Source: Streptomyces misionensis
Lineage (GTDB): Bacteria; Actinomycetota; Actinomycetes; Streptomycetales; Streptomycetaceae
NCBI RefSeq assembly: GCF_900104815.1
Contig: NZ_FNTD01000004.1
Span: forward strand, 5,827,001 to 5,891,000
Length of the DNA: 64,000 nt
Direction: 5' to 3'
The notes beneath the pieces were generated by a model. That model made no database searches. It saw only the letters and a list, made by a program, of their open reading frames with translations, and was not told the DNA's origin. Of this stretch, positions 1 through 64,000 are shown in pieces (within the stretch, counting starts at the first letter, position 1; each line of letters opens with the position of its first letter). The position numbers and the translations under genes are program-made.

Positions 1-1222
1 CCTGCTCGCCACCGACTCGGCCTGGACCGAGCGCGGGCGCCCCGTCCCCGCCGACCGCCTCACCCGGCACCTCGCGGGCATCGCGCTGCCCCTGCCCGAC
101 GGCGACACCGCCCTGCCCCTGCACCCCTGGCAGGCCCGCGAGGTACGGCACCGCCCGGCCGTCGCCGCCCTGCTCGACTCGGGACTGCTCAGGGACCTCG
201 GACCGCACGGACCCGCCTGGCACCCCACCTCCTCCGTCCGCACCGTCCACCGCTGCGGCGCCCCCGCGATGCTCAAGCTGTCGCTCGGCCTGCGGATCAC
301 CAACTCCCGCCGGGAGAACCTGCGCAAGGAACTGCGCCGCGGCGTCGAGGTGCACCGGCTGCTGCGCACCGGACTGTCCAGGCAGTGGGCCGCCGCGCAC
401 CCCGGTTTCGACATCGTGCGCGACCCGGCGTGGCTCGCCGTGGACGACCCGGACGGCCGGCCCGTGCCCGGACTGGACGTCGTGATCCGGCACAACCCGT
501 TCACCCCGGCCGACGACGCCGGCTGCCTCGCCGGGCTCGTCTCGCCCCGGCCGCTCGCCGAACCGGCCCCCGGCACCGCGGCCGGCGGGCCTCCGCCGGC
601 CATGCGGTCCCGGCTGTCCGTGCTGGTGGCGCGGCTCGCCGTGCGCACCGGCCGGCCCCCGACCGCCGTCGCCGCCGAGTGGTTCCTGCGCTATCTGGAA
701 CAGGTCGTCCGCCCGGTGTTCTGGCTGGACGCGGAGGCCGGCGTCGCCCTCGAAGCCCACCAGCAGAACACCCTGGTCCTGCTCGACGGCGACGGCTGGC
801 CCGCGGGCGGCCGCTACCGCGACAACCAGGGCTACTACTTCCGCGAGTCCCGGCGCGCCGAACTCGCCGCCCGGCTGCCCGGCATCGGCGAGCACAGCGA
901 CACCTTCGTGGCGGACGAGGTCGCCGACGAACGCCTCGCCTACTACCTCGCCGTCAACAACGTCCTCGGCCTGATCGGCGCCTTCGGCTCCCAGCACCTC
1001 GCCGACGAGCGGCTGCTCCTCGCCGCCTTCCGCCGCTTCCTGGCCGGCCTCGCCACCGGACCCGCGGCCCTGCGCACCCCCGTGCCCGGCCGGCTGCTCG
1101 ACTCGCCCACCCTGCGCTGCAAGGCCAATCTGCTGACGCGGCTGCACGGCATGGACGAACTCGTCGGCCCGGTCGACACCCAGTCCGTCTACGTCACCAT
1201 CGACAACCCCCTGCACCCTTGA
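1..1222 (+). CDS. IucA/IucC family NRPS-independent siderophore synthetase, 3' part
   Basis: The frame is open from base 2 to the stop, so the gene begins upstream of the window; about 406 C-terminal residues are present. The fragment carries the family hallmarks LPLHPWQ (near base 120) and HPTSSVRTV (near base 225), followed by SLGLRITNSRRENL and a C-terminal half rich in the conserved HQQN and RDNQGYYF blocks. NRPS-independent synthetases of this family adenylate citrate or another carboxylic acid and condense it with an amine or alcohol in the cytoplasm to build hydroxamate or citrate siderophores. The acyltransferase gene that follows 31 bases downstream supports a hydroxamate siderophore operon. 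The specific siderophore cannot be told from this part. Confidence 0.9.
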   Translation, partial: LLATDSAWTERGRPVPADRLTRHLAGIALPLPDGDTALPLHPWQAREVRHRPAVAALLDSGLLRDLGPHGPAWHPTSSVRTVHRCGAPAMLKLSLGLRITNSRRENLRKELRRGVEVHRLLRTGLSRQWAAAHPGFDIVRDPAWLAVDDPDGRPVPGLDVVIRHNPFTPADDAGCLAGLVSPRPLAEPAPGTAAGGPPPAMRSRLSVLVARLAVRTGRPPTAVAAEWFLRYLEQVVRPVFWLDAEAGVALEAHQQNTLVLLDGDGWPAGGRYRDNQGYYFRESRRAELAARLPGIGEHSDTFVADEVADERLAYYLAVNNVLGLIGAFGSQHLADERLLLAAFRRFLAGLATGPAALRTPVPGRLLDSPTLRCKANLLTRLHGMDELVGPVDTQSVYVTIDNPLHP

Positions 1223-1253
1223 GCCACTTCGTCAGCGCAGAGCGGAGCGCACC

Positions 1254-1847
1254 GTGTCTCCCACCCTCGCGGCCACCGATCTCCTCGACCGCCTCCACGA
1301 CTGGGGTCCCGTGCACACCCCCGTCGGCGTCTTCCGGTTGACGCCCGTCCTGCTCGACCGGGACCTGCCCCTGGTGCACGGCTGGATGTGCGACCCCGCC
1401 GTCGCCGAGTTCTGGGAACTGGCCGGGCCCCGCCGCCTGACCGAGGAGCACGTGCGGGCCCAACTCGACGGCGAAGGACGCAGCGTGCCCTGCCTGGGCG
1501 TGCTGGACGGCACCCCGATGAGCTACTGGGAGATCTACCGCGCGGACCTGGACCCGCTCGCCCGCCACTGCCCGGTCGGGCCGCACGACACCGGGATCCA
1601 CCTGCTCCTCGGCGGCGCCGGGGACCGGGGCCGGGGACTGGGCTCCGCCCTGCTCCGGGCCGTGGCCGACCTCGTCCTGGACCGGCGGCCGCACTGCGCG
1701 CGGGTCGTGGCGGAACCGGACCTGCGCAACACCCCGTCCGTCGCCGCGTTCCTGCGGGCCGGCTTCCGGTACGCGGCCGAGGCCGACCTGCCCGGCAAGC
1801 GGGCCGCGTTGATGATCAGGGACCGGGAGCTGCGCGATGTGCTGTAG
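1254..1847 (+). CDS. GNAT acyltransferase, siderophore type (IucB/RhbD-like)
   Basis: A 197-residue protein with a GTG start. The acyl-CoA binding signature is seen as RGRGLGSALLRAV around residues 124-136, and the N-terminal WMCDPAVAEFW segment is typical of the IucB/AlcB-like branch that acylates N-hydroxylated amines such as N6-hydroxylysine or hydroxyputrescine. Its position directly behind the IucA/IucC synthetase suggests it makes the hydroxamate arm used by that enzyme. The acyl donor (acetyl-, succinyl- or other CoA) is not determinable here. Confidence 0.85.
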   Translation: MSPTLAATDLLDRLHDWGPVHTPVGVFRLTPVLLDRDLPLVHGWMCDPAVAEFWELAGPRRLTEEHVRAQLDGEGRSVPCLGVLDGTPMSYWEIYRADLDPLARHCPVGPHDTGIHLLLGGAGDRGRGLGSALLRAVADLVLDRRPHCARVVAEPDLRNTPSVAAFLRAGFRYAAEADLPGKRAALMIRDRELRDVL

Positions 1848-1924
1848 CGACACGTGATCGGGGGGTCACCACGGGTGGGAACGGCATCCGTTTGTCGGTG
1901 CCGGGCCGTAGGGTTGGTCGGGCT

Positions 1925-3910
1925 ATGACGAAGCCCTCACTCTCCGAACTCCTGCATGCCGCCGTCACCGCCGTCGGCGGCACGGAGCGCCCCGGCCAGG
2001 TGACCATGGCCGAATCGGTCGCCGAGGCGATCGACGACGGATCCCATCTGCTGGTCCAGGCCGGCACCGGCACCGGAAAGTCGCTGGGCTACCTCGTGCC
2101 CGCGCTCGCGCACGGAGAACGGGTGGTCGTGGCGACGGCCACCCTCGCGCTCCAGCGCCAGCTGGTCGAGCGCGACCTGCCGCGCACCGTGGACGCCCTG
2201 CACCCGCTGCTGCGCCGCCGCCCGGAGTTCGCGATGCTCAAGGGCCGCTCCAACTACCTCTGCCTGCACCGGCTGCACGAGGGCATGCCCCAGGACGAGG
2301 AGGACGGCCTCTTCGACCAGTTCGAGGCCGCCGCGCCCACCAGCAAGCTGGGCCAGGACCTGCTGCGGCTGCGGGACTGGTCGGACGAGACGGAGACCGG
2401 CGACCGCGACGACCTCACCCCGGGCGTCTCGGACCGCGCCTGGGCGCAGGTGTCGGTGTCCTCGCGGGAGTGCCTCGGCGCCACGAAGTGCGCGTACGGC
2501 GCCGAGTGCTTCGCCGAGGCGGCCCGGGAGCGCGCCAAGCTCGCCGAGGTGGTGGTCACCAATCACGCGCTGCTGGCCATCGACGCCATCGAGGGCGCCC
2601 CGGTGCTGCCCCAGCACGAGGTGCTGATCGTGGACGAGGCGCACGAACTGGTCTCCCGGGTCACCGGCGTCGCCACCGGCGAGCTGACCCCGGGCCAGGT
2701 CAACCGTGCCGTGCGCCGCGCCGCGAAACTCGTCAACGAGAAGGCCGCCGACCAGTTGCAGACCGCCGCCGAGGGCTTCGAGCGGCTGATGGAGCTGGCG
2801 CTGCCCGGACGGCTGGAGGAGATCCCGGAGGACCTGGGGTACGCCCTGATGACGCTGCGGGACGCCGCCCGTACGGTGATCTCCGCGATCGGCGCCACCC
2901 GCGACAAGTCGGTCCAGGACGAGGACGCCGTCCGCAAGCAGGCCCTGGCCTCGGTCGAGTCGGTCCACGACGTGGCGGAACGGGTGCTGAACGGCTCCGA
3001 GTGGGACGTCGTCTGGTACGAACGCCACGACCGCTTCGGCGCCTCCCTGCGCGTCGCCCCCATGTCGGTCTCGGGCTTGCTCCGGGAGAAGCTGTTCGCC
3101 GACCGCGCCGTGATCCTCACCTCCGCCACGCTCAAGCTGGGCGGCGACTTCAACGGCGTCGGCGCCTCGCTGGGGCTCGGCCCGGAGGGCATGGAGGGCG
3201 ACGACCTGCCGCAGTGGAAGGGCGTCGACGTCGGCTCGCCGTTCGACTACCGCAAGCAGGGCATCCTGTACGTCGCCAAGCACCTGGCCCGGCCCGCGCG
3301 GGACGGCGAGCGGGGCGACATGCTCGACGAGCTGACGGAGCTGATCCAGGCGGCCGGGGGCCGCACCCTCGGGCTGTTCTCGTCCATGCGGGCGGCCCAG
3401 CTCGCCGCCGAGGAGCTGCGTTCGCGCATTCCCGAGTACCCGATCCTGCTCCAGGGCGAGGAGACGCTCGGCGAGCTGATCAAGAACTTCGCGGCCGACC
3501 CCGGGACCTGTCTGTTCGGCACGCTGTCGCTGTGGCAGGGCGTCGATGTGCCCGGACCCAGCTGCCAGCTGGTCGTCATGGACAAGATCCCGTTCCCGCG
3601 TCCCGACGATCCGCTGATGAGCGCCCGGCAGAAGGCGGTGGAGGACGCGGGCGGCAACGGCTTCATGGCGGTGGCCGCCACGCATGCCGCCCTGCTGATG
3701 GCGCAGGGCGCCGGCCGGCTGGTGCGCGCCTCGGGGGACCGGGGTGTGGTCGCCGTACTGGACCAGCGCCTCGCCACGGCGCGGTACGGCTCCTATCTCA
3801 AGGCCTCGCTGCCGGACTTCTGGTACACCACGGACCGCGACCAGGTGCGCAGGTCGCTCGCGGCGATCGACGCGGCGGCGAAGCAGACGGAGGCCGCGGG
3901 AGCCGAGTGA
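1925..3910 (+). CDS. dinG: ATP-dependent DNA helicase, DinG/YoaA (XPD-like) family
   Basis: A 661-residue superfamily 2 helicase. Walker A is AGTGTGKSLGYL (residues about 45-56) and the DEAH box is VLIVDEAHELV. Between them lie four cysteines (SNYLCLH, then ECLGATKC and ECF) that match the iron-sulfur cluster loop of XPD/DinG helicases. The C-terminal helicase half shows GTLSLWQGVDVPG and GAGRLVRASGDRG. Such enzymes unwind DNA and RNA-DNA structures at damaged or stalled forks. The ATG at 1925 is chosen because the N terminus aligns with the family start; a TAGGGT hexamer 10 bases upstream suggests a leaderless or near-leaderless transcript. It converges with lexA. Confidence 0.9.
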   Translation: MTKPSLSELLHAAVTAVGGTERPGQVTMAESVAEAIDDGSHLLVQAGTGTGKSLGYLVPALAHGERVVVATATLALQRQLVERDLPRTVDALHPLLRRRPEFAMLKGRSNYLCLHRLHEGMPQDEEDGLFDQFEAAAPTSKLGQDLLRLRDWSDETETGDRDDLTPGVSDRAWAQVSVSSRECLGATKCAYGAECFAEAARERAKLAEVVVTNHALLAIDAIEGAPVLPQHEVLIVDEAHELVSRVTGVATGELTPGQVNRAVRRAAKLVNEKAADQLQTAAEGFERLMELALPGRLEEIPEDLGYALMTLRDAARTVISAIGATRDKSVQDEDAVRKQALASVESVHDVAERVLNGSEWDVVWYERHDRFGASLRVAPMSVSGLLREKLFADRAVILTSATLKLGGDFNGVGASLGLGPEGMEGDDLPQWKGVDVGSPFDYRKQGILYVAKHLARPARDGERGDMLDELTELIQAAGGRTLGLFSSMRAAQLAAEELRSRIPEYPILLQGEETLGELIKNFAADPGTCLFGTLSLWQGVDVPGPSCQLVVMDKIPFPRPDDPLMSARQKAVEDAGGNGFMAVAATHAALLMAQGAGRLVRASGDRGVVAVLDQRLATARYGSYLKASLPDFWYTTDRDQVRRSLAAIDAAAKQTEAAGAE

Positions 3911-3935
3911 GCGGGGCCCGCGGCACAAGGCAGGA

Positions 3936-3963
3936 CCCCGGAACCGGCGCAGGGGTTCCGGGG
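3936..3963. terminator. Bidirectional hairpin between dinG and lexA
   Basis: A perfect 10-base-pair stem, CCCCGGAACC with GGTTCCGGGG, encloses an 8-base loop in the gap between two convergent genes. There is no T-tract, as is common for actinomycete terminators. Confidence 0.75.
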
Positions 3964-4004
3964 CCCGGTCAGGGAGGGCGAGCGGGGTCCGCTCGCCGCG
4001 GGCG

Positions 4005-4784
4005 TCACACGCGCCGCAGTACGGCGACCACCTTGCCCAGGATGGTGGCGTCGTCGCCGGGGATGGGCTCGTAGGCCGCGTTGTGCGGGAGGAGCCAGAC
4101 GTGGCCGTCCTCGCGCTTGAAGCGCTTCACGGTGGCCTCGCCGTCGAGCATGGCGGCCACGATGTCGCCGTTCTCGGCGACCGGCTGGCGGCGCACGGTG
4201 ACCCAGTCGCCGTCACAGATCGCCGCCTCGATCATGGAGTCGCCGACGACCTTGAGGACGAACAGCTCGCCGTCGCCGACGAGCTGGCGGGGGAGGGGGA
4301 AGACGTCCTCGACGGACTCCTCCGCGAGGATCGGGCCACCGGCGGCGATCCGGCCGACCAGCGGGACGTACGACGCGGCGGGCTTGCCGCTGGTGTCCGT
4401 GGGCTGCACGGACACGGCCTGGTCGGAGCCGCGCACCTCGTACGCACGCGGGCGGTGCGGGTCGCGGCGCAGGAAGCCCTTGCGCTCCAGTGCCATCAGC
4501 TGGTGTGCCACGGAGGAGGTGCTGGAGAGGCCGACGGCCTGGCCGATCTCCCGCATCGACGGCGGGTAGCCCCGCCGCTGCACCGAGTCCCGGATGACCT
4601 CGATCACCCGGCGCTGCCGGTCCGTGAGCCCCGAGCTGTCGGCCCGGATGCCTGGAGGTCGGCCCGGCAGGGAGCGCTTGTGTCCCTCGGGATTCGCGGC
4701 TTCGTTCATCGCGTGTACCGGCTCGACCCGGCCCTGGGAGCGGTCCTGGGCGGTGATGGTGGCACTGTCTGCGGTGGTGGTCAC
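4005..4784 (-). CDS. lexA: LexA SOS repressor / autoprotease
   Basis: A 259-residue protein with a GTG start giving the N terminus [13 protein letters not shown], which I recognise from streptomycete LexA; a longer in-frame extension to 4853 is possible but would run over the operator region. The winged-helix DNA-binding domain spans about residues 50-115 ([32 protein letters not shown]). The cleavage site AAGG follows GRIA, then the S24 peptidase part with catalytic Ser in [15 protein letters not shown] and Lys in EATVKRF. It represses DNA-damage genes until RecA-stimulated self-cleavage. An SOS box upstream indicates autoregulation. Confidence 0.96.
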
Positions 4785-4845
4785 GTCGGCCCCTCTCGAT
4801 GGTCTCCCTGCTGGACAACGGTAGTTGCTTTCGAAAGGTTGCGCC

Positions 4846-4857
4846 AAACACACGTTC
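4846..4857 (-). promoter_or_regulatory. LexA (SOS) box of lexA
   Basis: On the minus strand the bases read GAACGTGTGTTT, matching the Gram-positive SOS box form GAAC-N4-GTTC at 7 of 8 defined positions. It sits 62 bases upstream of the lexA start codon, as expected for an autoregulatory operator. Confidence 0.8.
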
Positions 4858-5195
4858 GAGTGAAAAAGAGCGATTCACCTGTTGCGATCGTGTGTTTCGG
4901 TGTATGGGCTGACGCGGCATCGGGCGGGCAAAAGCGTTCTCTGTTGTACGTTGATGGTCTGCCCCGCCGGGGTTGCCGACCTCGTGGGTGCTTCCCCAGT
5001 CTGCCATCCGGAGCCCGGCCCGCCGGGACCAGGGGGCCGTTCTGCGCCGGAGTCCTACGCATCCTCCGTGCGGCGCCCACCGTATCTCCGTAAGCGTCAC
5101 AGCGGTACGGACGCGCGCCCGCGTGTCCTTCCGGCCGCCCTTACGCGGCCGTTCCCGTGCGACACGCGATCCGGCCTCGAAGAATGAGTCGATCC

Positions 5196-5239
5196 CCACA
5201 TGTAGTGGTTGGATGGCTACAGCAGCCCACAAGTTGTGG
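5196..5239 (+). promoter_or_regulatory. Paired NrdR boxes upstream of nrdR-nrdJ
   Basis: Two related palindromes, CCACATGTAGTGG (5196-5208) and CCACAAGTTGTGG (5227-5239), the second perfect about its central G, lie 31 bases apart centre to centre, three helical turns. NrdR is known to bind two such boxes in ribonucleotide reductase promoters. Their position about 110-150 bases upstream of nrdR implies autoregulation of the nrdR-nrdJ unit. Confidence 0.85.
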
Positions 5240-5346
5240 TCCCCCCGGTCCGGGGCGGCTCCACGATCGCCTATGCTTAGGGCTGCTTCGCGGGTCCCGT
5301 GGGACTCGTGAGGCCATCGAGTCTGCTGTGAGGAGGGTTGGAGATC

Positions 5347-5907
5347 ATGCACTGCCCCTTCTGCAGGCACCCCGACAGCCGCGTGGTCGACAGCCGTACG
5401 ACCGACGACGGCACGTCGATCCGCAGGCGCCGCCAGTGCCCCGACTGCTCCCGTCGTTTCACGACCGTGGAGACGTGCTCGCTCATGGTGGTGAAGCGGT
5501 CCGGAGTCACCGAGCCCTTCAGTCGTACGAAGGTCATCAACGGTGTGCGCAAGGCGTGCCAGGGGCGGCCTGTCACCGAGGACGCGCTGGCCCAGCTCGG
5601 CCAGCGGGTCGAGGAGGCGGTGCGGGCCACCGGCAGTGCCGAGCTGACCACCCATGACGTGGGTCTGGCCATACTCGGCCCGTTGCAGGAGCTCGACCTC
5701 GTCGCCTTTCTGCGGTTCGCCTCGGTCTACCGGGCGTTCGACTCGCTCGAGGACTTCGAGGCCGCGATCGCGGAGCTGAGGCAGACGGCGCAGGGTCCCG
5801 CGGCGGACGGGGACGGCGAGACGGACACGGCGGCGGGATGCCGGGAGGACAAGCGCGGGACGGGCGGGGCCGGCCAGGTCCCCGAACCCGCGCACGCCGC
5901 CGACTGA
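5347..5907 (+). CDS. nrdR: Transcriptional repressor NrdR
   Basis: A 186-residue protein that begins MHCPFC. The zinc ribbon is formed by CPFC (residues 3-6) and CPDC (about 31-34), followed by an ATP-cone domain (residues about 45-140, [24 protein letters not shown]). NrdR senses ATP/dATP and represses ribonucleotide reductase genes. The ATG at 5347 is preceded by AGGAGG 10 bases upstream; a TTG at 5338 is not needed. The C-terminal 40 residues are acidic and low-complexity, longer than the usual 150-residue core. It lies immediately upstream of nrdJ. Confidence 0.96.
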
Positions 5908-6068
5908 GCGGTGCGGAGACCGGGAGAGGGCCCGGACTCCTGCCGCGAGGCGGCGACCAGGACCTGTTGCGGGCGGCAGCTGAGGGTGCCCGCGACACAT
6001 GACAGAACACCGTGCCACGGGAACAAACGGGGCACTTCAGGGCGTTTTTGCCCGTACAGGGAGGCGGC

Positions 6069-8963
6069 ATGACAGAGACGGCGAGCGGTCCGGCACGAGG
6101 TTCCCGCGCCAAGGGCGGCAAGGCGGGAAACAAGGGACTGCACATCGAGCGCATCCACACCACGCCCGGCGTACACCCGTACGACGAGGTCGAGTGGGTG
6201 AGCCGTGACGTCGTCATGACCAACTGGCGCGACGGCTCGGTCAACTTCGAGCAGCGTGGCGTCGAGTTCCCCGAATTCTGGTCGGTGAACGCGGTCAACA
6301 TCGTCACCAGCAAGTACTTCCGGGGCGCCGTCGGCACCCCGCAGCGCGAGACCAGCCTCAAGCAGCTGATCGACCGCATCGTGAAGACGTACCGGAAGGC
6401 CGGCGAGGACCACAAGTACTTCGCCTCGCCCGCCGACGCCGAGATCTTCGAGCACGAGCTGGCCTATGCCCTCCTGCACCAGATCTTCAGCTTCAACAGC
6501 CCCGTGTGGTTCAACGTGGGCACGGCGCAGCCGCAGCAGGTCTCGGCCTGCTTCATCCTGTCCGTCGACGACTCCATGGAGTCGATCCTCGACTGGTACA
6601 AGGAAGAGGGGATGATCTTCAAGGGCGGCTCCGGTGCCGGCCTGAACCTCTCCCGCATCCGCTCCTCCAAGGAGCTGCTGTCCTCCGGCGGCAACGCCTC
6701 CGGCCCGGTCTCCTTCATGCGCGGCGCCGACGCCTCCGCCGGCACCATCAAGTCCGGTGGCGCCACCCGCCGCGCGGCCAAGATGGTCGTGCTCGACGTC
6801 GACCACCCCGACATCGAGGACTTCATCGAGACCAAGGTCAAGGAGGAGGAGAAGATCCGCGTCCTGCGCGACGCGGGCTTCGACATGGACCTGGGCGGGG
6901 ACGACATCACCTCCGTCCAGTACCAGAACGCCAACAACTCGGTCCGGGTGAACGACGAGTTCATGAAGGCGGTCGAGGACGGCGGCAACTTCGGGCTGCG
7001 CGCCCGGATGACCGGTGAGGTCATCGAGGAGGTCGACGCCAAGGCGCTCTTCCGCAAGATCGCCGAGGCCGCCTGGGCCTGCGCCGACCCGGGCATCCAG
7101 TACGACGACACGATCAACAACTGGCACACCTGCCCCGAGTCCGGCCGGATCACCGCGTCGAACCCGTGCAGCGAGTACATGCACCTGGACAACACGTCCT
7201 GCAACCTGGCCTCGCTGAACCTGATGAAGTTCCTCAAGGACGACGGCCAGGGCCACCAGTCCTTCCAGACCGAGCGGTTCCAGAAGGTCGTCGAGCTGGT
7301 CATCACCGCGATGGACATCTCGATCTGCTTCGCGGACTTCCCGACCCAGAAGATCGGCGAGAACACCCGCGCCTTCCGCCAGCTCGGCATCGGCTACGCC
7401 AACCTCGGCGCCCTGCTGATGGCCACCGGTCACGCGTACGACTCCGACGGCGGCCGCGCCCTGGCCGGCGCCATCACCTCCCTGATGACCGGCACGGCCT
7501 ACCGCCGCTCCGCCGAACTGGCCGCGGTCGTCGGCACCTACGACGGCTACGCCCGCAACGCCGACGCCCACAAGCGCGTCATGAAGCAGCACGCCGACGC
7601 CAACGGCACCGCCGTGCGCATGGACGACCTGGACACCCCGGTGTGGGCCGCCGCCACGGAGGCCTGGCAGGACGTGCTGCGCCTCGGCGAGAAGAACGGC
7701 TTCCGCAACTCCCAGGCGTCCGTCCTCGCCCCGACCGGCACCATCGGTCTGGCGATGTCCTGCGACACCACCGGTGTCGAGCCCGACCTCGCGCTGGTGA
7801 AGTTCAAGAAGCTGGTCGGCGGCGGCTCGATGCAGATCGTCAACGGCACCGTCCCGCAGGCCCTGCGCCGCCTGGGCTACCAGGAGGAGCAGATCGAGGC
7901 GATCGTCGCCCACATCGCCGAGAACGGCAATGTGATCGACGCCCCCGGTCTCAAGCAGGAGCACTACGAGGTGTTCGACTGCGCCATGGGCGAGCGCGCC
8001 ATCTCCCCGATGGGCCACGTCCGCATGATGGCCGCGATCCAGCCGTGGATCTCCGGCGCCATCTCCAAGACGGTCAACATGCCGGAGACGGCGACCGTCG
8101 AGGAGGTCGAGGAGATCTACTTCGAGGCGTGGAAGCTCGGCGTCAAGGCGCTCGCGATCTACCGCGACAACTGCAAGGTCGGCCAGCCGCTGTCCGCCAA
8201 GAAGAAGGACGAGAAGGCCGAGATCGCCGAGAAGGCCGAGGACACGATCCGCACGGCGGTCGAGAAGGTCGTCGAGTACCGTCCGGTCCGCAAGCGCCTC
8301 CCGAAGGGTCGTCCCGGCATCACCACGTCCTTCACCGTCGGCGGTGCCGAGGGCTACATGACGGCCAACTCGTACCCGGACGACGGCCTCGGCGAGGTCT
8401 TCCTGAAGATGTCGAAGCAGGGCTCCACCCTCGCCGGCATGATGGACGCCTTCTCCATCGCCGTCTCCGTCGGCCTCCAGTACGGCGTGCCGCTGGAGAC
8501 CTACGTCTCGAAGTTCACCAACATGCGCTTCGAGCCGGCCGGTATGACGGACGACCCGGACGTGCGGATGGCGCAGTCCATCGTGGACTACATCTTCCGC
8601 CGCCTGGCGCTGGACTTTCTGCCCTTCGAGACCCGCTCCGCGCTCGGCATCCACTCCGCCGAGGAGCGCCAGCGTCACCTGGAGACCGGTTCGTACGAGC
8701 CGGCCGACGACGAGGTCGACGTGGAGGGCCTGGCCCAGTCCGCGCCGCGTGCCCAGGAGCTGAAGGCCGTCGCCGCGCCCAAGGCCGAGACCGAGGCGGC
8801 CAAGCCCGCCCCGAAGCAGGCCCACACCAGTGCCGAGCTGGTCGAGATGCAGCTGGGCATCCAGGCCGACGCCCCGCTGTGCTTCTCCTGCGGTACGAAG
8901 ATGCAGCGCGCCGGTTCCTGCTACATCTGCGAGGGCTGCGGCTCCACCAGCGGTTGCAGCTGA
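6069..8963 (+). CDS. nrdJ: Vitamin B12-dependent (class II) ribonucleotide reductase
   Basis: A 964-residue enzyme that reduces ribonucleotides to deoxyribonucleotides using adenosylcobalamin as radical source. Visible family blocks are FNSPVWFNVG, SACFILSVDDSM, GGSGAGLNLSRIRS, NPCSEYMHLDNTSCNL and TGTIGLAMSCDTTG. The C terminus (from CFSCGTKMQ) is a zinc-ribbon-like tail with six cysteines that fits thiol-based re-reduction of the active site. The start at 6069 has GGGAGG seven bases upstream. It follows nrdR by 161 bases and probably shares its NrdR-box promoter. Being oxygen-independent, it serves streptomycetes alongside a class I enzyme that is not in this window. Confidence 0.97.
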   Translation: MTETASGPARGSRAKGGKAGNKGLHIERIHTTPGVHPYDEVEWVSRDVVMTNWRDGSVNFEQRGVEFPEFWSVNAVNIVTSKYFRGAVGTPQRETSLKQLIDRIVKTYRKAGEDHKYFASPADAEIFEHELAYALLHQIFSFNSPVWFNVGTAQPQQVSACFILSVDDSMESILDWYKEEGMIFKGGSGAGLNLSRIRSSKELLSSGGNASGPVSFMRGADASAGTIKSGGATRRAAKMVVLDVDHPDIEDFIETKVKEEEKIRVLRDAGFDMDLGGDDITSVQYQNANNSVRVNDEFMKAVEDGGNFGLRARMTGEVIEEVDAKALFRKIAEAAWACADPGIQYDDTINNWHTCPESGRITASNPCSEYMHLDNTSCNLASLNLMKFLKDDGQGHQSFQTERFQKVVELVITAMDISICFADFPTQKIGENTRAFRQLGIGYANLGALLMATGHAYDSDGGRALAGAITSLMTGTAYRRSAELAAVVGTYDGYARNADAHKRVMKQHADANGTAVRMDDLDTPVWAAATEAWQDVLRLGEKNGFRNSQASVLAPTGTIGLAMSCDTTGVEPDLALVKFKKLVGGGSMQIVNGTVPQALRRLGYQEEQIEAIVAHIAENGNVIDAPGLKQEHYEVFDCAMGERAISPMGHVRMMAAIQPWISGAISKTVNMPETATVEEVEEIYFEAWKLGVKALAIYRDNCKVGQPLSAKKKDEKAEIAEKAEDTIRTAVEKVVEYRPVRKRLPKGRPGITTSFTVGGAEGYMTANSYPDDGLGEVFLKMSKQGSTLAGMMDAFSIAVSVGLQYGVPLETYVSKFTNMRFEPAGMTDDPDVRMAQSIVDYIFRRLALDFLPFETRSALGIHSAEERQRHLETGSYEPADDEVDVEGLAQSAPRAQELKAVAAPKAETEAAKPAPKQAHTSAELVEMQLGIQADAPLCFSCGTKMQRAGSCYICEGCGSTSGCS

Positions 8964-8998
8964 CGGCCTGCCGCTGAGGCGCTGAAACGCTGAAGTGA

Positions 8999-9025
8999 GG
9001 GGCGCCGACCATCGGTCGGCGCCCC
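8999..9025. terminator. Bidirectional terminator between nrdJ and the TerD gene
   Basis: A perfect 12-base-pair stem GGGGCGCCGACC / GGTCGGCGCCCC closes a 3-base loop (ATC) between two convergent genes. Confidence 0.9.
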
Positions 9026-9047
9026 TCATCCGTGCCCGAGGTGTCGT

Positions 9048-9581
9048 TCAGGACTGGTGGGCCCGCCCCATGACATGGGTGAACGTGTCCGGGTCCTCGT
9101 CGAAGCCGTGGACGCCGGGCCGGAAGTTCCACTCGCCCGCCTCGTTGCGCACGAACTCCGCGAGGGTGGCCGCCGTGGCGTCGCGGACCGAGGTGAAGTC
9201 GTCCTCGGACAGCACCGTGTAGCCCTCCCGGACGCGCATGGCCGGGTTCAGCACCTCGCCGAACGTACGGCGCACGGGCTGCTGCTGGATGACGGCGCCC
9301 ACCACCACGCGCGTGTACCGCTCGCTGAGCCGGTCCAGCTCCAGGGTCATGACCTCGTCCCAGCCGAAGCCGCGGCCGTCGGTGCTGTCCCGGTTGAGGA
9401 AGATGGTGCCGTCCGGCGAACGGCTGTCGAAGTGCACCAGATACGCCGGAGCACCGTAGGCGTCGCCCGACTCGAAGGTCGCGGCGATGATGTCGAGATC
9501 GGTGGGCGCCTGTCCGGTGGGACTGGGGTCCCACTTGAGCGCGACCTCGACCTTGTGCAGTCCCTTGCTGAATCCGGTCAC
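9048..9581 (-). CDS. TerD family calcium-binding stress protein
   Basis: A 177-residue protein of the TerD/TerZ family. The N-terminal beta strand KGLHKVEVALKWDPS and the blocks LVHFDSRSPDGTIFLNRD and GYTVLSEDD match TerD domains linked to tellurite and general stress resistance; the acidic loop residues around DSRSPDG fit calcium binding. The GTG at 9581 is chosen because GGAG lies just upstream on the minus strand; longer frames run into unrelated low-complexity sequence. Its neighbours do not define a ter operon, so it is a solitary copy of uncertain role. Confidence 0.85.
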   Translation of the reverse strand: MTGFSKGLHKVEVALKWDPSPTGQAPTDLDIIAATFESGDAYGAPAYLVHFDSRSPDGTIFLNRDSTDGRGFGWDEVMTLELDRLSERYTRVVVGAVIQQQPVRRTFGEVLNPAMRVREGYTVLSEDDFTSVRDATAATLAEFVRNEAGEWNFRPGVHGFDEDPDTFTHVMGRAHQS

Positions 9582-9731
9582 CGGGCCTCCCCTTCCCTGT
9601 GGGCACGTCGTCCCCAACTCCCGTGAGGTCGGGGATGCTTGCCCATCGTGCCATGCACACGGGGGTGTGTGCGCGGGCGAACTCCCGCGGAGCGTGACCG
9701 GCGCCACGTCCGGTGGCCTTACGATGGCGCG

Positions 9732-10337
9732 GTGCTGGTCAAGTGGATTCGCTGCACCGTGGTGGACCGCCGGGGGTTCGAGCGGGGGCAGCGGAAATGG
9801 GCGGGGCTTCTGGGTGAGCCGGGATTCCGGGGACAGGGCGGAGGATGGAGCCGGCATCGGCCGGGGGTGGCGCACGTCGTCGCCTTCTGGGAGAGCCGCG
9901 CCTTCTACGACTCCTTCATGGCCCGCTCCCACGACCGGCTGGCGGCGGCCCAGTCCGGCACGTTCAAGGACGCCCAGGTCAAGCTGTTCGAGTACCGCTT
10001 CGACGTGAAGACGGGCTTCGAGCCGCGGTTCACCGACGCCGACCTGCTCAGGCTGGCCCACTGCCGGGTCCACGAGGAGCGGGTGGAGCACTTCACGCTG
10101 ATGCAGGAGAAGGTCTGGAACCCGGCCGTCGCGGGCTCGCCCGGGATGATCCGCGGGATGTTCGGCGAGGCGCCCGGGCAGGAGTTCCTGATCCTTTCGA
10201 TGTGGCGGGCGGCGGCCGAGCACGGCAAGTACCGCACCGAACGGGTGGAACGGCTCGCGCTGCGCGCCCAGACCGAGGCGGACATCGCGGCGCTCACCGG
10301 GGACATCGTGGACATGGAGCCGTCCTGGACGGTGTGA
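9732..10337 (+). CDS. DUF4937 domain protein (YdbC-like)
   Basis: A 201-residue protein starting MLVKWIRCTV at a GTG codon. It contains WAGLLGEPGFRGQGGGWSR and HVVAFWESRAFYDSFM, features I associate with the DUF4937 / dimeric alpha-beta barrel type proteins of actinomycetes and bacilli. No catalytic residues can be assigned. It may form a small dimeric ligand-binding protein; the function is unknown. Gene start is chosen by the family-like N terminus, and no good ribosome binding site is visible. Confidence 0.7.
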   Translation: MLVKWIRCTVVDRRGFERGQRKWAGLLGEPGFRGQGGGWSRHRPGVAHVVAFWESRAFYDSFMARSHDRLAAAQSGTFKDAQVKLFEYRFDVKTGFEPRFTDADLLRLAHCRVHEERVEHFTLMQEKVWNPAVAGSPGMIRGMFGEAPGQEFLILSMWRAAAEHGKYRTERVERLALRAQTEADIAALTGDIVDMEPSWTV

Positions 10338-10477
10338 GCGAGCCGCTCCGTCTTACCGGCCTTGTCGGCCCGGGCCGGATTTCCCACCGAGCCGGTTGGA
10401 AAATCAAACTTGTGACCTACGTTGTATGGGCCCGGTCCGAGTGCCCGCCCGCGCGCCGCTCGATCTAGGGTTTTGGC

Positions 10478-11137
10478 ATGGCACGACCACGGCGCATCGT
10501 TCTTGTCCGGCACGGCGAGTCGACGGGCAACATCGACGACTCCGTGTACGAGCGGGAGCCGGACCACGCCCTGGCGCTGACCGAGCGCGGCCGGCGGCAG
10601 GCCGAGGAGACCGGCAAACGGCTCCGGGAGCTGTTCGGCCCGGAGCGCGTGAGCGTGTACGTCTCGCCGTACCGCCGTACCCACGAGACACTGCGCGCCT
10701 TCCAGCTCGACCCCGACCTCATACGCGTGCGCGAGGAACCCCGGCTGCGCGAGCAGGACTGGGGCAACTGGCAGGACCGCGACGACGTGCGGCTGCAGAA
10801 GACCTACCGCGACGCCTACGGCCACTTCTTCTTCCGGTTCCCGCAGGGCGAGTCCGGGGCCGACGTCTACGACCGGGTCGGCGGCTTCCTGGAGAGCCTC
10901 TTCCGCAGCTTCGAGGCGCCGGACCACCCGCCCAACGTGCTGCTGGTGACCCATGGGCTCGCGATGCGGCTGTTCTGCATGCGCTGGTTCCACTGGACGG
11001 TCGCCGAGTTCGAGTCGCTGTCCAATCCCGGGAACGCCGAGATGCGGATGCTGCTGCTCGGCGACGACGACAAGTACACCCTCGACCGGCCCTTCGAGCG
11101 CTGGCGCGAGCCGGTGCCGGACTGGGCCACCGGATAG
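10478..11137 (+). CDS. Histidine phosphatase family protein (phosphoglycerate mutase-like)
   Basis: A 219-residue enzyme with the catalytic RHG motif in VLVRHGESTGN at residues 8-18 and the second histidine in LLVTHGLAMRLF (about 157). It also has SPYRRTHETLRAF, the usual arginine/histidine block. Members dephosphorylate small molecules or proteins via a phosphohistidine intermediate; the substrate is not evident. A TAGGGT hexamer six bases before the ATG suggests a leaderless mRNA. The next gene starts 12 bases downstream. Confidence 0.9.
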   Translation: MARPRRIVLVRHGESTGNIDDSVYEREPDHALALTERGRRQAEETGKRLRELFGPERVSVYVSPYRRTHETLRAFQLDPDLIRVREEPRLREQDWGNWQDRDDVRLQKTYRDAYGHFFFRFPQGESGADVYDRVGGFLESLFRSFEAPDHPPNVLLVTHGLAMRLFCMRWFHWTVAEFESLSNPGNAEMRMLLLGDDDKYTLDRPFERWREPVPDWATG

Positions 11138-11149
11138 AGTGGCAGAGCC

Positions 11150-12052
11150 ATGACCGCACCTCTCTCACCCCGTGGACGCCATGAACGCGCCCTGGCGAGC
11201 CTGCGCGGACTGGCCGTCGGGGACGCCCTGGGTGCCCAGTTCTTCGTGCCCGCCCATCACGCCCTGCTGAAGCGGCGCGAGCTGCCGCCGGCGCCCTGGC
11301 GGTGGACCGACGACACCGAGATGGCCTGTTCCGTCCTCGCCGTGCTCGCCGCCCACCAGCGCGTCGACCAGGACGCCCTGGCCCGTTCCTTCGCCGATCA
11401 CCACGACCCGGACCGGGGCTACGGCGCCACGGCGAGCCGGCTGCTGGCACTCGTGCGCGCGGGCGAGGACTGGCGCGGGCCCGCCGCGGCGCTCTTCCAC
11501 GGGCGGGGCTCCTGGGGCAGCGGCGCGGCGATGCGGACCGCGCCCCTGGGTGCCTGGTACGCGGACGATCCGGAGCAGGCCACCCATCAGGCGGAGATCT
11601 CCGCCTATCCCACGCACCAGCACCGGGAGGCGGTGGTCGGTGCCATGGCGGTGGCGGCGGCCGCGGCGCTGGCCGGTGCGCCGGACGGTCCGCCCGGACC
11701 CGGGGAGCTGCTCGACGGCGTCATCGCGCTCGTGCCGAAGAGCGCGGTCGGGCAGGGGCTGCGCCGTGCCCGGGACATGCTCGACTACGGTGACGCGACC
11801 ACCGTCGCCGCCGTACTGGGGTGCGGGCGCCGCAGGACGGCCCATGACACCGTGCCCTTCGCGCTGTGGTCCGCCGCGCGGTGCCTCGGCGACTTCGAGG
11901 CGGCGTTCTGGACGACGGCCCGGGTCGGCGGCGATGTGGACACCACCTGCGCCATCGTGGGCGGAGTGCTCGCGGCGGGGAAGGCGGCGCCGCCCGCCGA
12001 GTGGACGCGGCGGACCGAGGCACTGCCCGACTGGGTGCCGCGGGAGCTGTGA
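11150..12052 (+). CDS. ADP-ribosylglycohydrolase (DraG) family protein
   Basis: A 300-residue protein with the DraG magnesium-binding motifs: GDALGAQF near residue 25, WTDDTEM near residue 48 and GGDVDTTCAIVG near residue 265. Such enzymes remove ADP-ribose from proteins or hydrolyse ADP-ribosylated small molecules. It starts 12 bases after the histidine phosphatase and may be co-transcribed with it, although a TAGAGT hexamer overlapping the end of that gene could give its own leaderless transcript. Confidence 0.9.
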   Translation: MTAPLSPRGRHERALASLRGLAVGDALGAQFFVPAHHALLKRRELPPAPWRWTDDTEMACSVLAVLAAHQRVDQDALARSFADHHDPDRGYGATASRLLALVRAGEDWRGPAAALFHGRGSWGSGAAMRTAPLGAWYADDPEQATHQAEISAYPTHQHREAVVGAMAVAAAAALAGAPDGPPGPGELLDGVIALVPKSAVGQGLRRARDMLDYGDATTVAAVLGCGRRRTAHDTVPFALWSAARCLGDFEAAFWTTARVGGDVDTTCAIVGGVLAAGKAAPPAEWTRRTEALPDWVPREL

Positions 12053-12158
12053 CGGAAGGCGGCCGGGAGGGGCCGGAGTGGGGGGTCCGGCTCGGTCGCG
12101 GCGGCCCGGGCTCCCCGGGTACGGCGGGGATCTCACCGGCTGCCGCGCGCCCGTCCTG

Positions 12159-12800
12159 TCAGACGTGGTGGGCGTGCTCCACGGTGGCGATGCCGTGCAG
12201 AAGCACCTTCAGCACCGCCTGCAACTCGTCGTCCAGCTCTCCGGGCCGCTCGTTGTGGGCGTGCTGGGACCAGCGGTACAGGGCGCCGAAGTAGACGTCG
12301 CGCAGCAGATTGCCGACGCGCTCGGGCACGAGGTCGGGGGCGAGTTCACCGGAGCGGGCGCCGGAGGCGACGATGTCGGCGAATATCTCGGCGACGTACG
12401 GTTCCTCGCTCAGCGGCCGGCCCGCCTTCACCCAGGCGGAGAGCATGGCCGCGGTGACCTCCTGCTCCTCCTCGTTGATCCGGGCCAGCACCGACATACA
12501 TCGCACCAGCTGGGCGACGGCGTGCGAACCGTGGACGTCTTCCTGTTCCAGATAGGTGAGCAATTTGGTTCGCCGCTCCTCCCCCCAGGCACTGATGACG
12601 TCTTCCTTGCGCTGGAAGTAGTTGAAGAACGTCCCCCGGGCGACATCGGCGCGTTCCGCGATCTCGTCCACCGAGGTGCGGTCGTAGCCCTGCTCGGTGA
12701 ACAGGGACAACGCGGATGAGTAGAGGCGTTCTTTGACGCGCTGTTTGTTGCGTTCGCGTCGACCGGGCGACTGCGTCCCGCCTGACGGACCAGGAGCCAT
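12159..12800 (-). CDS. TetR/AcrR family transcriptional regulator
   Basis: A 213-residue regulator. The N-terminal helix-turn-helix covers about residues 15-62 (ALSLFTEQGYDRTSVDEIAERADVA, then GTFFNYFQRKEDV). The C-terminal ligand domain is unassigned. The ATG at 12800 is six bases from GGAG; an ATG two codons upstream is the alternative. It is transcribed leftward, in the same direction as the PKS gene behind it but separated by a strong terminator. Whether it controls the PKS block is unknown; the upstream region is unusually AT-rich (near 12850-12900). Confidence 0.85.
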   Translation of the reverse strand: MAPGPSGGTQSPGRRERNKQRVKERLYSSALSLFTEQGYDRTSVDEIAERADVARGTFFNYFQRKEDVISAWGEERRTKLLTYLEQEDVHGSHAVAQLVRCMSVLARINEEEQEVTAAMLSAWVKAGRPLSEEPYVAEIFADIVASGARSGELAPDLVPERVGNLLRDVYFGALYRWSQHAHNERPGELDDELQAVLKVLLHGIATVEHAHHV

Positions 12801-12909
12801 GTTCATCTCCGCTTCACGGGGCTGACAACGCTGAGTAGCGTCTAGGCTTTGCCATTGATTTTTATACCACAGTCTAACTATGGGGGCGAGTATCATTTCC
12901 GGATAAGTA

Positions 12910-12946
12910 CCGGGGCCGTCACGCCAGTTGGACGTGACGGCCCCGG
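12910..12946 (-). terminator. Terminator of the polyketide synthase gene
   Basis: A perfect 14-base-pair stem CCGGGGCCGTCACG / CGTGACGGCCCCGG with a 9-base loop lies 19 bases beyond the stop of the leftward PKS gene and isolates it from the TetR gene. Confidence 0.88.
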
Positions 12947-12964
12947 AGCCTGCTGTCGGACGGG

Positions 12965-15900
12965 TCACACGGGCGTGGGCGCCGCCGCGAGATCTCGGAC
13001 GATCCGCTCCAGACTCTCCGCGCCCAGCAGCCGGCCCGCGGTGATCTCCACACCGCAGCCGGTCTGGAGCCGCTTGCGCAGCTGGAGTGCCATGAGCGAG
13101 TCGAGCCCGAGATCGCGCAGCGACCGGCGCGGGTCCAGATCGGCCCGGGCCATCCCGAGCACCTCGGACGCCGCCGTGAGGATCGCGTCCGCCGGGTCCA
13201 CGCGCACGGTCACCGCGTCCGGCGCGACCGCCGCCTCCGTCCCCCCGGCCACCGGCACCGCGGCCGGGGCCGGGGCCGCGGCGCGGTGGTCCGCCCGGAC
13301 CGGCGCGGCCGGCCGGGCCGGGGCCTCGCCGAGCCGCAGCGCCCGCCGGGTGGCCGGCGGCCGGATCATGGTGGCGAACCGGGACAGCAGAGGACGCGCG
13401 GGGCCGCGCCGGGGCGCGCCCAGCCGGGCCGGCAGCGCGCGCACCAGGGAGGCCGCCGGGCCGGCCGGCCGCCCCGGGCGCCGCAGGGCGATCCCCCGGA
13501 ACTCCGCCAGTACCCGCCCGTCCCCGTCGAGCACCAGCACGTCGCCGCGCGCCTGCCGGGCGTCGGACCCGGGGGCGACGACGGCCAGGCTCCACAGGTC
13601 GTCCGTCAGCTCGCCGTACAGCTGCACACTGTCGAAGCCGGTCGGCACGAAGCCCCGGTCCTCCTCGCCGCGGCGCGCCTGCGGCCAGGCCGCGACCAAC
13701 GGCAGCAGCGCCGCCTCCCACAGCCCCGGCGCCGGTTTGGCGAGCCTGATCCGGGCCACCGCCTCACCGCGCCGGTGCCACACCTGCTCCACCGCGCCGG
13801 ACGTCTCGCCGATCTCCAGCCCGTGGCTCCCGGCCAGTTCCCGGAACCCGGCGGCGGACAGGTAGGTGTGGCAGCGGGCCAGGGCGCCGTCCAGCTCGCG
13901 GGGCGCCCGGCGGCCGTCGCTGTCGTCCACCGGGGTGAGCGACGCGGTGGCGCAGAAGGTCCGCTCGGTGCTGTCCGGCCGCTCCAGTTCGACGACCGCC
14001 CGCCAGCCGTCCCCGCCCCGTTCCAGGGCGACGGCCAGCACGGCGGCCGAGGGGTCCGGGAGGAGGACCGGAGCGGGGGCGAGCCGGACGTCGCGCACCG
14101 CGTACATCGTGCCGGGCAGCTTCTCGGCGGCCGTGTCGAGCACGGCGGCGATCTGCACGGCGGGCGGCAGTACGGTCAGCCCGGCCACGCTCAGCTGCTC
14201 CGCCCACGCGGCGAAGCCCCACCGGCCCAGCTCCACCCGGCCCTCCAGGACGGTCCGCGCCGGGTGCGGGGCGGCCGAAACCTGCCGGAACTCGGTGCGC
14301 TCCCACGGGTAGTGGGGCAGCGGCACCGGCCGCACCGGATGGCCGTACCACCGCGTCCAGTCGATCCGGCCGCCCGCGGCGAAGAACCGGCCCGCCGCGC
14401 GCACCAGTTCGGCCGTCTCGTCGGTGTCGCGGCGCAGCGAGGGCACGGCGGTGCCGGGCGCGCCGTCGTGGGCCAGGGTCTCGGCGACCGAGGCGGTGAG
14501 CACCGGGTGGGGGCTGATCTCCAGGAAGACGTTCTCCACCGTGCCGGTGGCGGCCAGGTCGGAGACCACCTCCCGGAAGCGCACCGGCTCGCACAGGTTG
14601 TCCGCCCAGTAGCCGGGGTCCAGTTCCGGTCCGGCCAGCTCGGCGCGGCGGACCGTGGAGAACAGTCCGGTGGCGGCCGCGCGGGGCGCCAACCCGGCCA
14701 GTTCGGAGGCCAGTTCGGAGTGCAGCGGGCGCATCTGGGGGGAGTGCGAGGCGACGTCGACGTTCACCGGCCGGCACAGCACCCCGTCGGCCTCCAGCCG
14801 GGCCGTCAGCTCCGCGAGGGCCTCCGGGTCGCCGGCGAGCACCGTGCAGGTGGGGGAGTTCTCCGCGGCCACGCACACCGACGGGATCCGGGAGACGGCC
14901 TCGCGGGCCCGGTCCGCGGACAACTCCACGACGAGCATGGCGCCTCCGCCCGCCACGCGTCGCATCAGCCGGCTGCGTCGGCAGATCACCGCCGCCGCGT
15001 CCCGCAGCGACAGCGCCCCGCTGACACAGGCCGCCGCCACCTCTCCCATGCTGTGCCCGACGCACATCTCCGGCGCCACGCCGAGGTCCCGCCAGGCCGC
15101 CGCCAGCGCCACCTGCACCGCCCACAGCGCGGGCTGCACGATCTCCACCCCGCCGGGGAAGCGATCGGCGTCCGCGGTCAGCAACTCCTCGACCGACCAG
15201 CCGAGTTCCTCGCGGATGGCCTGGTCGCAGGCGCGCAGGGTGGTCCGGAACGCCTCGTTGGAGGCGAGCAGGTCCCGACCCATGCCGAGCCACTGCGAGC
15301 CCTGTCCGGAGAAGACGAAGACGGCGCGCCGCGGACCGCTGAACCCCGCCTCGCCGACACCGCCGTGCGGGCTCTGCTCGCCCGCCGCCAACGCCCGCAA
15401 CACGGAGGCGAGTTCGTCATGCGAGGTGCCGGTGGCCCAGAGCCGGTGCGGGCCCGCGTCACGGCGCGTCGCCGCGGTCGCGCAGATGTCCGCGAGTGCC
15501 TGGTCGCGGCCCGCGCCGCCCGGGCCGAGGTGGTCCGCGTAGGCCCCGGCCAGGCGGCGCAGGGCCGCGGCCGAGCGGGCGGAGAGCACCAGCAGGCGGG
15601 GGCCGGGGACCGCGGGCACCACGGGCTCGGCCGGCCGCCGGTCGTCGACGAACTCGCCGACCACGACGTGGGCGTTGGTGCCGGACAGCCCGAAGGAGCT
15701 GACGCCCAGCAGGGCCTGGGGACCGGCCTTGTCGAGCGGGGTGTTCTCGGTGACGACGGAGACGGCCGGCCGCTCGCCGGTGAGCAGCGGGTGCGGGTCG
15801 GTCAGGTGCAGCGAGGCGGGGATGACGCCGTGGCGGGCGATCAGCACCGCCTTGATCAGCCCGGCGATGCCGGCGGCGGCCTCGGCGTGCCCGATGTTCG

Positions 15901-16942
15901 TCTTCACCGAGCCGCAGCGCAGGGTCCGTTCACCGCCCGTCGCCTCCCCCAGCGCGCGCAGCTCCACGGTGTCGCCGGTCGGCGTCCCGGTGCCGTGCGC
16001 CTCGACGTAGTCCAGCTGGGCGGGCTCGATCCCCGCGCTGTGGCAGGCGTCGCGCAGCATCTGGGCCTGCCCGGACACCGAGGGCTTCAGCAACAGCCCG
16101 CTGCCCTGGCCGTCGTTGGTGACCGCGCTGCCGAGCAGCAGGGCGAGCACCGGATCGCCGTCGCGCAGCGCGTCGGGCAGCGGCTTGAGGACGACCGCGC
16201 CGACGCCCTCGCTGCGCACGAACCCGTCGGCCGAGGCGTCCCCGAACCGGCACCGCCCGTCCGGCGACAGCATGCCGCCCTGCGAGTAGGCGATGGAGTC
16301 CTGCGGGGACACGATGATGTTGACGCCGGCCGCGATCGCGAGGCCGCTCTCGCCGGTCAGCAGGCTCTGCCGGGCGGTGTGCACGGCGACCAGCGAGGAG
16401 GAGCACGCGGTGTCCAGCACCAGGCTCGGTCCGCGCAGGTCGAGCGCGTAGGAGACCCGGCCGGCGGTGACCGCGCGCAGCCGTCCGCCCACGGTGTCGC
16501 GGACGCCGGGCCCGTCGGCCGGCTGCCCGGATTCACCGTATTCCGCGGTAGCCTGGCCCACGAAGACGCCGGTACGGGAACCGGCCAGACTGGACGGCGC
16601 GATTCCCGCCGATTCGAGGGCCTCCCATACGACGTGCAGCAGGATGCGCTGCTGGGGGTCCATGCTTTTGGCCTCGACCGGGGATATCCCGAAGAATCCC
16701 GCATCGAAGGAGAACGCGTCGTCGAGGAAACCGCCGTCGCGGGAGACGGTCTTGCCGGGGCTGGGCGCCCGGCCGGAGTAATGGTCGTCGATGTTGAAAC
16801 GGTCCTCGGGAATCCGGGTCACGGCCTCGGAGTTGGCCATGAGGAGATCCCAGAATTCGCCGGTGCTGTTGGCGCGGGGGAAACGGCATCCCATACCGAT
16901 GACGGCAATGGGAGTGCCACCTGCGCATGAGAAGCGCTCCAC
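12965..16942 (-). CDS. Type I polyketide synthase, single module KS-AT-degenerate DH-ACP
   Basis: A 1325-residue protein. The ketosynthase (about 10-430) has Cys180 in DTACSSS, His316 in EAHGTGT and His352 in NIGHAEA, so it should be active. The acyltransferase (about 540-830) has Ser631 in GHSMGE and the specificity loop VASHS (His733), closer to methylmalonyl-type than malonyl-type (HAFH) loops. Residues about 890-1190 look like a double-hotdog dehydratase fold, but the HxxxGxxxxP motif is replaced by EQLSVAGLTVLP, so dehydration is unlikely. The carrier protein has Ser1282 in LGLDSL. No ketoreductase, enoylreductase or thioesterase is present. The GTG at 16942 is preceded by AAGGTG. It diverges from the desaturase/mutase operon and probably works with it. 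Confidence 0.92.
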   Translation of the reverse strand: MERFSCAGGTPIAVIGMGCRFPRANSTGEFWDLLMANSEAVTRIPEDRFNIDDHYSGRAPSPGKTVSRDGGFLDDAFSFDAGFFGISPVEAKSMDPQQRILLHVVWEALESAGIAPSSLAGSRTGVFVGQATAEYGESGQPADGPGVRDTVGGRLRAVTAGRVSYALDLRGPSLVLDTACSSSLVAVHTARQSLLTGESGLAIAAGVNIIVSPQDSIAYSQGGMLSPDGRCRFGDASADGFVRSEGVGAVVLKPLPDALRDGDPVLALLLGSAVTNDGQGSGLLLKPSVSGQAQMLRDACHSAGIEPAQLDYVEAHGTGTPTGDTVELRALGEATGGERTLRCGSVKTNIGHAEAAAGIAGLIKAVLIARHGVIPASLHLTDPHPLLTGERPAVSVVTENTPLDKAGPQALLGVSSFGLSGTNAHVVVGEFVDDRRPAEPVVPAVPGPRLLVLSARSAAALRRLAGAYADHLGPGGAGRDQALADICATAATRRDAGPHRLWATGTSHDELASVLRALAAGEQSPHGGVGEAGFSGPRRAVFVFSGQGSQWLGMGRDLLASNEAFRTTLRACDQAIREELGWSVEELLTADADRFPGGVEIVQPALWAVQVALAAAWRDLGVAPEMCVGHSMGEVAAACVSGALSLRDAAAVICRRSRLMRRVAGGGAMLVVELSADRAREAVSRIPSVCVAAENSPTCTVLAGDPEALAELTARLEADGVLCRPVNVDVASHSPQMRPLHSELASELAGLAPRAAATGLFSTVRRAELAGPELDPGYWADNLCEPVRFREVVSDLAATGTVENVFLEISPHPVLTASVAETLAHDGAPGTAVPSLRRDTDETAELVRAAGRFFAAGGRIDWTRWYGHPVRPVPLPHYPWERTEFRQVSAAPHPARTVLEGRVELGRWGFAAWAEQLSVAGLTVLPPAVQIAAVLDTAAEKLPGTMYAVRDVRLAPAPVLLPDPSAAVLAVALERGGDGWRAVVELERPDSTERTFCATASLTPVDDSDGRRAPRELDGALARCHTYLSAAGFRELAGSHGLEIGETSGAVEQVWHRRGEAVARIRLAKPAPGLWEAALLPLVAAWPQARRGEEDRGFVPTGFDSVQLYGELTDDLWSLAVVAPGSDARQARGDVLVLDGDGRVLAEFRGIALRRPGRPAGPAASLVRALPARLGAPRRGPARPLLSRFATMIRPPATRRALRLGEAPARPAAPVRADHRAAAPAPAAVPVAGGTEAAVAPDAVTVRVDPADAILTAASEVLGMARADLDPRRSLRDLGLDSLMALQLRKRLQTGCGVEITAGRLLGAESLERIVRDLAAAPTPV

Positions 16943-17269
16943 GTACGTTCACCTTCGATCAGAGCCGATTGAGAACAAACACGACCGCCTCGCCCGGAAG
17001 CGGACAAGGCGGGTTGAGGTGCGCGGTGCAAGTGCGATGCAAAGTTACACCCCCAACCAAGATTGACCCAGAGGCTCATAACTGCGTCTCAGACTCTGTC
17101 CCGAATCGTGAGACGGTGTGGGCCGGTTGGTAGGTGTCTGTCCGGATTTCTTCCTTCTTGACTGTGACCCAGGTCACCGAATACTTGTACTTGCGTCTTC
17201 TTATGCATGTCAGTCTACTCTTGTGTTGTCGTTCATAAATGATCACCAGGGCACGACGGGGGAGCAGTG
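16943..17269. other. Divergent promoter region between the PKS gene and the LuxR/desaturase operon
   Basis: This 327-base gap is clearly richer in A and T than the flanking genes, especially at 17060-17245, which fits two back-to-back promoters. A Crp-like palindrome lies at 17164-17177. No small gene with a ribosome binding site was seen. Confidence 0.7.
17164..17177. promoter_or_regulatory. Crp-like operator in the accessory divergent promoter
   Basis: GTGACCCAGGTCAC fits the GTG-N6-GNCAC pattern reported for streptomycete Crp and is symmetric in its outer five bases on each side. It is about 90 bases upstream of the LuxR gene and 220 from the PKS start. Binding is inferred from the sequence only. 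Confidence 0.45.
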
Positions 17270-17599
17270 ATGTCCGACGCACCGTCAAGGTCCAGAGCCG
17301 TCGCGTACGCCGACGACGGCACCGATCCCATCGACGCACTGCCGGACTGGTCCGAGGCGCTGGCCGGGGTCGTCCACCTGTCGGTGCGCGAGCGCCAGGT
17401 GTTCCTGATGCTCGGCGCCGGCCATTCCAACCGCAGCATCGCCACCCGGCTCCGGGTGACCGAACGCACCGTCAAGGCGCATGTCGCCCAAGTGCTGAGC
17501 AAACTCCGGGTTGAATCCAGGCTGCAGGCGGGTCTCGTCGCCCACGCCTACCGCGTCATGAACGAAAGTCCAATTCACAGCCCGGGCCGCACGGGATAG
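17270..17599 (+). CDS. Small LuxR/NarL-type HTH regulator
   Basis: A 109-residue protein consisting almost entirely of a LuxR C-terminal helix-turn-helix (LSVRERQVFLMLGAGHSN, then ATRLRVTERTVKAHVAQV, about residues 37-85). There is no receiver or ligand-binding domain, only a 35-residue N-terminal tail. The ATG at 17270 has GGGGGAG at 17258-17264; a GTG one codon upstream is equally possible. It sits at the head of the rightward accessory operon and is the obvious candidate for its pathway-specific activator. Confidence 0.85.
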   Translation: MSDAPSRSRAVAYADDGTDPIDALPDWSEALAGVVHLSVRERQVFLMLGAGHSNRSIATRLRVTERTVKAHVAQVLSKLRVESRLQAGLVAHAYRVMNESPIHSPGRTG

Positions 17600-17816
17600 A
17601 AAAGTCCCCGGCGCACCGCTCCGGATCGCGTCGGAGAGGCTGAGCCGTCCCCGTGGCGGCCAGGGGGTTCACCATGCCCTGCTGGCCTCCGCTTTGCCGC
17701 GGCATCGTGTGCAGCACGCCGTCGGCGAAGTTCACTTTCCCATTCCCTCGCGGAATTCCGCAGCCATTTCGTCCTGCGCTGCCTGAACGCCCACTCCCCG
17801 AACAAGGAGATGACGC

Positions 17817-19037
17817 GTGTCCCTCACCGATGTCGAGACAAGAAGCGCCCGTGCCGAGGGCGCACCCGACCCCGCCGATCCGCGGGAAACCATGCGGGCC
17901 CTGCCCGGTTTCCTCCAGTACCCGCTCACCGTCTTCACCGGCAAACCGCTGTCCGAGCAGACCGGGCTGCCGTGGACCCCGACCTTCCACCTGGCCGCGG
18001 CGGTGTTCGCGATGCTCGCCGGCACCGCCGTCGGCTCGGCCGCCTGGGCGCTCGGCGGCTGGTGGCTCCTCGCCCTGCTCCCCGGCTGGGCGCTCACCCT
18101 GCACGGCCTGCGCAACCTGCGCATGATGGTCTACCACCAGTGCTCGCACCGGAACATGTACCGGCGCCGCCGCCTGGACACCGTCATCGGACGGGCCATC
18201 TCCAGCCTGCTCGTCATCCAGAACTTCGAGCGCTACAGCCGCGAGCACGTCAGCGACCACCACGCCGCCCACCACATGACGCTGCGGGACCCCACCGTGC
18301 AGGCGTTCCTCGTCAGCCTCGAACTGAGCCCCGGGATGACGCGCCGTCAGATGTGGCGCCGGGTCGTCGGCAAGCTCCTCTCCCCGCGCTTCCACCTGGC
18401 CTTCTCCGTCTCCCGCGTGCGCTCCTTCTGGAGCACCGCCGCCCGCAGCGAGCGCGTCGCCGCGGTCGTGCTCTACACCGCCCTGGCCGCCGCCACCATC
18501 GCCACCGGCACCTGGCCGGCCCTGCTGCTCGTGTGGTTCGTGCCGCTGCTGCCGCTGTTCCAGGTCAGCAACACCCTGCGGCTGTGCGTCAAGCACACCT
18601 TCCCGGTGGCCGGCACCGAAGTCCGGCGCGGCCGCGACTACTTCGCCGGCCTCACCAACGCCATCTTCATCGGTGAACCCGCCCCCTCGGCCACGCTGCC
18701 GGCCGGCCGCCGCGCCCTCGCCTGGGTCCGCTGGGCGCTGCGCATGCTGTTCGTGCACGCCCCGACCCGCTACCTCGTGCTCACCGGCGACACCGTGGTC
18801 CACGACTACCACCACCGCTACCCCTCCAGCCGGGAGTGGGCCGACTACCTCTTCGCCCGCAAGCGCGACATCGAGGCCGGCCACAAGGGCTGGCCCGAGT
18901 ACCACGAGGTGTGGGGCCTGGTCCCCGCCATCAACTACGTCTTCGACTCCCTGGCCGTCGCGGACCCGGCCGAGTACGACATCGCCCGGCTCCCGCACGT
19001 GAGCAAGCGCGAGCTGTTCGCCGCCTTCGACGACTGA
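17817..19037 (+). CDS. Membrane fatty acid desaturase-like di-iron enzyme
   Basis: A 406-residue protein with the three histidine boxes of membrane desaturases and hydroxylases: HQCSH at residues 107-111, HVSDHHAAHH at 144-153 and HDYHH at 329-333. Hydrophobic membrane segments lie at about 58-98 and 215-250. Such enzymes use oxygen and an electron donor to desaturate or hydroxylate acyl chains or carrier-bound intermediates. AAGGAGATGACGC directly precedes the GTG start. No ferredoxin is encoded nearby. It leads the operon that encodes glutamate mutase, so its substrate is more likely a pathway intermediate than membrane lipid, but this is inference. Confidence 0.88.
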   Translation: MSLTDVETRSARAEGAPDPADPRETMRALPGFLQYPLTVFTGKPLSEQTGLPWTPTFHLAAAVFAMLAGTAVGSAAWALGGWWLLALLPGWALTLHGLRNLRMMVYHQCSHRNMYRRRRLDTVIGRAISSLLVIQNFERYSREHVSDHHAAHHMTLRDPTVQAFLVSLELSPGMTRRQMWRRVVGKLLSPRFHLAFSVSRVRSFWSTAARSERVAAVVLYTALAAATIATGTWPALLLVWFVPLLPLFQVSNTLRLCVKHTFPVAGTEVRRGRDYFAGLTNAIFIGEPAPSATLPAGRRALAWVRWALRMLFVHAPTRYLVLTGDTVVHDYHHRYPSSREWADYLFARKRDIEAGHKGWPEYHEVWGLVPAINYVFDSLAVADPAEYDIARLPHVSKRELFAAFDD

Positions 19038-19095
19038 GGCCCCGTACCGACCCGAGACCCGCACCACCCGCCATCTCCCATCCACAGGAGCCCCC

Positions 19096-19530
19096 ATGCA
19101 GCAGCGGAAGATCATCCTGGGCGTGGCCGCGAGCGACGCGCACGCCGTGGCCAACCACCTGATCGCCCACGCCCTTCGCGGCATCGGCTACACCGTCGTC
19201 AATCTCGGCACCTGCACCCCGGTCGAGGAGTTCGCGGAAGCCTGCCGGGAGCATCCCGATGCCGAGGCGGTGGTCATCGGGAGTCTCAACGGCCATATCC
19301 ACGAGGACCTCCGGGACCTGGCCGCCACCAAGGCCGAGGGCGCGATCCGGTGCCCCGTCATCGTCGGCGGCAACCTCTCGGTGGGCAGCAAGAAGGACCC
19401 CGCCGCCCTGGAGCGGCTCTACCGGCTCGGCGTCGACCGCATCGTGAACGACCCGGCCGCCCTGCCCGCCGTGCTCGACGAACTGCGCGCCACCCGCCCG
19501 GTGGCCGAGCCGCTGCTGGCCGTGTCATGA
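19096..19530 (+). CDS. glmS: Glutamate (methylaspartate) mutase, cobalamin-binding S subunit
   Basis: A 144-residue B12-binding Rossmann-like domain. The cobalamin motif is SDAHAVAN (residues 13-20), which supplies the axial His; the usual glycine of DxHxxG is alanine. The second and third cobalamin blocks appear as GSLNGH and VIVGGNLSVG. With the E subunit it interconverts L-glutamate and L-threo-3-methylaspartate by a radical carbon-skeleton rearrangement. Its stop overlaps the next start by the ATGA pattern, so the two subunits are translationally coupled. The symbol refers to the mutase subunit, not glucosamine synthase. Confidence 0.92.
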   Translation: MQQRKIILGVAASDAHAVANHLIAHALRGIGYTVVNLGTCTPVEEFAEACREHPDAEAVVIGSLNGHIHEDLRDLAATKAEGAIRCPVIVGGNLSVGSKKDPAALERLYRLGVDRIVNDPAALPAVLDELRATRPVAEPLLAVS

Positions 19531-20950
19531 CCAGCAAGATCGTCCTCCTCGGCGCGGACCGCGCCGGGGAGGCCCCCCACAGCGTCCCCGGCGCCGAGTC
19601 CCTCCCGCCGCTCGAGGAATCCGTCGCCTACGTCGCGTCCCTCGGCAAGCCCACGGCCGCCCAAGTGCTCCAGGATGCCCGCGAGTCCGGCCGGGTGGCG
19701 ATCCAGCCGCGCTGCGGCGTCGGCGGCCACGAGGAGATGAAGGCCCTGCTGCGGGACCTGGAGGCCCAGGCGGCGCCCGACATCCTGACCCTGACCATCG
19801 ACGCGCACACCCGCCTCAAGCGGTTCGAGCAGGCGCTGCGCACCCTCAACCGCGACCCCCGGGACCTCAACGGCTATCCGCTGGTCACCCACGGCTGGCA
19901 GCGCGGCCGGGACCTCAACGAAGCCGTCGCCGCGCCGCTGGAGATCCGCCACGGCTCGCCCGACGCCCGCGCCCTCTTCGACGTCTCGGTGGCCTCCGGC
20001 ATCACCTCCTTCGAGGGCGGCGGCATCTCCTACAACCTGCCCTACTCCAAGGCCGTGCCGGTAGCGGAGTCGCTCGCCGCCTGGGAGGACGTGGACCGGG
20101 TGTGCGGCCGGCTCGCCGAACTCGGGCTGATCATCGACCGGGAGCTGTTCGGCACGCTGACCGCCGTCCTGGTCCCGCCGTCGATCAGCCTCGCGATCAG
20201 CGTGGTGGAGGCCGTGCTGGCCGCCCGGGCCGGGGTGCGCTGCATCTCGGTGGCCTATCCGCAGAGCGGCCACCTGGTGCAGGACGTGGCCGCGCTGCGC
20301 ACCATCCCGCTGCTGGCCCGCCGCTACCTGCCCGAGGGCGTCCAGGTGCACGCCGTGTTCCACGAGTTCATGGGCGTCTTCCCCAGGGGCCGCGGCCACG
20401 CCGAGGACCTCATCTTCTACGGCGCGCTCGTCGCCCGGCTCGGCGGCGCCTCCAAGCTGATCACCAAGACCTACCAGGAGGCGTACGGCATCCCCGACAC
20501 CCGCGCCAACGTCGAGGGGCTGCGGCTGGCCGCCCGCGCCAACTCCCCGCTGCTGGACTTCGTCGCGGTGGACGCGGACCGGGTCGCCGAGGAACAGGAG
20601 TGGATCCTCGCCGAGGTCGCCGACATCGTCGAACCCCTGCTGGAACAGCCGGACCTCAAGGCCGCGGTTTCGCAGGCGCTGGAGCGCGGCACGCTGGACA
20701 TCCCGTTCAGCGCGAGCCGGTACGCGAAGTCGGAGATCATCCCGAAGCGGGACGCGGAGGGCGCCATCCGCTATCTGTCCGCCGGTTCGCTGCCCCTGTC
20801 CCGGCGCGCGTTGCGCCGCAACGACGAACTGCTGCGCCGCGCCGAGGCAGGCGGCGCGGACCCGGGACTCGGCTCCCTGCTGGCGGATCTGACCGGAGAC
20901 ATCAACTACTTCCTCACCCTGTTCGGGGAGAGCGACCGTGAGGGGACGTC

Positions 20951-20954
<4 letters not shown>
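19527..20954 (+). CDS. glmE: Glutamate (methylaspartate) mutase, catalytic E subunit
   Basis: A 475-residue TIM-barrel subunit. Conserved blocks include [64 protein letters not shown] and HEFMGVFP, all characteristic of methylaspartate mutase E chains. It binds glutamate and forms the active enzyme with the small B12-binding subunit. Actinomycetes keep this pair mainly in secondary-metabolite clusters that use 3-methylaspartate, for example as a lipopeptide residue or as precursor of a beta-amino acid starter. Its end overlaps the next gene by four bases (GTGA). Confidence 0.94.
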
Positions 20955-23894
<2,940 letters not shown>

Positions 23895-23925
23895 CCCCGC
23901 CCACCCACTTCGCAGGGAGACCGCA

Positions 23926-25896
23926 ATGTCCACTCGCACCATCGACATCTGCATCGTCGGCGCCGGCCCCCGGGGCACCGTCGCGCTGGAACGCGTCTGC
24001 GCCAACGCGCCGCTGCTCAGCCCCGGCCAGGACGTCCACGTCCACGTCGTCGATCCCTACCCGGTCGGCGGCGGCCGGGTGTGGAAGTTCGACCAGCCGC
24101 GCGAGCTGCTCATGAACACCGTCGCCGGCGACGTCACCGTCTTCACCGACCAGACCGTCACCTGCGAGGGGCCGCTGACCCCCGGCCCCACCCAGTACCA
24201 GTGGGCCCGGATGGTCGCGGACGGCCTGGTGACCGACGTCAGCGACGAGGCGAAGGCCGAGGCCGCGCACATGGAGGCCTGGTCGTACGCCTCCCGCGCC
24301 TTCCAGGGCGAGTACCTGGGCTGGTCGTTCCGGCACATCGTGGAGCGCGCCCCGGCCGGGGTGTCCGTCAGCGTGCACCAGACCCGGGCGGTCTCCGTCA
24401 CGGAGTCCCCGGACGGGATGCAGGAGGTGCGGCTGGAGGGCGAGGACCTGCCGCTGCGGGTGGACGCCGTGGTGCTCGCCCAGGGCCACTACGACGTGGC
24501 GCCCACCACCCGCGAGCAGCACCTCATCGACTTCGCGGCCCGGCACGGACTGCACTACGTGGCCCCCAACAGCCCCGCCGAGGCGGACCTCTCGTGGGTC
24601 GAGGCCGGCGAGCCGGTCATCGTGCGCGGGCTCGGCCTCAACTTCTACGACTACATGATCCTGCTCAGCGAGGGCCGCGGCGGCCACTTCGTCACCGAGG
24701 GCGACGGCCTGCGCTACCTGCCCAGCGGCGAGGAGCCGGTGATGTACGCGGGCTCCGGGCGCGGCATGCCCTACCGGGCCCGGGCGGAGATCAAACAGGA
24801 GGTCGTACCCCGCTACAAGCCCGACTTCATCACGGCCACCGAGATAGCCGAGCTGCGGCTCGGCGCCGGCACCGGGCGCACCGACTTCCTGCGGGACCTG
24901 TTCCCGCTGGTGGCCAAGGAGGTCGCCTGGGTGTACTACCGGGCGCTGCTGAAGGACACCGCACCCGAGGGGCACGCCCGGCTGGTGGCCGAGTTCCCGG
25001 GCCTGAGCTGGGGCAGCCCCCGCATGGAGCGGCTCATCGAGGAACTGGTGCCCGACCCGGAGCTGAGGTTCGACTGGAAGCGCCTGGACCGCCCGGCGGA
25101 CGGGATCGGCTTCGCGGGACAGGCCGCCTTCCGCGACTGGATCACCGCCCAACTGGCCGAGGACCTGCGGCACTCCAGGCTCGGCCCGGAGCGCAGCGCG
25201 GTGAAGGCGGCCGCCGCGGTCATGCGCGACCTGCGCGAGGAGGTGCGGGCGGTCATCTCCCACCAGGGCATCAGCGGCGCCTCGTACCGCGACCACATCG
25301 ACCGCTGGTTCAGCGGCCTGAACAACTACGCGGCCAGCGGCCCGCCGGCCACCCGGGTGGCCCAGCTGCTGGCGCTGGTGCGGGCGGGGATCGTCGAACC
25401 GCTCGGCCCCCGGATGAAGGTGAGCGCCGAGGAGGACGACGGTGTCTTCCTGGCCTCGTCCCCGGACGTGCCCGGCACCGAGGTGCGGGCCACCGCGCTG
25501 GTGGAGGCGCACCTGCCGCTCACCGACGTCCGCCGGGCCACCGATCCGCTGCTCGCCTCGCTGCGCGCGGCCGGGGAGTGCCGGGCGCACTTCATCCCGG
25601 ACGCCGACGGCGGAGGGTACGAGACCGGCGGTCTGGACGTGACCGAGTCGACGTTCCAGGTGGTGCGCGGCGACGGCACCCCGCACCCGGCCCGCTTCAG
25701 CTACGGCCCGCCGGTCGAGTCCGTGCAGTGGGTCACGGCCATCGGCGCCCGTCCGCACGTCAACTCCCGCACGCTGCTCCAGGGCGACTCCATCGCCCGT
25801 TCGTGCCTGCGCCAGGGCATGGCGCGGCTCGCCCGGCTCGACGCCGACGACGCGGCCCGCCGCGAGACGGCGACCACTGTCCCGCTGGCCGGCTGA
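23926..25896 (+). CDS. FAD/NAD(P)-binding protein, unknown reaction
   Basis: A 656-residue flavoprotein-like enzyme. The N-terminal dinucleotide fold is ICIVGAGPRGTVALERV, followed by HVVDPYPVGGGRVWKFDQP and LLMNTVAGDVTVFTD, features of the NAD_binding_9 (PF13454-like) family common in actinomycetes. The C-terminal 300 residues have no recognisable domain. Members are uncharacterised as far as I know; by fold they could be N- or C-hydroxylating monooxygenases or dehydrogenases. It starts 31 bases after korB behind CAGGGAGA, so it belongs to the operon and probably tailors the product or recycles electrons. Confidence 0.8.
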   Translation: MSTRTIDICIVGAGPRGTVALERVCANAPLLSPGQDVHVHVVDPYPVGGGRVWKFDQPRELLMNTVAGDVTVFTDQTVTCEGPLTPGPTQYQWARMVADGLVTDVSDEAKAEAAHMEAWSYASRAFQGEYLGWSFRHIVERAPAGVSVSVHQTRAVSVTESPDGMQEVRLEGEDLPLRVDAVVLAQGHYDVAPTTREQHLIDFAARHGLHYVAPNSPAEADLSWVEAGEPVIVRGLGLNFYDYMILLSEGRGGHFVTEGDGLRYLPSGEEPVMYAGSGRGMPYRARAEIKQEVVPRYKPDFITATEIAELRLGAGTGRTDFLRDLFPLVAKEVAWVYYRALLKDTAPEGHARLVAEFPGLSWGSPRMERLIEELVPDPELRFDWKRLDRPADGIGFAGQAAFRDWITAQLAEDLRHSRLGPERSAVKAAAAVMRDLREEVRAVISHQGISGASYRDHIDRWFSGLNNYAASGPPATRVAQLLALVRAGIVEPLGPRMKVSAEEDDGVFLASSPDVPGTEVRATALVEAHLPLTDVRRATDPLLASLRAAGECRAHFIPDADGGGYETGGLDVTESTFQVVRGDGTPHPARFSYGPPVESVQWVTAIGARPHVNSRTLLQGDSIARSCLRQGMARLARLDADDAARRETATTVPLAG

Positions 25897-25915
25897 CACC
25901 CCCGAGGAGACGGCA

Positions 25916-27427
25916 ATGATCACGCTTGAGGCTGTACGAGAGCACGCCGCGACGGCACCGGACCGCGTGGCGGTCAGCGACGGGCAGGAGACGCTGACCT
26001 GGGCGGAGCTGGCGGACCGGGTGGCGGCGGTGCGGGCCTGGCTGACCCGCTCGCTGGACGCCGACGAGCCCAACCGGGCGATGGTGATCGCGGGCAACAC
26101 CGTGCGCGTCGTGGTGGCGACCGCCGCGCTGACCTCGCTGGGCATCCCCTGGGTGGGGGTCGACCCGGAGCGGGACGGTGCCACGATCGGCGAGCAACTG
26201 GCCGCCGTGGGGCCCACGTTCATCGTGGTGGACAGCTCGCTGCCCAACCTGCCGGAGGACTTCTGGCCGCGCTGGGGCGACACCGCCGTACTGCTCGACC
26301 TGGTGGCGTTCCCCGCGTTCGACACCCGGGTCACGCACTACCTGGCCGTCGCGGAGGGCGAGCACCAGGCCGCCCCCTGGGTCCAACCCCCGTTCAGCGC
26401 ACTGGGGTTCACCAGCGGTACCACCGGCACCCCGAAGCTGTTCGTGCGCCGCAAGCGCACCGAGAACCAGCGCGTCGCCTTCCTGCGGGACCGCTTCGCG
26501 TTCGGCCCCGGCGACTCCTTCCTGATCACCTCGCCCCTCGCCTTCGCCTCCGGACACGTGTGGGCGGGCGCCGCCCTCGCGCTCGGCGCCGCGGTGCGAC
26601 TCGGCCCGCCGGACGCCGAGGCGGCCGTGGAGGTGCTGGCAACGGAGCGGCTGACCGGCGCGTTCTTCGTGCCGCCCTTCCTCGACCGGGTGCTGGAGGC
26701 GGCCACCACCACCCACCGGGGCGCCGATCTGACGGCCCTGCGCTTCCTGCTCACCGGCGGCCGGCACATCAGTCCGCGCACCATCGACCAGACCCGGTCC
26801 CGCCTCGGCGATCTGCTGTACGTGTACTACGCGACCACCGAGACCGGCATCAACACCATGGCGGATCCGGCCGACCTGGCCGCCGCCCCGTACGCGGCGG
26901 GCCGCTTCATGCCGGGCGTGACGGTCCGCGCGCTCGACCCGGACACCCTCGGCGAACTGCCGCCCGGCCGGGTGGGACTGCTGGCGATCGACAGCGCGTA
27001 CGCCATGGACGAGTACGTGCACCGGCCGCTGGACACCGTCGAACTGGACGGCCGGCGGCACATCCTGACCAGCGACTACGGCTACCTCGGCGACGACGGG
27101 CGGCTCTACATCACGGCACGCTCCGAGCCCCGCCTCGACGTCGTGCGCGTGGAGGGGGCCATCAAGGAGGACCCGGCGGTGCGCGACGTGTGCGTCACCT
27201 CGGGGCTCGACGGCGCGGACACGGGCGCGGTCGCGGTGGTGGTGCTGCGGCCCGGGCTGGCACCCGAACTGCGGGACCGGGCCCTGGCCCGGGCCGGTGA
27301 GGTCCTCGGGCGGTTCGCCGGCCCGGCCAGGGTCACCGAGGCCGAGCGCATCCCGTACAACAGCGCGGGCAAGGTCGCGCTGCTGGTGCTGCGGGAGGAG
27401 CTGGCCGTGCGGCTGAGCGCCGCCTGA
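25916..27427 (+). CDS. Adenylate-forming enzyme (AMP-binding, class I)
   Basis: A 503-residue acyl- or aminoacyl-adenylating enzyme. The phosphate loop is TSGTTGTPK (about residues 165-173), the second core motif YYATTETG (about 303-310) and the A7-like TSDYGYLGDDG (about 383-393). The hinge motif is altered, TARSEP instead of GR.D, and the terminal catalytic Lys is in NSAGK. It is free-standing with no fused carrier domain. By analogy with clusters that contain glutamate mutase, 3-methylaspartate is a possible substrate and the PKS carrier protein a possible acceptor; a fatty acid is the alternative. It is the last gene of the operon. Confidence 0.85.
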   Translation: MITLEAVREHAATAPDRVAVSDGQETLTWAELADRVAAVRAWLTRSLDADEPNRAMVIAGNTVRVVVATAALTSLGIPWVGVDPERDGATIGEQLAAVGPTFIVVDSSLPNLPEDFWPRWGDTAVLLDLVAFPAFDTRVTHYLAVAEGEHQAAPWVQPPFSALGFTSGTTGTPKLFVRRKRTENQRVAFLRDRFAFGPGDSFLITSPLAFASGHVWAGAALALGAAVRLGPPDAEAAVEVLATERLTGAFFVPPFLDRVLEAATTTHRGADLTALRFLLTGGRHISPRTIDQTRSRLGDLLYVYYATTETGINTMADPADLAAAPYAAGRFMPGVTVRALDPDTLGELPPGRVGLLAIDSAYAMDEYVHRPLDTVELDGRRHILTSDYGYLGDDGRLYITARSEPRLDVVRVEGAIKEDPAVRDVCVTSGLDGADTGAVAVVVLRPGLAPELRDRALARAGEVLGRFAGPARVTEAERIPYNSAGKVALLVLREELAVRLSAA

Positions 27428-27448
27428 TTTTCCACGGAAAGAGCACGT

Positions 27449-27481
27449 CAGAGCCCCTGCCGCAAGTCGGCGGGGGCTCTG
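27449..27481 (+). terminator. Terminator of the accessory operon
   Basis: A 14-base-pair stem with one T-G pair (arms begin CAGAGCCCC and end GGGGCTCTG) and a 5-base loop lies 21 bases after the AMP-binding gene. Confidence 0.88.
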
Positions 27482-27490
27482 TCTTGCGCT

Positions 27491-27512
27491 CTGTACCTAC
27501 TAGTATGTACAG
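27491..27512. promoter_or_regulatory. Palindromic operator in front of the TetR gene
   Basis: A 22-base inverted repeat with arms CTGTAC and GTACAG around a TACTAGTA core has only one mismatched pair. It ends seven bases before the preferred start of the TetR gene, where a TetR autorepressor would be expected to bind. Confidence 0.65.
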
Positions 27513-27519
27513 TCGAGTC

Positions 27520-28086
27520 ATGAAGGCGACGAAGGAACACCTCGTCGAGGCCGCGGCCGAGTTGCTCTGGGAGCGCGGCTACGCGGCGACCAGCCCGGCG
27601 ATGATCCAGAAGCGCTCCCACGCCGGACAGGGGAGCATGTACCACCACTTCTCCGGCAAGGCCGACCTGGCCGTCACCGCCATGCGGCACTCCGCGGGCC
27701 AGCTGCGGCTCGCCACGGAGACGGCGCTGGACAGCGGCACGACGGCCCTGGAACGGGTCGGCGCCTACCTCGACATGGAACGCAACCCGCTCGCCGGCTG
27801 CCGTGTCGGCCGGCTCGTCCAGGATCCCGACGTCGTCGCCGACGACCGGCTGCGCGCCCCCGTGGAGGAGTTCTTCGGCTGGCTCCAGCAGCGCATCGCC
27901 GATGTGCTCGCCGAGGGCGTGCGCAGCGGCGAACTGCGCCCGGACACCGACGTCGCGGCCATGGCCTCGCTCGTCATCGCCACCGTCCAGGGCGGCTATG
28001 TGCTCGCCCGCGCCCAGCAGGACCAGGCGGCGTTCCGCCGCGCCACCCAGGCCGCGAAGAGCGCCCTCGCCCACCTCAGGGCGTGA
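27520..28086 (+). CDS. TetR/AcrR family regulator of an adjacent MFS pump
   Basis: A 188-residue regulator beginning MKATKEHLVEAAAELLWERG; the helix-turn-helix ends with QGSMYHHFSGKADL (about residue 50). Longer in-frame starts at 27505 and 27484 would lie inside the palindromic operator, so the ATG at 27520 is preferred. The MFS exporter follows 154 bases downstream in the same direction. The pair looks like a drug-responsive efflux cassette and could give self-resistance to the product of the neighbouring PKS/mutase operon. Confidence 0.85.
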   Translation: MKATKEHLVEAAAELLWERGYAATSPAMIQKRSHAGQGSMYHHFSGKADLAVTAMRHSAGQLRLATETALDSGTTALERVGAYLDMERNPLAGCRVGRLVQDPDVVADDRLRAPVEEFFGWLQQRIADVLAEGVRSGELRPDTDVAAMASLVIATVQGGYVLARAQQDQAAFRRATQAAKSALAHLRA

Positions 28087-28240
28087 CCCGGCCGTCCGCC
28101 GCCCCCGCTGCCCGGGGCGCGGCACCCCTCGCGCACCGGGTCACCGCCCTTCCGAACCGTCGCACCACCCCGCCGGACCCTCGCACCACCCCGCTCGCCG
28201 GACCCCGCCCCGGCACCGCGTCCGAAAGAAGGTTCACCCC

Positions 28241-29680
28241 ATGACCACCGTCCCCGACTCGCCGACGAGCACGGCGCGCCAGCCGATAGGCACGCCCGGC
28301 ACGCCCGCCGCTCCCGCCACGCCGGTGCGCAGCGCGCGCCACACCGCCCTCGCCCTCGCCGCCGTCTGCCTCGGCTTCTTCATGATCCTGCTGGACGGCA
28401 GCGCCCTGAACATCGCCCTGCCCGCCATCGAGCGGGACGTGCACGGCTCGATGGCCGCCCTCCAGTGGGTCGTCACCATCTACACCATCCCGCTGGCCAG
28501 CATCCTGCTCACCGCCGGCAGCATCAGCGACCGCTGGGGCGCCCGCCGGCTGTTCGTCTCCTCGCTCGCCGCGTTCACCGCCGCGTCCCTGCTGTGCGCG
28601 GTCAGCCCGAACCTGACCGTCCTGGTGGTGGCCCGCTTCCTCCAGGGCATCGCGGCCGGCGGTCTGCTGCCCACCACCCTGGCGATCATCGCCCGCACCT
28701 ACCCCGACCCGATCGAGCGCGCCAAGGCCATCACCGTCTGGGGCGCCACCGGCGGACTCGCCCTGGTCGCCGGCCCGATCGGCGGCGGCGCGCTGACCGA
28801 ACTCCTCGGCTGGCGCTCGATCTTCCTCATCAACGTGCCCGTCGGCCTGGTCACCCTCTACCTCGCCCAGCGCTACGCCAGCGAGACCCCCCGGCGCGAG
28901 GCCCGCGCCGCCGACCTGCCCGGCCAGCTGACCGGCATCATCGCCCTCTCCGCGATCGTCGCCTACCTGATCGAGGGCGGCTCGCTGGGCTGGCTCGCCC
29001 CCGTCCCGCTCGTCCTGCTCGCCGTCGCCGTCGTCACCGCGATCACCTTCGTCGCCGTCGAGTCCCGCTCCCAGCACCCGATGCTGCCGCTGGCCGTCTT
29101 CCGCCGCGCCGCGTTCTCCGCCTCCATCACCAACGGCTTCGCCTTCCAGTTCGGCGGCTACGGCCTCCAGTTCATGCTCGCCATCTACCTCCAGCAGCAG
29201 TGGGGCCTGAGCGCCGAGAAGACCGGCGTGTACTTCCTGCCCTTCGGCATCGCCTGGGTGTTCGGCACCATCGTCCTCAACCGCCGCCTGGTACACCGCG
29301 GTCCGCGGTTCCTGCTGTGGACCGGCGCGCTGTCCTCCTTCATCGGCAGCGCCCTGCTGCTCGGCGTCACCGACCAGAGCACCTGGCCGCTGTTCGCCAT
29401 CGGCACCAGCCTGACCGGTCTCGGCTGCGGAGTGTTCTCGCCGAGCCTCAACGCCGCCGCCCTGCTGGCCATCGACCCGGCCTACGCCGGCCTCGGCTCC
29501 GGCGTCCTCAACACCGCCCGCCAGGTCGGCATGGCGATGGGCGTGGCCCTGCTCGGCTCCCTGATCGGCATGCACGACACGATGCTCGGCCTGCGCGTGA
29601 GTGTCGTCCTGGTGGCGCTCTGCTTCTTCGCCATCATCGGTCTGAGCGTCGCGTACGTGCCGCGCAAGGAGACCGCCTGA
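28241..29680 (+). CDS. MFS efflux transporter, DHA2 (EmrB/QacA) type
   Basis: A 479-residue integral membrane protein with many hydrophobic helices. The DHA2 motif is seen in FMILLDGSALNIALPAI (about residues 47-63), the loop motif DRWGARRLF (about 98-106) and VWGATGGLALVAGPIGGG (antiporter motif C-like). It should export small hydrophobic compounds with proton antiport. GAAGG precedes the ATG. Its place behind a TetR gene and next to the biosynthetic operon suggests a resistance or export role. A short direct repeat (CGCACCACCCCG) lies in the leader at about 28160-28195. Confidence 0.88.
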   Translation: MTTVPDSPTSTARQPIGTPGTPAAPATPVRSARHTALALAAVCLGFFMILLDGSALNIALPAIERDVHGSMAALQWVVTIYTIPLASILLTAGSISDRWGARRLFVSSLAAFTAASLLCAVSPNLTVLVVARFLQGIAAGGLLPTTLAIIARTYPDPIERAKAITVWGATGGLALVAGPIGGGALTELLGWRSIFLINVPVGLVTLYLAQRYASETPRREARAADLPGQLTGIIALSAIVAYLIEGGSLGWLAPVPLVLLAVAVVTAITFVAVESRSQHPMLPLAVFRRAAFSASITNGFAFQFGGYGLQFMLAIYLQQQWGLSAEKTGVYFLPFGIAWVFGTIVLNRRLVHRGPRFLLWTGALSSFIGSALLLGVTDQSTWPLFAIGTSLTGLGCGVFSPSLNAAALLAIDPAYAGLGSGVLNTARQVGMAMGVALLGSLIGMHDTMLGLRVSVVLVALCFFAIIGLSVAYVPRKETA

Positions 29681-29693
29681 CCAACCCGCACCG

Positions 29694-29736
29694 GGCGGGG
29701 CCGTGCCGGACGGACCACCGACGGCACGGCCCCGCC
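29694..29736 (+). terminator. Terminator after the MFS gene
   Basis: A perfect 14-base-pair stem GGCGGGGCCGTGCC / GGCACGGCCCCGCC with a 15-base loop starts 13 bases beyond the stop of the MFS gene. Confidence 0.85.
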
Positions 29737-29780
29737 GCCCATCCGTAGAACCAGCGACGAGAACGGCAAGGAGCGCCCCC

Positions 29781-30758
29781 ATGCGCGCAGTAGTGGCCGA
29801 GCGGCACGGCGGACCCGAAGTACTCACCGAGACCGAACGCCCCGACCCCCGGCCGGGCCCCGGCGAACTGCTGGTCCGCCTGACCGCCGCCGGGATCAAC
29901 TACAAGGACGTCTACGAACGCGAGGGCCGCGCCGCGCTGCGCGCCCCCTTCGTCCCCGGCAGCGAGGGCGCGGGCACGGTCGTGGCCACCGGCGCGGACG
30001 TCACCGGGTTCGGGCCCGGCGACCGCGTCGCCTGGTGCGCGGCCCCCGCCTCCTACGCCGAACTCGTCGCGGTCCCCGCCCGCGCCGCGGTGCGCGTCCC
30101 GGACGACATCTCCGACAGCGACGCCGCCGCGGCCATGCTCCAGGGACTGACCGCCCACTACCTGACGACCTCCACCTACCGGGCGGCCGAGGGCGAGACC
30201 GCGCTCGTGCACTCCGCGGCCGGCGGCCTCGGACAGCACCTGGTGCGCCTGCTCGTCCGCCGGGGCGCCCGGGTCATCGGCACCGTCTCCACGCCCGGCA
30301 AGACCGCCGCGGCCGAGTCGGCCGGCGCCCACCACGTCATCGTCCGCGGCGCCGCCGACGACCTGACCCGGCAGGTCCTCGACCGGACCGACGGCAGGGG
30401 AGTGGACGTCGTCTACGACGGCATCGGCAAGGACACCTTCGAGGCGGGCCTCGCCGCGCTGCGGCCCCGCGGGATGTTCGTGCTGGTCGGCGCCGCCTCC
30501 GGGCCCGTCCCACCGCTCGACCCCCAGTCGCTCGCGCCCCGCGGCTCGCTGTTCCTCACCCGCCCTACCCTGGTCGACCACGCCACCGACCCCGCCGAAC
30601 TGGCCGGCCGCGCCGCCGACGTCTTCGGCTGGCTCCGCGAGGGCGTGCTGAAGACCACGATCGGCGGCCGGTACGGCTTCGACCGGGCCGCCCGCGCCCA
30701 CGCCGACCTCCAGTCCGGCACCACCACCGGCAAACTCCTCCTCCAGCCGGGGCACTGA
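29781..30758 (+). CDS. Zinc-independent quinone oxidoreductase (MDR family)
   Basis: A 325-residue medium-chain reductase. The GroES-like part (residues 1-120) lacks the catalytic zinc cysteines, as in quinone oxidoreductases, and the Rossmann fold has the NADPH motif HSAAGGLGQHLVRL (about 147-160). It should reduce quinones or enones with NADPH. AAGGAG lies nine bases before the ATG. It is separated from the MFS gene by a terminator and is followed 44 bases later by a flavin-binding-like gene, so the two probably form their own unit. An enoyl-reductase role in trans for the PKS is possible but unsupported. Confidence 0.87.
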   Translation: MRAVVAERHGGPEVLTETERPDPRPGPGELLVRLTAAGINYKDVYEREGRAALRAPFVPGSEGAGTVVATGADVTGFGPGDRVAWCAAPASYAELVAVPARAAVRVPDDISDSDAAAAMLQGLTAHYLTTSTYRAAEGETALVHSAAGGLGQHLVRLLVRRGARVIGTVSTPGKTAAAESAGAHHVIVRGAADDLTRQVLDRTDGRGVDVVYDGIGKDTFEAGLAALRPRGMFVLVGAASGPVPPLDPQSLAPRGSLFLTRPTLVDHATDPAELAGRAADVFGWLREGVLKTTIGGRYGFDRAARAHADLQSGTTTGKLLLQPGH

Positions 30759-30802
30759 GCGGCCCGCAGACCGGAGGGACAGCCGAAGGAACGGAGACGC
30801 CC

Positions 30803-31420
30803 ATGACCCGTTTCGCCCGCATCGCGTACACCGACTCGGTCCGCGGCGTCCAGGAACGCAACGGCAGCGGCCAGGCCATGCTGCGGCAACTGGACGGACC
30901 CGACGAACCCGACCCGCTCGGACCGGTGGAGCAGCAGTTCATCGCCGAACGCGACAGCTTCTACATGGCCACCGTCAGCGAGACCGGCTGGCCCTACATC
31001 CAGCACCGCGGGGGCCCGCCCGGCTTCCTGCACGTGCTGGACGAGCACACCGTCGCCTTCGCCGACGTGGGCGGCAACCGGCAGTTCATCACCACCGGAA
31101 ACCTGCGGCACAACGACCGGGTCGCCCTCTTCCTGATGGACTACGCCTACCGCACCCGGCTGAAGCTGTTCGGCCGCGCCCGCTGGCAGGACGCCGACGA
31201 GGCCCCCGCCCTGGCCGGCCGGCTCGCCCGGCCGCGCACCGACGGCCGCCTGGAACGGCTCGTCACCATCACCGTCGAGGGCCTCAGCTGGAACTGCCCC
31301 AAACACATCACCCCCCGCTTCACCCCGGCCGAACTGGACGAGGTGCTGCAACCGATCAGGGACGAGATCACCAGGCTGAGGGAGGCGAACCGGGCCCTCA
31401 CCGCCGAGAAGAAGGAGTGA
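30803..31420 (+). CDS. Pyridoxamine 5'-phosphate oxidase-like flavin-binding protein
   Basis: A 205-residue split-barrel protein. The strands FYMATVSETGWPYIQHRGGPPGF and NRQFITTGNLRHNDRVALFLMDY are typical of the FMN-binding PNPOx-like family that is fused to or found beside oxidoreductases. The C terminus (IRDEITRLREANRALTAEK) is a predicted coiled helix. It likely binds FMN or F420 and reduces small molecules. It is probably co-transcribed with the upstream quinone reductase and is the last gene of the accessory block before the conserved chromosome resumes at rnhB. Confidence 0.82.
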   Translation: MTRFARIAYTDSVRGVQERNGSGQAMLRQLDGPDEPDPLGPVEQQFIAERDSFYMATVSETGWPYIQHRGGPPGFLHVLDEHTVAFADVGGNRQFITTGNLRHNDRVALFLMDYAYRTRLKLFGRARWQDADEAPALAGRLARPRTDGRLERLVTITVEGLSWNCPKHITPRFTPAELDEVLQPIRDEITRLREANRALTAEKKE

Positions 31421-31688
31421 TTCACGAGCGCGACCCTCCGGACGGGGAGCGTACGCGCGGAGCGGGATGCATGGTGAAAGGAACCGCCCTCCGTCGGGCG
31501 CTGGTTGGCATCGATCCGATGCCGCCGGCGCCCTGCTCTCCGGTGAACAGCGAACCCTTCAGTTCGTGTGCAGCTGCAAATATGATGACCCGGGTTCCGG
31601 AAAGGCGATCCCCCTCGCGGCAGTCCCCTGTCCGCGGGGGAGACCGGGGTGTCGCAGGGCGATCCCGGCGGCGTAACCTAAGGGCGCC

Positions 31689-32390
31689 ATGCCGTACGAA
31701 CCGCCTACCCACACCGTCGAGCGCTCCCTGCGCGCCACGACCGGAGCGAAGGTCATCGCCGGTGTCGACGAGGTGGGGCGCGGCGCCTGGGCCGGACCCG
31801 TCACCGTCTGCGCGGCGGTCACCGGACTGCGCCGACCGCCCGCGGGCCTGACCGACTCCAAGCTGCTGACCCTCAGGCGGCGCACCGAACTGGACGAGAT
31901 CCTGCGGACATGGGTGACCGCGTACGCGCTGGGGCATGCTTCCCCGGAGGAGATCGACGGCATGGGGATGACGGCCGCGCTGCGGCTCGCCGCCGTCCGC
32001 GCCCTGGAGGCCTTGCCGGTCCGTCCCGACGCCGTCATCCTCGACGGGAAACACGACTACCTCGGTGCCCCGTGGCGGGTGCGCACGGTGATCAAGGGCG
32101 ATCGGTCGTGCGTCGCCGTCGCGGCGGCCTCCGTGATCGCCAAGGTCCAGCGCGACAAAATGATGGCCGAACTGGGTGTCGACCATGCAGACTTCGGGTT
32201 TGCGGACAATGCCGGGTATCCGTCGCCCGTGCACAAAGCCGCACTGGAAGAGCGGGGCCCCACCCCGCACCACCGTTTGTCGTGGGCGTATCTTGATGCG
32301 CTGCCCCAGTGGCGGCATCTCAAGAAGGCCCGCACGTGGGCGGACGGAAACGTTCCGGAGATCGAGGGGCAGCTCGGCTTCGATTTCTGA
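31689..32390 (+). CDS. rnhB: Ribonuclease HII
   Basis: A 233-residue enzyme that cleaves the RNA strand of RNA-DNA hybrids and removes single ribonucleotides. The catalytic DEVGRG is at residues 27-32 ([16 protein letters not shown]), the second aspartate is in [11 protein letters not shown] and the third region in [19 protein letters not shown] hexamer nine bases before the ATG suggests a leaderless mRNA. This gene marks the right boundary of the accessory block. Confidence 0.95.
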
Positions 32391-32458
32391 TCGGTCCGCT
32401 CGCACTGATGTGCCACCCCGTCGTCAGTGCCGCCTCAACGTTTGATAAAAATCAGCTC

Positions 32459-33088
32459 ATGCCTCTCATTCCCGAGGAGCCTCAGATTCACGAGAGTGCC
32501 CAGGGTCCCCGCGCCACGCCGGCCAGCGGCCGCACCGCGCCGACCCCTCGCCCCGTACCCGGCCCCCGCCCCGCGGCGCCGTCCCGCCCCGGTCGTCCCG
32601 GCCCTCAGCGGCCCGCGCCGCCGGTGCAGCGCACGCCGCGTGACGTGGCTCCGGCCAAGCCGGGCCCGTCCGGTCCGGCCGCTCCCGCCGCCGTGGCCGG
32701 CCCGCAGATCCAGCTGATCCCGGCCTCGGCCGAGGGTGCGCTCGACGCCGCCGAAGAGGCCGTCGACCTGTTGCTGGACTCGGGCCGCGCCCCCGGTGAC
32801 GTACTCGTGATCACCACCGGTGCCCAGCACCCGTGGGCCGAGCACGAGCTGTCCTTCGGCGAAGCGTCCTACTGGGCGCAGCACGACGCCGGTGACGACG
32901 TCTTCTACACGGACGCCGCCATCGCCTCCCGTGCCGCGTCCCGTCCGGTGGTCGTCGTGGCCGTCAACGGGGGCCCGGCCTCCGCCGCCGGCACCGCCCT
33001 CCCGCTGGCCCACTCCCGGGCCGGTGCCCTGCTGATCGTCTGCGGCGACCCGCAGCAGATCAACGGGGTGCTGGGCGCCGGAGTCTGA
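32459..33088 (+). CDS. Conserved actinobacterial protein of unknown function, next to rnhB
   Basis: A 209-residue protein. The first 80 residues are a Pro/Arg/Ala-rich, probably disordered tail; the C-terminal 120 residues form an ordered domain (IQLIPASAEGALDAAEEAVD, GDVLVITTGAQHPWAEHEL, RPVVVVAVNGGPAS). The alternation of hydrophobic strands suggests an alpha/beta fold, possibly nucleotide or nucleic-acid binding, but no motif is recognised. It starts 69 bases after rnhB and may be co-transcribed with it, hinting at a nucleic-acid role. Confidence 0.65.
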   Translation: MPLIPEEPQIHESAQGPRATPASGRTAPTPRPVPGPRPAAPSRPGRPGPQRPAPPVQRTPRDVAPAKPGPSGPAAPAAVAGPQIQLIPASAEGALDAAEEAVDLLLDSGRAPGDVLVITTGAQHPWAEHELSFGEASYWAQHDAGDDVFYTDAAIASRAASRPVVVVAVNGGPASAAGTALPLAHSRAGALLIVCGDPQQINGVLGAGV

Positions 33089-33695
33089 GCCGGCGCGCCC
33101 AGGCGCCCGGAGAACCCGGGACCTCGGGGCCGGGGCTCGGCGAGCCCGGGCGACGAGTCGTCCACGTGGTCACCGCTCGGAGCGGTCTTCGGCGTGCCCG
33201 GGCGACGGGAGCGCCGTGCCGGGTCGCCCCGGGCAGAGGTGATCGCCGGAAGGCCGTACGACCCTCGGGCCACGCCCACCGGGCCGGCCGTGCCCGGCGC
33301 GCTCCGACTGCCCCGCACTGCAACCCGGTTGGCACCGGGACGTCCGGAACGGAAGGGGGGACCTTCCGTCGGCGGCGTCCGGTCCGGCCGGTGGGGGAGT
33401 CGGTGCCGTACGGCCACGGACCGGTCGGCTTACGGCCACGGACCGGTCGGTCGCCCGAGCGGGCGTCGTAGGTCCGGGGTCGTCCGCGTCGTTCGGGAAC
33501 GGCGGTCGCGGCTACAGCGCGGGTGTCGTGCCTCCGCGGACCGTCCGCAGCGGGTGTCGTACGTCCATGGCACGGCCGGTGGCCGGAGCGGGCGCCCTGC
33601 GTCCACCGGCTCGTCCCGACCGGACGCCGGGCGTACGCGGATCGGCCCCGAGGCGGTGCCGCGCCTACGCGGACCGGCCCGGGTCGGCCGTCCCC
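33089..33695. repeat. Gene-free GC-rich gap with degenerate repeats
   Basis: A 607-base gap between convergent genes. It contains two exact 20-base copies of a TACGGCCACGGACCGG-type unit at 33409-33428 and 33431-33450 and further diverged copies (GTCGTACGTCC, GTCGTGCCTCCGCGGACC, GCGTACGCGGATCGGCC, CTACGCGGACCGGCC) up to about 33690. Overlapping long frames exist in all phases but show no protein-like composition, so no gene is called. Confidence 0.6.
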
Positions 33696-34310
33696 TCAGC
33701 GGGCAGCGGCCCGGCGCAGCACCTCGGAGACCGGTCCGCCGGTACGCGGCGGGGGCGGCGGGGCGTCCGCCGTGGCGAAGGGCTCCGGCGCCGAACGGGC
33801 GTTGGGGCGACGACCGCCGCGGTCCTCGCCCAGCACCTGCCAGCCGTCGCGGGTCAGCGTGATGTACGCCCCGCAGCGCAGCCCGTGCAGCGTGCAGGCG
33901 TCGCGCAGTCCCCACATCCAGGCGCCGTCCTCCTCGGTCCAACGCGCGTCGCCCTCGCGGCAGTAGAGCAGGACGGCGGTGCGCACCGGGGTGCGGCGGC
34001 GCAGATCGTGCGGAATGACCCGGCGCAGCTGGGACAGCAGCGCGTTGCGCAGCATCCAGCCGTCCGCCGGGGCGGCGCGGCGGGTGAACGAGGCGCTGGC
34101 GCAGAGCCGCTCGTCCGGATCGAGGACGGCCACGATCGCTGTGGACGGCCTCGGATGATGTCGGGCGTGGAGCCCGCTGACGACCTCACGCGGGTTGCGC
34201 AGCAGGGGGATTCCGGCGGCGGCCCACTCCGCCGGCTCCAGCAGGCGGCCGGCGGAAGTGGTGGAGGTCGACAACGAGGCCGCCGAGGACGAGGCGAATC
34301 CGAAGGTCAC
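33696..34310 (-). CDS. Conserved hypothetical protein
   Basis: A 204-residue protein with a GTG start directly behind GGGAGG. The central part is ordered: AIVAVLDPDERLCASASFTRR, WMLRNALLSQLRRVIPHDL, TAVLLYCREGDARWTEEDGAWMWGL and RCGAYITLTRDGWQVLGE. The C-terminal 40 residues are Pro/Arg-rich and probably disordered. I do not recognise a characterised family, although it looks like a conserved streptomycete protein. It is divergent from the RecQ-like helicase gene. Confidence 0.7.
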   Translation of the reverse strand: MTFGFASSSAASLSTSTTSAGRLLEPAEWAAAGIPLLRNPREVVSGLHARHHPRPSTAIVAVLDPDERLCASASFTRRAAPADGWMLRNALLSQLRRVIPHDLRRRTPVRTAVLLYCREGDARWTEEDGAWMWGLRDACTLHGLRCGAYITLTRDGWQVLGEDRGGRRPNARSAPEPFATADAPPPPPRTGGPVSEVLRRAAAR

Positions 34311-34706
34311 GTTCCTCCCTTCGGCTACGCGCCCACACAGCGGGCGAGGTCGGATTCGGGAGCGCGCACCGCAGTGGAGCCCGGCCGGATCACGGGCGGA
34401 CCGTGCGGGGAGCGGATCTCAATTCTTCCTGTCGAACTGGGATGCGGCAACGAGCAATTGAGGTCGCCGCCGGTTATCGGATGGTGCGTGGCTTATATCC
34501 CTACCCACAGGTCAGGCCGCTGACGCATGGGGCCGGGCCGGGCGTCGGCCGTGGACTTGCCGCCTGGGCCACCGTCACCGGCAGATCGGGCCGGGACAGG
34601 GGCGCGGTCCGGCTGGTCGTGCCCCGGAGCGCGCGTGGAGCGGGCATGCCGTCCGTCACGCGGGGTGAAGTGGCCGATTGTCCTTGCCGTCGGGTTGCAT
34701 GGAGGC
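34311..34706. other. Divergent intergenic region before the RecQ-like gene
   Basis: This 396-base gap is expected to hold the promoters of the hypothetical gene and of the helicase gene. A relatively AT-rich island lies at about 34420-34500. I see no gene, strong hairpin or recognisable operator. Confidence 0.5.
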
Positions 34707-36866
34707 ATGAACGATCTGGAGCTGCGTGCCGAAGCCGACGCCATCCTCGCCGAGCTGGTCGGTGATCCGACGGGGGCGGCGCGGCTGCGGGAGGACCAGT
34801 GGCAGGCGGTGGCGGCGCTGGTGGTGGAGCGCCGTCGCGCCCTGGTCGTGCAGCGCACGGGGTGGGGCAAGTCGGCGGTGTACTTCGTGGCCACGGCGCT
34901 GCTGCGCCGACGCGGCTCCGGACCCACGGTGATCGTCTCCCCGCTGCTGGCGTTGATGCGCAACCAGGTCGAGGCGGCGGCGCGGGCCGGTATCCACGCG
35001 CGGACCATCAACTCGGCCAATCCGGAGGAGTGGGAGACGATCCACGAGGAGGTCGGCCGCGGCGACGTCGACGTTCTCCTGGTGAGCCCCGAGCGCCTCA
35101 ATTCAGTGGACTTCCGTGAGCACATGCTGCCCAAGCTCGCGGCGACGACGGGCCTGCTGGTGGTGGACGAGGCGCACTGCATCTCCGACTGGGGCCACGA
35201 CTTCCGCCCCGACTACCGCAGGCTGCGGGCGATGCTGGCCGAGCTCGCCCCGGGGGTCCCGGTGCTGGCCACCACGGCGACCGCCAACGCCCGGGTCACG
35301 GCGGACGTGGCCGAGCAACTGGGTACCGGCGCCGGCGAGGCACTGGTGCTGCGCGGTCCCCTGGACAGGGAGAGTCTGCGGTTGGGCGTGGTGCGGCTGC
35401 CGGACGCGGCGCACCGGATGGCGTGGCTGGCCGAGCATCTGGACGAGCTGCCGGGTTCCGGGATCATCTACACGCTCACCGTGGCCGCCGCCGAGGAGGC
35501 CACCGCGTTCCTGCGGCAGCGCGGCCTCCAGGTGGCCTCGTACACGGGCAGGACGGAGAACGCGGACCGCCAGCAGGCCGAGGACGACCTGCTGCACAAC
35601 CGGGTCAAGGCGCTGGTGGCCACCTCCGCGCTGGGGATGGGTTTCGACAAGCCGGACCTCGGCTTCGTGGTCCACCTCGGTTCGCCGTCCTCGCCGATCG
35701 CCTACTACCAGCAGGTGGGTCGCGCGGGCCGCGGTGTGGCGCACGCGGAGGTGCTGCTGCTGCCGGGCAAGGAGGACGAGGCGATCTGGCGCTACTTCGC
35801 CGAGACCGCCTTCCCCCCGGAGGAACAGGTGCGCCAGACCCTCGCGGCCCTCGCCGAGGCGGGGCGGCCACTGTCCGTGCCGGCCTTGGAAGGCTCGGTG
35901 GATCTGCGGCGCAGCCGGCTGGAGACGATGTTGAAGGTGCTGGACGTGGACGGCGCCGTGCGGCGGGTGAAGGGCGGCTGGACGGCCACGGGTGCCGGCT
36001 GGGTGTACGACGCCGAGCGGTACGCACGGGTGGCCCGGCAGCGTGCGGCCGAGCAGCAGGCGATGCGCTCGTACGTGACCACCACCGAATGCCGCATGGA
36101 GTTCCTGCGTCGCCTGCTGGACGACGAGGAGGCCGCGCCGTGCGGTCGCTGCGACAACTGCGCGGGCGCTTGGGCCGACCCCGCCGTCTCGGCGGAGACT
36201 CTCGCGGGGGCGACGAAGGAGCTGGGCCGCCCTGGGGTGGAGATCGAGCCGCGCCGGATGTGGCCGACGGGCATGCCGGCACTCGGCGTCGACCTCAAAG
36301 GGCGCATCCCGGCCCAGCAGCAGTGTTCCACCGGCCGGGCACTGGGGCGGCTCTCCGACATCGGCTGGGGCAACCGGCTGCGGCCGCTGCTGTCCGAGCA
36401 GGCGCCCGACGAGCCGGTCCCCGAGGACGTGCTGAAGGCCGTCGTGACGGTCCTCGCGGACTGGGCGCGCTCTCCGGGCGGCTGGATGTCGGACGGCCCG
36501 GACGCCTCCGCCAGGCCGGCAGGGGTCGTCTCGGTGCCGTCCCTGACCCGCCCTCGGCTGGTCGCGTCCCTCGCTCGGGGAGTCGCGGACATCGGGCGGC
36601 TTCCCTACCTGGGCAGCCTGGCGTACACCGGCCCGAGCGGCGCGCACGCGGCACGGCGCAGCAACTCCGCCCAACGGCTCCGCGCGCTGGCCGGCGCCTT
36701 CACCCTCCCCGAGGACCTGGCCGACGCCCTGGCCCGCACCCCGGGGCCGGTCCTGCTCGTGGACGACTACACCGACTCCGGCTGGACCCTCGCGGTCGCC
36801 GCGCGTCTGCTGAGGCAGAAGGGAGCCGACCAGGTTCTGCCGCTGGTGCTCGCCGCGGCGGGCTGA
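34707..36866 (+). CDS. RecQ-family DNA helicase with C-terminal phosphoribosyltransferase-like domain
   Basis: A 719-residue protein. Motif I is QRTGWGKSAVYF (Trp in place of the usual Gly), motif II VVDEAHCISDWGHDFRPDY, motif VI QQVGRAGRG. A zinc-binding part follows (CRMEFLRRLL ... CGRCDNC). There is no HRDC domain; instead the C terminus (about 560-719) ends in VLLVDDYTDSGWTLAVAARL, the PRPP-binding loop of a type I phosphoribosyltransferase (ComF-like). The helicase should act on recombination or stalled-fork intermediates. The ATG at 34707 has GGAGG only one base upstream, so a GTG at 34665 or TTG upstream cannot be excluded. Confidence 0.88.
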   Translation: MNDLELRAEADAILAELVGDPTGAARLREDQWQAVAALVVERRRALVVQRTGWGKSAVYFVATALLRRRGSGPTVIVSPLLALMRNQVEAAARAGIHARTINSANPEEWETIHEEVGRGDVDVLLVSPERLNSVDFREHMLPKLAATTGLLVVDEAHCISDWGHDFRPDYRRLRAMLAELAPGVPVLATTATANARVTADVAEQLGTGAGEALVLRGPLDRESLRLGVVRLPDAAHRMAWLAEHLDELPGSGIIYTLTVAAAEEATAFLRQRGLQVASYTGRTENADRQQAEDDLLHNRVKALVATSALGMGFDKPDLGFVVHLGSPSSPIAYYQQVGRAGRGVAHAEVLLLPGKEDEAIWRYFAETAFPPEEQVRQTLAALAEAGRPLSVPALEGSVDLRRSRLETMLKVLDVDGAVRRVKGGWTATGAGWVYDAERYARVARQRAAEQQAMRSYVTTTECRMEFLRRLLDDEEAAPCGRCDNCAGAWADPAVSAETLAGATKELGRPGVEIEPRRMWPTGMPALGVDLKGRIPAQQQCSTGRALGRLSDIGWGNRLRPLLSEQAPDEPVPEDVLKAVVTVLADWARSPGGWMSDGPDASARPAGVVSVPSLTRPRLVASLARGVADIGRLPYLGSLAYTGPSGAHAARRSNSAQRLRALAGAFTLPEDLADALARTPGPVLLVDDYTDSGWTLAVAARLLRQKGADQVLPLVLAAAG

Positions 36867-36926
36867 AAGCCCCTCCGCCCGTCGTGGCGGATGGGAGCCG
36901 GGCGGCGGCCAGCAGGCCGCGTCGCT

Positions 36927-37508
36927 TCAGGGTGTGGGCGCGGTGAGATACCGCTGGATCGTGGGGCCGAGCCAGTCCAGGATCTCGTCGCGGCCGAGCG
37001 CCACGCTCGCCGGGAACCGCAGGACGTAGCGCGTCAGCGCGAGTCCGAGCACGGTCGCGGCGCACAGCGCCGCGCGTGTTTGTGCCTGCTCCGGCTCGGG
37101 GCCCACCTGCCGGGCCAACGGGATCAACTGGTCGCGCAGCACGCTCTGCATGCGTTCGGCGGCGGCCGGGTCGGTGGCACCGACCCGCATCAGTGCGGTG
37201 AGTCCCTCGTTCTCCTCCCACACGGTGAGGAAGTGGCTCACCAGCGTGCGGCCGATCGCTTCGCGCGGTTCGACGGGCAGGTCGAGCAGTGCGGGGTCGA
37301 TCGCGACGGCGGCCGCGAACAGGCCCGCCTTGCTGTCGTAGTAGCGCATCACCATCGACGGGTCGATCTTCGCGTCGCGCGCGATGGCCCGGATGGTCGC
37401 CTTCTCGTAGCCGTCCGCCGCGAACCGCTCGCGGGCCGCGGTGAGGATCGCCGCGCGGGTCGCGTCGGAACGCCGTACGGCCTGCTGCTTCTCCGGGGTG
37501 CCGGTCAT
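36927..37508 (-). CDS. TetR family transcriptional regulator
   Basis: A 193-residue regulator with helix-turn-helix TIRAIARDAKIDPSMVMRYY (about residues 35-54) and a TetR C-terminal domain (SVLRDQLIPLARQVG). The ATG at 37508 is chosen as the family-like start; an extension to 37568 would read through the operator. It diverges from the monooxygenase-like gene, and the shared promoter holds four copies of a CAAC-N4-GTTG palindrome, so mutual repression is likely. Confidence 0.87.
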   Translation of the reverse strand: MTGTPEKQQAVRRSDATRAAILTAARERFAADGYEKATIRAIARDAKIDPSMVMRYYDSKAGLFAAAVAIDPALLDLPVEPREAIGRTLVSHFLTVWEENEGLTALMRVGATDPAAAERMQSVLRDQLIPLARQVGPEPEQAQTRAALCAATVLGLALTRYVLRFPASVALGRDEILDWLGPTIQRYLTAPTP

Positions 37509-37524
37509 GCCGACGAATGTAGGC

Positions 37525-37608
37525 CAACGAGTGTTGACAGTCCAGGACCGCGGTCCTACGGTTGCCAACAGACGTTGTCAACGCTCGTTGGCAACGCATG
37601 TTGGCTAG
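37525..37608. promoter_or_regulatory. Iterated CAAC-N4-GTTG operator
   Basis: Four 12-base palindromes are present: CAACGAGTGTTG (37525-37536), CAACAGACGTTG (37566-37577), CAACGCTCGTTG (37579-37590) and CAACGCATGTTG (37592-37603). The last three repeat with an exact 13-base period, so neighbouring sites also share GTTG-N-CAAC junctions. The array sits between the TetR gene and the gene it faces. Confidence 0.75.
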
Positions 37609-37659
37609 ATCGTGACACCACCCCTGAGCGCACCACCGGAAGCGAGAGGACGTACCGAA

Positions 37660-38010
37660 ATGGCCAAGCTCCAGAGCCTCGACCCGCACACGCCGATGTT
37701 CAGGCAGTTCCAGGAGAGGACCGGGCCCATCGTCCTGGCCAACACCTTCGCCGTTCCCCGGGAACGGACCGAGGAGTTCCTGGCTCTCTTCCGGCGGCAG
37801 GCCGAGTTCATGAAGGCGCAGCCGGGATTCGTCTCCCTGCGGATGCACCGGGGAACGGCGGGCAGCCGGCTCCTCATGAACGTCGCGGTCTGGGAGTCGA
37901 CCGAGGCGCTCGCCACCGCGCTCGGCAGCCCCGAGTTCCAGCGCATGGCGGCCGACTTCCCCGACGACATCGTGTCGTACCCGCACATCTTCGAGCCGAT
38001 CGACGTATGA
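37660..38010 (+). CDS. Antibiotic biosynthesis monooxygenase (ABM) domain protein
   Basis: A 116-residue dimeric alpha-beta barrel protein. The hallmark segments are PIVLANTFAVPRERTEEF, FMKAQPGFVSLRMHRG and NVAVWESTEALATAL. Such proteins can be cofactor-free oxygenases acting on quinone-type substrates or heme-degrading relatives; the substrate here is unknown. GAGAGGA lies behind the start. It diverges from and is probably repressed by the TetR regulator. Confidence 0.85.
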   Translation: MAKLQSLDPHTPMFRQFQERTGPIVLANTFAVPRERTEEFLALFRRQAEFMKAQPGFVSLRMHRGTAGSRLLMNVAVWESTEALATALGSPEFQRMAADFPDDIVSYPHIFEPIDV

Positions 38011-38136
38011 CACGGCGGCCGCGGCCGATCCACCGCCGACGACGGCAAGCACGTGGAGGGCCGCAGGGGCACTTGCTTCCGCGACCCCGGCGGACACCTC
38101 GTGGAGATCCTCACCCCGGGTGACGCGGGGGCGTGA
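38011..38136 (+). pseudogene. Remnant of a VOC/glyoxalase-like gene (3' end only)
   Basis: Directly after the monooxygenase stop, a frame without a start codon reads TADDGKHVEGRRGTCFRDPG followed by GHLVEILTPGDAGA and a stop. FRDPxGHLxEI is the conserved C-terminal signature of vicinal-oxygen-chelate proteins. Only about 40 residues remain and the frame is closed upstream by the monooxygenase stop codon, so this is a decayed gene end. Confidence 0.65.
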
Positions 38137-38153
38137 GGTCGGCCGGTCGCGGA

Positions 38154-38206
38154 CCTGTGGACAACCGCCGGGGGTTGTCGTGTCCCTGATTCGAGTTGTC
38201 CACAGG
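38154..38206. promoter_or_regulatory. Pair of inverted DnaA boxes upstream of the DUF4192 gene
   Basis: A perfect 12-base inverted repeat, CCTGTGGACAAC (38154-38165) and GTTGTCCACAGG (38195-38206), contains on each strand TTGTCCACA, the consensus streptomycete DnaA box. A half-match GTTGTCGTGTCC lies between. The pair is 39 bases upstream of the gene start. Confidence 0.7.
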
Positions 38207-38244
38207 CTCCAGCGGGAAGCCGGGATTCGCGAGATCGTCGGCGC

Positions 38245-39843
38245 ATGACGAATCACAGCGAAACCACCGGATCCTTCGAAAACAGTGGTATCCCGGGCGA
38301 TGAGTCCCCGGCCGATCCGTCCGCGCACACCGAGCAGGTGACCCTGCGCACCCCGGCCGAGCTGGCCGACGCCCTGCCCTACCTGCTGGGCTACCGCCCG
38401 GAGGACAGCATGATCCTGGTCGCGCTGCACGACCGCGGCGGCAAGGGCAGGTTCGGCGGCCGGGCCCGGCTCGGCCTCCCCGCGCACGAGGAGGACTGGG
38501 AGGAAGCCGCGCGCCAACTGGCCCGCGGCCTGGTCACCGGCAGCGAACGGCGCGGCGCCAGGCCCGAGCAGATGGTGGCCTACGTCTGCCAGGAGCCGGC
38601 CCCGGGAGAGACCGGCAGCGACGTCAAACGCCGGCTCGCCCGCCTCGCCCGTCTGATGCGCGTCCAGTGCGGCGACCTCGACGTGCCGGTCGTCGAGGCC
38701 CTGTGCATCTCGGACGGCCGCTTCTGGTCGTACTGCTGCCCCGTCGCGGACTGCTGCCCGCCGGACGGCACGCCGATGGGCCTGCCCGGCACCTCCGTGC
38801 TCGCCGCCGCGGCCACCTACGCCGGCTTCCAAGTCCGGGGCACGCTCAAGGAGTTGCGCGCCCGGCTCCAGCCCTGGGAGACCACCGCGGCACTGGAACA
38901 GGAGCTGGCCCTGGACACAGCCGGCATGGACCTCGTGCCCCGCATCCTGGACGAGTCGGGGCGCGCGCAGGTGGCCGAGGAGACCCTCGCCCTCGCCGAG
39001 CGCCTCCTGCACCGCCTCTCGGCGGCGGCCCCGGTCGCCGGGGCGCTCCCGGCCGACCTGCGCGACGACGGCCTGATCGGGCACGACGAGGCGGCCCTGC
39101 TGATCCTCGGCCTCCAGGACCGCGACACCCGCGACCGGGCCGCCGCGTGGATGGAGGGCGACGCGGCCCAACCGGCGCTGCGCCTTTGGCGTTCCCTCGC
39201 TCGCCGCTGCGTCGGCCCCTACGGCGAGCACGCCGCCGCCCCGCTGACCCTGGCCGGCTGGGTCGCCTGGTCCACGGGCGACGAACTCGAGGCCCGCGAG
39301 GCACTGGCCATGGCCCTCGGCGCCGACCCGGACTACCTGTTCGCCCGCCTCCTGCACCAGGCCTGCAACGAAGGACTCGACCCGGAGTCCATCCGCCGGT
39401 GCCTTCGGGGCGAGCGGGCCGGGGACGCGCCCGACGCGGAACCGGATGCCGCCGGTACGGGCGCGGAACCCCTCGGAGCCGCGGAGAAGGCGGAGGACAT
39501 GGAGCCCATGGAATCCGACAAGCCCGCGGAGTCCCCGGTGCCGAACGCTTCGGGACCCTCCGGGGAGCCGGACACCGGCGGGAGCGGCCGCCGACGGCGC
39601 CGGACGCGTTCCGCGACCACCGGCGGCGACGGCCCGACCGTGACCCGGACGGCCGCGACCCGGGCCGCCGGAGGCCGGCGCAGGCCGGCCGGTTCCCGCC
39701 CCGCCGCCGACCAGCCCCCGAGCCGTGCCGCCCGGCACCCCGGCGGCGCGCGCAGCCGCACCAAGGGCCCCGGCGACACCGCCGTCACCGGCGCCCCGGC
39801 GGGGGGTTTCTCCCGGGAAACGGAGGTGGAGGACGCGGGATGA
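38245..39843 (+). CDS. DUF4192 domain protein
   Basis: A 532-residue actinobacterial protein. The DUF4192 domain (about 30-380) starts TLRTPAELADALPYLLGYRPEDSMILVAL and includes SDGRFWSYCC and a helical repeat-like region (APLTLAGWVAWSTGDELEAREALAMAL, resembling a TPR). The C-terminal 130 residues are acidic then very basic and Gly/Pro/Arg-rich, probably disordered and nucleic-acid binding. The function of the family is unknown to me. The promoter region has two DnaA boxes, suggesting a link to the replication cycle. Confidence 0.85.
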   Translation: MTNHSETTGSFENSGIPGDESPADPSAHTEQVTLRTPAELADALPYLLGYRPEDSMILVALHDRGGKGRFGGRARLGLPAHEEDWEEAARQLARGLVTGSERRGARPEQMVAYVCQEPAPGETGSDVKRRLARLARLMRVQCGDLDVPVVEALCISDGRFWSYCCPVADCCPPDGTPMGLPGTSVLAAAATYAGFQVRGTLKELRARLQPWETTAALEQELALDTAGMDLVPRILDESGRAQVAEETLALAERLLHRLSAAAPVAGALPADLRDDGLIGHDEAALLILGLQDRDTRDRAAAWMEGDAAQPALRLWRSLARRCVGPYGEHAAAPLTLAGWVAWSTGDELEAREALAMALGADPDYLFARLLHQACNEGLDPESIRRCLRGERAGDAPDAEPDAAGTGAEPLGAAEKAEDMEPMESDKPAESPVPNASGPSGEPDTGGSGRRRRRTRSATTGGDGPTVTRTAATRAAGGRRRPAGSRPAADQPPSRAARHPGGARSRTKGPGDTAVTGAPAGGFSRETEVEDAG

Positions 39844-39934
39844 TCACCGCCTGACCTGGACGGGAGCGGAGGTCGCCGCCCATAATCCGACGAAGCGGAA
39901 GCGGCGCGTGCGGGCCCGGCGAACGACGTGTTTA

Positions 39935-39956
39935 TCGTCAGGCAGACGACTATGAT
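39935..39956 (+). promoter_or_regulatory. NrtR-like operator and -10 element of a leaderless NUDIX gene
   Basis: TCGTCAGGCAGACGA (39935-39949) is an inverted repeat with a 5-base spacer, the layout of NrtR boxes, and is followed at once by TATGAT (39951-39956), which matches a -10 hexamer. The start codon comes seven bases later, implying a leaderless transcript controlled by a repressor bound at the -10 region. Confidence 0.6.
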
Positions 39957-39962
39957 CGCGGC

Positions 39963-40721
39963 ATGCCCTACGACCCGTCAGCCTTTCCGCCCTTCGCTGT
40001 CACCGTGGACCTGGTCGTGCTGACCGTTCGCCGTCATTCGCTGTGCGCGATGGCGGTGCGCCGGGGCGAGCCCCCCTTCCAGGGACGATGGGCGCTGCCC
40101 GGCGGTTTCGTCCGGGCCGACGAGGACCTCTCCCAGGCGGCGGCGCGCGAGCTGGCCGAGGAGACCGGGCTGCGGGCGCACGACCCCTCGTCCCCCGCGC
40201 AGGACAACGGGGCGCACCTGGAGCAGCTGGCCACCTACGGAGACCCCGACCGCGACCCCCGGATGCGCGTGGTCAGCGTCGCGCACCTGGCGCTCGCCCC
40301 CGACCTGCCCGCACCGCGCGCGGGCGGCGACGCCAGCAACGCGCGCTGGGCGCCGGTCGAGGAACTGCTCCAGCAGGGCGGTTACGGCCGGGACGGCGAG
40401 CCCCTCGCCCCGCTGGCCTTCGACCACGCCCGGATCCTCGCCGACGGCGTCGAGCGGGCCCGGTCGAAGATCGAGTACTCGTCGCTGGCCACCGCCTTCT
40501 GCCCGCCCGAGTTCACCGTCGGAGAACTGCGCCGGGTGTACGAGGCCGTGTGGGGGGTGGCCCTCGATCCGCGCAACTTCCACCGCAAGGTCACCGGGAC
40601 CCCCGGGTTCCTCGTGCCGACGGGAGGCACGACCACTCGCCAGGGCGGCCGCCCCGCCCAGCTCTTCAGGGCTGGTGGCGCCACCCTGCTCAACCCCCCG
40701 ATGCTGCGCCCCGAGGTCTGA
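39963..40721 (+). CDS. NUDIX domain regulator/hydrolase, NrtR-like
   Basis: A 252-residue protein. The NUDIX box is complete: GGFVRADEDL followed by AAARELAEETGL (about residues 47-70), with all Gx5Ex7REUxEExGU positions present, so hydrolysis is possible. The C terminus (about 165-235; FTVGELRRVYEAVWGVALD, then NFHRKVTG) is the winged helix of the NrtR family, which represses NAD-biosynthesis genes and senses ADP-ribose. A palindrome in its own promoter suggests autoregulation. No NAD gene is adjacent, so its regulon is elsewhere. Confidence 0.87.
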   Translation: MPYDPSAFPPFAVTVDLVVLTVRRHSLCAMAVRRGEPPFQGRWALPGGFVRADEDLSQAAARELAEETGLRAHDPSSPAQDNGAHLEQLATYGDPDRDPRMRVVSVAHLALAPDLPAPRAGGDASNARWAPVEELLQQGGYGRDGEPLAPLAFDHARILADGVERARSKIEYSSLATAFCPPEFTVGELRRVYEAVWGVALDPRNFHRKVTGTPGFLVPTGGTTTRQGGRPAQLFRAGGATLLNPPMLRPEV

Positions 40722-40862
40722 CCGGCGCGGACCCGGCCGGTCCGGGGAGCGGGCCCCTGGTTGCATCGAACGGAGGACAGAGACGGGCCCGGGGGAGCGG
40801 CACCCGCCGCTCAACCCTCCCATACACGAAAAAACCGGACAACGCACGCTATCTTGCTGCAG

Positions 40863-43085
40863 GTGATCCAGGCCTTCGGACTGACCAGCACCTCCCGCAA
40901 GGCGCAGCCGCCCGCCGTCGACGACGTCTCCTTCGAGGCGCGCGCCGGGCAGATCACCGTGCTCCTGGGTGCCCCCGGCGCGGGCAAGACCGCGACGTTG
41001 CGGCTGATGCTCGCCCTGGAGCAGGGGCGTGGCATCACCTACTTCAGGGGGTGGCCCCTGCACCGGATCGCCCACCCGGCGCGTGAGGTCGGCGTGCTCC
41101 TCGGTGACGTGCCGGGGCACCCGGCCCGTACGGTCCGCGGTCATCTGCGCATGCTCTGCGCGGCGTCGGGCGTCCCGGCACGCCGTGCCGACGAACTCCT
41201 CGAAGCCGTCGGCCTCGTCAGCTTCCGCGAGGAACGCCTCGGCACGCTGTCGCGCGGCATGGACCGCAGGCTCGGCCTGGCCTGCGCCCTGCTGCCCGAC
41301 CCGCACACGCTCGTCCTCGACGATCCGACCCGCGGCCTCTGCGCCCGGGAGGCGCAGTGGCTGCACGACATGCTGCGCTCCCACGCCGACCAGGGCGGCA
41401 CGGTGCTGATGGCCACGGGCGACCCGAGGGAGGCCGCGCGCACCGCCGACCGGGTCGTCACCCTCGACGCCGGCCGGCTCGTCGCCGACCAGGAGGCCGA
41501 GGAGTTCGCCCGCACCCGGCTGCGGCCGCGCGTGGCCGTACGCACCCCGCACGCCCGGCGCCTCGCGGCCGTACTCGCCAAGGAGGCGCGTACCGGCCGC
41601 CGTTCCGTCGAGGTCGTGCACGAGGGCGGCAACCGCCTTTCCGTGTACGGCACGACGACCGCCGACATCGGTGAGACGGCCTTCCGGCACGGCATCCTCG
41701 TCCACCAACTCGCCGACGAGGTAGGCGACATGGGGCCGGGCGCCGACAGCGGACCCGGTGCGCACGGCACCGCTGCCGACCGTGGACCGGCCGCCCCCGG
41801 CCCGCCGCCGGGCACGCCCGGGACCGCGTCCGGCCCCGGGCTGGTGGAACGGCGGGCCACGGCGAAGAGCGGGAAGATCGTGTTCGGTTTCTCCGTGCCG
41901 GACCCGTCGTCGCAGGACCGGCGGGCCGACCTGGTCGCGTCGGTCGGGCCCGCCGAGCCGGCCGGCCCCGCCGAGGACGGTCAGCACACCTCCCGCCGGC
42001 CGGAAGCGGTGCCGCGGGTGCGGGCGGTCCTTGACGACCGGGCGGCGTCCGAAGAGGTCCCCGCCCACCGCTCCGCGCCCGAGCGCCCCGAGTCGCGACG
42101 GCATCCGGTGACGGCGGATACCGGGACCACCCGCGCCTCCGGGAAACCGCGCGCCCGAGGGCCGGAGACCACCGGCGGACGCGTCGCCGCGGCGGGCCTC
42201 GCCGCGCTGCGCGCCCACCTGCCCGGAGCCGGAAGGCCCGGCCCCCGGGCACCGCGGACCGCGGACGCCCGGACCGACGGCGCCCGCGCCCTCCCGCCTC
42301 TCATCTCGGTTCGTCCCGCCCCCGCCCCGCTGTGCCCGCTGCGCTACGAACTCCGGCGGGCCGCCGGCGTCGGCACGGGGTTCTTCGTCTGCGGCGCCGC
42401 GCTCGTGATCTCCGTGCTCACCGCCGTGGTGCTGGCCGGGATCGGCCACACCCCGCAGGCCCGGCTGTTCGCGGCGTGGCCGCGCGAACTGCCGCTGCCG
42501 CCCGCCGCGCTCGCGGCCGGACTGCTCGGCGCGCTGTCTTTCGGGGACGAGTTCCGCCACCCCGCACTGGCGGCCGACCGCGGCACCGTGCCCCGCAGGC
42601 TCGGGCTGCTGGCCGCGAAACTCCTCGTCTCCGGAACCACCGCCGCCCTGCTCGCCTTCCTCGCCGTGGGCTGCGACGCCGAGGCGCTCCACCTCGTCCA
42701 CGGCCGGGAGGCGACACAGGTCCCCGAGGACTGGCTCGCGCTGACCGCGAGTTGGTTCGCCCTCATGACCGGGTGCGCGTGGGCAGGCGTGCTCGCGGCC
42801 GGCGTCTTCCGGTCCACCTCGGGCGGCCTCGCCGCCGTCCTCGCCGTGCCCGTGGTCGTCGTACCCCTTGTCCACCGGGGACTTCGGGGCGCGGCCGTGG
42901 GGATGGCGGCCGATCTCCCCGCGCGCTCGCGGGAGGTGTTCCTGCTCCAGTGGCCCTTCGGAGGGGACCGCTACCTGCTGGCGGTGGTGCGACTGATCGT
43001 CCAACCCGTGGGCGGCGCACTGGTGTTGTCCCTGACGGCACTGGTGTGCGCGTATCTGTTCACGACGCTGCGAACCAGGACCTGA
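40863..43085 (+). CDS. ABC transporter, ATPase fused to a membrane domain
   Basis: A 740-residue protein. The ATPase (about 1-220) has Walker A GAPGAGKT, signature LSRGMDRR and Walker B TLVLDDP, where the catalytic Glu is Asp; the expected switch histidine region reads MATGDPREA without His. Residues about 280-490 are a long Pro/Ala/Arg-rich linker. The C-terminal 230 residues contain about six hydrophobic segments (VGTGFFVCGAALVISVLTAV, ALLAFLAVGC, GALVLSLTALVCAYL) as in ABC-2 type exporters. The GTG at 40863 gives MIQAFGLTS; a TATCTT hexamer seven bases upstream suggests a leaderless start. Substrate unknown. Confidence 0.8.
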   Translation: MIQAFGLTSTSRKAQPPAVDDVSFEARAGQITVLLGAPGAGKTATLRLMLALEQGRGITYFRGWPLHRIAHPAREVGVLLGDVPGHPARTVRGHLRMLCAASGVPARRADELLEAVGLVSFREERLGTLSRGMDRRLGLACALLPDPHTLVLDDPTRGLCAREAQWLHDMLRSHADQGGTVLMATGDPREAARTADRVVTLDAGRLVADQEAEEFARTRLRPRVAVRTPHARRLAAVLAKEARTGRRSVEVVHEGGNRLSVYGTTTADIGETAFRHGILVHQLADEVGDMGPGADSGPGAHGTAADRGPAAPGPPPGTPGTASGPGLVERRATAKSGKIVFGFSVPDPSSQDRRADLVASVGPAEPAGPAEDGQHTSRRPEAVPRVRAVLDDRAASEEVPAHRSAPERPESRRHPVTADTGTTRASGKPRARGPETTGGRVAAAGLAALRAHLPGAGRPGPRAPRTADARTDGARALPPLISVRPAPAPLCPLRYELRRAAGVGTGFFVCGAALVISVLTAVVLAGIGHTPQARLFAAWPRELPLPPAALAAGLLGALSFGDEFRHPALAADRGTVPRRLGLLAAKLLVSGTTAALLAFLAVGCDAEALHLVHGREATQVPEDWLALTASWFALMTGCAWAGVLAAGVFRSTSGGLAAVLAVPVVVVPLVHRGLRGAAVGMAADLPARSREVFLLQWPFGGDRYLLAVVRLIVQPVGGALVLSLTALVCAYLFTTLRTRT

Positions 43086-43216
43086 TGACCGTTGCCCTTA
43101 CGCTTCTGATCCGGCTTGTGCCCACAACTCCCCGCGGACGGCTCGTTTCCTTCCGATAAGGCGTCAATTGCGACGGTGTGAGCGATCACCCTTTCGTGTG
43201 CTTTTCACCAAAGACC

Positions 43217-43244
43217 TCAAGGGAGTTGGACACGGCGCCGACAA
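43217..43244 (+). promoter_or_regulatory. Sigma-WhiG-type promoter of whiH
   Basis: TCAA (43217-43220) and GCCGACAA (43237-43244) are separated by 16 bases, close to the flagellar-type consensus TAAA-N15/16-GCCGATAA used by sigma-WhiG. It ends seven bases before the whiH start codon, so the transcript is likely leaderless. Confidence 0.75.
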
Positions 43245-43251
43245 AGGACTC

Positions 43252-44139
43252 GTGAGTACCCTTGCGCACACCATGATGACCGCCGCCCGCTCGTCAGACT
43301 CCGGTCTGGCCGGCCCGGGCGAACTCGACCGCTACTCCTACGGCGACGCCCCGGTGGGCGAACGCGTCGGAGCGCCCGCCTGGGACGGAGGGGAATCCGA
43401 GCTGGGCCGGGTCGGCCGGCGGGCCACGGGCAACCGCGGCCGGGGGCTGCACGGCCAACTCGTCCAGCAGCTGGGTCAGATGATCGTCTCCGGCGATCTG
43501 GGCGCGGACCGTCCGCTGGTGCCCGAGGAGATCGGCCAGCGCTTCGAGGTCTCCCGCACCGTCGTCCGCGAGTCCCTCCGTGTCCTGGAGGCCAAGGGCC
43601 TGGTCAGCGCCCGTCCGAACGTCGGCACACGCGTGCGCCCGGTCAGCGACTGGAACCTCCTCGACCCGGACATCATCGAGTGGCGGGCCTTCGGCCCCCA
43701 GCGCGACGACCAGCGGCGCGAGCTGAGCGAGCTGCGCTGGACCATCGAGCCGCTCGCCGCCCGTCTCGCCGCCGGGCACGGCCGCGAGGAGGTGCAGCAG
43801 CGCCTGTGCGACATGGTCGAGATCATGAGCCACGCCATGGCGCAGGGCGACGCGCTCACCTACTCGCGCGCCGACAACGAGTTCCACGCGCTGCTCATCC
43901 AGATCGCCGGCAACCGCATGCTGGAGCACCTCTCCGGCATCGTCGCCGCCGCCCTCCAGGTCTCCGGCGGTCCGGTCACGGCCTGTGACCGGCCGAACGA
44001 GGCGTCCCTCGCGCAGCACGCGCGGATCGTCGACGCCCTCGGGACCGGCGACGGCGGTGCGGCGGAGACCGCCATGCGCCAACTGCTGACGGTCCACCCC
44101 GAGGTGGAGCGGGTGGTACCCGCCCCGCGCGAGCACTGA
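43252..44139 (+). CDS. whiH: Sporulation regulator WhiH (GntR/FadR family)
   Basis: A 295-residue protein whose start (GTG, MSTLAHTMMTAAR) and length match the WhiH I recall from Streptomyces coelicolor. The GntR winged helix is at about residues 70-135 (LVPEEIGQRFEVSRTVVRES) and the FCD effector domain at about 155-280 (ELRWTIEPLAARLA, ADNEFHALLIQIAGN). WhiH acts in aerial hyphae to drive sporulation septation. A sigma-WhiG-like promoter precedes it, and hrdB follows, the known chromosomal arrangement. Confidence 0.93.
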   Translation: MSTLAHTMMTAARSSDSGLAGPGELDRYSYGDAPVGERVGAPAWDGGESELGRVGRRATGNRGRGLHGQLVQQLGQMIVSGDLGADRPLVPEEIGQRFEVSRTVVRESLRVLEAKGLVSARPNVGTRVRPVSDWNLLDPDIIEWRAFGPQRDDQRRELSELRWTIEPLAARLAAGHGREEVQQRLCDMVEIMSHAMAQGDALTYSRADNEFHALLIQIAGNRMLEHLSGIVAAALQVSGGPVTACDRPNEASLAQHARIVDALGTGDGGAAETAMRQLLTVHPEVERVVPAPREH

Positions 44140-44578
44140 CCCGCGCCGCGGGCGGTGCGATCGCCGAGTGTGCGCGTCGGTTCCCATGACGTGCCGGGCC
44201 CGGGGGCCGCGGCCGTCGCCGGTCCCCGCCGGATCCTCAGCAGTCCGGCGGGACCCGGCGCTGCCGCGCACGGGCCCGGCCCCACGCGCGACCTCCCTGA
44301 CCCGGCCGACACGTCAGGCGTCTTCTTTGCCCATGTCCGACTGGTTTTGTTCGCTTACGGGGTGTGACTCGGGCCACGCAGATTGGGCGTAACACTCATG
44401 GGGACAGCGCGATGACCTAAGAGGTGATAGCCGCGGAGGGAATACGGACGCCGGACAAGGCGCTGTGAATCCTCCCGGCCCGCGCCCGCGCCGTCGGCCC
44501 ATCCCCAGGCCGGTGGTCGGCTCCCGTCCGAAGTGGACGGTGCCGGAAGCCGTTTTCCAACGTTCCGAGAGGTTGTTC
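44140..44578. other. hrdB upstream region
   Basis: This 439-base gap holds the hrdB promoter and a long leader. An ECF-type promoter-like pair lies at 44389-44415. A GTG-N6-GNCAC sequence (44364-44377) fits the streptomycete Crp pattern. The leader from about 44425 to the start codon is roughly 150 bases. A frame in phase with hrdB continues up to 44465 but lacks conservation with the HrdB I recall. Confidence 0.6.
44389..44415 (+). promoter_or_regulatory. ECF-type promoter of hrdB
   Basis: GTAAC (44389-44393) and CGATGA (44410-44415) are spaced by 16 bases, which fits an ECF sigma promoter. The hrdB genes of streptomycetes are known to be transcribed by the ECF sigma factor ShbA; identification of these hexamers as its target is inference. 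Confidence 0.6.
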
Positions 44579-46111
<1,533 letters not shown>

Positions 46112-46128
46112 TCCGCCCGTACGACGAA

Positions 46129-46162
46129 GAAGGCCCGGTTCCCCCGTGGGATCCGGGCCTTC
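46129..46162 (+). terminator. hrdB terminator
   Basis: A perfect 10-base-pair stem GAAGGCCCGG / CCGGGCCTTC with a 14-base loop lies 17 bases after the hrdB stop. Confidence 0.88.
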
Positions 46163-46230
46163 GTGCTGCGAGCGGCGCTCTCGTGGATCACTCTGGGTTC
46201 TCCGGTATCGACCCTGAGTGAGGAGTGCAG

Positions 46231-47124
46231 ATGCGCCTTTCCCTTGTCCGCGCACTGATCCGGCCGCTCGTCCTGGCGGCCGCCGTCGCCGCCATACCCC
46301 TGGTCGGCGCGTCGCCGGCGTCCCCGGCGTCCCCCGGAAGCGTGGTCGTCGGGGGCTTCCCGATCGACGTCTCGCAGGCCCCGTGGACGGTGGCGCTGTC
46401 GAGCCGTGACCGGTTCGGAGGCGCCCGGGCGGGCCAGTTCTGCGGCGGAGTGGCGATCGCCCGCACCACCGTGCTGACGGCCGCCCACTGCATGGCCGAG
46501 GACGTCCTCGGCGGACCGCCGGACCACGTGCGCGATCTGAAGGTCATCGCGGGCCGCACGGACCTGCTGTCGGACGAGGGTCAGGAGATCGCCGTACGGG
46601 AGGTCCGGGTCAACCCGGGCTTCGACGGTGCGACGAACTCGGGCGACTTCGCCGTCGTCACCCTCGCGGAGCCGCTGCCGCAGAGCGCGGTCATCGGGAT
46701 GGCGGGCCCGGGGGACGCGGCCTACGCGCCGGGCACCAAGGCCCTGGTCACCGGCTGGGGTGACCTGACGGGCGGCGGCGCCTACGCGCACCGGCTGCAT
46801 GCCGCGAACGTGCATGTGCTCGCCGACGACCGTTGCAGCCGGGCCTATCCGGGCGGCCCAGAGGGCGTCTACCGGGCCAGCAGCATGCTGTGCGCCGGAG
46901 AGGCCGCCGGGGGTCCGGACGCGTGTCAGGGGGACAGCGGAGGCCCGCTGGTGGCCGACGGCCGGCTGATCGGGCTCGTGTCCTGGGGCAGCGGCTGCGG
47001 GCGGCCCGGCAGTCCCGGCGTCTACACACGGGTCTCCGAGGTCGTACGCGCCCTGGCACCGCAGGACGGCCGGGGCGGGAAGACGTCCGCCAAGGCCGCG
47101 GGGAGGTCCCAGAGGGTCTCCTGA
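46231..47124 (+). CDS. Secreted trypsin-like serine protease (S1 family)
   Basis: A 297-residue precursor. The signal peptide ([20 protein letters not shown] and following hydrophobic residues) ends near residue 33; the mature domain starts near VVGGFPI. The catalytic triad is visible: His in LTAAHC (about 88), Asp in [10 protein letters not shown] (about 137) and Ser in CQGDSGGPL (about 235). The specificity pocket segment [19 protein letters not shown] fits trypsin-like cleavage after Arg/Lys. The short C-terminal basic tail is not part of the fold. AGGAG precedes the ATG by five bases. Confidence 0.93.
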
Positions 47125-47147
47125 GGGCCTTGCGCGACGTACGAGCA

Positions 47148-47180
47148 CGGGCGGCTGCTCCGAGGGGGAGCGGCCGCCCG
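47148..47180. terminator. Bidirectional terminator between the protease and DUF7455 genes
   Basis: A 14-base-pair stem with one T-G pair (CGGGCGGCTGCTCC against GGAGCGGCCGCCCG) and a 5-base loop separates convergent genes. Confidence 0.87.
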
Positions 47181-47223
47181 TTCACCGGCCTGGGCCGGGG
47201 CTGGCTCGTCGTACGCGCGAGAT

Positions 47224-47454
47224 TCAGCGCTCTTCTTCGGAAGAGGTGTTCGGAACGGAGGTGAGCCGCTCCGTCTCGTCCTGTATCTCAGCGGCGATCT
47301 TCTTGAGTTCTGGCTCGAACTTGCGACCGTGGTGGGCGCAGAAGAGCAGCTCTCCGCCGCTGAGCAGGACGACGCGCAGGTATGCCTGGGCGCCGCAGCG
47401 GTCGCAGCGGTCAGCGGCCGTCAGCGGGCTCGCGGGGGTCAGAACAGTAGTCAC
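47224..47454 (-). CDS. Small conserved zinc-ribbon-like protein (DUF7455-like)
   Basis: A 76-residue protein with CDRC (residues 17-20) and CAHH (about 39-42), spaced like a zinc ribbon, and a charged helical C terminus (ELKKIAAEIQDETERL). It is a widespread small actinobacterial protein located near sigma factor genes. Its role is unknown; a nucleic-acid or transcription link is a guess. The GTG start has GAGGCGAC directly upstream. It converges with the protease gene and is divergent from parE. Confidence 0.8.
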   Translation of the reverse strand: MTTVLTPASPLTAADRCDRCGAQAYLRVVLLSGGELLFCAHHGRKFEPELKKIAAEIQDETERLTSVPNTSSEEER

Positions 47455-47895
47455 GTCGCCTCTTCTCTAGCTCGACGAGCTGTCGTACCAGGGTCAACAT
47501 CCAACCAGCCCGAAAACGTTCCCGCTCGTGGCTTTTCTTTCGAAAAAATTTTTCCGGGTCGGCTGTCTGCTGCCGGTTGGCGGCGAATGTGCCGTAGTGC
47601 GTCTCTTGGGTGCTTACGGTTTCGCGCTGTCTAGTATCTCGGTCCTCCCGGCTGGCTTGCCGGTTGTTCATGAGGACGTGCCCGGAGCCTAAATGGTTCA
47701 TGCCTCCAAGGGAACGTGATATGTACTTCACCCCAACGAGGGATCGAACGTGCATGCGAGTCTGGACTAGTCTGAGGAGCCGACGAGGGTGGCGTTACAC
47801 CGGCTCTACCAGGCCTCGGTACCCTCTGTCCGGCGACCGAAGCCTCCCCCTTACCCAGAAGGGGGCAATCTGAAATTCAGCGAGGAGCGAACCGC
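47455..47895. other. Long AT-richer intergenic region before parE
   Basis: This 441-base gap between divergent genes is distinctly richer in A and T than its surroundings and includes an A/T tract AAAAAATTTTT (47543-47553), which should bend DNA. It must hold the parE promoter and probably a long leader. No RNA gene or known riboswitch was recognised. Confidence 0.6.
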
Positions 47896-50019
47896 GTGAC
47901 CGCCGATACGTCCGTGCCGTCCACAGCGCTGCTGGCAGGAGCAGACCGGGACGGTTCCAACTACACCGCGCGGCACCTGCTCGTCCTTGAGGGCCTCGAA
48001 GCCGTGCGCAAGCGCCCCGGCATGTACATCGGCTCGACGGACAGCCGCGGTCTCATGCACTGCCTGTGGGAGATCATCGACAACTCGGTGGACGAGGCCC
48101 TCGGCGGCTACTGCGACCACATCGAGGTGATCCTCCACGACGACGGCTCCGTGGAGGTGCGCGACAACGGCCGTGGCATCCCCGTGGACGTGGAGCCCAA
48201 GACCGGCCTGTCCGGCGTGGAGGTCGTCATGACCAAGCTCCACGCGGGCGGCAAGTTCGGCGGCGGCTCCTACGCGGCCTCCGGCGGTCTGCACGGCGTC
48301 GGCGCCTCCGTGGTCAACGCCCTCTCCGCCCGCCTGGACGTCGAGGTGGACCGCAGCGGCAGCACGCACGCGATCAGCTTCCGGCGCGGTGTGCCGGGCG
48401 CCTTCTCGGGCGCCGGCGCGGACGCGAGGTTCGAGGCCAAGAGCGGCCTGCGCAAGGCCAAGAAGATCCCCAAGACCCGCACCGGCACCCGCGTGCGCTA
48501 CTGGGCCGACCGGCAGATCTTCCTCAAGGACGCCAAGCTGTCCCTGGACACGCTGCACCAGCGCGCCCGGCAGACCGCCTTCCTGGTGCCCGGCCTGACC
48601 ATCGTCGTCCGCGACGAGTACGGCCTCGGCGAGGGCGGCAGCAAGGGCGAGGAGTCCTTCCGCTTCGACGGCGGCATCAGCGAGTTCTGCGAGTACCTGG
48701 CGAACGACAAGCCGGTCTGCGACGTGCTCCGCTTCTCCGGCAAGGGCACCTTCAAGGAGACCGTGCCGGTCCTGGACGAACACGGCCAGATGACCCCCAC
48801 CGAGGTCGCCCGCGAACTCGGCGTGGACGTGGCGCTGCGCTGGGGCACCGGTTACGACACCACCGTGCGATCCTTCGTCAACATCATCGCCACCCCCAAG
48901 GGCGGCACCCACGTCTCCGGCTTCGAGCAGGCCCTCACCCAGACGATGAACGACGTGCTGCGCGCCAAGAAGCTGCTGCGCGTCGCCGAGGACAACGTCG
49001 TCAAGGACGACGCCCTGGAGGGCCTCACCGCGGTCGTCACGGTGCGCCTGGCCGAGCCGCAGTTCGAGGGCCAGACCAAGGAGGTCCTCGGCACCTCGGC
49101 GGCCCGTCGCATCGTGAACAACGTGGTGTCCAAGGAGCTGAAGGCGTTCCTGACGGCCACCAAGCGGGACGCCGCGGCCCAGGCCCGCGTGGTCATGGAG
49201 AAGGTGGTCGCCGCCGCCCGGACCCGTGTCGCGGCCCGTCAGCACAAGGACGCCCAGCGGCGCAAGACCGCCCTGGAGTCCTCGTCCCTGCCGGCCAAGC
49301 TCGCCGACTGCCGCAGTGACGACGTCGACCGCAGCGAGCTGTTCATCGTCGAGGGCGACTCCGCGCTCGGTACGGCCAAGCTGGCGCGGAACTCCGAGTT
49401 CCAGGCCCTGCTGCCCATCCGCGGCAAGATCCTCAACGTGCAGCGGTCGTCCGTGACCGACATGCTCAAGAACGCCGAGTGCGGCGCGATCATCCAGGTC
49501 ATAGGAGCGGGCTCGGGCCGCACCTTCGACATCGACCAGGCCCGCTACGGCAAGATCATCATGATGACCGACGCCGATGTGGACGGCTCGCACATCCGCT
49601 GTCTGCTGCTCACGCTGTTCCAGCGCTACATGCGGCCCATGGTCGAGGCCGGCCGCGTCTTCGCCGCGGTGCCCCCGCTGCACCGCATCGAGATCATCCA
49701 GCCGAAGAAGGGGCAGGACAAGTACGTCTACACGTACTCGGACCGGGAGCTGCGCGACAAGCTCATGGAGTTCCAGAGCAAGGGCATCCGCTACAAGGAC
49801 TCCATCCAGCGCTACAAGGGCCTCGGCGAGATGGACGCCGACCAGCTGGCCGAGACCACGATGGACCCCCGCCACCGCACCCTGCGGCGCATCAACCTGT
49901 CCGACCTGGACGCCGCGGAGAAGGTCTTCGACCTCCTGATGGGCAATGACGTGGCCCCCCGCAAGGAGTTCATCTCCAGCTCCGCGGCGACCCTGGACCG
50001 CTCCCGCATCGACGCGTGA
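47896..50019 (+). CDS. parE: DNA topoisomerase IV subunit B
   Basis: A 707-residue type IIA topoisomerase B subunit. The GHKL ATPase has ENSVDEALGG-like EIIDNSVDEALGGYC, DNGRGIPV and the lid GGKFGGGSYAASGGLHGVGAS split as two blocks; the Toprim domain has ELFIVEGDSALGTAK and DADVDGSHIR. It lacks recF/gyrA neighbours and sits near hrdB, where streptomycetes carry the second gyrB-like gene; hence parE. The GyrA-like partner parC is not in the window. It decatenates sister chromosomes. Confidence 0.92.
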   Translation: MTADTSVPSTALLAGADRDGSNYTARHLLVLEGLEAVRKRPGMYIGSTDSRGLMHCLWEIIDNSVDEALGGYCDHIEVILHDDGSVEVRDNGRGIPVDVEPKTGLSGVEVVMTKLHAGGKFGGGSYAASGGLHGVGASVVNALSARLDVEVDRSGSTHAISFRRGVPGAFSGAGADARFEAKSGLRKAKKIPKTRTGTRVRYWADRQIFLKDAKLSLDTLHQRARQTAFLVPGLTIVVRDEYGLGEGGSKGEESFRFDGGISEFCEYLANDKPVCDVLRFSGKGTFKETVPVLDEHGQMTPTEVARELGVDVALRWGTGYDTTVRSFVNIIATPKGGTHVSGFEQALTQTMNDVLRAKKLLRVAEDNVVKDDALEGLTAVVTVRLAEPQFEGQTKEVLGTSAARRIVNNVVSKELKAFLTATKRDAAAQARVVMEKVVAAARTRVAARQHKDAQRRKTALESSSLPAKLADCRSDDVDRSELFIVEGDSALGTAKLARNSEFQALLPIRGKILNVQRSSVTDMLKNAECGAIIQVIGAGSGRTFDIDQARYGKIIMMTDADVDGSHIRCLLLTLFQRYMRPMVEAGRVFAAVPPLHRIEIIQPKKGQDKYVYTYSDRELRDKLMEFQSKGIRYKDSIQRYKGLGEMDADQLAETTMDPRHRTLRRINLSDLDAAEKVFDLLMGNDVAPRKEFISSSAATLDRSRIDA

Positions 50020-50109
50020 CGCGCCGCGCCGGCCGATACGCGGCGGCGGGCCCGGACCGCCCGCCGTACCGCGTCGGCCGGAGCGTGGGGCGGCGCACTT
50101 GCACGAGCC

Positions 50110-50157
50110 CGCTCACCGGGCCTGTCCCGCCCCCGCTCACCGAGCCTGTCCCGCCCC
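50110..50157 (+). repeat. 24-base tandem duplication after parE
   Basis: Two copies of a 24-base unit (CGCTCACCGGGCCTGTCCCG and four more bases) are joined head to tail with one G/A difference. It lies in the untranslated region just before the parE terminator. Confidence 0.75.
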
Positions 50158-50160
50158 CGC

Positions 50161-50184
50161 CCCGCCCGGCACGAGCCGGGCGGG
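50161..50184 (+). terminator. parE terminator
   Basis: A perfect 10-base-pair stem CCCGCCCGGC / GCCGGGCGGG with an ACGA loop lies about 140 bases after the parE stop. Confidence 0.85.
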
Positions 50185-50201
50185 CCCGGAGCCCACGGCA
50201 T

Positions 50202-50229
50202 CTGTTCTCCACCCGGGGGTGGAGAACAG
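50202..50229. other. Perfect palindromic hairpin, 12-base arms
   Basis: CTGTTCTCCACC and GGTGGAGAACAG flank a CGGG loop. It may be a second terminator or an operator for the downstream DUF1453/two-component operon, which starts about 120 bases further on. The rest of the 332-base gap (50020-50351) shows only the repeat and terminator listed separately. Confidence 0.6.
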
Positions 50230-50351
50230 CCGCCGAAGATCTCCACCTGTGATCCACCCGGGCTCCGATCTCCCGACCTGCGGATTTCCGTAACTTCGAA
50301 GCGTCGGCAGCGCCCGCCGCCGGCACCGTCTTCAAGCCCACGGAGGATCCG

Positions 50352-50906
50352 ATGGTGGGGCTCACCAACGCAGTGGTGGTCGTGGCCGTCGTCGCGCTCG
50401 TGCTGGTACGGCAGTTCCGTGCCCGCCCGATCAACACGGACCGGCGCTGGTGGCTGCTGCCGGTGATCCTCGGTGCCATAGCGCTGCGCGAGCCCGGCAT
50501 CCTGGACGTGCACCACCAGGCGGAATCCGCCGTGCTGCTCGCCGTGGAACTCCTCATCGGCCTGGCGATGGGCGCGGGCTGGGCCTGGACCACCCGCGTC
50601 TGGACGGAGCCGGACGGTGTCGTGTGGACCAAGAGCACCAAGGCGAGCGCGGCCGTCTGGATCGCGGGCATCGCCCTGCGCATCGGCGGCTACGGCCTCG
50701 GCGCCGCGCTCGGCCTGCACCAGCACAGCTCCGCCCTGATGCTCGGCTTCGCCGGCTCCCTGCTGGTCCGCGGCGGAATTCTGACCTGGCGAGCGCGTAT
50801 CCTCGTCGCCCCGGCCGCCCTGTCCACCCCGCCGCTGGGCGCCTCGCCCCGCTTCGCCGCGGCGTACGGTGACAGCGGCAGGCCCGCGGAGAAGGAGCGC
50901 GCGTGA
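50352..50906 (+). CDS. DUF1453-like membrane protein
   Basis: A 184-residue protein with four hydrophobic segments (about 2-20, 35-50, 60-80, 130-155), starting MVGLTNAVVVVAVVALVLV. The RRWWLLPVILGAIALREPG and LLIGLAMGAGWAWTTRVW segments resemble the DUF1453/CcdC-like integral membrane proteins. Its stop overlaps the start of a histidine kinase by the GTGA pattern, so it may be an accessory membrane sensor for that two-component system. Confidence 0.75.
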   Translation: MVGLTNAVVVVAVVALVLVRQFRARPINTDRRWWLLPVILGAIALREPGILDVHHQAESAVLLAVELLIGLAMGAGWAWTTRVWTEPDGVVWTKSTKASAAVWIAGIALRIGGYGLGAALGLHQHSSALMLGFAGSLLVRGGILTWRARILVAPAALSTPPLGASPRFAAAYGDSGRPAEKERA

Positions 50907-52054
50907 GTGACAACGCCTGGACGCGGTGGCCATCGAGAGAGGCGCTCGGCCGCGCCGGCACCACCCGGCCCCGCCGTCTGCTCGCCTGGGCCGTCCGGGT
51001 CCTGGTGATCGGTCTGCTGCTGTGGGGTGCCTACAACCAGAAGCACGCCGGTGTCTGGACCGGGCTCGCCGCGGCGGCGGGAGTCGTCGCCGCCGGCTTC
51101 CTCGCCTGGGCCTTCTTCCGCACCACCTACCAGCACCGCGTGGTGCCCTCCCTCGTGCTGTTGGCCGCCATCATGGGCATCGCCGTCGCCGCCGAGGCCT
51201 CGGGATTCACCGCGCTGGCCCTCGTGCTCTGGTGCGGCTGCGGCATCACCGCCCTGGAGCGGCTGCCGCTCGCCGCCGCGGCCCCCGTGACCTCGGCGGG
51301 ACTCGCCGCGTACTCGGCCTTCAACCACGACGTCTGGCTGACCACGGCCGCCTCCGTGGCGGGCATGGCCCTCGCCGGCTACGTCATGCGTCTGGACGCG
51401 GAGGCCCGCGGCAACGCGCAGCGGCTGCTCGACCAGGAGCGGGCCGCCCGGGTCGCGGAGGCCCATTCGGCGGCACTCGGCGAGCGGGCCAGGATCGCCC
51501 GCGAGATCCACGACGTGCTGGCCCACAGCCTCTCCGCGCAGCTCGTGCACCTGGAAGCGGCGCGGCTGCTGATCGAGACGGGCGCCGACCGCGAGCGGAT
51601 CCTGGAGCGGGTGGTGGCCGCCCGGGGCATGGCCCGCGACGGCCTCGCGGAGACCAGACAGGCCCTGTCCGCGCTGCGGGGCGAACTGACCCCGCTGGAG
51701 GACTTCCTCGGCGAACTCGTCAGCGGAGCCGAGGGCGCGGCGGTCACCGTCACGGGTGAGCCCAGGCCCCTGCCCGCCGAGGCCTCCCAGGCCGTGCGCA
51801 GGGTCGCCCAGGAGGCGCTGACGAACGTCCGCAAGCACGCCCAGGGCGCCAAGGTGGATCTGAGGCTCGACTACAGCGAACACCAAGTGACGCTGAACGT
51901 GCGGGACTCGGGCGGACGGCCGGGCGATCTCACCGGCTCCGGAGGCGGGTACGGTCTGCTCGGTATGCGTGAGCGCGCCGAACTGCTGGGCGGCTCGCTG
52001 GACGCGGGGCCGGACGAGGAGGGGTTCGTGGTGACGCTGAAGGTGCCCGTATGA
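50903..52054 (+). CDS. Sensor histidine kinase, NarL/DegS type
   Basis: A 383-residue kinase. The N terminus has about five membrane segments (residues 27-155), no large extracellular domain. The dimerisation/phosphoacceptor block is RARIAREIHDVLAHSLSAQL (His in EIHD), of the HisKA_3 class; the ATPase has ALTNVRKHAQ and GGGYGLLGMRERAELLGG. It would phosphorylate the response regulator encoded immediately downstream (4-base ATGA overlap). The signal is unknown. Confidence 0.92.
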   Translation: MSDNAWTRWPSREALGRAGTTRPRRLLAWAVRVLVIGLLLWGAYNQKHAGVWTGLAAAAGVVAAGFLAWAFFRTTYQHRVVPSLVLLAAIMGIAVAAEASGFTALALVLWCGCGITALERLPLAAAAPVTSAGLAAYSAFNHDVWLTTAASVAGMALAGYVMRLDAEARGNAQRLLDQERAARVAEAHSAALGERARIAREIHDVLAHSLSAQLVHLEAARLLIETGADRERILERVVAARGMARDGLAETRQALSALRGELTPLEDFLGELVSGAEGAAVTVTGEPRPLPAEASQAVRRVAQEALTNVRKHAQGAKVDLRLDYSEHQVTLNVRDSGGRPGDLTGSGGGYGLLGMRERAELLGGSLDAGPDEEGFVVTLKVPV

Positions 52055-52743
52055 CCGGGACGGAGGGGGAGAGGAAGCCGGCGCGCGTGGTGGTCGCCGA
52101 CGACCAGACCGTGGTCCGGGAGGGCATCGTCATGCTGCTCGGGCTGCTGCCCGGGGTCGAGGTCATCGGCGCTGCCGGGGACGGCGAGGAGGCGGTGCGC
52201 CTGGTAGGGGAGCTGGCTCCGGACGTGGTGCTGATGGACCTCAGGATGCCCCGCTGCGACGGCGTGGAGGCCACCCGGCGGATCCGGGAGCGGTACCCCG
52301 GGACCCAGGTGGTGGTGCTCACCACGTACGCGGACGACGAGTCCCTGTTCCCCGCGCTGCGCGCCGGGGCCCGGGGGTATCTGACCAAGGACGCGGGCGG
52401 CGAGGAGATCGTAAGGGCCGTGGAGAGCGTGCTGTCGGGAGACGCGGGGCTGTCGCCGAGCGTCCAGCGCCGGCTGCTGGAGCGGCTGTCCCAGCCCGAG
52501 CCCCAAGCGCCGGTCGCGGTCGCACCCGCCCCGCCGGACGGGCTGACGACGCGCGAGACCGAGGTCCTGGTGCTGATCGCCGAGGGGCTCAGCAACCAGG
52601 AGATCGCCCGTCGGCTGCACGTCTCGACCGCGACCGTGAAGACCCACATCAACAACCTGTTCGCGAAGACGGGCCTCAAGGACCGGGCGCAGGCGGTGCG
52701 TTACGCCTACGGCAAGGGCCTGGTGCGGCCGCCCACGGGATGA
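52051..52743 (+). CDS. Response regulator, NarL/LuxR type
   Basis: A 230-residue regulator with a receiver domain (1-125; phospho-acceptor Asp in VVLMDLRMPRCDG, Lys in YLTKDAGG) and a LuxR-type helix-turn-helix (about 160-220; LTTRETEVLVLIAEGLSNQE, VSTATVKTHINNLF). It is the partner of the upstream kinase. Targets are not evident; the next operon, DUF485/symporter, is a plausible one by position. Confidence 0.93.
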   Translation: MTGTEGERKPARVVVADDQTVVREGIVMLLGLLPGVEVIGAAGDGEEAVRLVGELAPDVVLMDLRMPRCDGVEATRRIRERYPGTQVVVLTTYADDESLFPALRAGARGYLTKDAGGEEIVRAVESVLSGDAGLSPSVQRRLLERLSQPEPQAPVAVAPAPPDGLTTRETEVLVLIAEGLSNQEIARRLHVSTATVKTHINNLFAKTGLKDRAQAVRYAYGKGLVRPPTG

Positions 52744-52812
52744 GTCACCTGATGGGGTGAAGAGCCCGGAGAAGAAGAGTCACGGAACTTCCCGGTCTGT
52801 CCATCCTGGGAC

Positions 52813-53364
52813 ATGCAGTCAAGCAACGATCGTGCCCACGAAGCGGGGGACGGTCCCGGGAGTTCGGCCGAGCACGCGAACGACCACGGAACCCCCGCCC
52901 GCGCCGCGCGGCACGAGGACCCCTGGTCCCCCGCGCCGGAGCCGGGCTGGGGAGAGCCGGACGGCACCGAGGCGCCCGTGTCCGCCGTACCGCCCCCGCG
53001 CGGGCAGGAGCGGGCCGCGGCGGCGAGGGACGCCCGCGAGGTGTACGCCGAGGTGCAGCGCAGCGCGGCCTTCCAGGAGGTGCGCGGCAGGTACCGGCGG
53101 TTCGTGGTGCCGGGCGTCGCGGTCTTCCTCGGCTGGTACGTGGCCTACGTGGTCGCGGCGACCACCGCGCCGGGGCTGATGGCACGGCCCGTGGCGGGCG
53201 TGGTGAACGTGGGGATGCTCGCCGGGCTCGGACAGTTCCTCACCACGTTCCTGTTCGCCTGGGCCTACTCCCGGCACGCCCGGTTGCGGCGGGACCGGGC
53301 CGCGCTGGAGCTGCGCTGGGACACCCAGGAACTGGCCCGGGAGGCGCGGGGAGGCGCCTTGTGA
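52813..53364 (+). CDS. DUF485 membrane protein
   Basis: A 183-residue protein. The first 75 residues are polar and Pro/Ala-rich; the DUF485 domain follows (AAFQEVRGRYRRFVVPGVAVFLGWYVAYV, then VGMLAGLGQFLTTFLFAWAYSRHA) with two transmembrane helices. DUF485 proteins are regularly encoded just before acetate/cation symporters, as here, where the stop overlaps the symporter start. It is probably a small partner subunit. Confidence 0.9.
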   Translation: MQSSNDRAHEAGDGPGSSAEHANDHGTPARAARHEDPWSPAPEPGWGEPDGTEAPVSAVPPPRGQERAAAARDAREVYAEVQRSAAFQEVRGRYRRFVVPGVAVFLGWYVAYVVAATTAPGLMARPVAGVVNVGMLAGLGQFLTTFLFAWAYSRHARLRRDRAALELRWDTQELAREARGGAL

Positions 53365-54953
53365 CCGGCGATCACCAGACCCTGGCGCTGCTGCTGTTCA
53401 GCGGTTTCGTGGCGGTCACCCTCGGGATCACGACATGGGTGAGCCGGCGGCGGCGCGGTTCGGCGGAGGAGTTCTACGCGGGAGGGCGACTGTTCTCCCC
53501 GATGGAGAATGGTTTTGCCATCGCGGGCGACTACCTCTCGGCCGCCTCCTTCCTCGGCGTCACCGGGCTCATCGCGCTGTACGGCTACGACGGGCTGCTG
53601 TATGTGGTGGGCTTTCTCGTGGCGTGGCTGGTCGTGCTGTTCCTGGTGGCCGAACTGGTCCGCAACTGCGGGCGGTTCACCCTGGCCGACGTGGTGGCCG
53701 CGCGGATGAGCGAGCGTCCGGTGCGGATCGCGGCCGGCACCTCCTCGGTCACGGTGTCCGTGCTGTACCTGGTGGCGCAGATGGTCGGCGCGGGCAGCCT
53801 GGTGTCGCTGCTGCTGGGGCGGACGAGCGGGGCGGCGCAGGCGTGGACGGTCGTCGGGGTCGGCGCGCTGATGGTCGTCTATGTGTCGCTGGGCGGAATG
53901 CGGGCCACCACCTGGATCCAGATCGTGAAGGCAGTGCTGCTGTTCGGCGGGACCGTGGCGCTGACCGTGCTCCTGCTGCTGCGCTTCCACGGCGACGCCG
54001 GCCGGCTGCTGCTCACGGCCGCGCAGCGCAGCGGGCACGGGGACGCCTTCCTGGCGCCCGGCCTGAAGTACGGCGGCGACTGGACCGCCCGCCTCGACTT
54101 CATCAGCCTGGGCCTCGCACTGGTGCTGGGCACGGCCGGGCTGCCGCACATCCTCTCCCGCTTCTACACGGTGCCGACCGCGCGCGCCGCCCGCCGGTCC
54201 GCGGTGTGGTCCATCGGTCTGATCGGCTGCTTCTATCTGATGACCGTCCTCCTCGGGTTCGGGGCCGCGGCGGTCGTGGGGCCGGGGGCGCTGCGCCGTT
54301 CCAACGCGGCCGGGAACACCGCGGTGCCCCTGCTCGCCCTCGATCTGGGCGGCGGCGCGGGCTCCACGGGAGGAACGGTTCTGTTCGCGGTGGTCGCCGC
54401 CGTCGCCTTCGCCACCATCCTCGCGGTGGTCGCCGGTCTCACGCTCGCCTCCTCCGCCTCCGTGGCCCACGACCTGTACGCGTCGCTGCGGCGCCCGCGC
54501 GGCGGGGCCCGCGGCGAGGTGGCGGTGGCGCGGTTGGCCGCCGTGGGCATCGGCGCGGTGGCGATCGCGCTCGGCCTGCTCGCCCGGGACCTCAACGTCG
54601 CCTACCTGGTCGGACTCGCCTTCGCGGTCGCCGCGTCGGCGAATCTGCCGGTGCTGATGTACTCGCTGTTCTGGCGCGGCTTCACCACCCGAGGCGCGGT
54701 GTGGGCCGTGTACGGCGGACTGGTACCGGCGCTCGGACTGGTGCTGCTGTCCCCGATAATGTCCGGCTGCCCCGGTTCGCTGTTCCCGGGCGTGGACTTC
54801 CAGTACTTCCCGTTGCAGAACCCGGGCATCGTCTCCATCCCGCTCGGCTTCCTCGCCGGCTGGCTGGGCACCGTCACCTCGGACGAGACCCCGGACGAGG
54901 CCAAGTACGCCGAGACGGAAGTGCGGTCCCTCACCGGCGCGGGGGCCGTCTAA
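53361..54953 (+). CDS. Sodium:solute symporter, ActP-like (acetate/short-chain carboxylate)
   Basis: A 530-residue integral membrane transporter of the SSS family with about 13 hydrophobic helices. Family features are SRRRRGSAEEFYAGGRLFSP, GDYLSAASFLGVTGLIALYG, GLPHILSRFYTVP and VAFATILAVVAGLTLASSAS. It resembles ActP-type acetate permeases. GTG at 53361 overlaps the DUF485 stop. Substrate specificity within carboxylates is inferred from the DUF485 partner. Confidence 0.9.
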   Translation: MTGDHQTLALLLFSGFVAVTLGITTWVSRRRRGSAEEFYAGGRLFSPMENGFAIAGDYLSAASFLGVTGLIALYGYDGLLYVVGFLVAWLVVLFLVAELVRNCGRFTLADVVAARMSERPVRIAAGTSSVTVSVLYLVAQMVGAGSLVSLLLGRTSGAAQAWTVVGVGALMVVYVSLGGMRATTWIQIVKAVLLFGGTVALTVLLLLRFHGDAGRLLLTAAQRSGHGDAFLAPGLKYGGDWTARLDFISLGLALVLGTAGLPHILSRFYTVPTARAARRSAVWSIGLIGCFYLMTVLLGFGAAAVVGPGALRRSNAAGNTAVPLLALDLGGGAGSTGGTVLFAVVAAVAFATILAVVAGLTLASSASVAHDLYASLRRPRGGARGEVAVARLAAVGIGAVAIALGLLARDLNVAYLVGLAFAVAASANLPVLMYSLFWRGFTTRGAVWAVYGGLVPALGLVLLSPIMSGCPGSLFPGVDFQYFPLQNPGIVSIPLGFLAGWLGTVTSDETPDEAKYAETEVRSLTGAGAV

Positions 54954-55010
54954 TGCCGCGCCGGGCGTCGCGAGCCGGTGCACCTTTCCGGTCACGGCAT
55001 GGATGAGCGG

Positions 55011-55691
55011 TCACGGCGCCACCCACGCGTACCGGTGCTCCGGGCGGCCGGTGTCGCCGTACTTCAGGGAGAGGCGCAGCCGGCCGGCCTGTTCCAGGTG
55101 GCGGAGGTAGCGCTGGGCGGTGGAGCGGCTCAGGCCGGTGCGGGCGGCGACCTCGTGGGCGGACAGCGGGTGGTCGGCGCCGTACAGGACGTCGCATATC
55201 AGGTCCGCGGTGGGAGCGGTGTGGCCGGGCACGGAGGGGACGGGAGCCGTGCGCAGCGCGCCGAAGATCCGGTCCACCTGTTCCTGGCCGGTCACGCCCC
55301 GGCCGCCCACCCGGTCGACCGTGCGGCGCAGCGCGGCGTACGAGTCCAGCCGGGCGCGCAGCGCGGCGAAGGTGAACGGTTTGACCAGATAGTGCAGGGC
55401 GCCCAGGCGCATCGCCTGCTGCACGGTGGCGACGTCCCCGGCCGCCGTGATCATGATGACGTCCGTGCCCTGGCCCTGCTCCCGCATGCGGTGGACGAGT
55501 TCCAGGCCGGTGCGGTCCGGCAGATAGTGGTCGAGCAGCACCAGGTCGATGGCACCGCGTTCGACGGCGGCCAGCGCCTGGGCGGCACTGTGCGCGCGGG
55601 CGGCCACCCGGAACCCGGGAACCTTTCCCACGTACTTCGCGTTTATCTCAGCGACGCGGAAGTCGTCGTCGACCACCAGGACGTCAATCAT
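55011..55691 (-). CDS. Response regulator, CitB/DcuR type
   Basis: A 226-residue regulator. The receiver has Asp in LVLLDHYLPDRTG and Lys in YLVKPFTFAAL; the C-terminal part is a winged-helix (SAHEVAARTGLSRSTAQRYL) characteristic of CitB/DcuR rather than OmpR or NarL regulators. Its kinase is the CitA-like gene at 58689-60334, on the same strand beyond the ABC transporter genes. The ATG at 55691 is preceded by GGAG. It diverges from the transporter genes and probably controls them. Confidence 0.92.
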   Translation of the reverse strand: MIDVLVVDDDFRVAEINAKYVGKVPGFRVAARAHSAAQALAAVERGAIDLVLLDHYLPDRTGLELVHRMREQGQGTDVIMITAAGDVATVQQAMRLGALHYLVKPFTFAALRARLDSYAALRRTVDRVGGRGVTGQEQVDRIFGALRTAPVPSVPGHTAPTADLICDVLYGADHPLSAHEVAARTGLSRSTAQRYLRHLEQAGRLRLSLKYGDTGRPEHRYAWVAP

Positions 55692-55849
55692 CAGGCCTCT
55701 CCTCCAAGGCCGGCGAGCACCAAGCCCGTGTTTTCGGCTCCGCAGTTGTAGCGCGAGCAAAAAGAGCACAACAGGTGCTTGCGAGCAAAAGAACGGCTTG
55801 CGCACACAAGACTGCTGCGCGGGGCGGCCCCCACCTACCGTCCCGGGCC

Positions 55850-56665
55850 ATGAGCGCACACACCAGCCCCGCCATCGAGCTGCGGGGCGCGAGCAAGACC
55901 TTCAGGACCCCGTCCGGGGGACTGCACACGGCCGTGCGCGGCCTGGATCTCACCGTGGGACGCGGTGAGTTCGTGGCCGTCGTGGGGCCGACGGGCTGCG
56001 GCAAGTCCACCACGCTGACCCTGGTCAGCGGGCTCGAGGAGCCCACCGAGGGCGAGGTGCTGGTGGCCGGGGAGCCGGTCGACGGCGTCGGCGGCAAGGT
56101 CGGCTTCGTCTTCCAGCAGGACGCCACCTTCCCCTGGCGCACGGTCCTGTCCAACGTGATGGCCGGGCCGCGCTTCCGGGGCGTCCCCAAGGCGGAGGCC
56201 CGGGAGAAGGCCCGCGAATGGCTCGGCCGGGTCGGGCTCGCGGCCTTCGAGGACCGCTATCCGCACCAGCTCTCCGGCGGTCAGCGCAAGCGTGTCGCCC
56301 TCGCCGCCACCTTCGTCAACGACCCCGAGATCCTGCTGATGGACGAGCCCTTCTCGGCGCTCGACGTGCAGACCCGGGCGCTGATGTCGGACGAGCTGCT
56401 GGAGCTGTGGGAGGGCACGGGCGCCTCCGTCGTCTTCGTCACCCACGACCTGGAGGAGTCCATCGCGCTGGCCGACAAGGTCGTCGTGATGACCGCGGGG
56501 CCCGCGACGGTGAAGCAGGTCTTCGAGATCGACCTGCCCCGGCCGCGCAAGGTGGAGTCGGTCCGTCTGGAGCCGCGCTTCATCGAGATCTACCGGGAGA
56601 TCTGGGAGTCCCTCGGCGAAGAGGTCCGCATCACCCGCGAGAGGGGTGCCGCGCATGTCGCCTGA
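55850..56665 (+). CDS. ABC transporter ATPase, nitrate/sulfonate/taurine type
   Basis: A 271-residue ATPase with Walker A GPTGCGKSTT, signature LSGGQRKRVALA, Walker B ILLMDEPFSALD and switch His in FVTHDLEES. The sequence around FVFQQDATFPWRTVLSNV is typical of SsuB/TauB/NrtD ATPases. It energises the permease that overlaps its 3' end. Its start lies 158 bases from the divergent response-regulator gene. Confidence 0.93.
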   Translation: MSAHTSPAIELRGASKTFRTPSGGLHTAVRGLDLTVGRGEFVAVVGPTGCGKSTTLTLVSGLEEPTEGEVLVAGEPVDGVGGKVGFVFQQDATFPWRTVLSNVMAGPRFRGVPKAEAREKAREWLGRVGLAAFEDRYPHQLSGGQRKRVALAATFVNDPEILLMDEPFSALDVQTRALMSDELLELWEGTGASVVFVTHDLEESIALADKVVVMTAGPATVKQVFEIDLPRPRKVESVRLEPRFIEIYREIWESLGEEVRITRERGAAHVA

Positions 56666-57518
56666 GGTCCTCACCACTCCGGTCGCCGAGGGCGCCAAGA
56701 TCTCCGACCGCGCCCGCAGCCGGGCCCAGGCCGCCCGCCGCCGCAGGCTCCTCGTCAACACCGCGCGGGGCGTCCTCCTGGTCGCGGTCCTCGGGCTGTG
56801 GGAGGCGCTGTCCCGGGCGAAGGTCATCGATCCGTTCAACTTCTCGATGCCCTCCAAGATCTGGGACCAGATCTCCACCTGGGTCATGCACGGCACCGCG
56901 CTCGGCTCTCTGGGCGAGCAGATCTGGTACACGCTCTACGAGGCCCTGCTCGGCTGGGTGATCGGTGTGGTCGCCGGTGTGCTGCTCGGCATCGCGCTCG
57001 GGCGGATCGGCTTGCTGGCCGAGGTTCTTGGTCCATACATCAAGGTGCTCAACTCGATACCGCGGATCGTGCTCGCGCCCATCTTCCTGATCTGGTTCGG
57101 GCTCGGCCCCTCCTCCAAGGTCGCCTCGGCCGTGGTGCTGGTGTTCTTCCCGGTGTTCTTCAACGCCTTCCAGGGGGCCCGCGAGGTGGACCGCAACCTG
57201 GTGTCCAACGCGCGCATCCTGGGCGCGACCGACCGCAGGGTGACCCTCCAGGTGGTCATCCCGTCGGCCACCTCCTGGATCTTCACCAGCCTCCACGTCA
57301 GCTTCGGTTTCGCGCTGATCGGCGCCATCGTCGGCGAGTACATCGGTGCGACCAAGGGCATCGGCCTGCTCGTCGCGCAGTCGCAGAACACCTTCAACGC
57401 GGCCGGTGTGTACGCCGCGATGGTCATCCTCGCCGTGGTCGCACTCGCGGCCGAGGGCCTGCTGACCTTCGCCGAGCGCCGGATCTTCCGCTGGAAGCCC
57501 GCAGGTTCCGACGGCTGA
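56655..57518 (+). CDS. ABC transporter permease, nitrate/sulfonate/taurine type
   Basis: A 287-residue membrane protein with six hydrophobic segments and the EAA loop (VSNARILGATDRRVTLQVVIP, residues about 180-200 split) that contacts the ATPase. The first 35 residues form a basic cytoplasmic tail. The ATG at 56655 overlaps the ATPase gene by 11 bases. Confidence 0.92.
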   Translation: MSPEVLTTPVAEGAKISDRARSRAQAARRRRLLVNTARGVLLVAVLGLWEALSRAKVIDPFNFSMPSKIWDQISTWVMHGTALGSLGEQIWYTLYEALLGWVIGVVAGVLLGIALGRIGLLAEVLGPYIKVLNSIPRIVLAPIFLIWFGLGPSSKVASAVVLVFFPVFFNAFQGAREVDRNLVSNARILGATDRRVTLQVVIPSATSWIFTSLHVSFGFALIGAIVGEYIGATKGIGLLVAQSQNTFNAAGVYAAMVILAVVALAAEGLLTFAERRIFRWKPAGSDG

Positions 57519-57586
57519 CCCGCCGGCGCCCCGCACCACCCCCCACGCCCTCCCCGCACCGCCCACTCACAAGGACGTGAACCGCC

Positions 57587-58642
57587 ATGCGCAAGACCGC
57601 CCGACACGCCTGCCTGGCCGCCGCCGGACTGCTCGCCCTCACCTCGCTCACCGCCTGCGCCAACGACGCGGCCGGCTCCTCGGCCGACGCCGGCAGCGGA
57701 GGCGGCGGCAAGGGCGAGACCGTCAAGATCATGGTCGGTGGCCTGGACAAGGTCATCTACATGCCCGCGATGCTCACCCAGCGCCTCGGCTACTTCCAGG
57801 ACGAGGGCCTGAACGTCCAGCTCATGACCGAACCCGCTGGTGTCCAGGCCGAGACCGCGCTCGTCGCCGGGCAGGTGCAGGGCGCGGTCGGCTTCTACGA
57901 CCACACCCTCGACCTCCAGACGAAGGGCAAGTCGGTGGAGTCCGTCGTGCAGTTCTCGCGCGCGCCGGGCGAGGTGGAGGTCGTCTCCGACAAGGCCGCG
58001 GGCGACCTCACCTCGCCCAAGGACTTCAAGGGCCGCAAGCTGGGCGTGACCGGGCTCGGTTCCTCGACCGACTTCCTCACCAAGTACCTGGCGGTCAAGA
58101 ACGGCGTGCAGGTCAGCGAGTTCACCCCGGTCGCCGTGGGCGCGGGCCCGACGTTCATAGCCGCCTTGCAGAAGGGCTCGATCGACGGCGGCATGACCAC
58201 CGACCCGACGGTCGCGACGATCCTGGACAAGAAGGCGGGCAAGATCCTGCTCGACATGCGCACCCCGGAGGGGTCGCAGCAGGCGCTCGGCGGGCCGTAC
58301 CCGTCGTCGAGTCTGTACATGCAGACGGACTGGGTGAACGGACACAAGGACACCGTCCAGAAGTTGGCCAACGCATTCGTCAAGACGCTCAAGTGGATGT
58401 CCACCCACAGCGCCGACGAGATCGCCGCCAAGATGCCCGCCGACTACTCCCAGGGCGACAAGGCGCTCTACACCCAGTCCATCAAGAGCACCCTGCCGAT
58501 GTTCACCGACGACGGCGTGATGCCGCAGAACGGGCCGGAGACCGTGGAGAAGGTGCTCAAGGCGTTCAACCCCAACATCAAGAACGCCAACGTCGACCTG
58601 AGCAAGACGTACACCACGGAGTTCGTCAAGGCGGTCAAGTAG
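57587..58642 (+). CDS. ABC transporter substrate-binding lipoprotein, NitT/TauT type
   Basis: A 351-residue precursor with a lipoprotein signal: basic MRKTARHA, hydrophobic core and lipobox LTAC (Cys at about residue 24), then a Gly/Ser linker. The mature part begins VKIMVGGLDKVIYMPAML and has QRLGYFQDEGLNVQLM and LKGRKLGVTG-like DFKGRKLGVTGLGSSTDF blocks seen in SsuA/TauA/ThiY proteins. The ligand is unknown; control by a CitA/CitB system would favour a carboxylate or sulfonate. Confidence 0.9.
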   Translation: MRKTARHACLAAAGLLALTSLTACANDAAGSSADAGSGGGGKGETVKIMVGGLDKVIYMPAMLTQRLGYFQDEGLNVQLMTEPAGVQAETALVAGQVQGAVGFYDHTLDLQTKGKSVESVVQFSRAPGEVEVVSDKAAGDLTSPKDFKGRKLGVTGLGSSTDFLTKYLAVKNGVQVSEFTPVAVGAGPTFIAALQKGSIDGGMTTDPTVATILDKKAGKILLDMRTPEGSQQALGGPYPSSSLYMQTDWVNGHKDTVQKLANAFVKTLKWMSTHSADEIAAKMPADYSQGDKALYTQSIKSTLPMFTDDGVMPQNGPETVEKVLKAFNPNIKNANVDLSKTYTTEFVKAVK

Positions 58643-58688
58643 GCCCGACGGGCCGTCAACCCGCACGCCCCGCCGGGCGGCCCCGCGG

Positions 58689-60334
58689 TCAGCTGTTGCT
58701 CACCGTGCGCTGGGGCTCCAGCTCCGGTTCGCCCAGTGCCTCCGGCAGCACCACCGTGAACTCCGCGCCGCCCCCGCCGGCGGTGCCCACGGTGGCGCTG
58801 CCGCCCTGGCGCTCGGCGAGCCGGCGCACCAGCGACAGCCCGATGCCCCGCTTGCCGTGCGCGGGCGGCCGCTTGGTCGACCAACCCTCGGTGAACACCA
58901 ACTCCCGCTGGTCCGGGGGATCCCCGGGCCCGTGTCGCGCACCCGGAGCACCACCGTGCGGCCCTCGGTGCGCAACTCGACCTCCACGCGCGCGTGCGGG
59001 GTGCCCGCGACCGCGTCCAGGGCGTTGTCCACGAGGTTGCCGACCACGGTGACCAGCCCCCGCGGATCGACCAGCCGGTCCGGCAGCCGGCTGCGCTCCG
59101 ACACCCACAGGGCCACCCCGCGCTCGGCCGCCACGGTCGCCTTGCCGACCAGCAGCGCGGCCAGCAGCGGGTCGTGGATCTTCTCGGTGATCTGTTCGGA
59201 CGTGACCCGGTGGTCCCCGACCACCTCGCCGACGAACTCCACCGCGTCGTCGTACATCTCCAGCTCCAGCAGCCCGAGCAGGGTGTGCATGCGGTTGGCG
59301 TGCTCGTGGTCCTGGGCGCGCAGGGCGTCGATCAGCCCGCGCGTGGAGTCCAGTTCCCGCCCCAGCTGCTCCAGCTCGGTGCGGTCGCGCAGGGTGGCGA
59401 CCGCACCGCCGTCGTCGGTGGGCATCCGGTTGGCGACCAGCACCCGCGGGCCGCGCACCGTCAGCAGATCGGTCCCGGTCACCCGCCCGGCGAGCACATC
59501 GGTCGTGCGGCCCGCGCCGAGCGCCTCGTCGGGAGTGCGGCCCACCGCCTCGTCGCCGATGCCCAGCAGCCGCCGCGCCTCGTCGTTGAGCAGGCGGATC
59601 CGGCCGCTGCGATCCAGCGCGACCACGCCCTCCCGGATGCCGTGCAGCATCGCCTCGCGCTCGGCGAGCAGCGCCGAGATGTCGGAGAAGGCCAGGTCAC
59701 GGGTCTGCCGCTGGACCCTGCGGGAGATCAGCCAGGCGGCCAGCGCGCCCACCGCGAGCGCGCCCCCGGCGTAGGCGAGCAGCCCGGGGATGGCACTGAT
59801 CAGCCGGGCGCGCACGCTGTCGTAGGCGATGCCGACCGAGACCGCCCCGATGACGTGGTGATCGGCGTCGTACAGCGGCACCTTGCCCCGTGCGGAGCGT
59901 CCCAGGGTGCCCCGGTCGATCTCCATGACCTCCTTGCCCGCCAGGGCGCCGGAGGGGCTCGTGGAGACCTTGTGGCCGATCTGCGAGGTCGTCGGGTGCG
60001 ACCAGCGCACCCAGTGCCGGTCCAGCACCACGATGTACTCGGCGTGGGTGGCCCGCCGGATCCGCTCGGCCTCCTGCTGCACCGGCCCGTCCTCGGTCGG
60101 CGGGGTGCTCAGCAGTCCCTGGGCGATCTGCGGGTCCTGGGCCGTGGTCTCGGCGATGGCCAGCGCGCGCCGCATCGCCTCGTGGTCCAGCTGTTTGCTC
60201 AGCGGCGCGAGGAACAGGCCGGTCGCCAGCACCGCGACTCCCGCGGCGAGCGTGACCTGCATCAGCAGCACCTGCGAGAACACCCGCCGTGGCATACCGA
60301 GACGCAGACGGCGTGCGGGGGGAGTGTGGCTCAT
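58689..60334 (-). pseudogene. CitA/DcuS-type sensor kinase gene with an apparent frameshift
   Basis: The frame from 60334 encodes an N-terminal membrane helix, an extracellular sCache/PDC sensor domain (about 35-160), a second helix, a PAS domain (about 200-310; EGVVALDRSGRIRLLNDEAR) and the CitA-type phosphoacceptor block DHEHANRMHTLLGLLELE. After RVRDTGPGIP it goes out of frame: the expected continuation DQRELVFTEGWSTKRPPAHG ... GIGLSLVRRLAE lies in another frame that stops at 58689. One base appears missing from the run of five G (58915-58919 on the plus strand). Whether this is a real mutation or a sequence error cannot be decided; if real, the ATPase end is lost. Together with the CitB-like gene it would form a two-component system. 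Confidence 0.85.
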
Positions 60335-60368
60335 GGGAGGACAGTACGGGCTCCGCCCGGCGCGTGGC

Positions 60369-61310
60369 TCAGCTCGCCAGCGCCGTCGGCCGCAGTTCGC
60401 GCACCGCCACCACGTTCATCCGGGCCGGAGTGCCGAGCACCGCGGCGCCGCAGCTCTCCGGGCGCGGCGGCAACGACGCCCCGCGCGCCACGGTGACCCG
60501 CCAGCGGCGCCCGTCGGAGTGGACGACGGTGACCTCCCAGCGCGGCGCCGCGCCATCCGTGCGTACGACGCCCAGCACGCCCGCCCGGTGCTCGCCCGCC
60601 ACCGAACGCACCGCCAGTTCGGCGGCCTGCCCCGGCCGTTCGAAGGCGGAGCAGCCACGGCAGCCCTCGACCGCCACCCGGCCCTCCCGGACCCCGTCCA
60701 GGGCCGCCTTGACGGTGGCGGTCCCGGCGCGCCCGTAGACGTAGCCGTACGGCAGCACGAGCACCGTCGGCGCGAAGCGATGTCCACCCAGATGGGTGAC
60801 CTCCCAGACCCCGCTTTCCCCGGCGGCGGCCAGCTCGGCGGCGAGCGGACGGCCCTGGAGGGCGCAGCAGCGGTCGCGCTTGCCGTTGGTGCACACGAGC
60901 GCGAGCGGGGCGCCGGTGTGCGGACGCCCGCCGAGCACCGCGGCGAAGGAACGGTGGTCGCCCGCTCCGAGGGCGGGCAGGTCCAGGTCGAGCAGCCGGC
61001 GCGGATCTCGGGTGACGGCGCCGTGCAGCCACACCCGTCCCGGCAAGGTGTGGGCGGCGTACACCCGCCGGATCTCGCAGGTGCCGGGATCGGCGTGGCG
61101 GCCGGGACGCCGGATGAGGGCGACGCGCACGCCCGTGCCCTCCGCCGCCGCCTCGAGGGCCCGGCCCACGGCCGGGTCCAGATGGCTGGAAGTGAGCGCC
61201 TTGGCACCCCACGGGCCGGGCTGTTCCAGCAGCAGCCATGTCGTCGCCGTGGCCGCCGTTGCCGAAAGGGGCTCGTCGAGGCTTCGGGAGACGGTCGCGC
61301 ACCAACTCAC
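60369..61310 (-). CDS. Sucrase/ferredoxin-like (thioredoxin-fold) protein
   Basis: A 313-residue protein with GTG start MSWCATVSRSLDE. Family blocks are ALVCTNGKRDRCCALQGRPL (cysteines for a 2Fe-2S-like cluster), HLGGHRFAPTVLVLPYGYVY and EGCRGCSAF. Such proteins have a thioredoxin-like ferredoxin fold and are thought to be small redox proteins. An iron box immediately upstream implies iron-regulated expression, which would fit a role in ferric-siderophore reduction or iron-sulfur supply; this is inference. Confidence 0.87.
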   Translation of the reverse strand: MSWCATVSRSLDEPLSATAATATTWLLLEQPGPWGAKALTSSHLDPAVGRALEAAAEGTGVRVALIRRPGRHADPGTCEIRRVYAAHTLPGRVWLHGAVTRDPRRLLDLDLPALGAGDHRSFAAVLGGRPHTGAPLALVCTNGKRDRCCALQGRPLAAELAAAGESGVWEVTHLGGHRFAPTVLVLPYGYVYGRAGTATVKAALDGVREGRVAVEGCRGCSAFERPGQAAELAVRSVAGEHRAGVLGVVRTDGAAPRWEVTVVHSDGRRWRVTVARGASLPPRPESCGAAVLGTPARMNVVAVRELRPTALAS

Positions 61311-61329
61311 AGAGGTGAGCCTAACCTGA
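61311..61329 (-). promoter_or_regulatory. DmdR/IdeR-type iron box
   Basis: On the minus strand the bases read TCAGGTTAGGCTCACCTCT, matching the 19-base iron box TTAGGTTAGGCTAACCTAA at 14 positions with an intact GGTTAGGCT core. It overlaps the region directly before the start codon of the sucrase/ferredoxin-like gene. Confidence 0.75.
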
Positions 61330-61407
61330 CTTGCGGCGGGGCGACTTCCGGCCGGGCCGTGTCGCGCCTGGCGGCGGGTGTGGGGCCGGCCCCGGGAGAG
61401 GCCCCGG

Positions 61408-62679
61408 CTACCGCGGTTCCGGCAAGGGCTGGGGCGGGCGCGGGCCGACGTAGTGGCCCACGGGGCGCATGCGCAGCGGGCGCTCGTCGTACTCCTCCAG
61501 GGCGTGCGCGATCCAGCCCGCCGTGCGGGCCACGGCGAAGATCGTCTCGCCGGCGGTGGCCGGCATCCCGAAGGAGGCGGTGAACACCGCGAGCGCCAGG
61601 TCGACATTGGCGTGCAGCGGGGTGTGCCGGGCGGTCGTGGCGACGATGTCGCGGGCCGCGAGCAGCGCCGACTCCGCGCGGGGGAGCCGTTCCAGCAGGC
61701 CGAACAGGACCCGGGCGCGGGGGTCCTCGCCGGTGTACAGACGGTGGCCGAGGCCGGGGATGCGGCGGCCGGCGCGCAGTTCGTCGGCGATCACCGGGGC
61801 GGCGGTGCCCAGTTCGAGCACGTCCAGCAGCATCCGGTGGGCGAGGCCGCTGCCGGCGCCGTGCAGCGGGCCCTCCAGGACGCCGAGCCCGGCGGAGACG
61901 GCCGCGTACGCGTGCGCCCGGGCCGAGGCGGCCACCCGGACGGCCAGCGTGGAGGCGGCCAGGTCGTGGTCGGCGAGCAGGGCGAGCGCGGCGTCCAGCA
62001 CGCGCAGGGCGTCCTCGTCGGCCGGGAGGCCGGTCAGCCGCGCCCACAGGCGGTGGGCGAGCGGTACGTCGTCCCCGGGATCGCGCAGGGCCGGCGGCAG
62101 CGCGGCCACCATGGTGGGGATGAGCACGCGCGCCGTGTTCAGCACGGCGTCCCCGGACAGGTCGAAGCGCAGCGGGTCCTCGGCCGACGCGGCGATCGCC
62201 GCGACCCGCAGCCGGTCGGTGGGGGAGGTGTGCTCGGGCAGTGCCTTGACGGCCCGGCGGGCGACCCGCAGGGTCTCCTCCGGCGCGGTGAAGGCCGCAC
62301 CGGGGGCGAGCCGGCCGGTCCACAGCCACTCCGCGACCTCCTCGTAGGAGTGGCGGGCGGCCAGCTCGGTGGCGTCGACGCCCCGGTAGTAGTACCGGTC
62401 CGCCTCGATCAGCGTGATCCGGGTGCGTACCGAGAGGTCACCGCCCGAGCCGGGGACCCCGGCGCTCTCGCGGCGGTTGCGCCGGGCCAGTTCCTCCACC
62501 TCGCGCGCCTCGAAGGTGCTGGCGCGGCCGCCGGGCTCGCGCCTGCTGCTCAGCAGGCCGCGGCTCACATACGCGTAGACCGTCTCGGGCTTCACGCCGA
62601 GCAGTTCGGCGGTCTCCTTGGTGGTCAGCCTTCGCCCGGGGCGGTTGGGGACGGGTTCGTGATCGCGCATGGGGGTCAC
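61408..62679 (-). CDS. Citrate synthase family protein with N-terminal DNA-binding domain
   Basis: A 423-residue protein (420 if the ATG at 62670 is used; the GTG at 62679 has AGAGG eight bases upstream). Residues about 15-70 form a MerR/excisionase-type helix-turn-helix (LTTKETAELLGVKPETVYAY, then a wing with SRREPGGRAS). The remainder is citrate synthase-like: GPLHGAGSG and GLGHRLYTGEDPRA carry the two active-site histidines, and HANVDLAL the acid residue. It may be an enzyme, a metabolite-sensing regulator, or both. It is divergent from a second citrate synthase, with a palindromic operator between them. Confidence 0.87.
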   Translation of the reverse strand: MTPMRDHEPVPNRPGRRLTTKETAELLGVKPETVYAYVSRGLLSSRREPGGRASTFEAREVEELARRNRRESAGVPGSGGDLSVRTRITLIEADRYYYRGVDATELAARHSYEEVAEWLWTGRLAPGAAFTAPEETLRVARRAVKALPEHTSPTDRLRVAAIAASAEDPLRFDLSGDAVLNTARVLIPTMVAALPPALRDPGDDVPLAHRLWARLTGLPADEDALRVLDAALALLADHDLAASTLAVRVAASARAHAYAAVSAGLGVLEGPLHGAGSGLAHRMLLDVLELGTAAPVIADELRAGRRIPGLGHRLYTGEDPRARVLFGLLERLPRAESALLAARDIVATTARHTPLHANVDLALAVFTASFGMPATAGETIFAVARTAGWIAHALEEYDERPLRMRPVGHYVGPRPPQPLPEPR

Positions 62680-62698
62680 GGTAGCGGCCTCTGCACAC

Positions 62699-62756
62699 CT
62701 TGATGGACATCCTGCTGTGTATTGATTCAATCAATATTGACAGAAGATCCATCAAG
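62699..62756. promoter_or_regulatory. Nested palindromes between the two citrate synthase genes
   Basis: A perfect palindrome ATTGATTCAATCAAT (62721-62735) is enclosed by the inverted repeat CTTGATGGA (62699-62707) / TCCATCAAG (62748-62756). All arms share the TTGAT half-site. The region is conspicuously AT-rich against the surrounding genes. Confidence 0.75.
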
Positions 62757-62792
62757 CATGGACAGTCGAATCAAGTTCAGAGGAGGAGAGAC

Positions 62793-63956
62793 ATGGCCAT
62801 CAACAGGACCGCAACGCCGCTCGTGGACGTGCCGCGGGGCCTCGCCGGCGTCGTCGTCACCGAGACGGAGATCGGTGACGTCCGAGGGCGGGAGGGTTTC
62901 TACCACTACCGGCAGTACTCGGCCGTCGACCTCGCGCGCACCCGGCGCTTCGAGGACGTCTGGCACCTCCTCGTGCACGGGGCGCTGCCCGGCGCCGAAC
63001 GCGCCGCCGCCTTCGCCGCCGAGACCGCGGCGCTGCGCCGGCTGCCCGGGGAGGTCCGGGCCGCCCTGCCCGCGATCGCCGCGGCGAGCCGCCGCTCCGG
63101 ACCGCTGGCCGGCCTGCGCACGGCACTGTCGCTCCTGGGTGCGGCCCGCGGCTTCCGGCCGCTGTACGACCTGGACGCCGAGCGGCGCCGCGCCGACACG
63201 CTGGCCGCCTGCGCCGCCGTGCCCACCCTGCTCACCGCCCTGTACCGGCTGGGGCGGGGGCTCGACCCGGTGGAGCCGCGCGACGACCTGTCGTACGCGG
63301 CCAACTACCTCTACATGCTGACCGGTTCGGAACCCGATGCGCGCCGGGCCCGTGCCGTCGAGCAATACTTGATCTCCACCATTGACCATGGTTTCAATGC
63401 GTCAACGTTCACCGCCCGGGTCATCGCCTCCACCGGCGCCGACGTCGCGGCCTGTCTCACCGGGGCCGTGGGCGCGCTGTCCGGCCCGCTGCACGGAGGC
63501 GCGCCCAGCCGGGCCCTGGACACCCTGGACGCGATCGGCACCCCGGAGCGCATCGACCCCTGGATCCGGGAACGGGTGCTGGCCGGCGACCGGATCATGG
63601 GCTTCGGACACGCGGTCTACCGCACCGAGGACCCCCGCTCGCGGATGCTCCGGGAGATCGCCCTCGGCTTCGGCGGCCCGCGGGTGGACTTCGCGGTCGA
63701 GGTCGAACGCCGGGTCGAGGCCATCCTCGCCGAGCTGAAGCCGGGCCGAGAACTCCACACCAACGTCGAGTTCTACGCCGGTGTGGTCATGGAACTGTGC
63801 GGCCTGCCCCGCGAGATGTTCACCCCCACCTTCGCGGCCTCACGGGTCGTCGGCTGGAGCGCCAACCTCCTCGAACAGGCGGCCGACCCGAAGATCATCC
63901 GCCCCGCGGCCCGCTACGTCGGCCCCGATGCCCCCGCCACTCTTCCCGCCGTCTAG
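62793..63956 (+). CDS. Citrate synthase (or 2-methylcitrate synthase)
   Basis: A 387-residue enzyme. Active-site blocks are GPLHGGAPS, GFGHAVYRTEDPRS and HTNVEFYAG; the last carries Glu where most citrate synthases have Asp, as in some CitA-type isoforms. It condenses acetyl-CoA (or propionyl-CoA) with oxaloacetate. AGGAGGAG precedes the ATG at 62793. It is divergent from the DNA-binding citrate synthase and probably controlled through the shared palindromes. After its stop, 63957-64000 shows nothing assignable. Confidence 0.92.
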   Translation: MAINRTATPLVDVPRGLAGVVVTETEIGDVRGREGFYHYRQYSAVDLARTRRFEDVWHLLVHGALPGAERAAAFAAETAALRRLPGEVRAALPAIAAASRRSGPLAGLRTALSLLGAARGFRPLYDLDAERRRADTLAACAAVPTLLTALYRLGRGLDPVEPRDDLSYAANYLYMLTGSEPDARRARAVEQYLISTIDHGFNASTFTARVIASTGADVAACLTGAVGALSGPLHGGAPSRALDTLDAIGTPERIDPWIRERVLAGDRIMGFGHAVYRTEDPRSRMLREIALGFGGPRVDFAVEVERRVEAILAELKPGRELHTNVEFYAGVVMELCGLPREMFTPTFAASRVVGWSANLLEQAADPKIIRPAARYVGPDAPATLPAV

Positions 63957-64000
63957 ACGAGCCGCCCCCGGGAACCCTTTTATCCTGGTCCGCAGCCGGT

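Follow-up and report, generated by a model that had tools for sequence, protein, structure and literature searches.

A locus in Streptomyces misionensis has as its core a three-gene cassette, DES-MutS-MutE, which encodes a membrane di-iron enzyme and the two subunits of a glutamate mutase and is present in several different cluster types. Whether the locus as a whole is a specialised-metabolite cluster that turns glutamate into an N-oxygenated aspartate unit substituted at position 3, with KorAB as an accessory, we regard as an evenly balanced question. The gene content and order, their recurrence, the catalytic motifs, the switch at residue 413 of a flavoenzyme, the duplication of KorAB and its absence from one related cluster were observed directly; all substrates, the order of steps and the product are inferred, and of the proposed pathway it is the family assignments that rest on data.

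Extent, gene content and recurrence of the cluster

The window is the whole stretch of 64,000 nucleotides that was analysed. By gene calls and domain searches, all the genes named in the original prediction were found in the order given there, and its claim of a biosynthetic locus is supported. The region that it delimited, 12965..27427, holds the genes listed, but the cluster starts at about 12159 and continues to 31420, the 3' extension comprising TetR, MFS, MDR reductase and PNPOx-like genes; the next gene is rnhB, at 31689. The start/stop overlaps are also as described: 4 nt between MutS and MutE (19527-19530), 4 nt between MutE and KorA (20951-20954) and 8 nt between KorA and KorB (22848-22855). 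The features are as follows.

12159..12710, - strand: TetR-family regulator (Pfam TetR_N); adjoins the polyketide synthase (PKS) gene in loci L076, L077, L081, L084 and L123
12965..16942, - strand: PKS, KS-AT-(degenerate DH)-ACP (KS, AT, PS-DH-like and ACP domains)
17267..17599, + strand: small LuxR-type HTH regulator (GerE domain)
17892..19037, + strand: DES, membrane di-iron oxygenase with the FA_desaturase fold and a predicted role as amino-acid hydroxylase
19096..19530, + strand: MutS, glutamate mutase S subunit, B12-binding
19527..20954, + strand: MutE, glutamate mutase E subunit
20951..22855, + strand: KorA, 2-oxoglutarate:ferredoxin oxidoreductase alpha subunit, second copy (other genome copy 86% identical)
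22848..23894, + strand: KorB, beta subunit
22786..23303, no strand: tract of gene conversion with the genome's housekeeping korAB (runs of 114, 284 and 108 nt identical)
23926..25896, + strand: CreE-family flavin N-monooxygenase, PF13454 (PDB 8cp2, E=6.1e-159)
25237..25239, + strand: Glu438 codon, aligned with Asn413 of 8cp2
25916..27427, + strand: ANL adenylating enzyme (nearest PDB sequences 6sq8/6h1b)
27520..28086, + strand: TetR-family regulator
28325..29680, + strand: MFS transporter, predicted to be a probable exporter
29793..30758, + strand: MDR-family NADPH reductase, quinone-reductase-like
30803..31420, + strand: PNPOx-like flavoprotein, also 3' of the MDR gene in Streptomyces sp. HPF1205

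S. hygroscopicus NBRC 3401 and S. malaysiense keep the full gene order on either side of contig breaks, and recurrence as a unit, proposed earlier as a check, was found in other species beyond chance. DES relatives were scanned with two peptide patterns, a search that misses relatives with neither pattern; MutS is present in 51 of the 54 DES loci and MutE, at 55% or above, in 50, the MutE of L105 (38%) being excluded from the latter count. DES in turn is present in 15 of the 19 close-MutE loci fetched. Contig ends truncate several of the loci (L077, L078, L082, L084 and L123). Far from being an isolated oddity, the locus is one among several cluster types built on the same cassette. A relative of the LuxR-type regulator lies upstream of DES in 10/54 loci.

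DES has the fold and the three His boxes of membrane di-iron desaturases and hydroxylases (H82xxxH86, H119xxxH123H124 and H304xxH307H308), which are invariant in 15 relatives. Its best NCBIfam match is GntB, the guanitoxin arginine gamma-hydroxylase, with which it shares the fold family, but it scores only 65 bits where the cut-off is 380, so hydroxylation by DES is a fold-level prediction. The S and E subunits of the mutase are adjacent, and MutE retains on alignment Arg66, Arg100, Arg149, Glu171, Tyr177, Tyr181 and Lys326, whose numbering and roles we take to be those of the solved enzyme; these motifs are kept in 50-51 of 51 aligned loci. MutS (94.4 of 110) and MutE (360.8 of 390.1) fall below their NCBIfam cut-offs, and the DxHxxG motif of MutS reads DxHxxA, with Ala for Gly; judged by sequence, glutamate mutase is still the closest family for both despite these scores. 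Glutamate mutase pairs are familiar in actinomycete clusters, for example sanU/sanV of nikkomycin. The MutS-MutE pair and its catalytic residues resemble those of the beta-amino-acid macrolactam clusters such as that of sceliphrolactam, whereas the present locus has DES and an N-oxygenase and lacks both NRPS and PLP decarboxylase genes.

In the PKS no KR or TE was found, and its DH is degenerate: the His of HxxxG is missing, as it is in 31/31 sampled relatives. The domain order, KS-AT-DH-like-ACP, and the size recall iterative synthases of the orsellinic or 6-methylsalicylic type, from which the window enzyme differs in lacking the DH/TH His; no name of that type occurs among the listed PKS relatives. 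It is quite unlikely that the PKS is merely a neighbour with a separate product, outside the DES-MutSE pathway. Relatives of the PKS occur widely in Streptomyces, and type B clusters have neither PKS nor adenylating enzyme, so that the place of these two enzymes in the pathway is a guess; however, a PKS homologue with its TetR gene stands divergent from DES in 6/54 loci (a PKS-like match in L120, at 32%, was not counted) from different species, including HPF1205, where the chromosomal setting is another. The solved sequences nearest to the adenylating enzyme, 6sq8/6h1b, which we take to be McbA, are distant, at 91 bits. Amide bond synthesis of the McbA type (PMC6282839), an ATP-dependent amidation that needs no carrier protein, is a tentative candidate function for the window enzyme.

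The flavoenzyme and residue 413

The original prediction had rightly placed an FAD/NAD(P)-binding protein in the operon but left it unnamed, although it is the most diagnostic enzyme of the cluster, a putative N-oxygenase. It matches the aspartate N-hydroxylase 8cp2 over its full length (residues 6-629, E=6.1e-159), and the Arg cluster for the dicarboxylate is kept in the alignment (Arg13, 266, 276, 409, 412, 416 and 577). The Asn required for aspartate hydroxylation, Asn413 of 8cp2, is absent, its place being taken by Glu438. According to PMC10404684, the N413E mutant of the 8cp2 enzyme shows little aspartate hydroxylation and forms no 3-nitropropionate. Compared with the CreE/FzmM aspartate N-hydroxylases (nitrosuccinate synthases), the window enzyme shares full-length homology, the FAD/NADPH fold and the substrate-binding Arg cluster, but has Glu for Asn413 (Asp in close relatives), lacks a CreD partner and lies beside a glutamate mutase and DES.

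In a tree of 61 rows, from which L046 was left out for its truncated flavoenzyme, a 100/100 split places the mutase-linked flavoenzymes in a clade with an acidic residue 413 in 36/41 members, while the other clade carries Asn in 19/20. Exceptions are P0016 and P0061, with Asn inside the acidic clade, and the mutase-linked L096, with Asp inside the Asn clade; residue 413 is thus imperfectly tied to the mutase context, the P-numbered rows being compared by sequence. The acidic replacement of this pocket Asn is read as a substrate change away from aspartate, and the flavoenzyme is predicted to N-oxygenate a non-aspartate substrate derived from the mutase and DES.

That the enzyme is still a nitrosuccinate synthase, giving nitrite or 3-nitropropionate from aspartate by the CreE/CreD route, is very unlikely. 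Its family membership and Arg cluster would fit such a role, and the type F loci L047 and L097 do join a CreE-type enzyme (Asn413), CreD and DES-MutSE; yet Glu at 413 is fatal to aspartate activity in the solved relative (PMC10404684), and no nitrosuccinate lyase (CreD) was found in the cluster or window. The best CreD match in this genome, about 2.2 Mb away, reaches 551 bits, short of the cut-off of 650; none was found at 1e-60 in G003 and G327, and none above the cut-off in G000, G003, G327 and HPF1205. If the reading of a changed substrate is true, the acidic-413 N-oxygenases would be the natural counterpart of a laboratory mutation whose Glu form abolished aspartate oxidation.

KorAB, a second copy of a housekeeping enzyme

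KorAB had been taken as a defining pathway enzyme; it is instead a second copy of the host 2-oxoglutarate:ferredoxin oxidoreductase (KGOR). KorA scores above the cut-off of the curated model TIGR03710 (643.5 vs 482.75) and KorB just under that of its curated model (248.8 vs 261.9). KorA is 86% identical to its housekeeping counterpart and the KorB DNA is partly identical, but the cluster copy is extra, lies in an operon and carries 13 fixed KorA substitutions. The rest of the cluster is complete in HPF1205, which has no KorAB there and a single korA in its genome; KorAB is therefore regarded as accessory.

A biosynthetic role, in which KorAB supplies succinyl-CoA, oxidises a 2-oxo acid of the pathway or gives reduced ferredoxin to DES, is possible but somewhat doubtful. 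The overlap with MutE, the constant place between MutE and the flavoenzyme in KorA-bearing loci and the TIGR03710 score are consistent with it; the HPF1205 cluster argues against it, as do the presence of KorA in only 4/54 DES loci (some cut by contig ends) and the retention of 430/450 columns invariant in housekeeping KorA, which favours the ordinary substrate.

Self-protection, with KorAB as a tolerant or extra copy against a nitro or N-hydroxy acid mimic that inhibits the host KGOR, is rather unlikely. Among 20 Streptomyces genomes, the second korAB copy occurs only in the type A genomes G000, G003 and G327, and it is also present in S. misionensis 66, where the apparent korAB swap may be an assembly join, and in fragmentary form in S. 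griseocarneus. The KorA proteins of the clusters form their own clade (100/100), the 13 substitutions being common to three cluster copies at columns that do not vary among 19 housekeeping KorAs, and the pathway genes can dispense with KorAB in HPF1205. These points are consistent with protection, but the 13 changes are known as alignment columns, and HPF1205 and the type B genomes do without the extra copy. Moreover, gene conversion has left KorB from residue 22 to about 152, a stretch with the cysteine and TPP-binding motifs, almost the same as in the host enzyme, which argues against an altered KorB active site.

Proposed pathway and product

In the preferred scheme, MutSE would convert L-glutamate to 3-methylaspartate, the skeleton of which DES may hydroxylate, the former methyl group being the guessed site. 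The CreE-family flavoenzyme would then oxidise the amine to an N-hydroxy, oxime or nitro group. The adenylating enzyme may activate this N-oxygenated unit or else a partner acid; an acyl chain, joined to the amino-acid unit, could be provided or extended by the KS-AT-degenerate-DH-ACP synthase, the product presumably being exported by the MFS transporter. KorAB would be a functional but accessory second copy of the host KGOR, serving dosage or protection and not skeleton building. The earlier view that the gene set has no known counterpart stands, in that no cluster with this set was found in the open-licence literature searched; given this, the product may be new.

It is improbable that a small nitro or N-hydroxy 3-substituted aspartate-polyketide disturbs the TCA cycle as an antimetabolite from which the korAB copy protects the producer. 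If so, the product would be a natural inhibitor of 2-oxoglutarate:ferredoxin oxidoreductase found via its resistance gene, and we know of no earlier one; the acidic-413 clade would likewise represent N-oxygenases of a new specificity, directed at amino acids derived from the mutase. The proposed pathway itself, if true, would couple the B12-dependent rearrangement of a carbon skeleton with the oxidation of an amine and so give amino-acid building blocks that are both branched and N-oxygenated; the DES-MutS-MutE cassette would be a handle for locating many such clusters in actinomycetes.

Gene content and recurrence of the cluster

Gene calls and domain searches recovered in place every gene named in the original prediction, and the overlaps within the operon measure 4 nt (MutS/MutE, the glutamate mutase subunits), 4 nt (MutE/KorA) and 8 nt (KorA/KorB, 2-oxoglutarate:ferredoxin oxidoreductase). 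The proposed extent of 12965..27427 is too short, with further genes on both sides, from 12159 to 31420:

12159: TetR gene, flanking the PKS
up to 31420: TetR, MFS, MDR reductase and PNPOx-like genes, after the adenylating enzyme
31689: rnhB, next after the cluster

In the 8.47 Mb window genome, the cluster lies between core genes: lexA, nrdR and a class II RNR are its left-hand neighbours, rnhB and a RecQ-like helicase its right-hand ones.

The gene-cluster comparison that had been suggested found the same gene order in other species. In Streptomyces sp. HPF1205 (L076), TetR-PKS is divergent from LuxR-DES-MutS-MutE-flavoenzyme-adenylating enzyme-TetR-MFS-MDR-PNPOx (DES, membrane di-iron oxygenase) and KorAB is missing; three further stretches of its contig carry none of the window's housekeeping genes, so the cluster sits elsewhere in that genome. 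Both halves were recovered in S. hygroscopicus NBRC 3401, on two contigs that break at korAB: PKS to KorA (L123/L033), and KorB to PNPOx followed by rnhB (L156). S. malaysiense (L034, L166) has PKS to KorA and, on a separate contig, flavoenzyme to PNPOx with rnhB. S. griseocarneus carries PKS-DES-MutS-MutE-KorA, with KorA amounting to 47 residues where the contig ends; a second contig has a KorB fragment and then the flavoenzyme, with no adenylating enzyme 3' of it. Among 27 adenylating-enzyme relatives in the protein database (at least 44% identity), eight, including the window's own, have a longest contig identical in length to that recorded for a flavoenzyme relative, which is indirect evidence of linkage. 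No described cluster of this kind was found in the portions of the open-licence literature searched, which is not proof of absence from print.

On this gene content, the pathway may start with rearrangement of glutamate, go on through hydroxylation and N-oxygenation, and end with activation of the resulting unit and its attachment to a polyketide, in a tentative assignment of substrates, order and product; KorAB would be accessory. The KS Cys and His residues and the AT and ACP Ser motifs of the PKS are intact, the DH His is absent from all 31 PKS relatives sampled, and a domain search found no chain-release domain. The closest solved sequences to the adenylating enzyme are 6sq8 and 6h1b, which we take to be the amide bond synthetase McbA. 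Protein-database relatives P0122-P0241 form a large Streptomyces family of stand-alone KS-AT-(degenerate DH)-ACP synthases, with no product named among the matches listed.

The flavoenzyme and its substrate pocket

The window flavoenzyme matches the solved aspartate N-hydroxylase of Streptomyces sp. V2 over its full length. According to the excerpted report of that enzyme, aspartate is held by Arg13, Arg276, Arg416, Arg577 and Asn413, and an N413E mutant retains NADPH oxidation, with slight hydroxylation and no 3-nitropropionate (PMC10404684). In the alignment these Arg residues are conserved in the window protein, whereas position 413 is Glu; judged by sequence, it is thus a relative of the N-monooxygenase CreE by descent, yet fails the residue test for aspartate. 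Across 61 rows (57 different sequences), residue 413 is Asn in 21, Asp in 35, Glu in two, Ala in two and Ser in one. The tree splits them, with 100/100 support, into a clade of 20 rows (19 Asn, one Asp) versus one of 41 (36 acidic, two Asn, three other). Mutase-linked flavoenzymes are acidic at 413 both in window-like clusters with KorAB (type A) and in those pairing flavoenzyme and DES-MutSE without PKS or adenylating enzyme (type B). Asn413 accompanies a mutase in two rows, L047 and L097, a single locus sampled twice, in which nitrosuccinate lyase (CreD) is present; their relative L096, lacking CreD, has Asp at 413 and has lost Arg266, 276 and 577. The L047/L097 and L096 clusters combine ATP-grasp ligases, a CreE-type enzyme and DES-MutSE.

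With the nitrosuccinate lyase model, no CreD exceeded the cut-off in the window genome, the other type A genomes G003 and G327, HPF1205 or the L096 genome; it did so in five of ten genomes searched, namely four type B genomes and that of L097. In those four, CreD lies away from the cluster contig stretch examined, which weakens the argument from CreD absence for type B and leaves that from residue 413 unaffected.

Duplicate korAB and gene conversion

A second KorA in the window genome is 86% identical to the cluster copy. The housekeeping type occurs in all 20 Streptomyces genomes searched, the cluster copy only in the three type A genomes, and the three cluster KorAs form their own clade (100/100) versus 19 housekeeping copies. 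At 20 of 450 columns invariant in the latter, the window's cluster KorA departs (18 substitutions, two gaps), 13 departures being common to all three cluster copies; the same comparison gave five of 218 columns for KorB. Within 22786-23303, runs of 114, 284 and 108 nt are identical to the host housekeeping korB, against 77-93% identity in most other 200-nt blocks, which indicates recent gene conversion between the two copies; for housekeeping genes compared between species, the longest identical run was 87 nt. In S. misionensis 66 (L081, L140, L157), a crosswise join links the cluster korAB locus with its housekeeping counterpart over a stretch of 1026 nt that is identical in both, which may reflect real exchange or an assembly join.

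The DES-MutS-MutE cassette

MutE matches occurred in 141 of 392 genomes of the genus. Close matches (59-100% identity) were confined to twenty places in 19 genomes, the next best reaching only 43%; neighbourhoods were compared for the other 19 close places, at 15 of which DES adjoins MutSE, and for one 43% place. Scanning named genomes with a DES alignment gave 54 loci, which contain MutS (51), MutE at 55% identity or above (50), the flavoenzyme (11), LuxR (10), a divergent PKS (six), KorA (four) and the adenylating enzyme (one), counts affected by the several loci that end at contig ends. The cassette was found in differing clusters, some of which add ATP-grasp ligases, a PLP decarboxylase and an aminotransferase, others CreE and CreD. 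At L103 (15186-16181) and L106, an O-methyltransferase lies immediately 3' of the flavoenzyme, and in L106 (15186-18473) it is followed by a SAM synthetase and then a PfkB kinase; the O-methyltransferase hints at an O-methylated N-oxygenated product. Loci L041, L043 and L044 have MutSE without DES, together with genes for an ectoine-synthase-like cupin, acyl-CoA dehydrogenase, transglutaminase-like protein, PLP enzyme and ATP-grasp enzymes.
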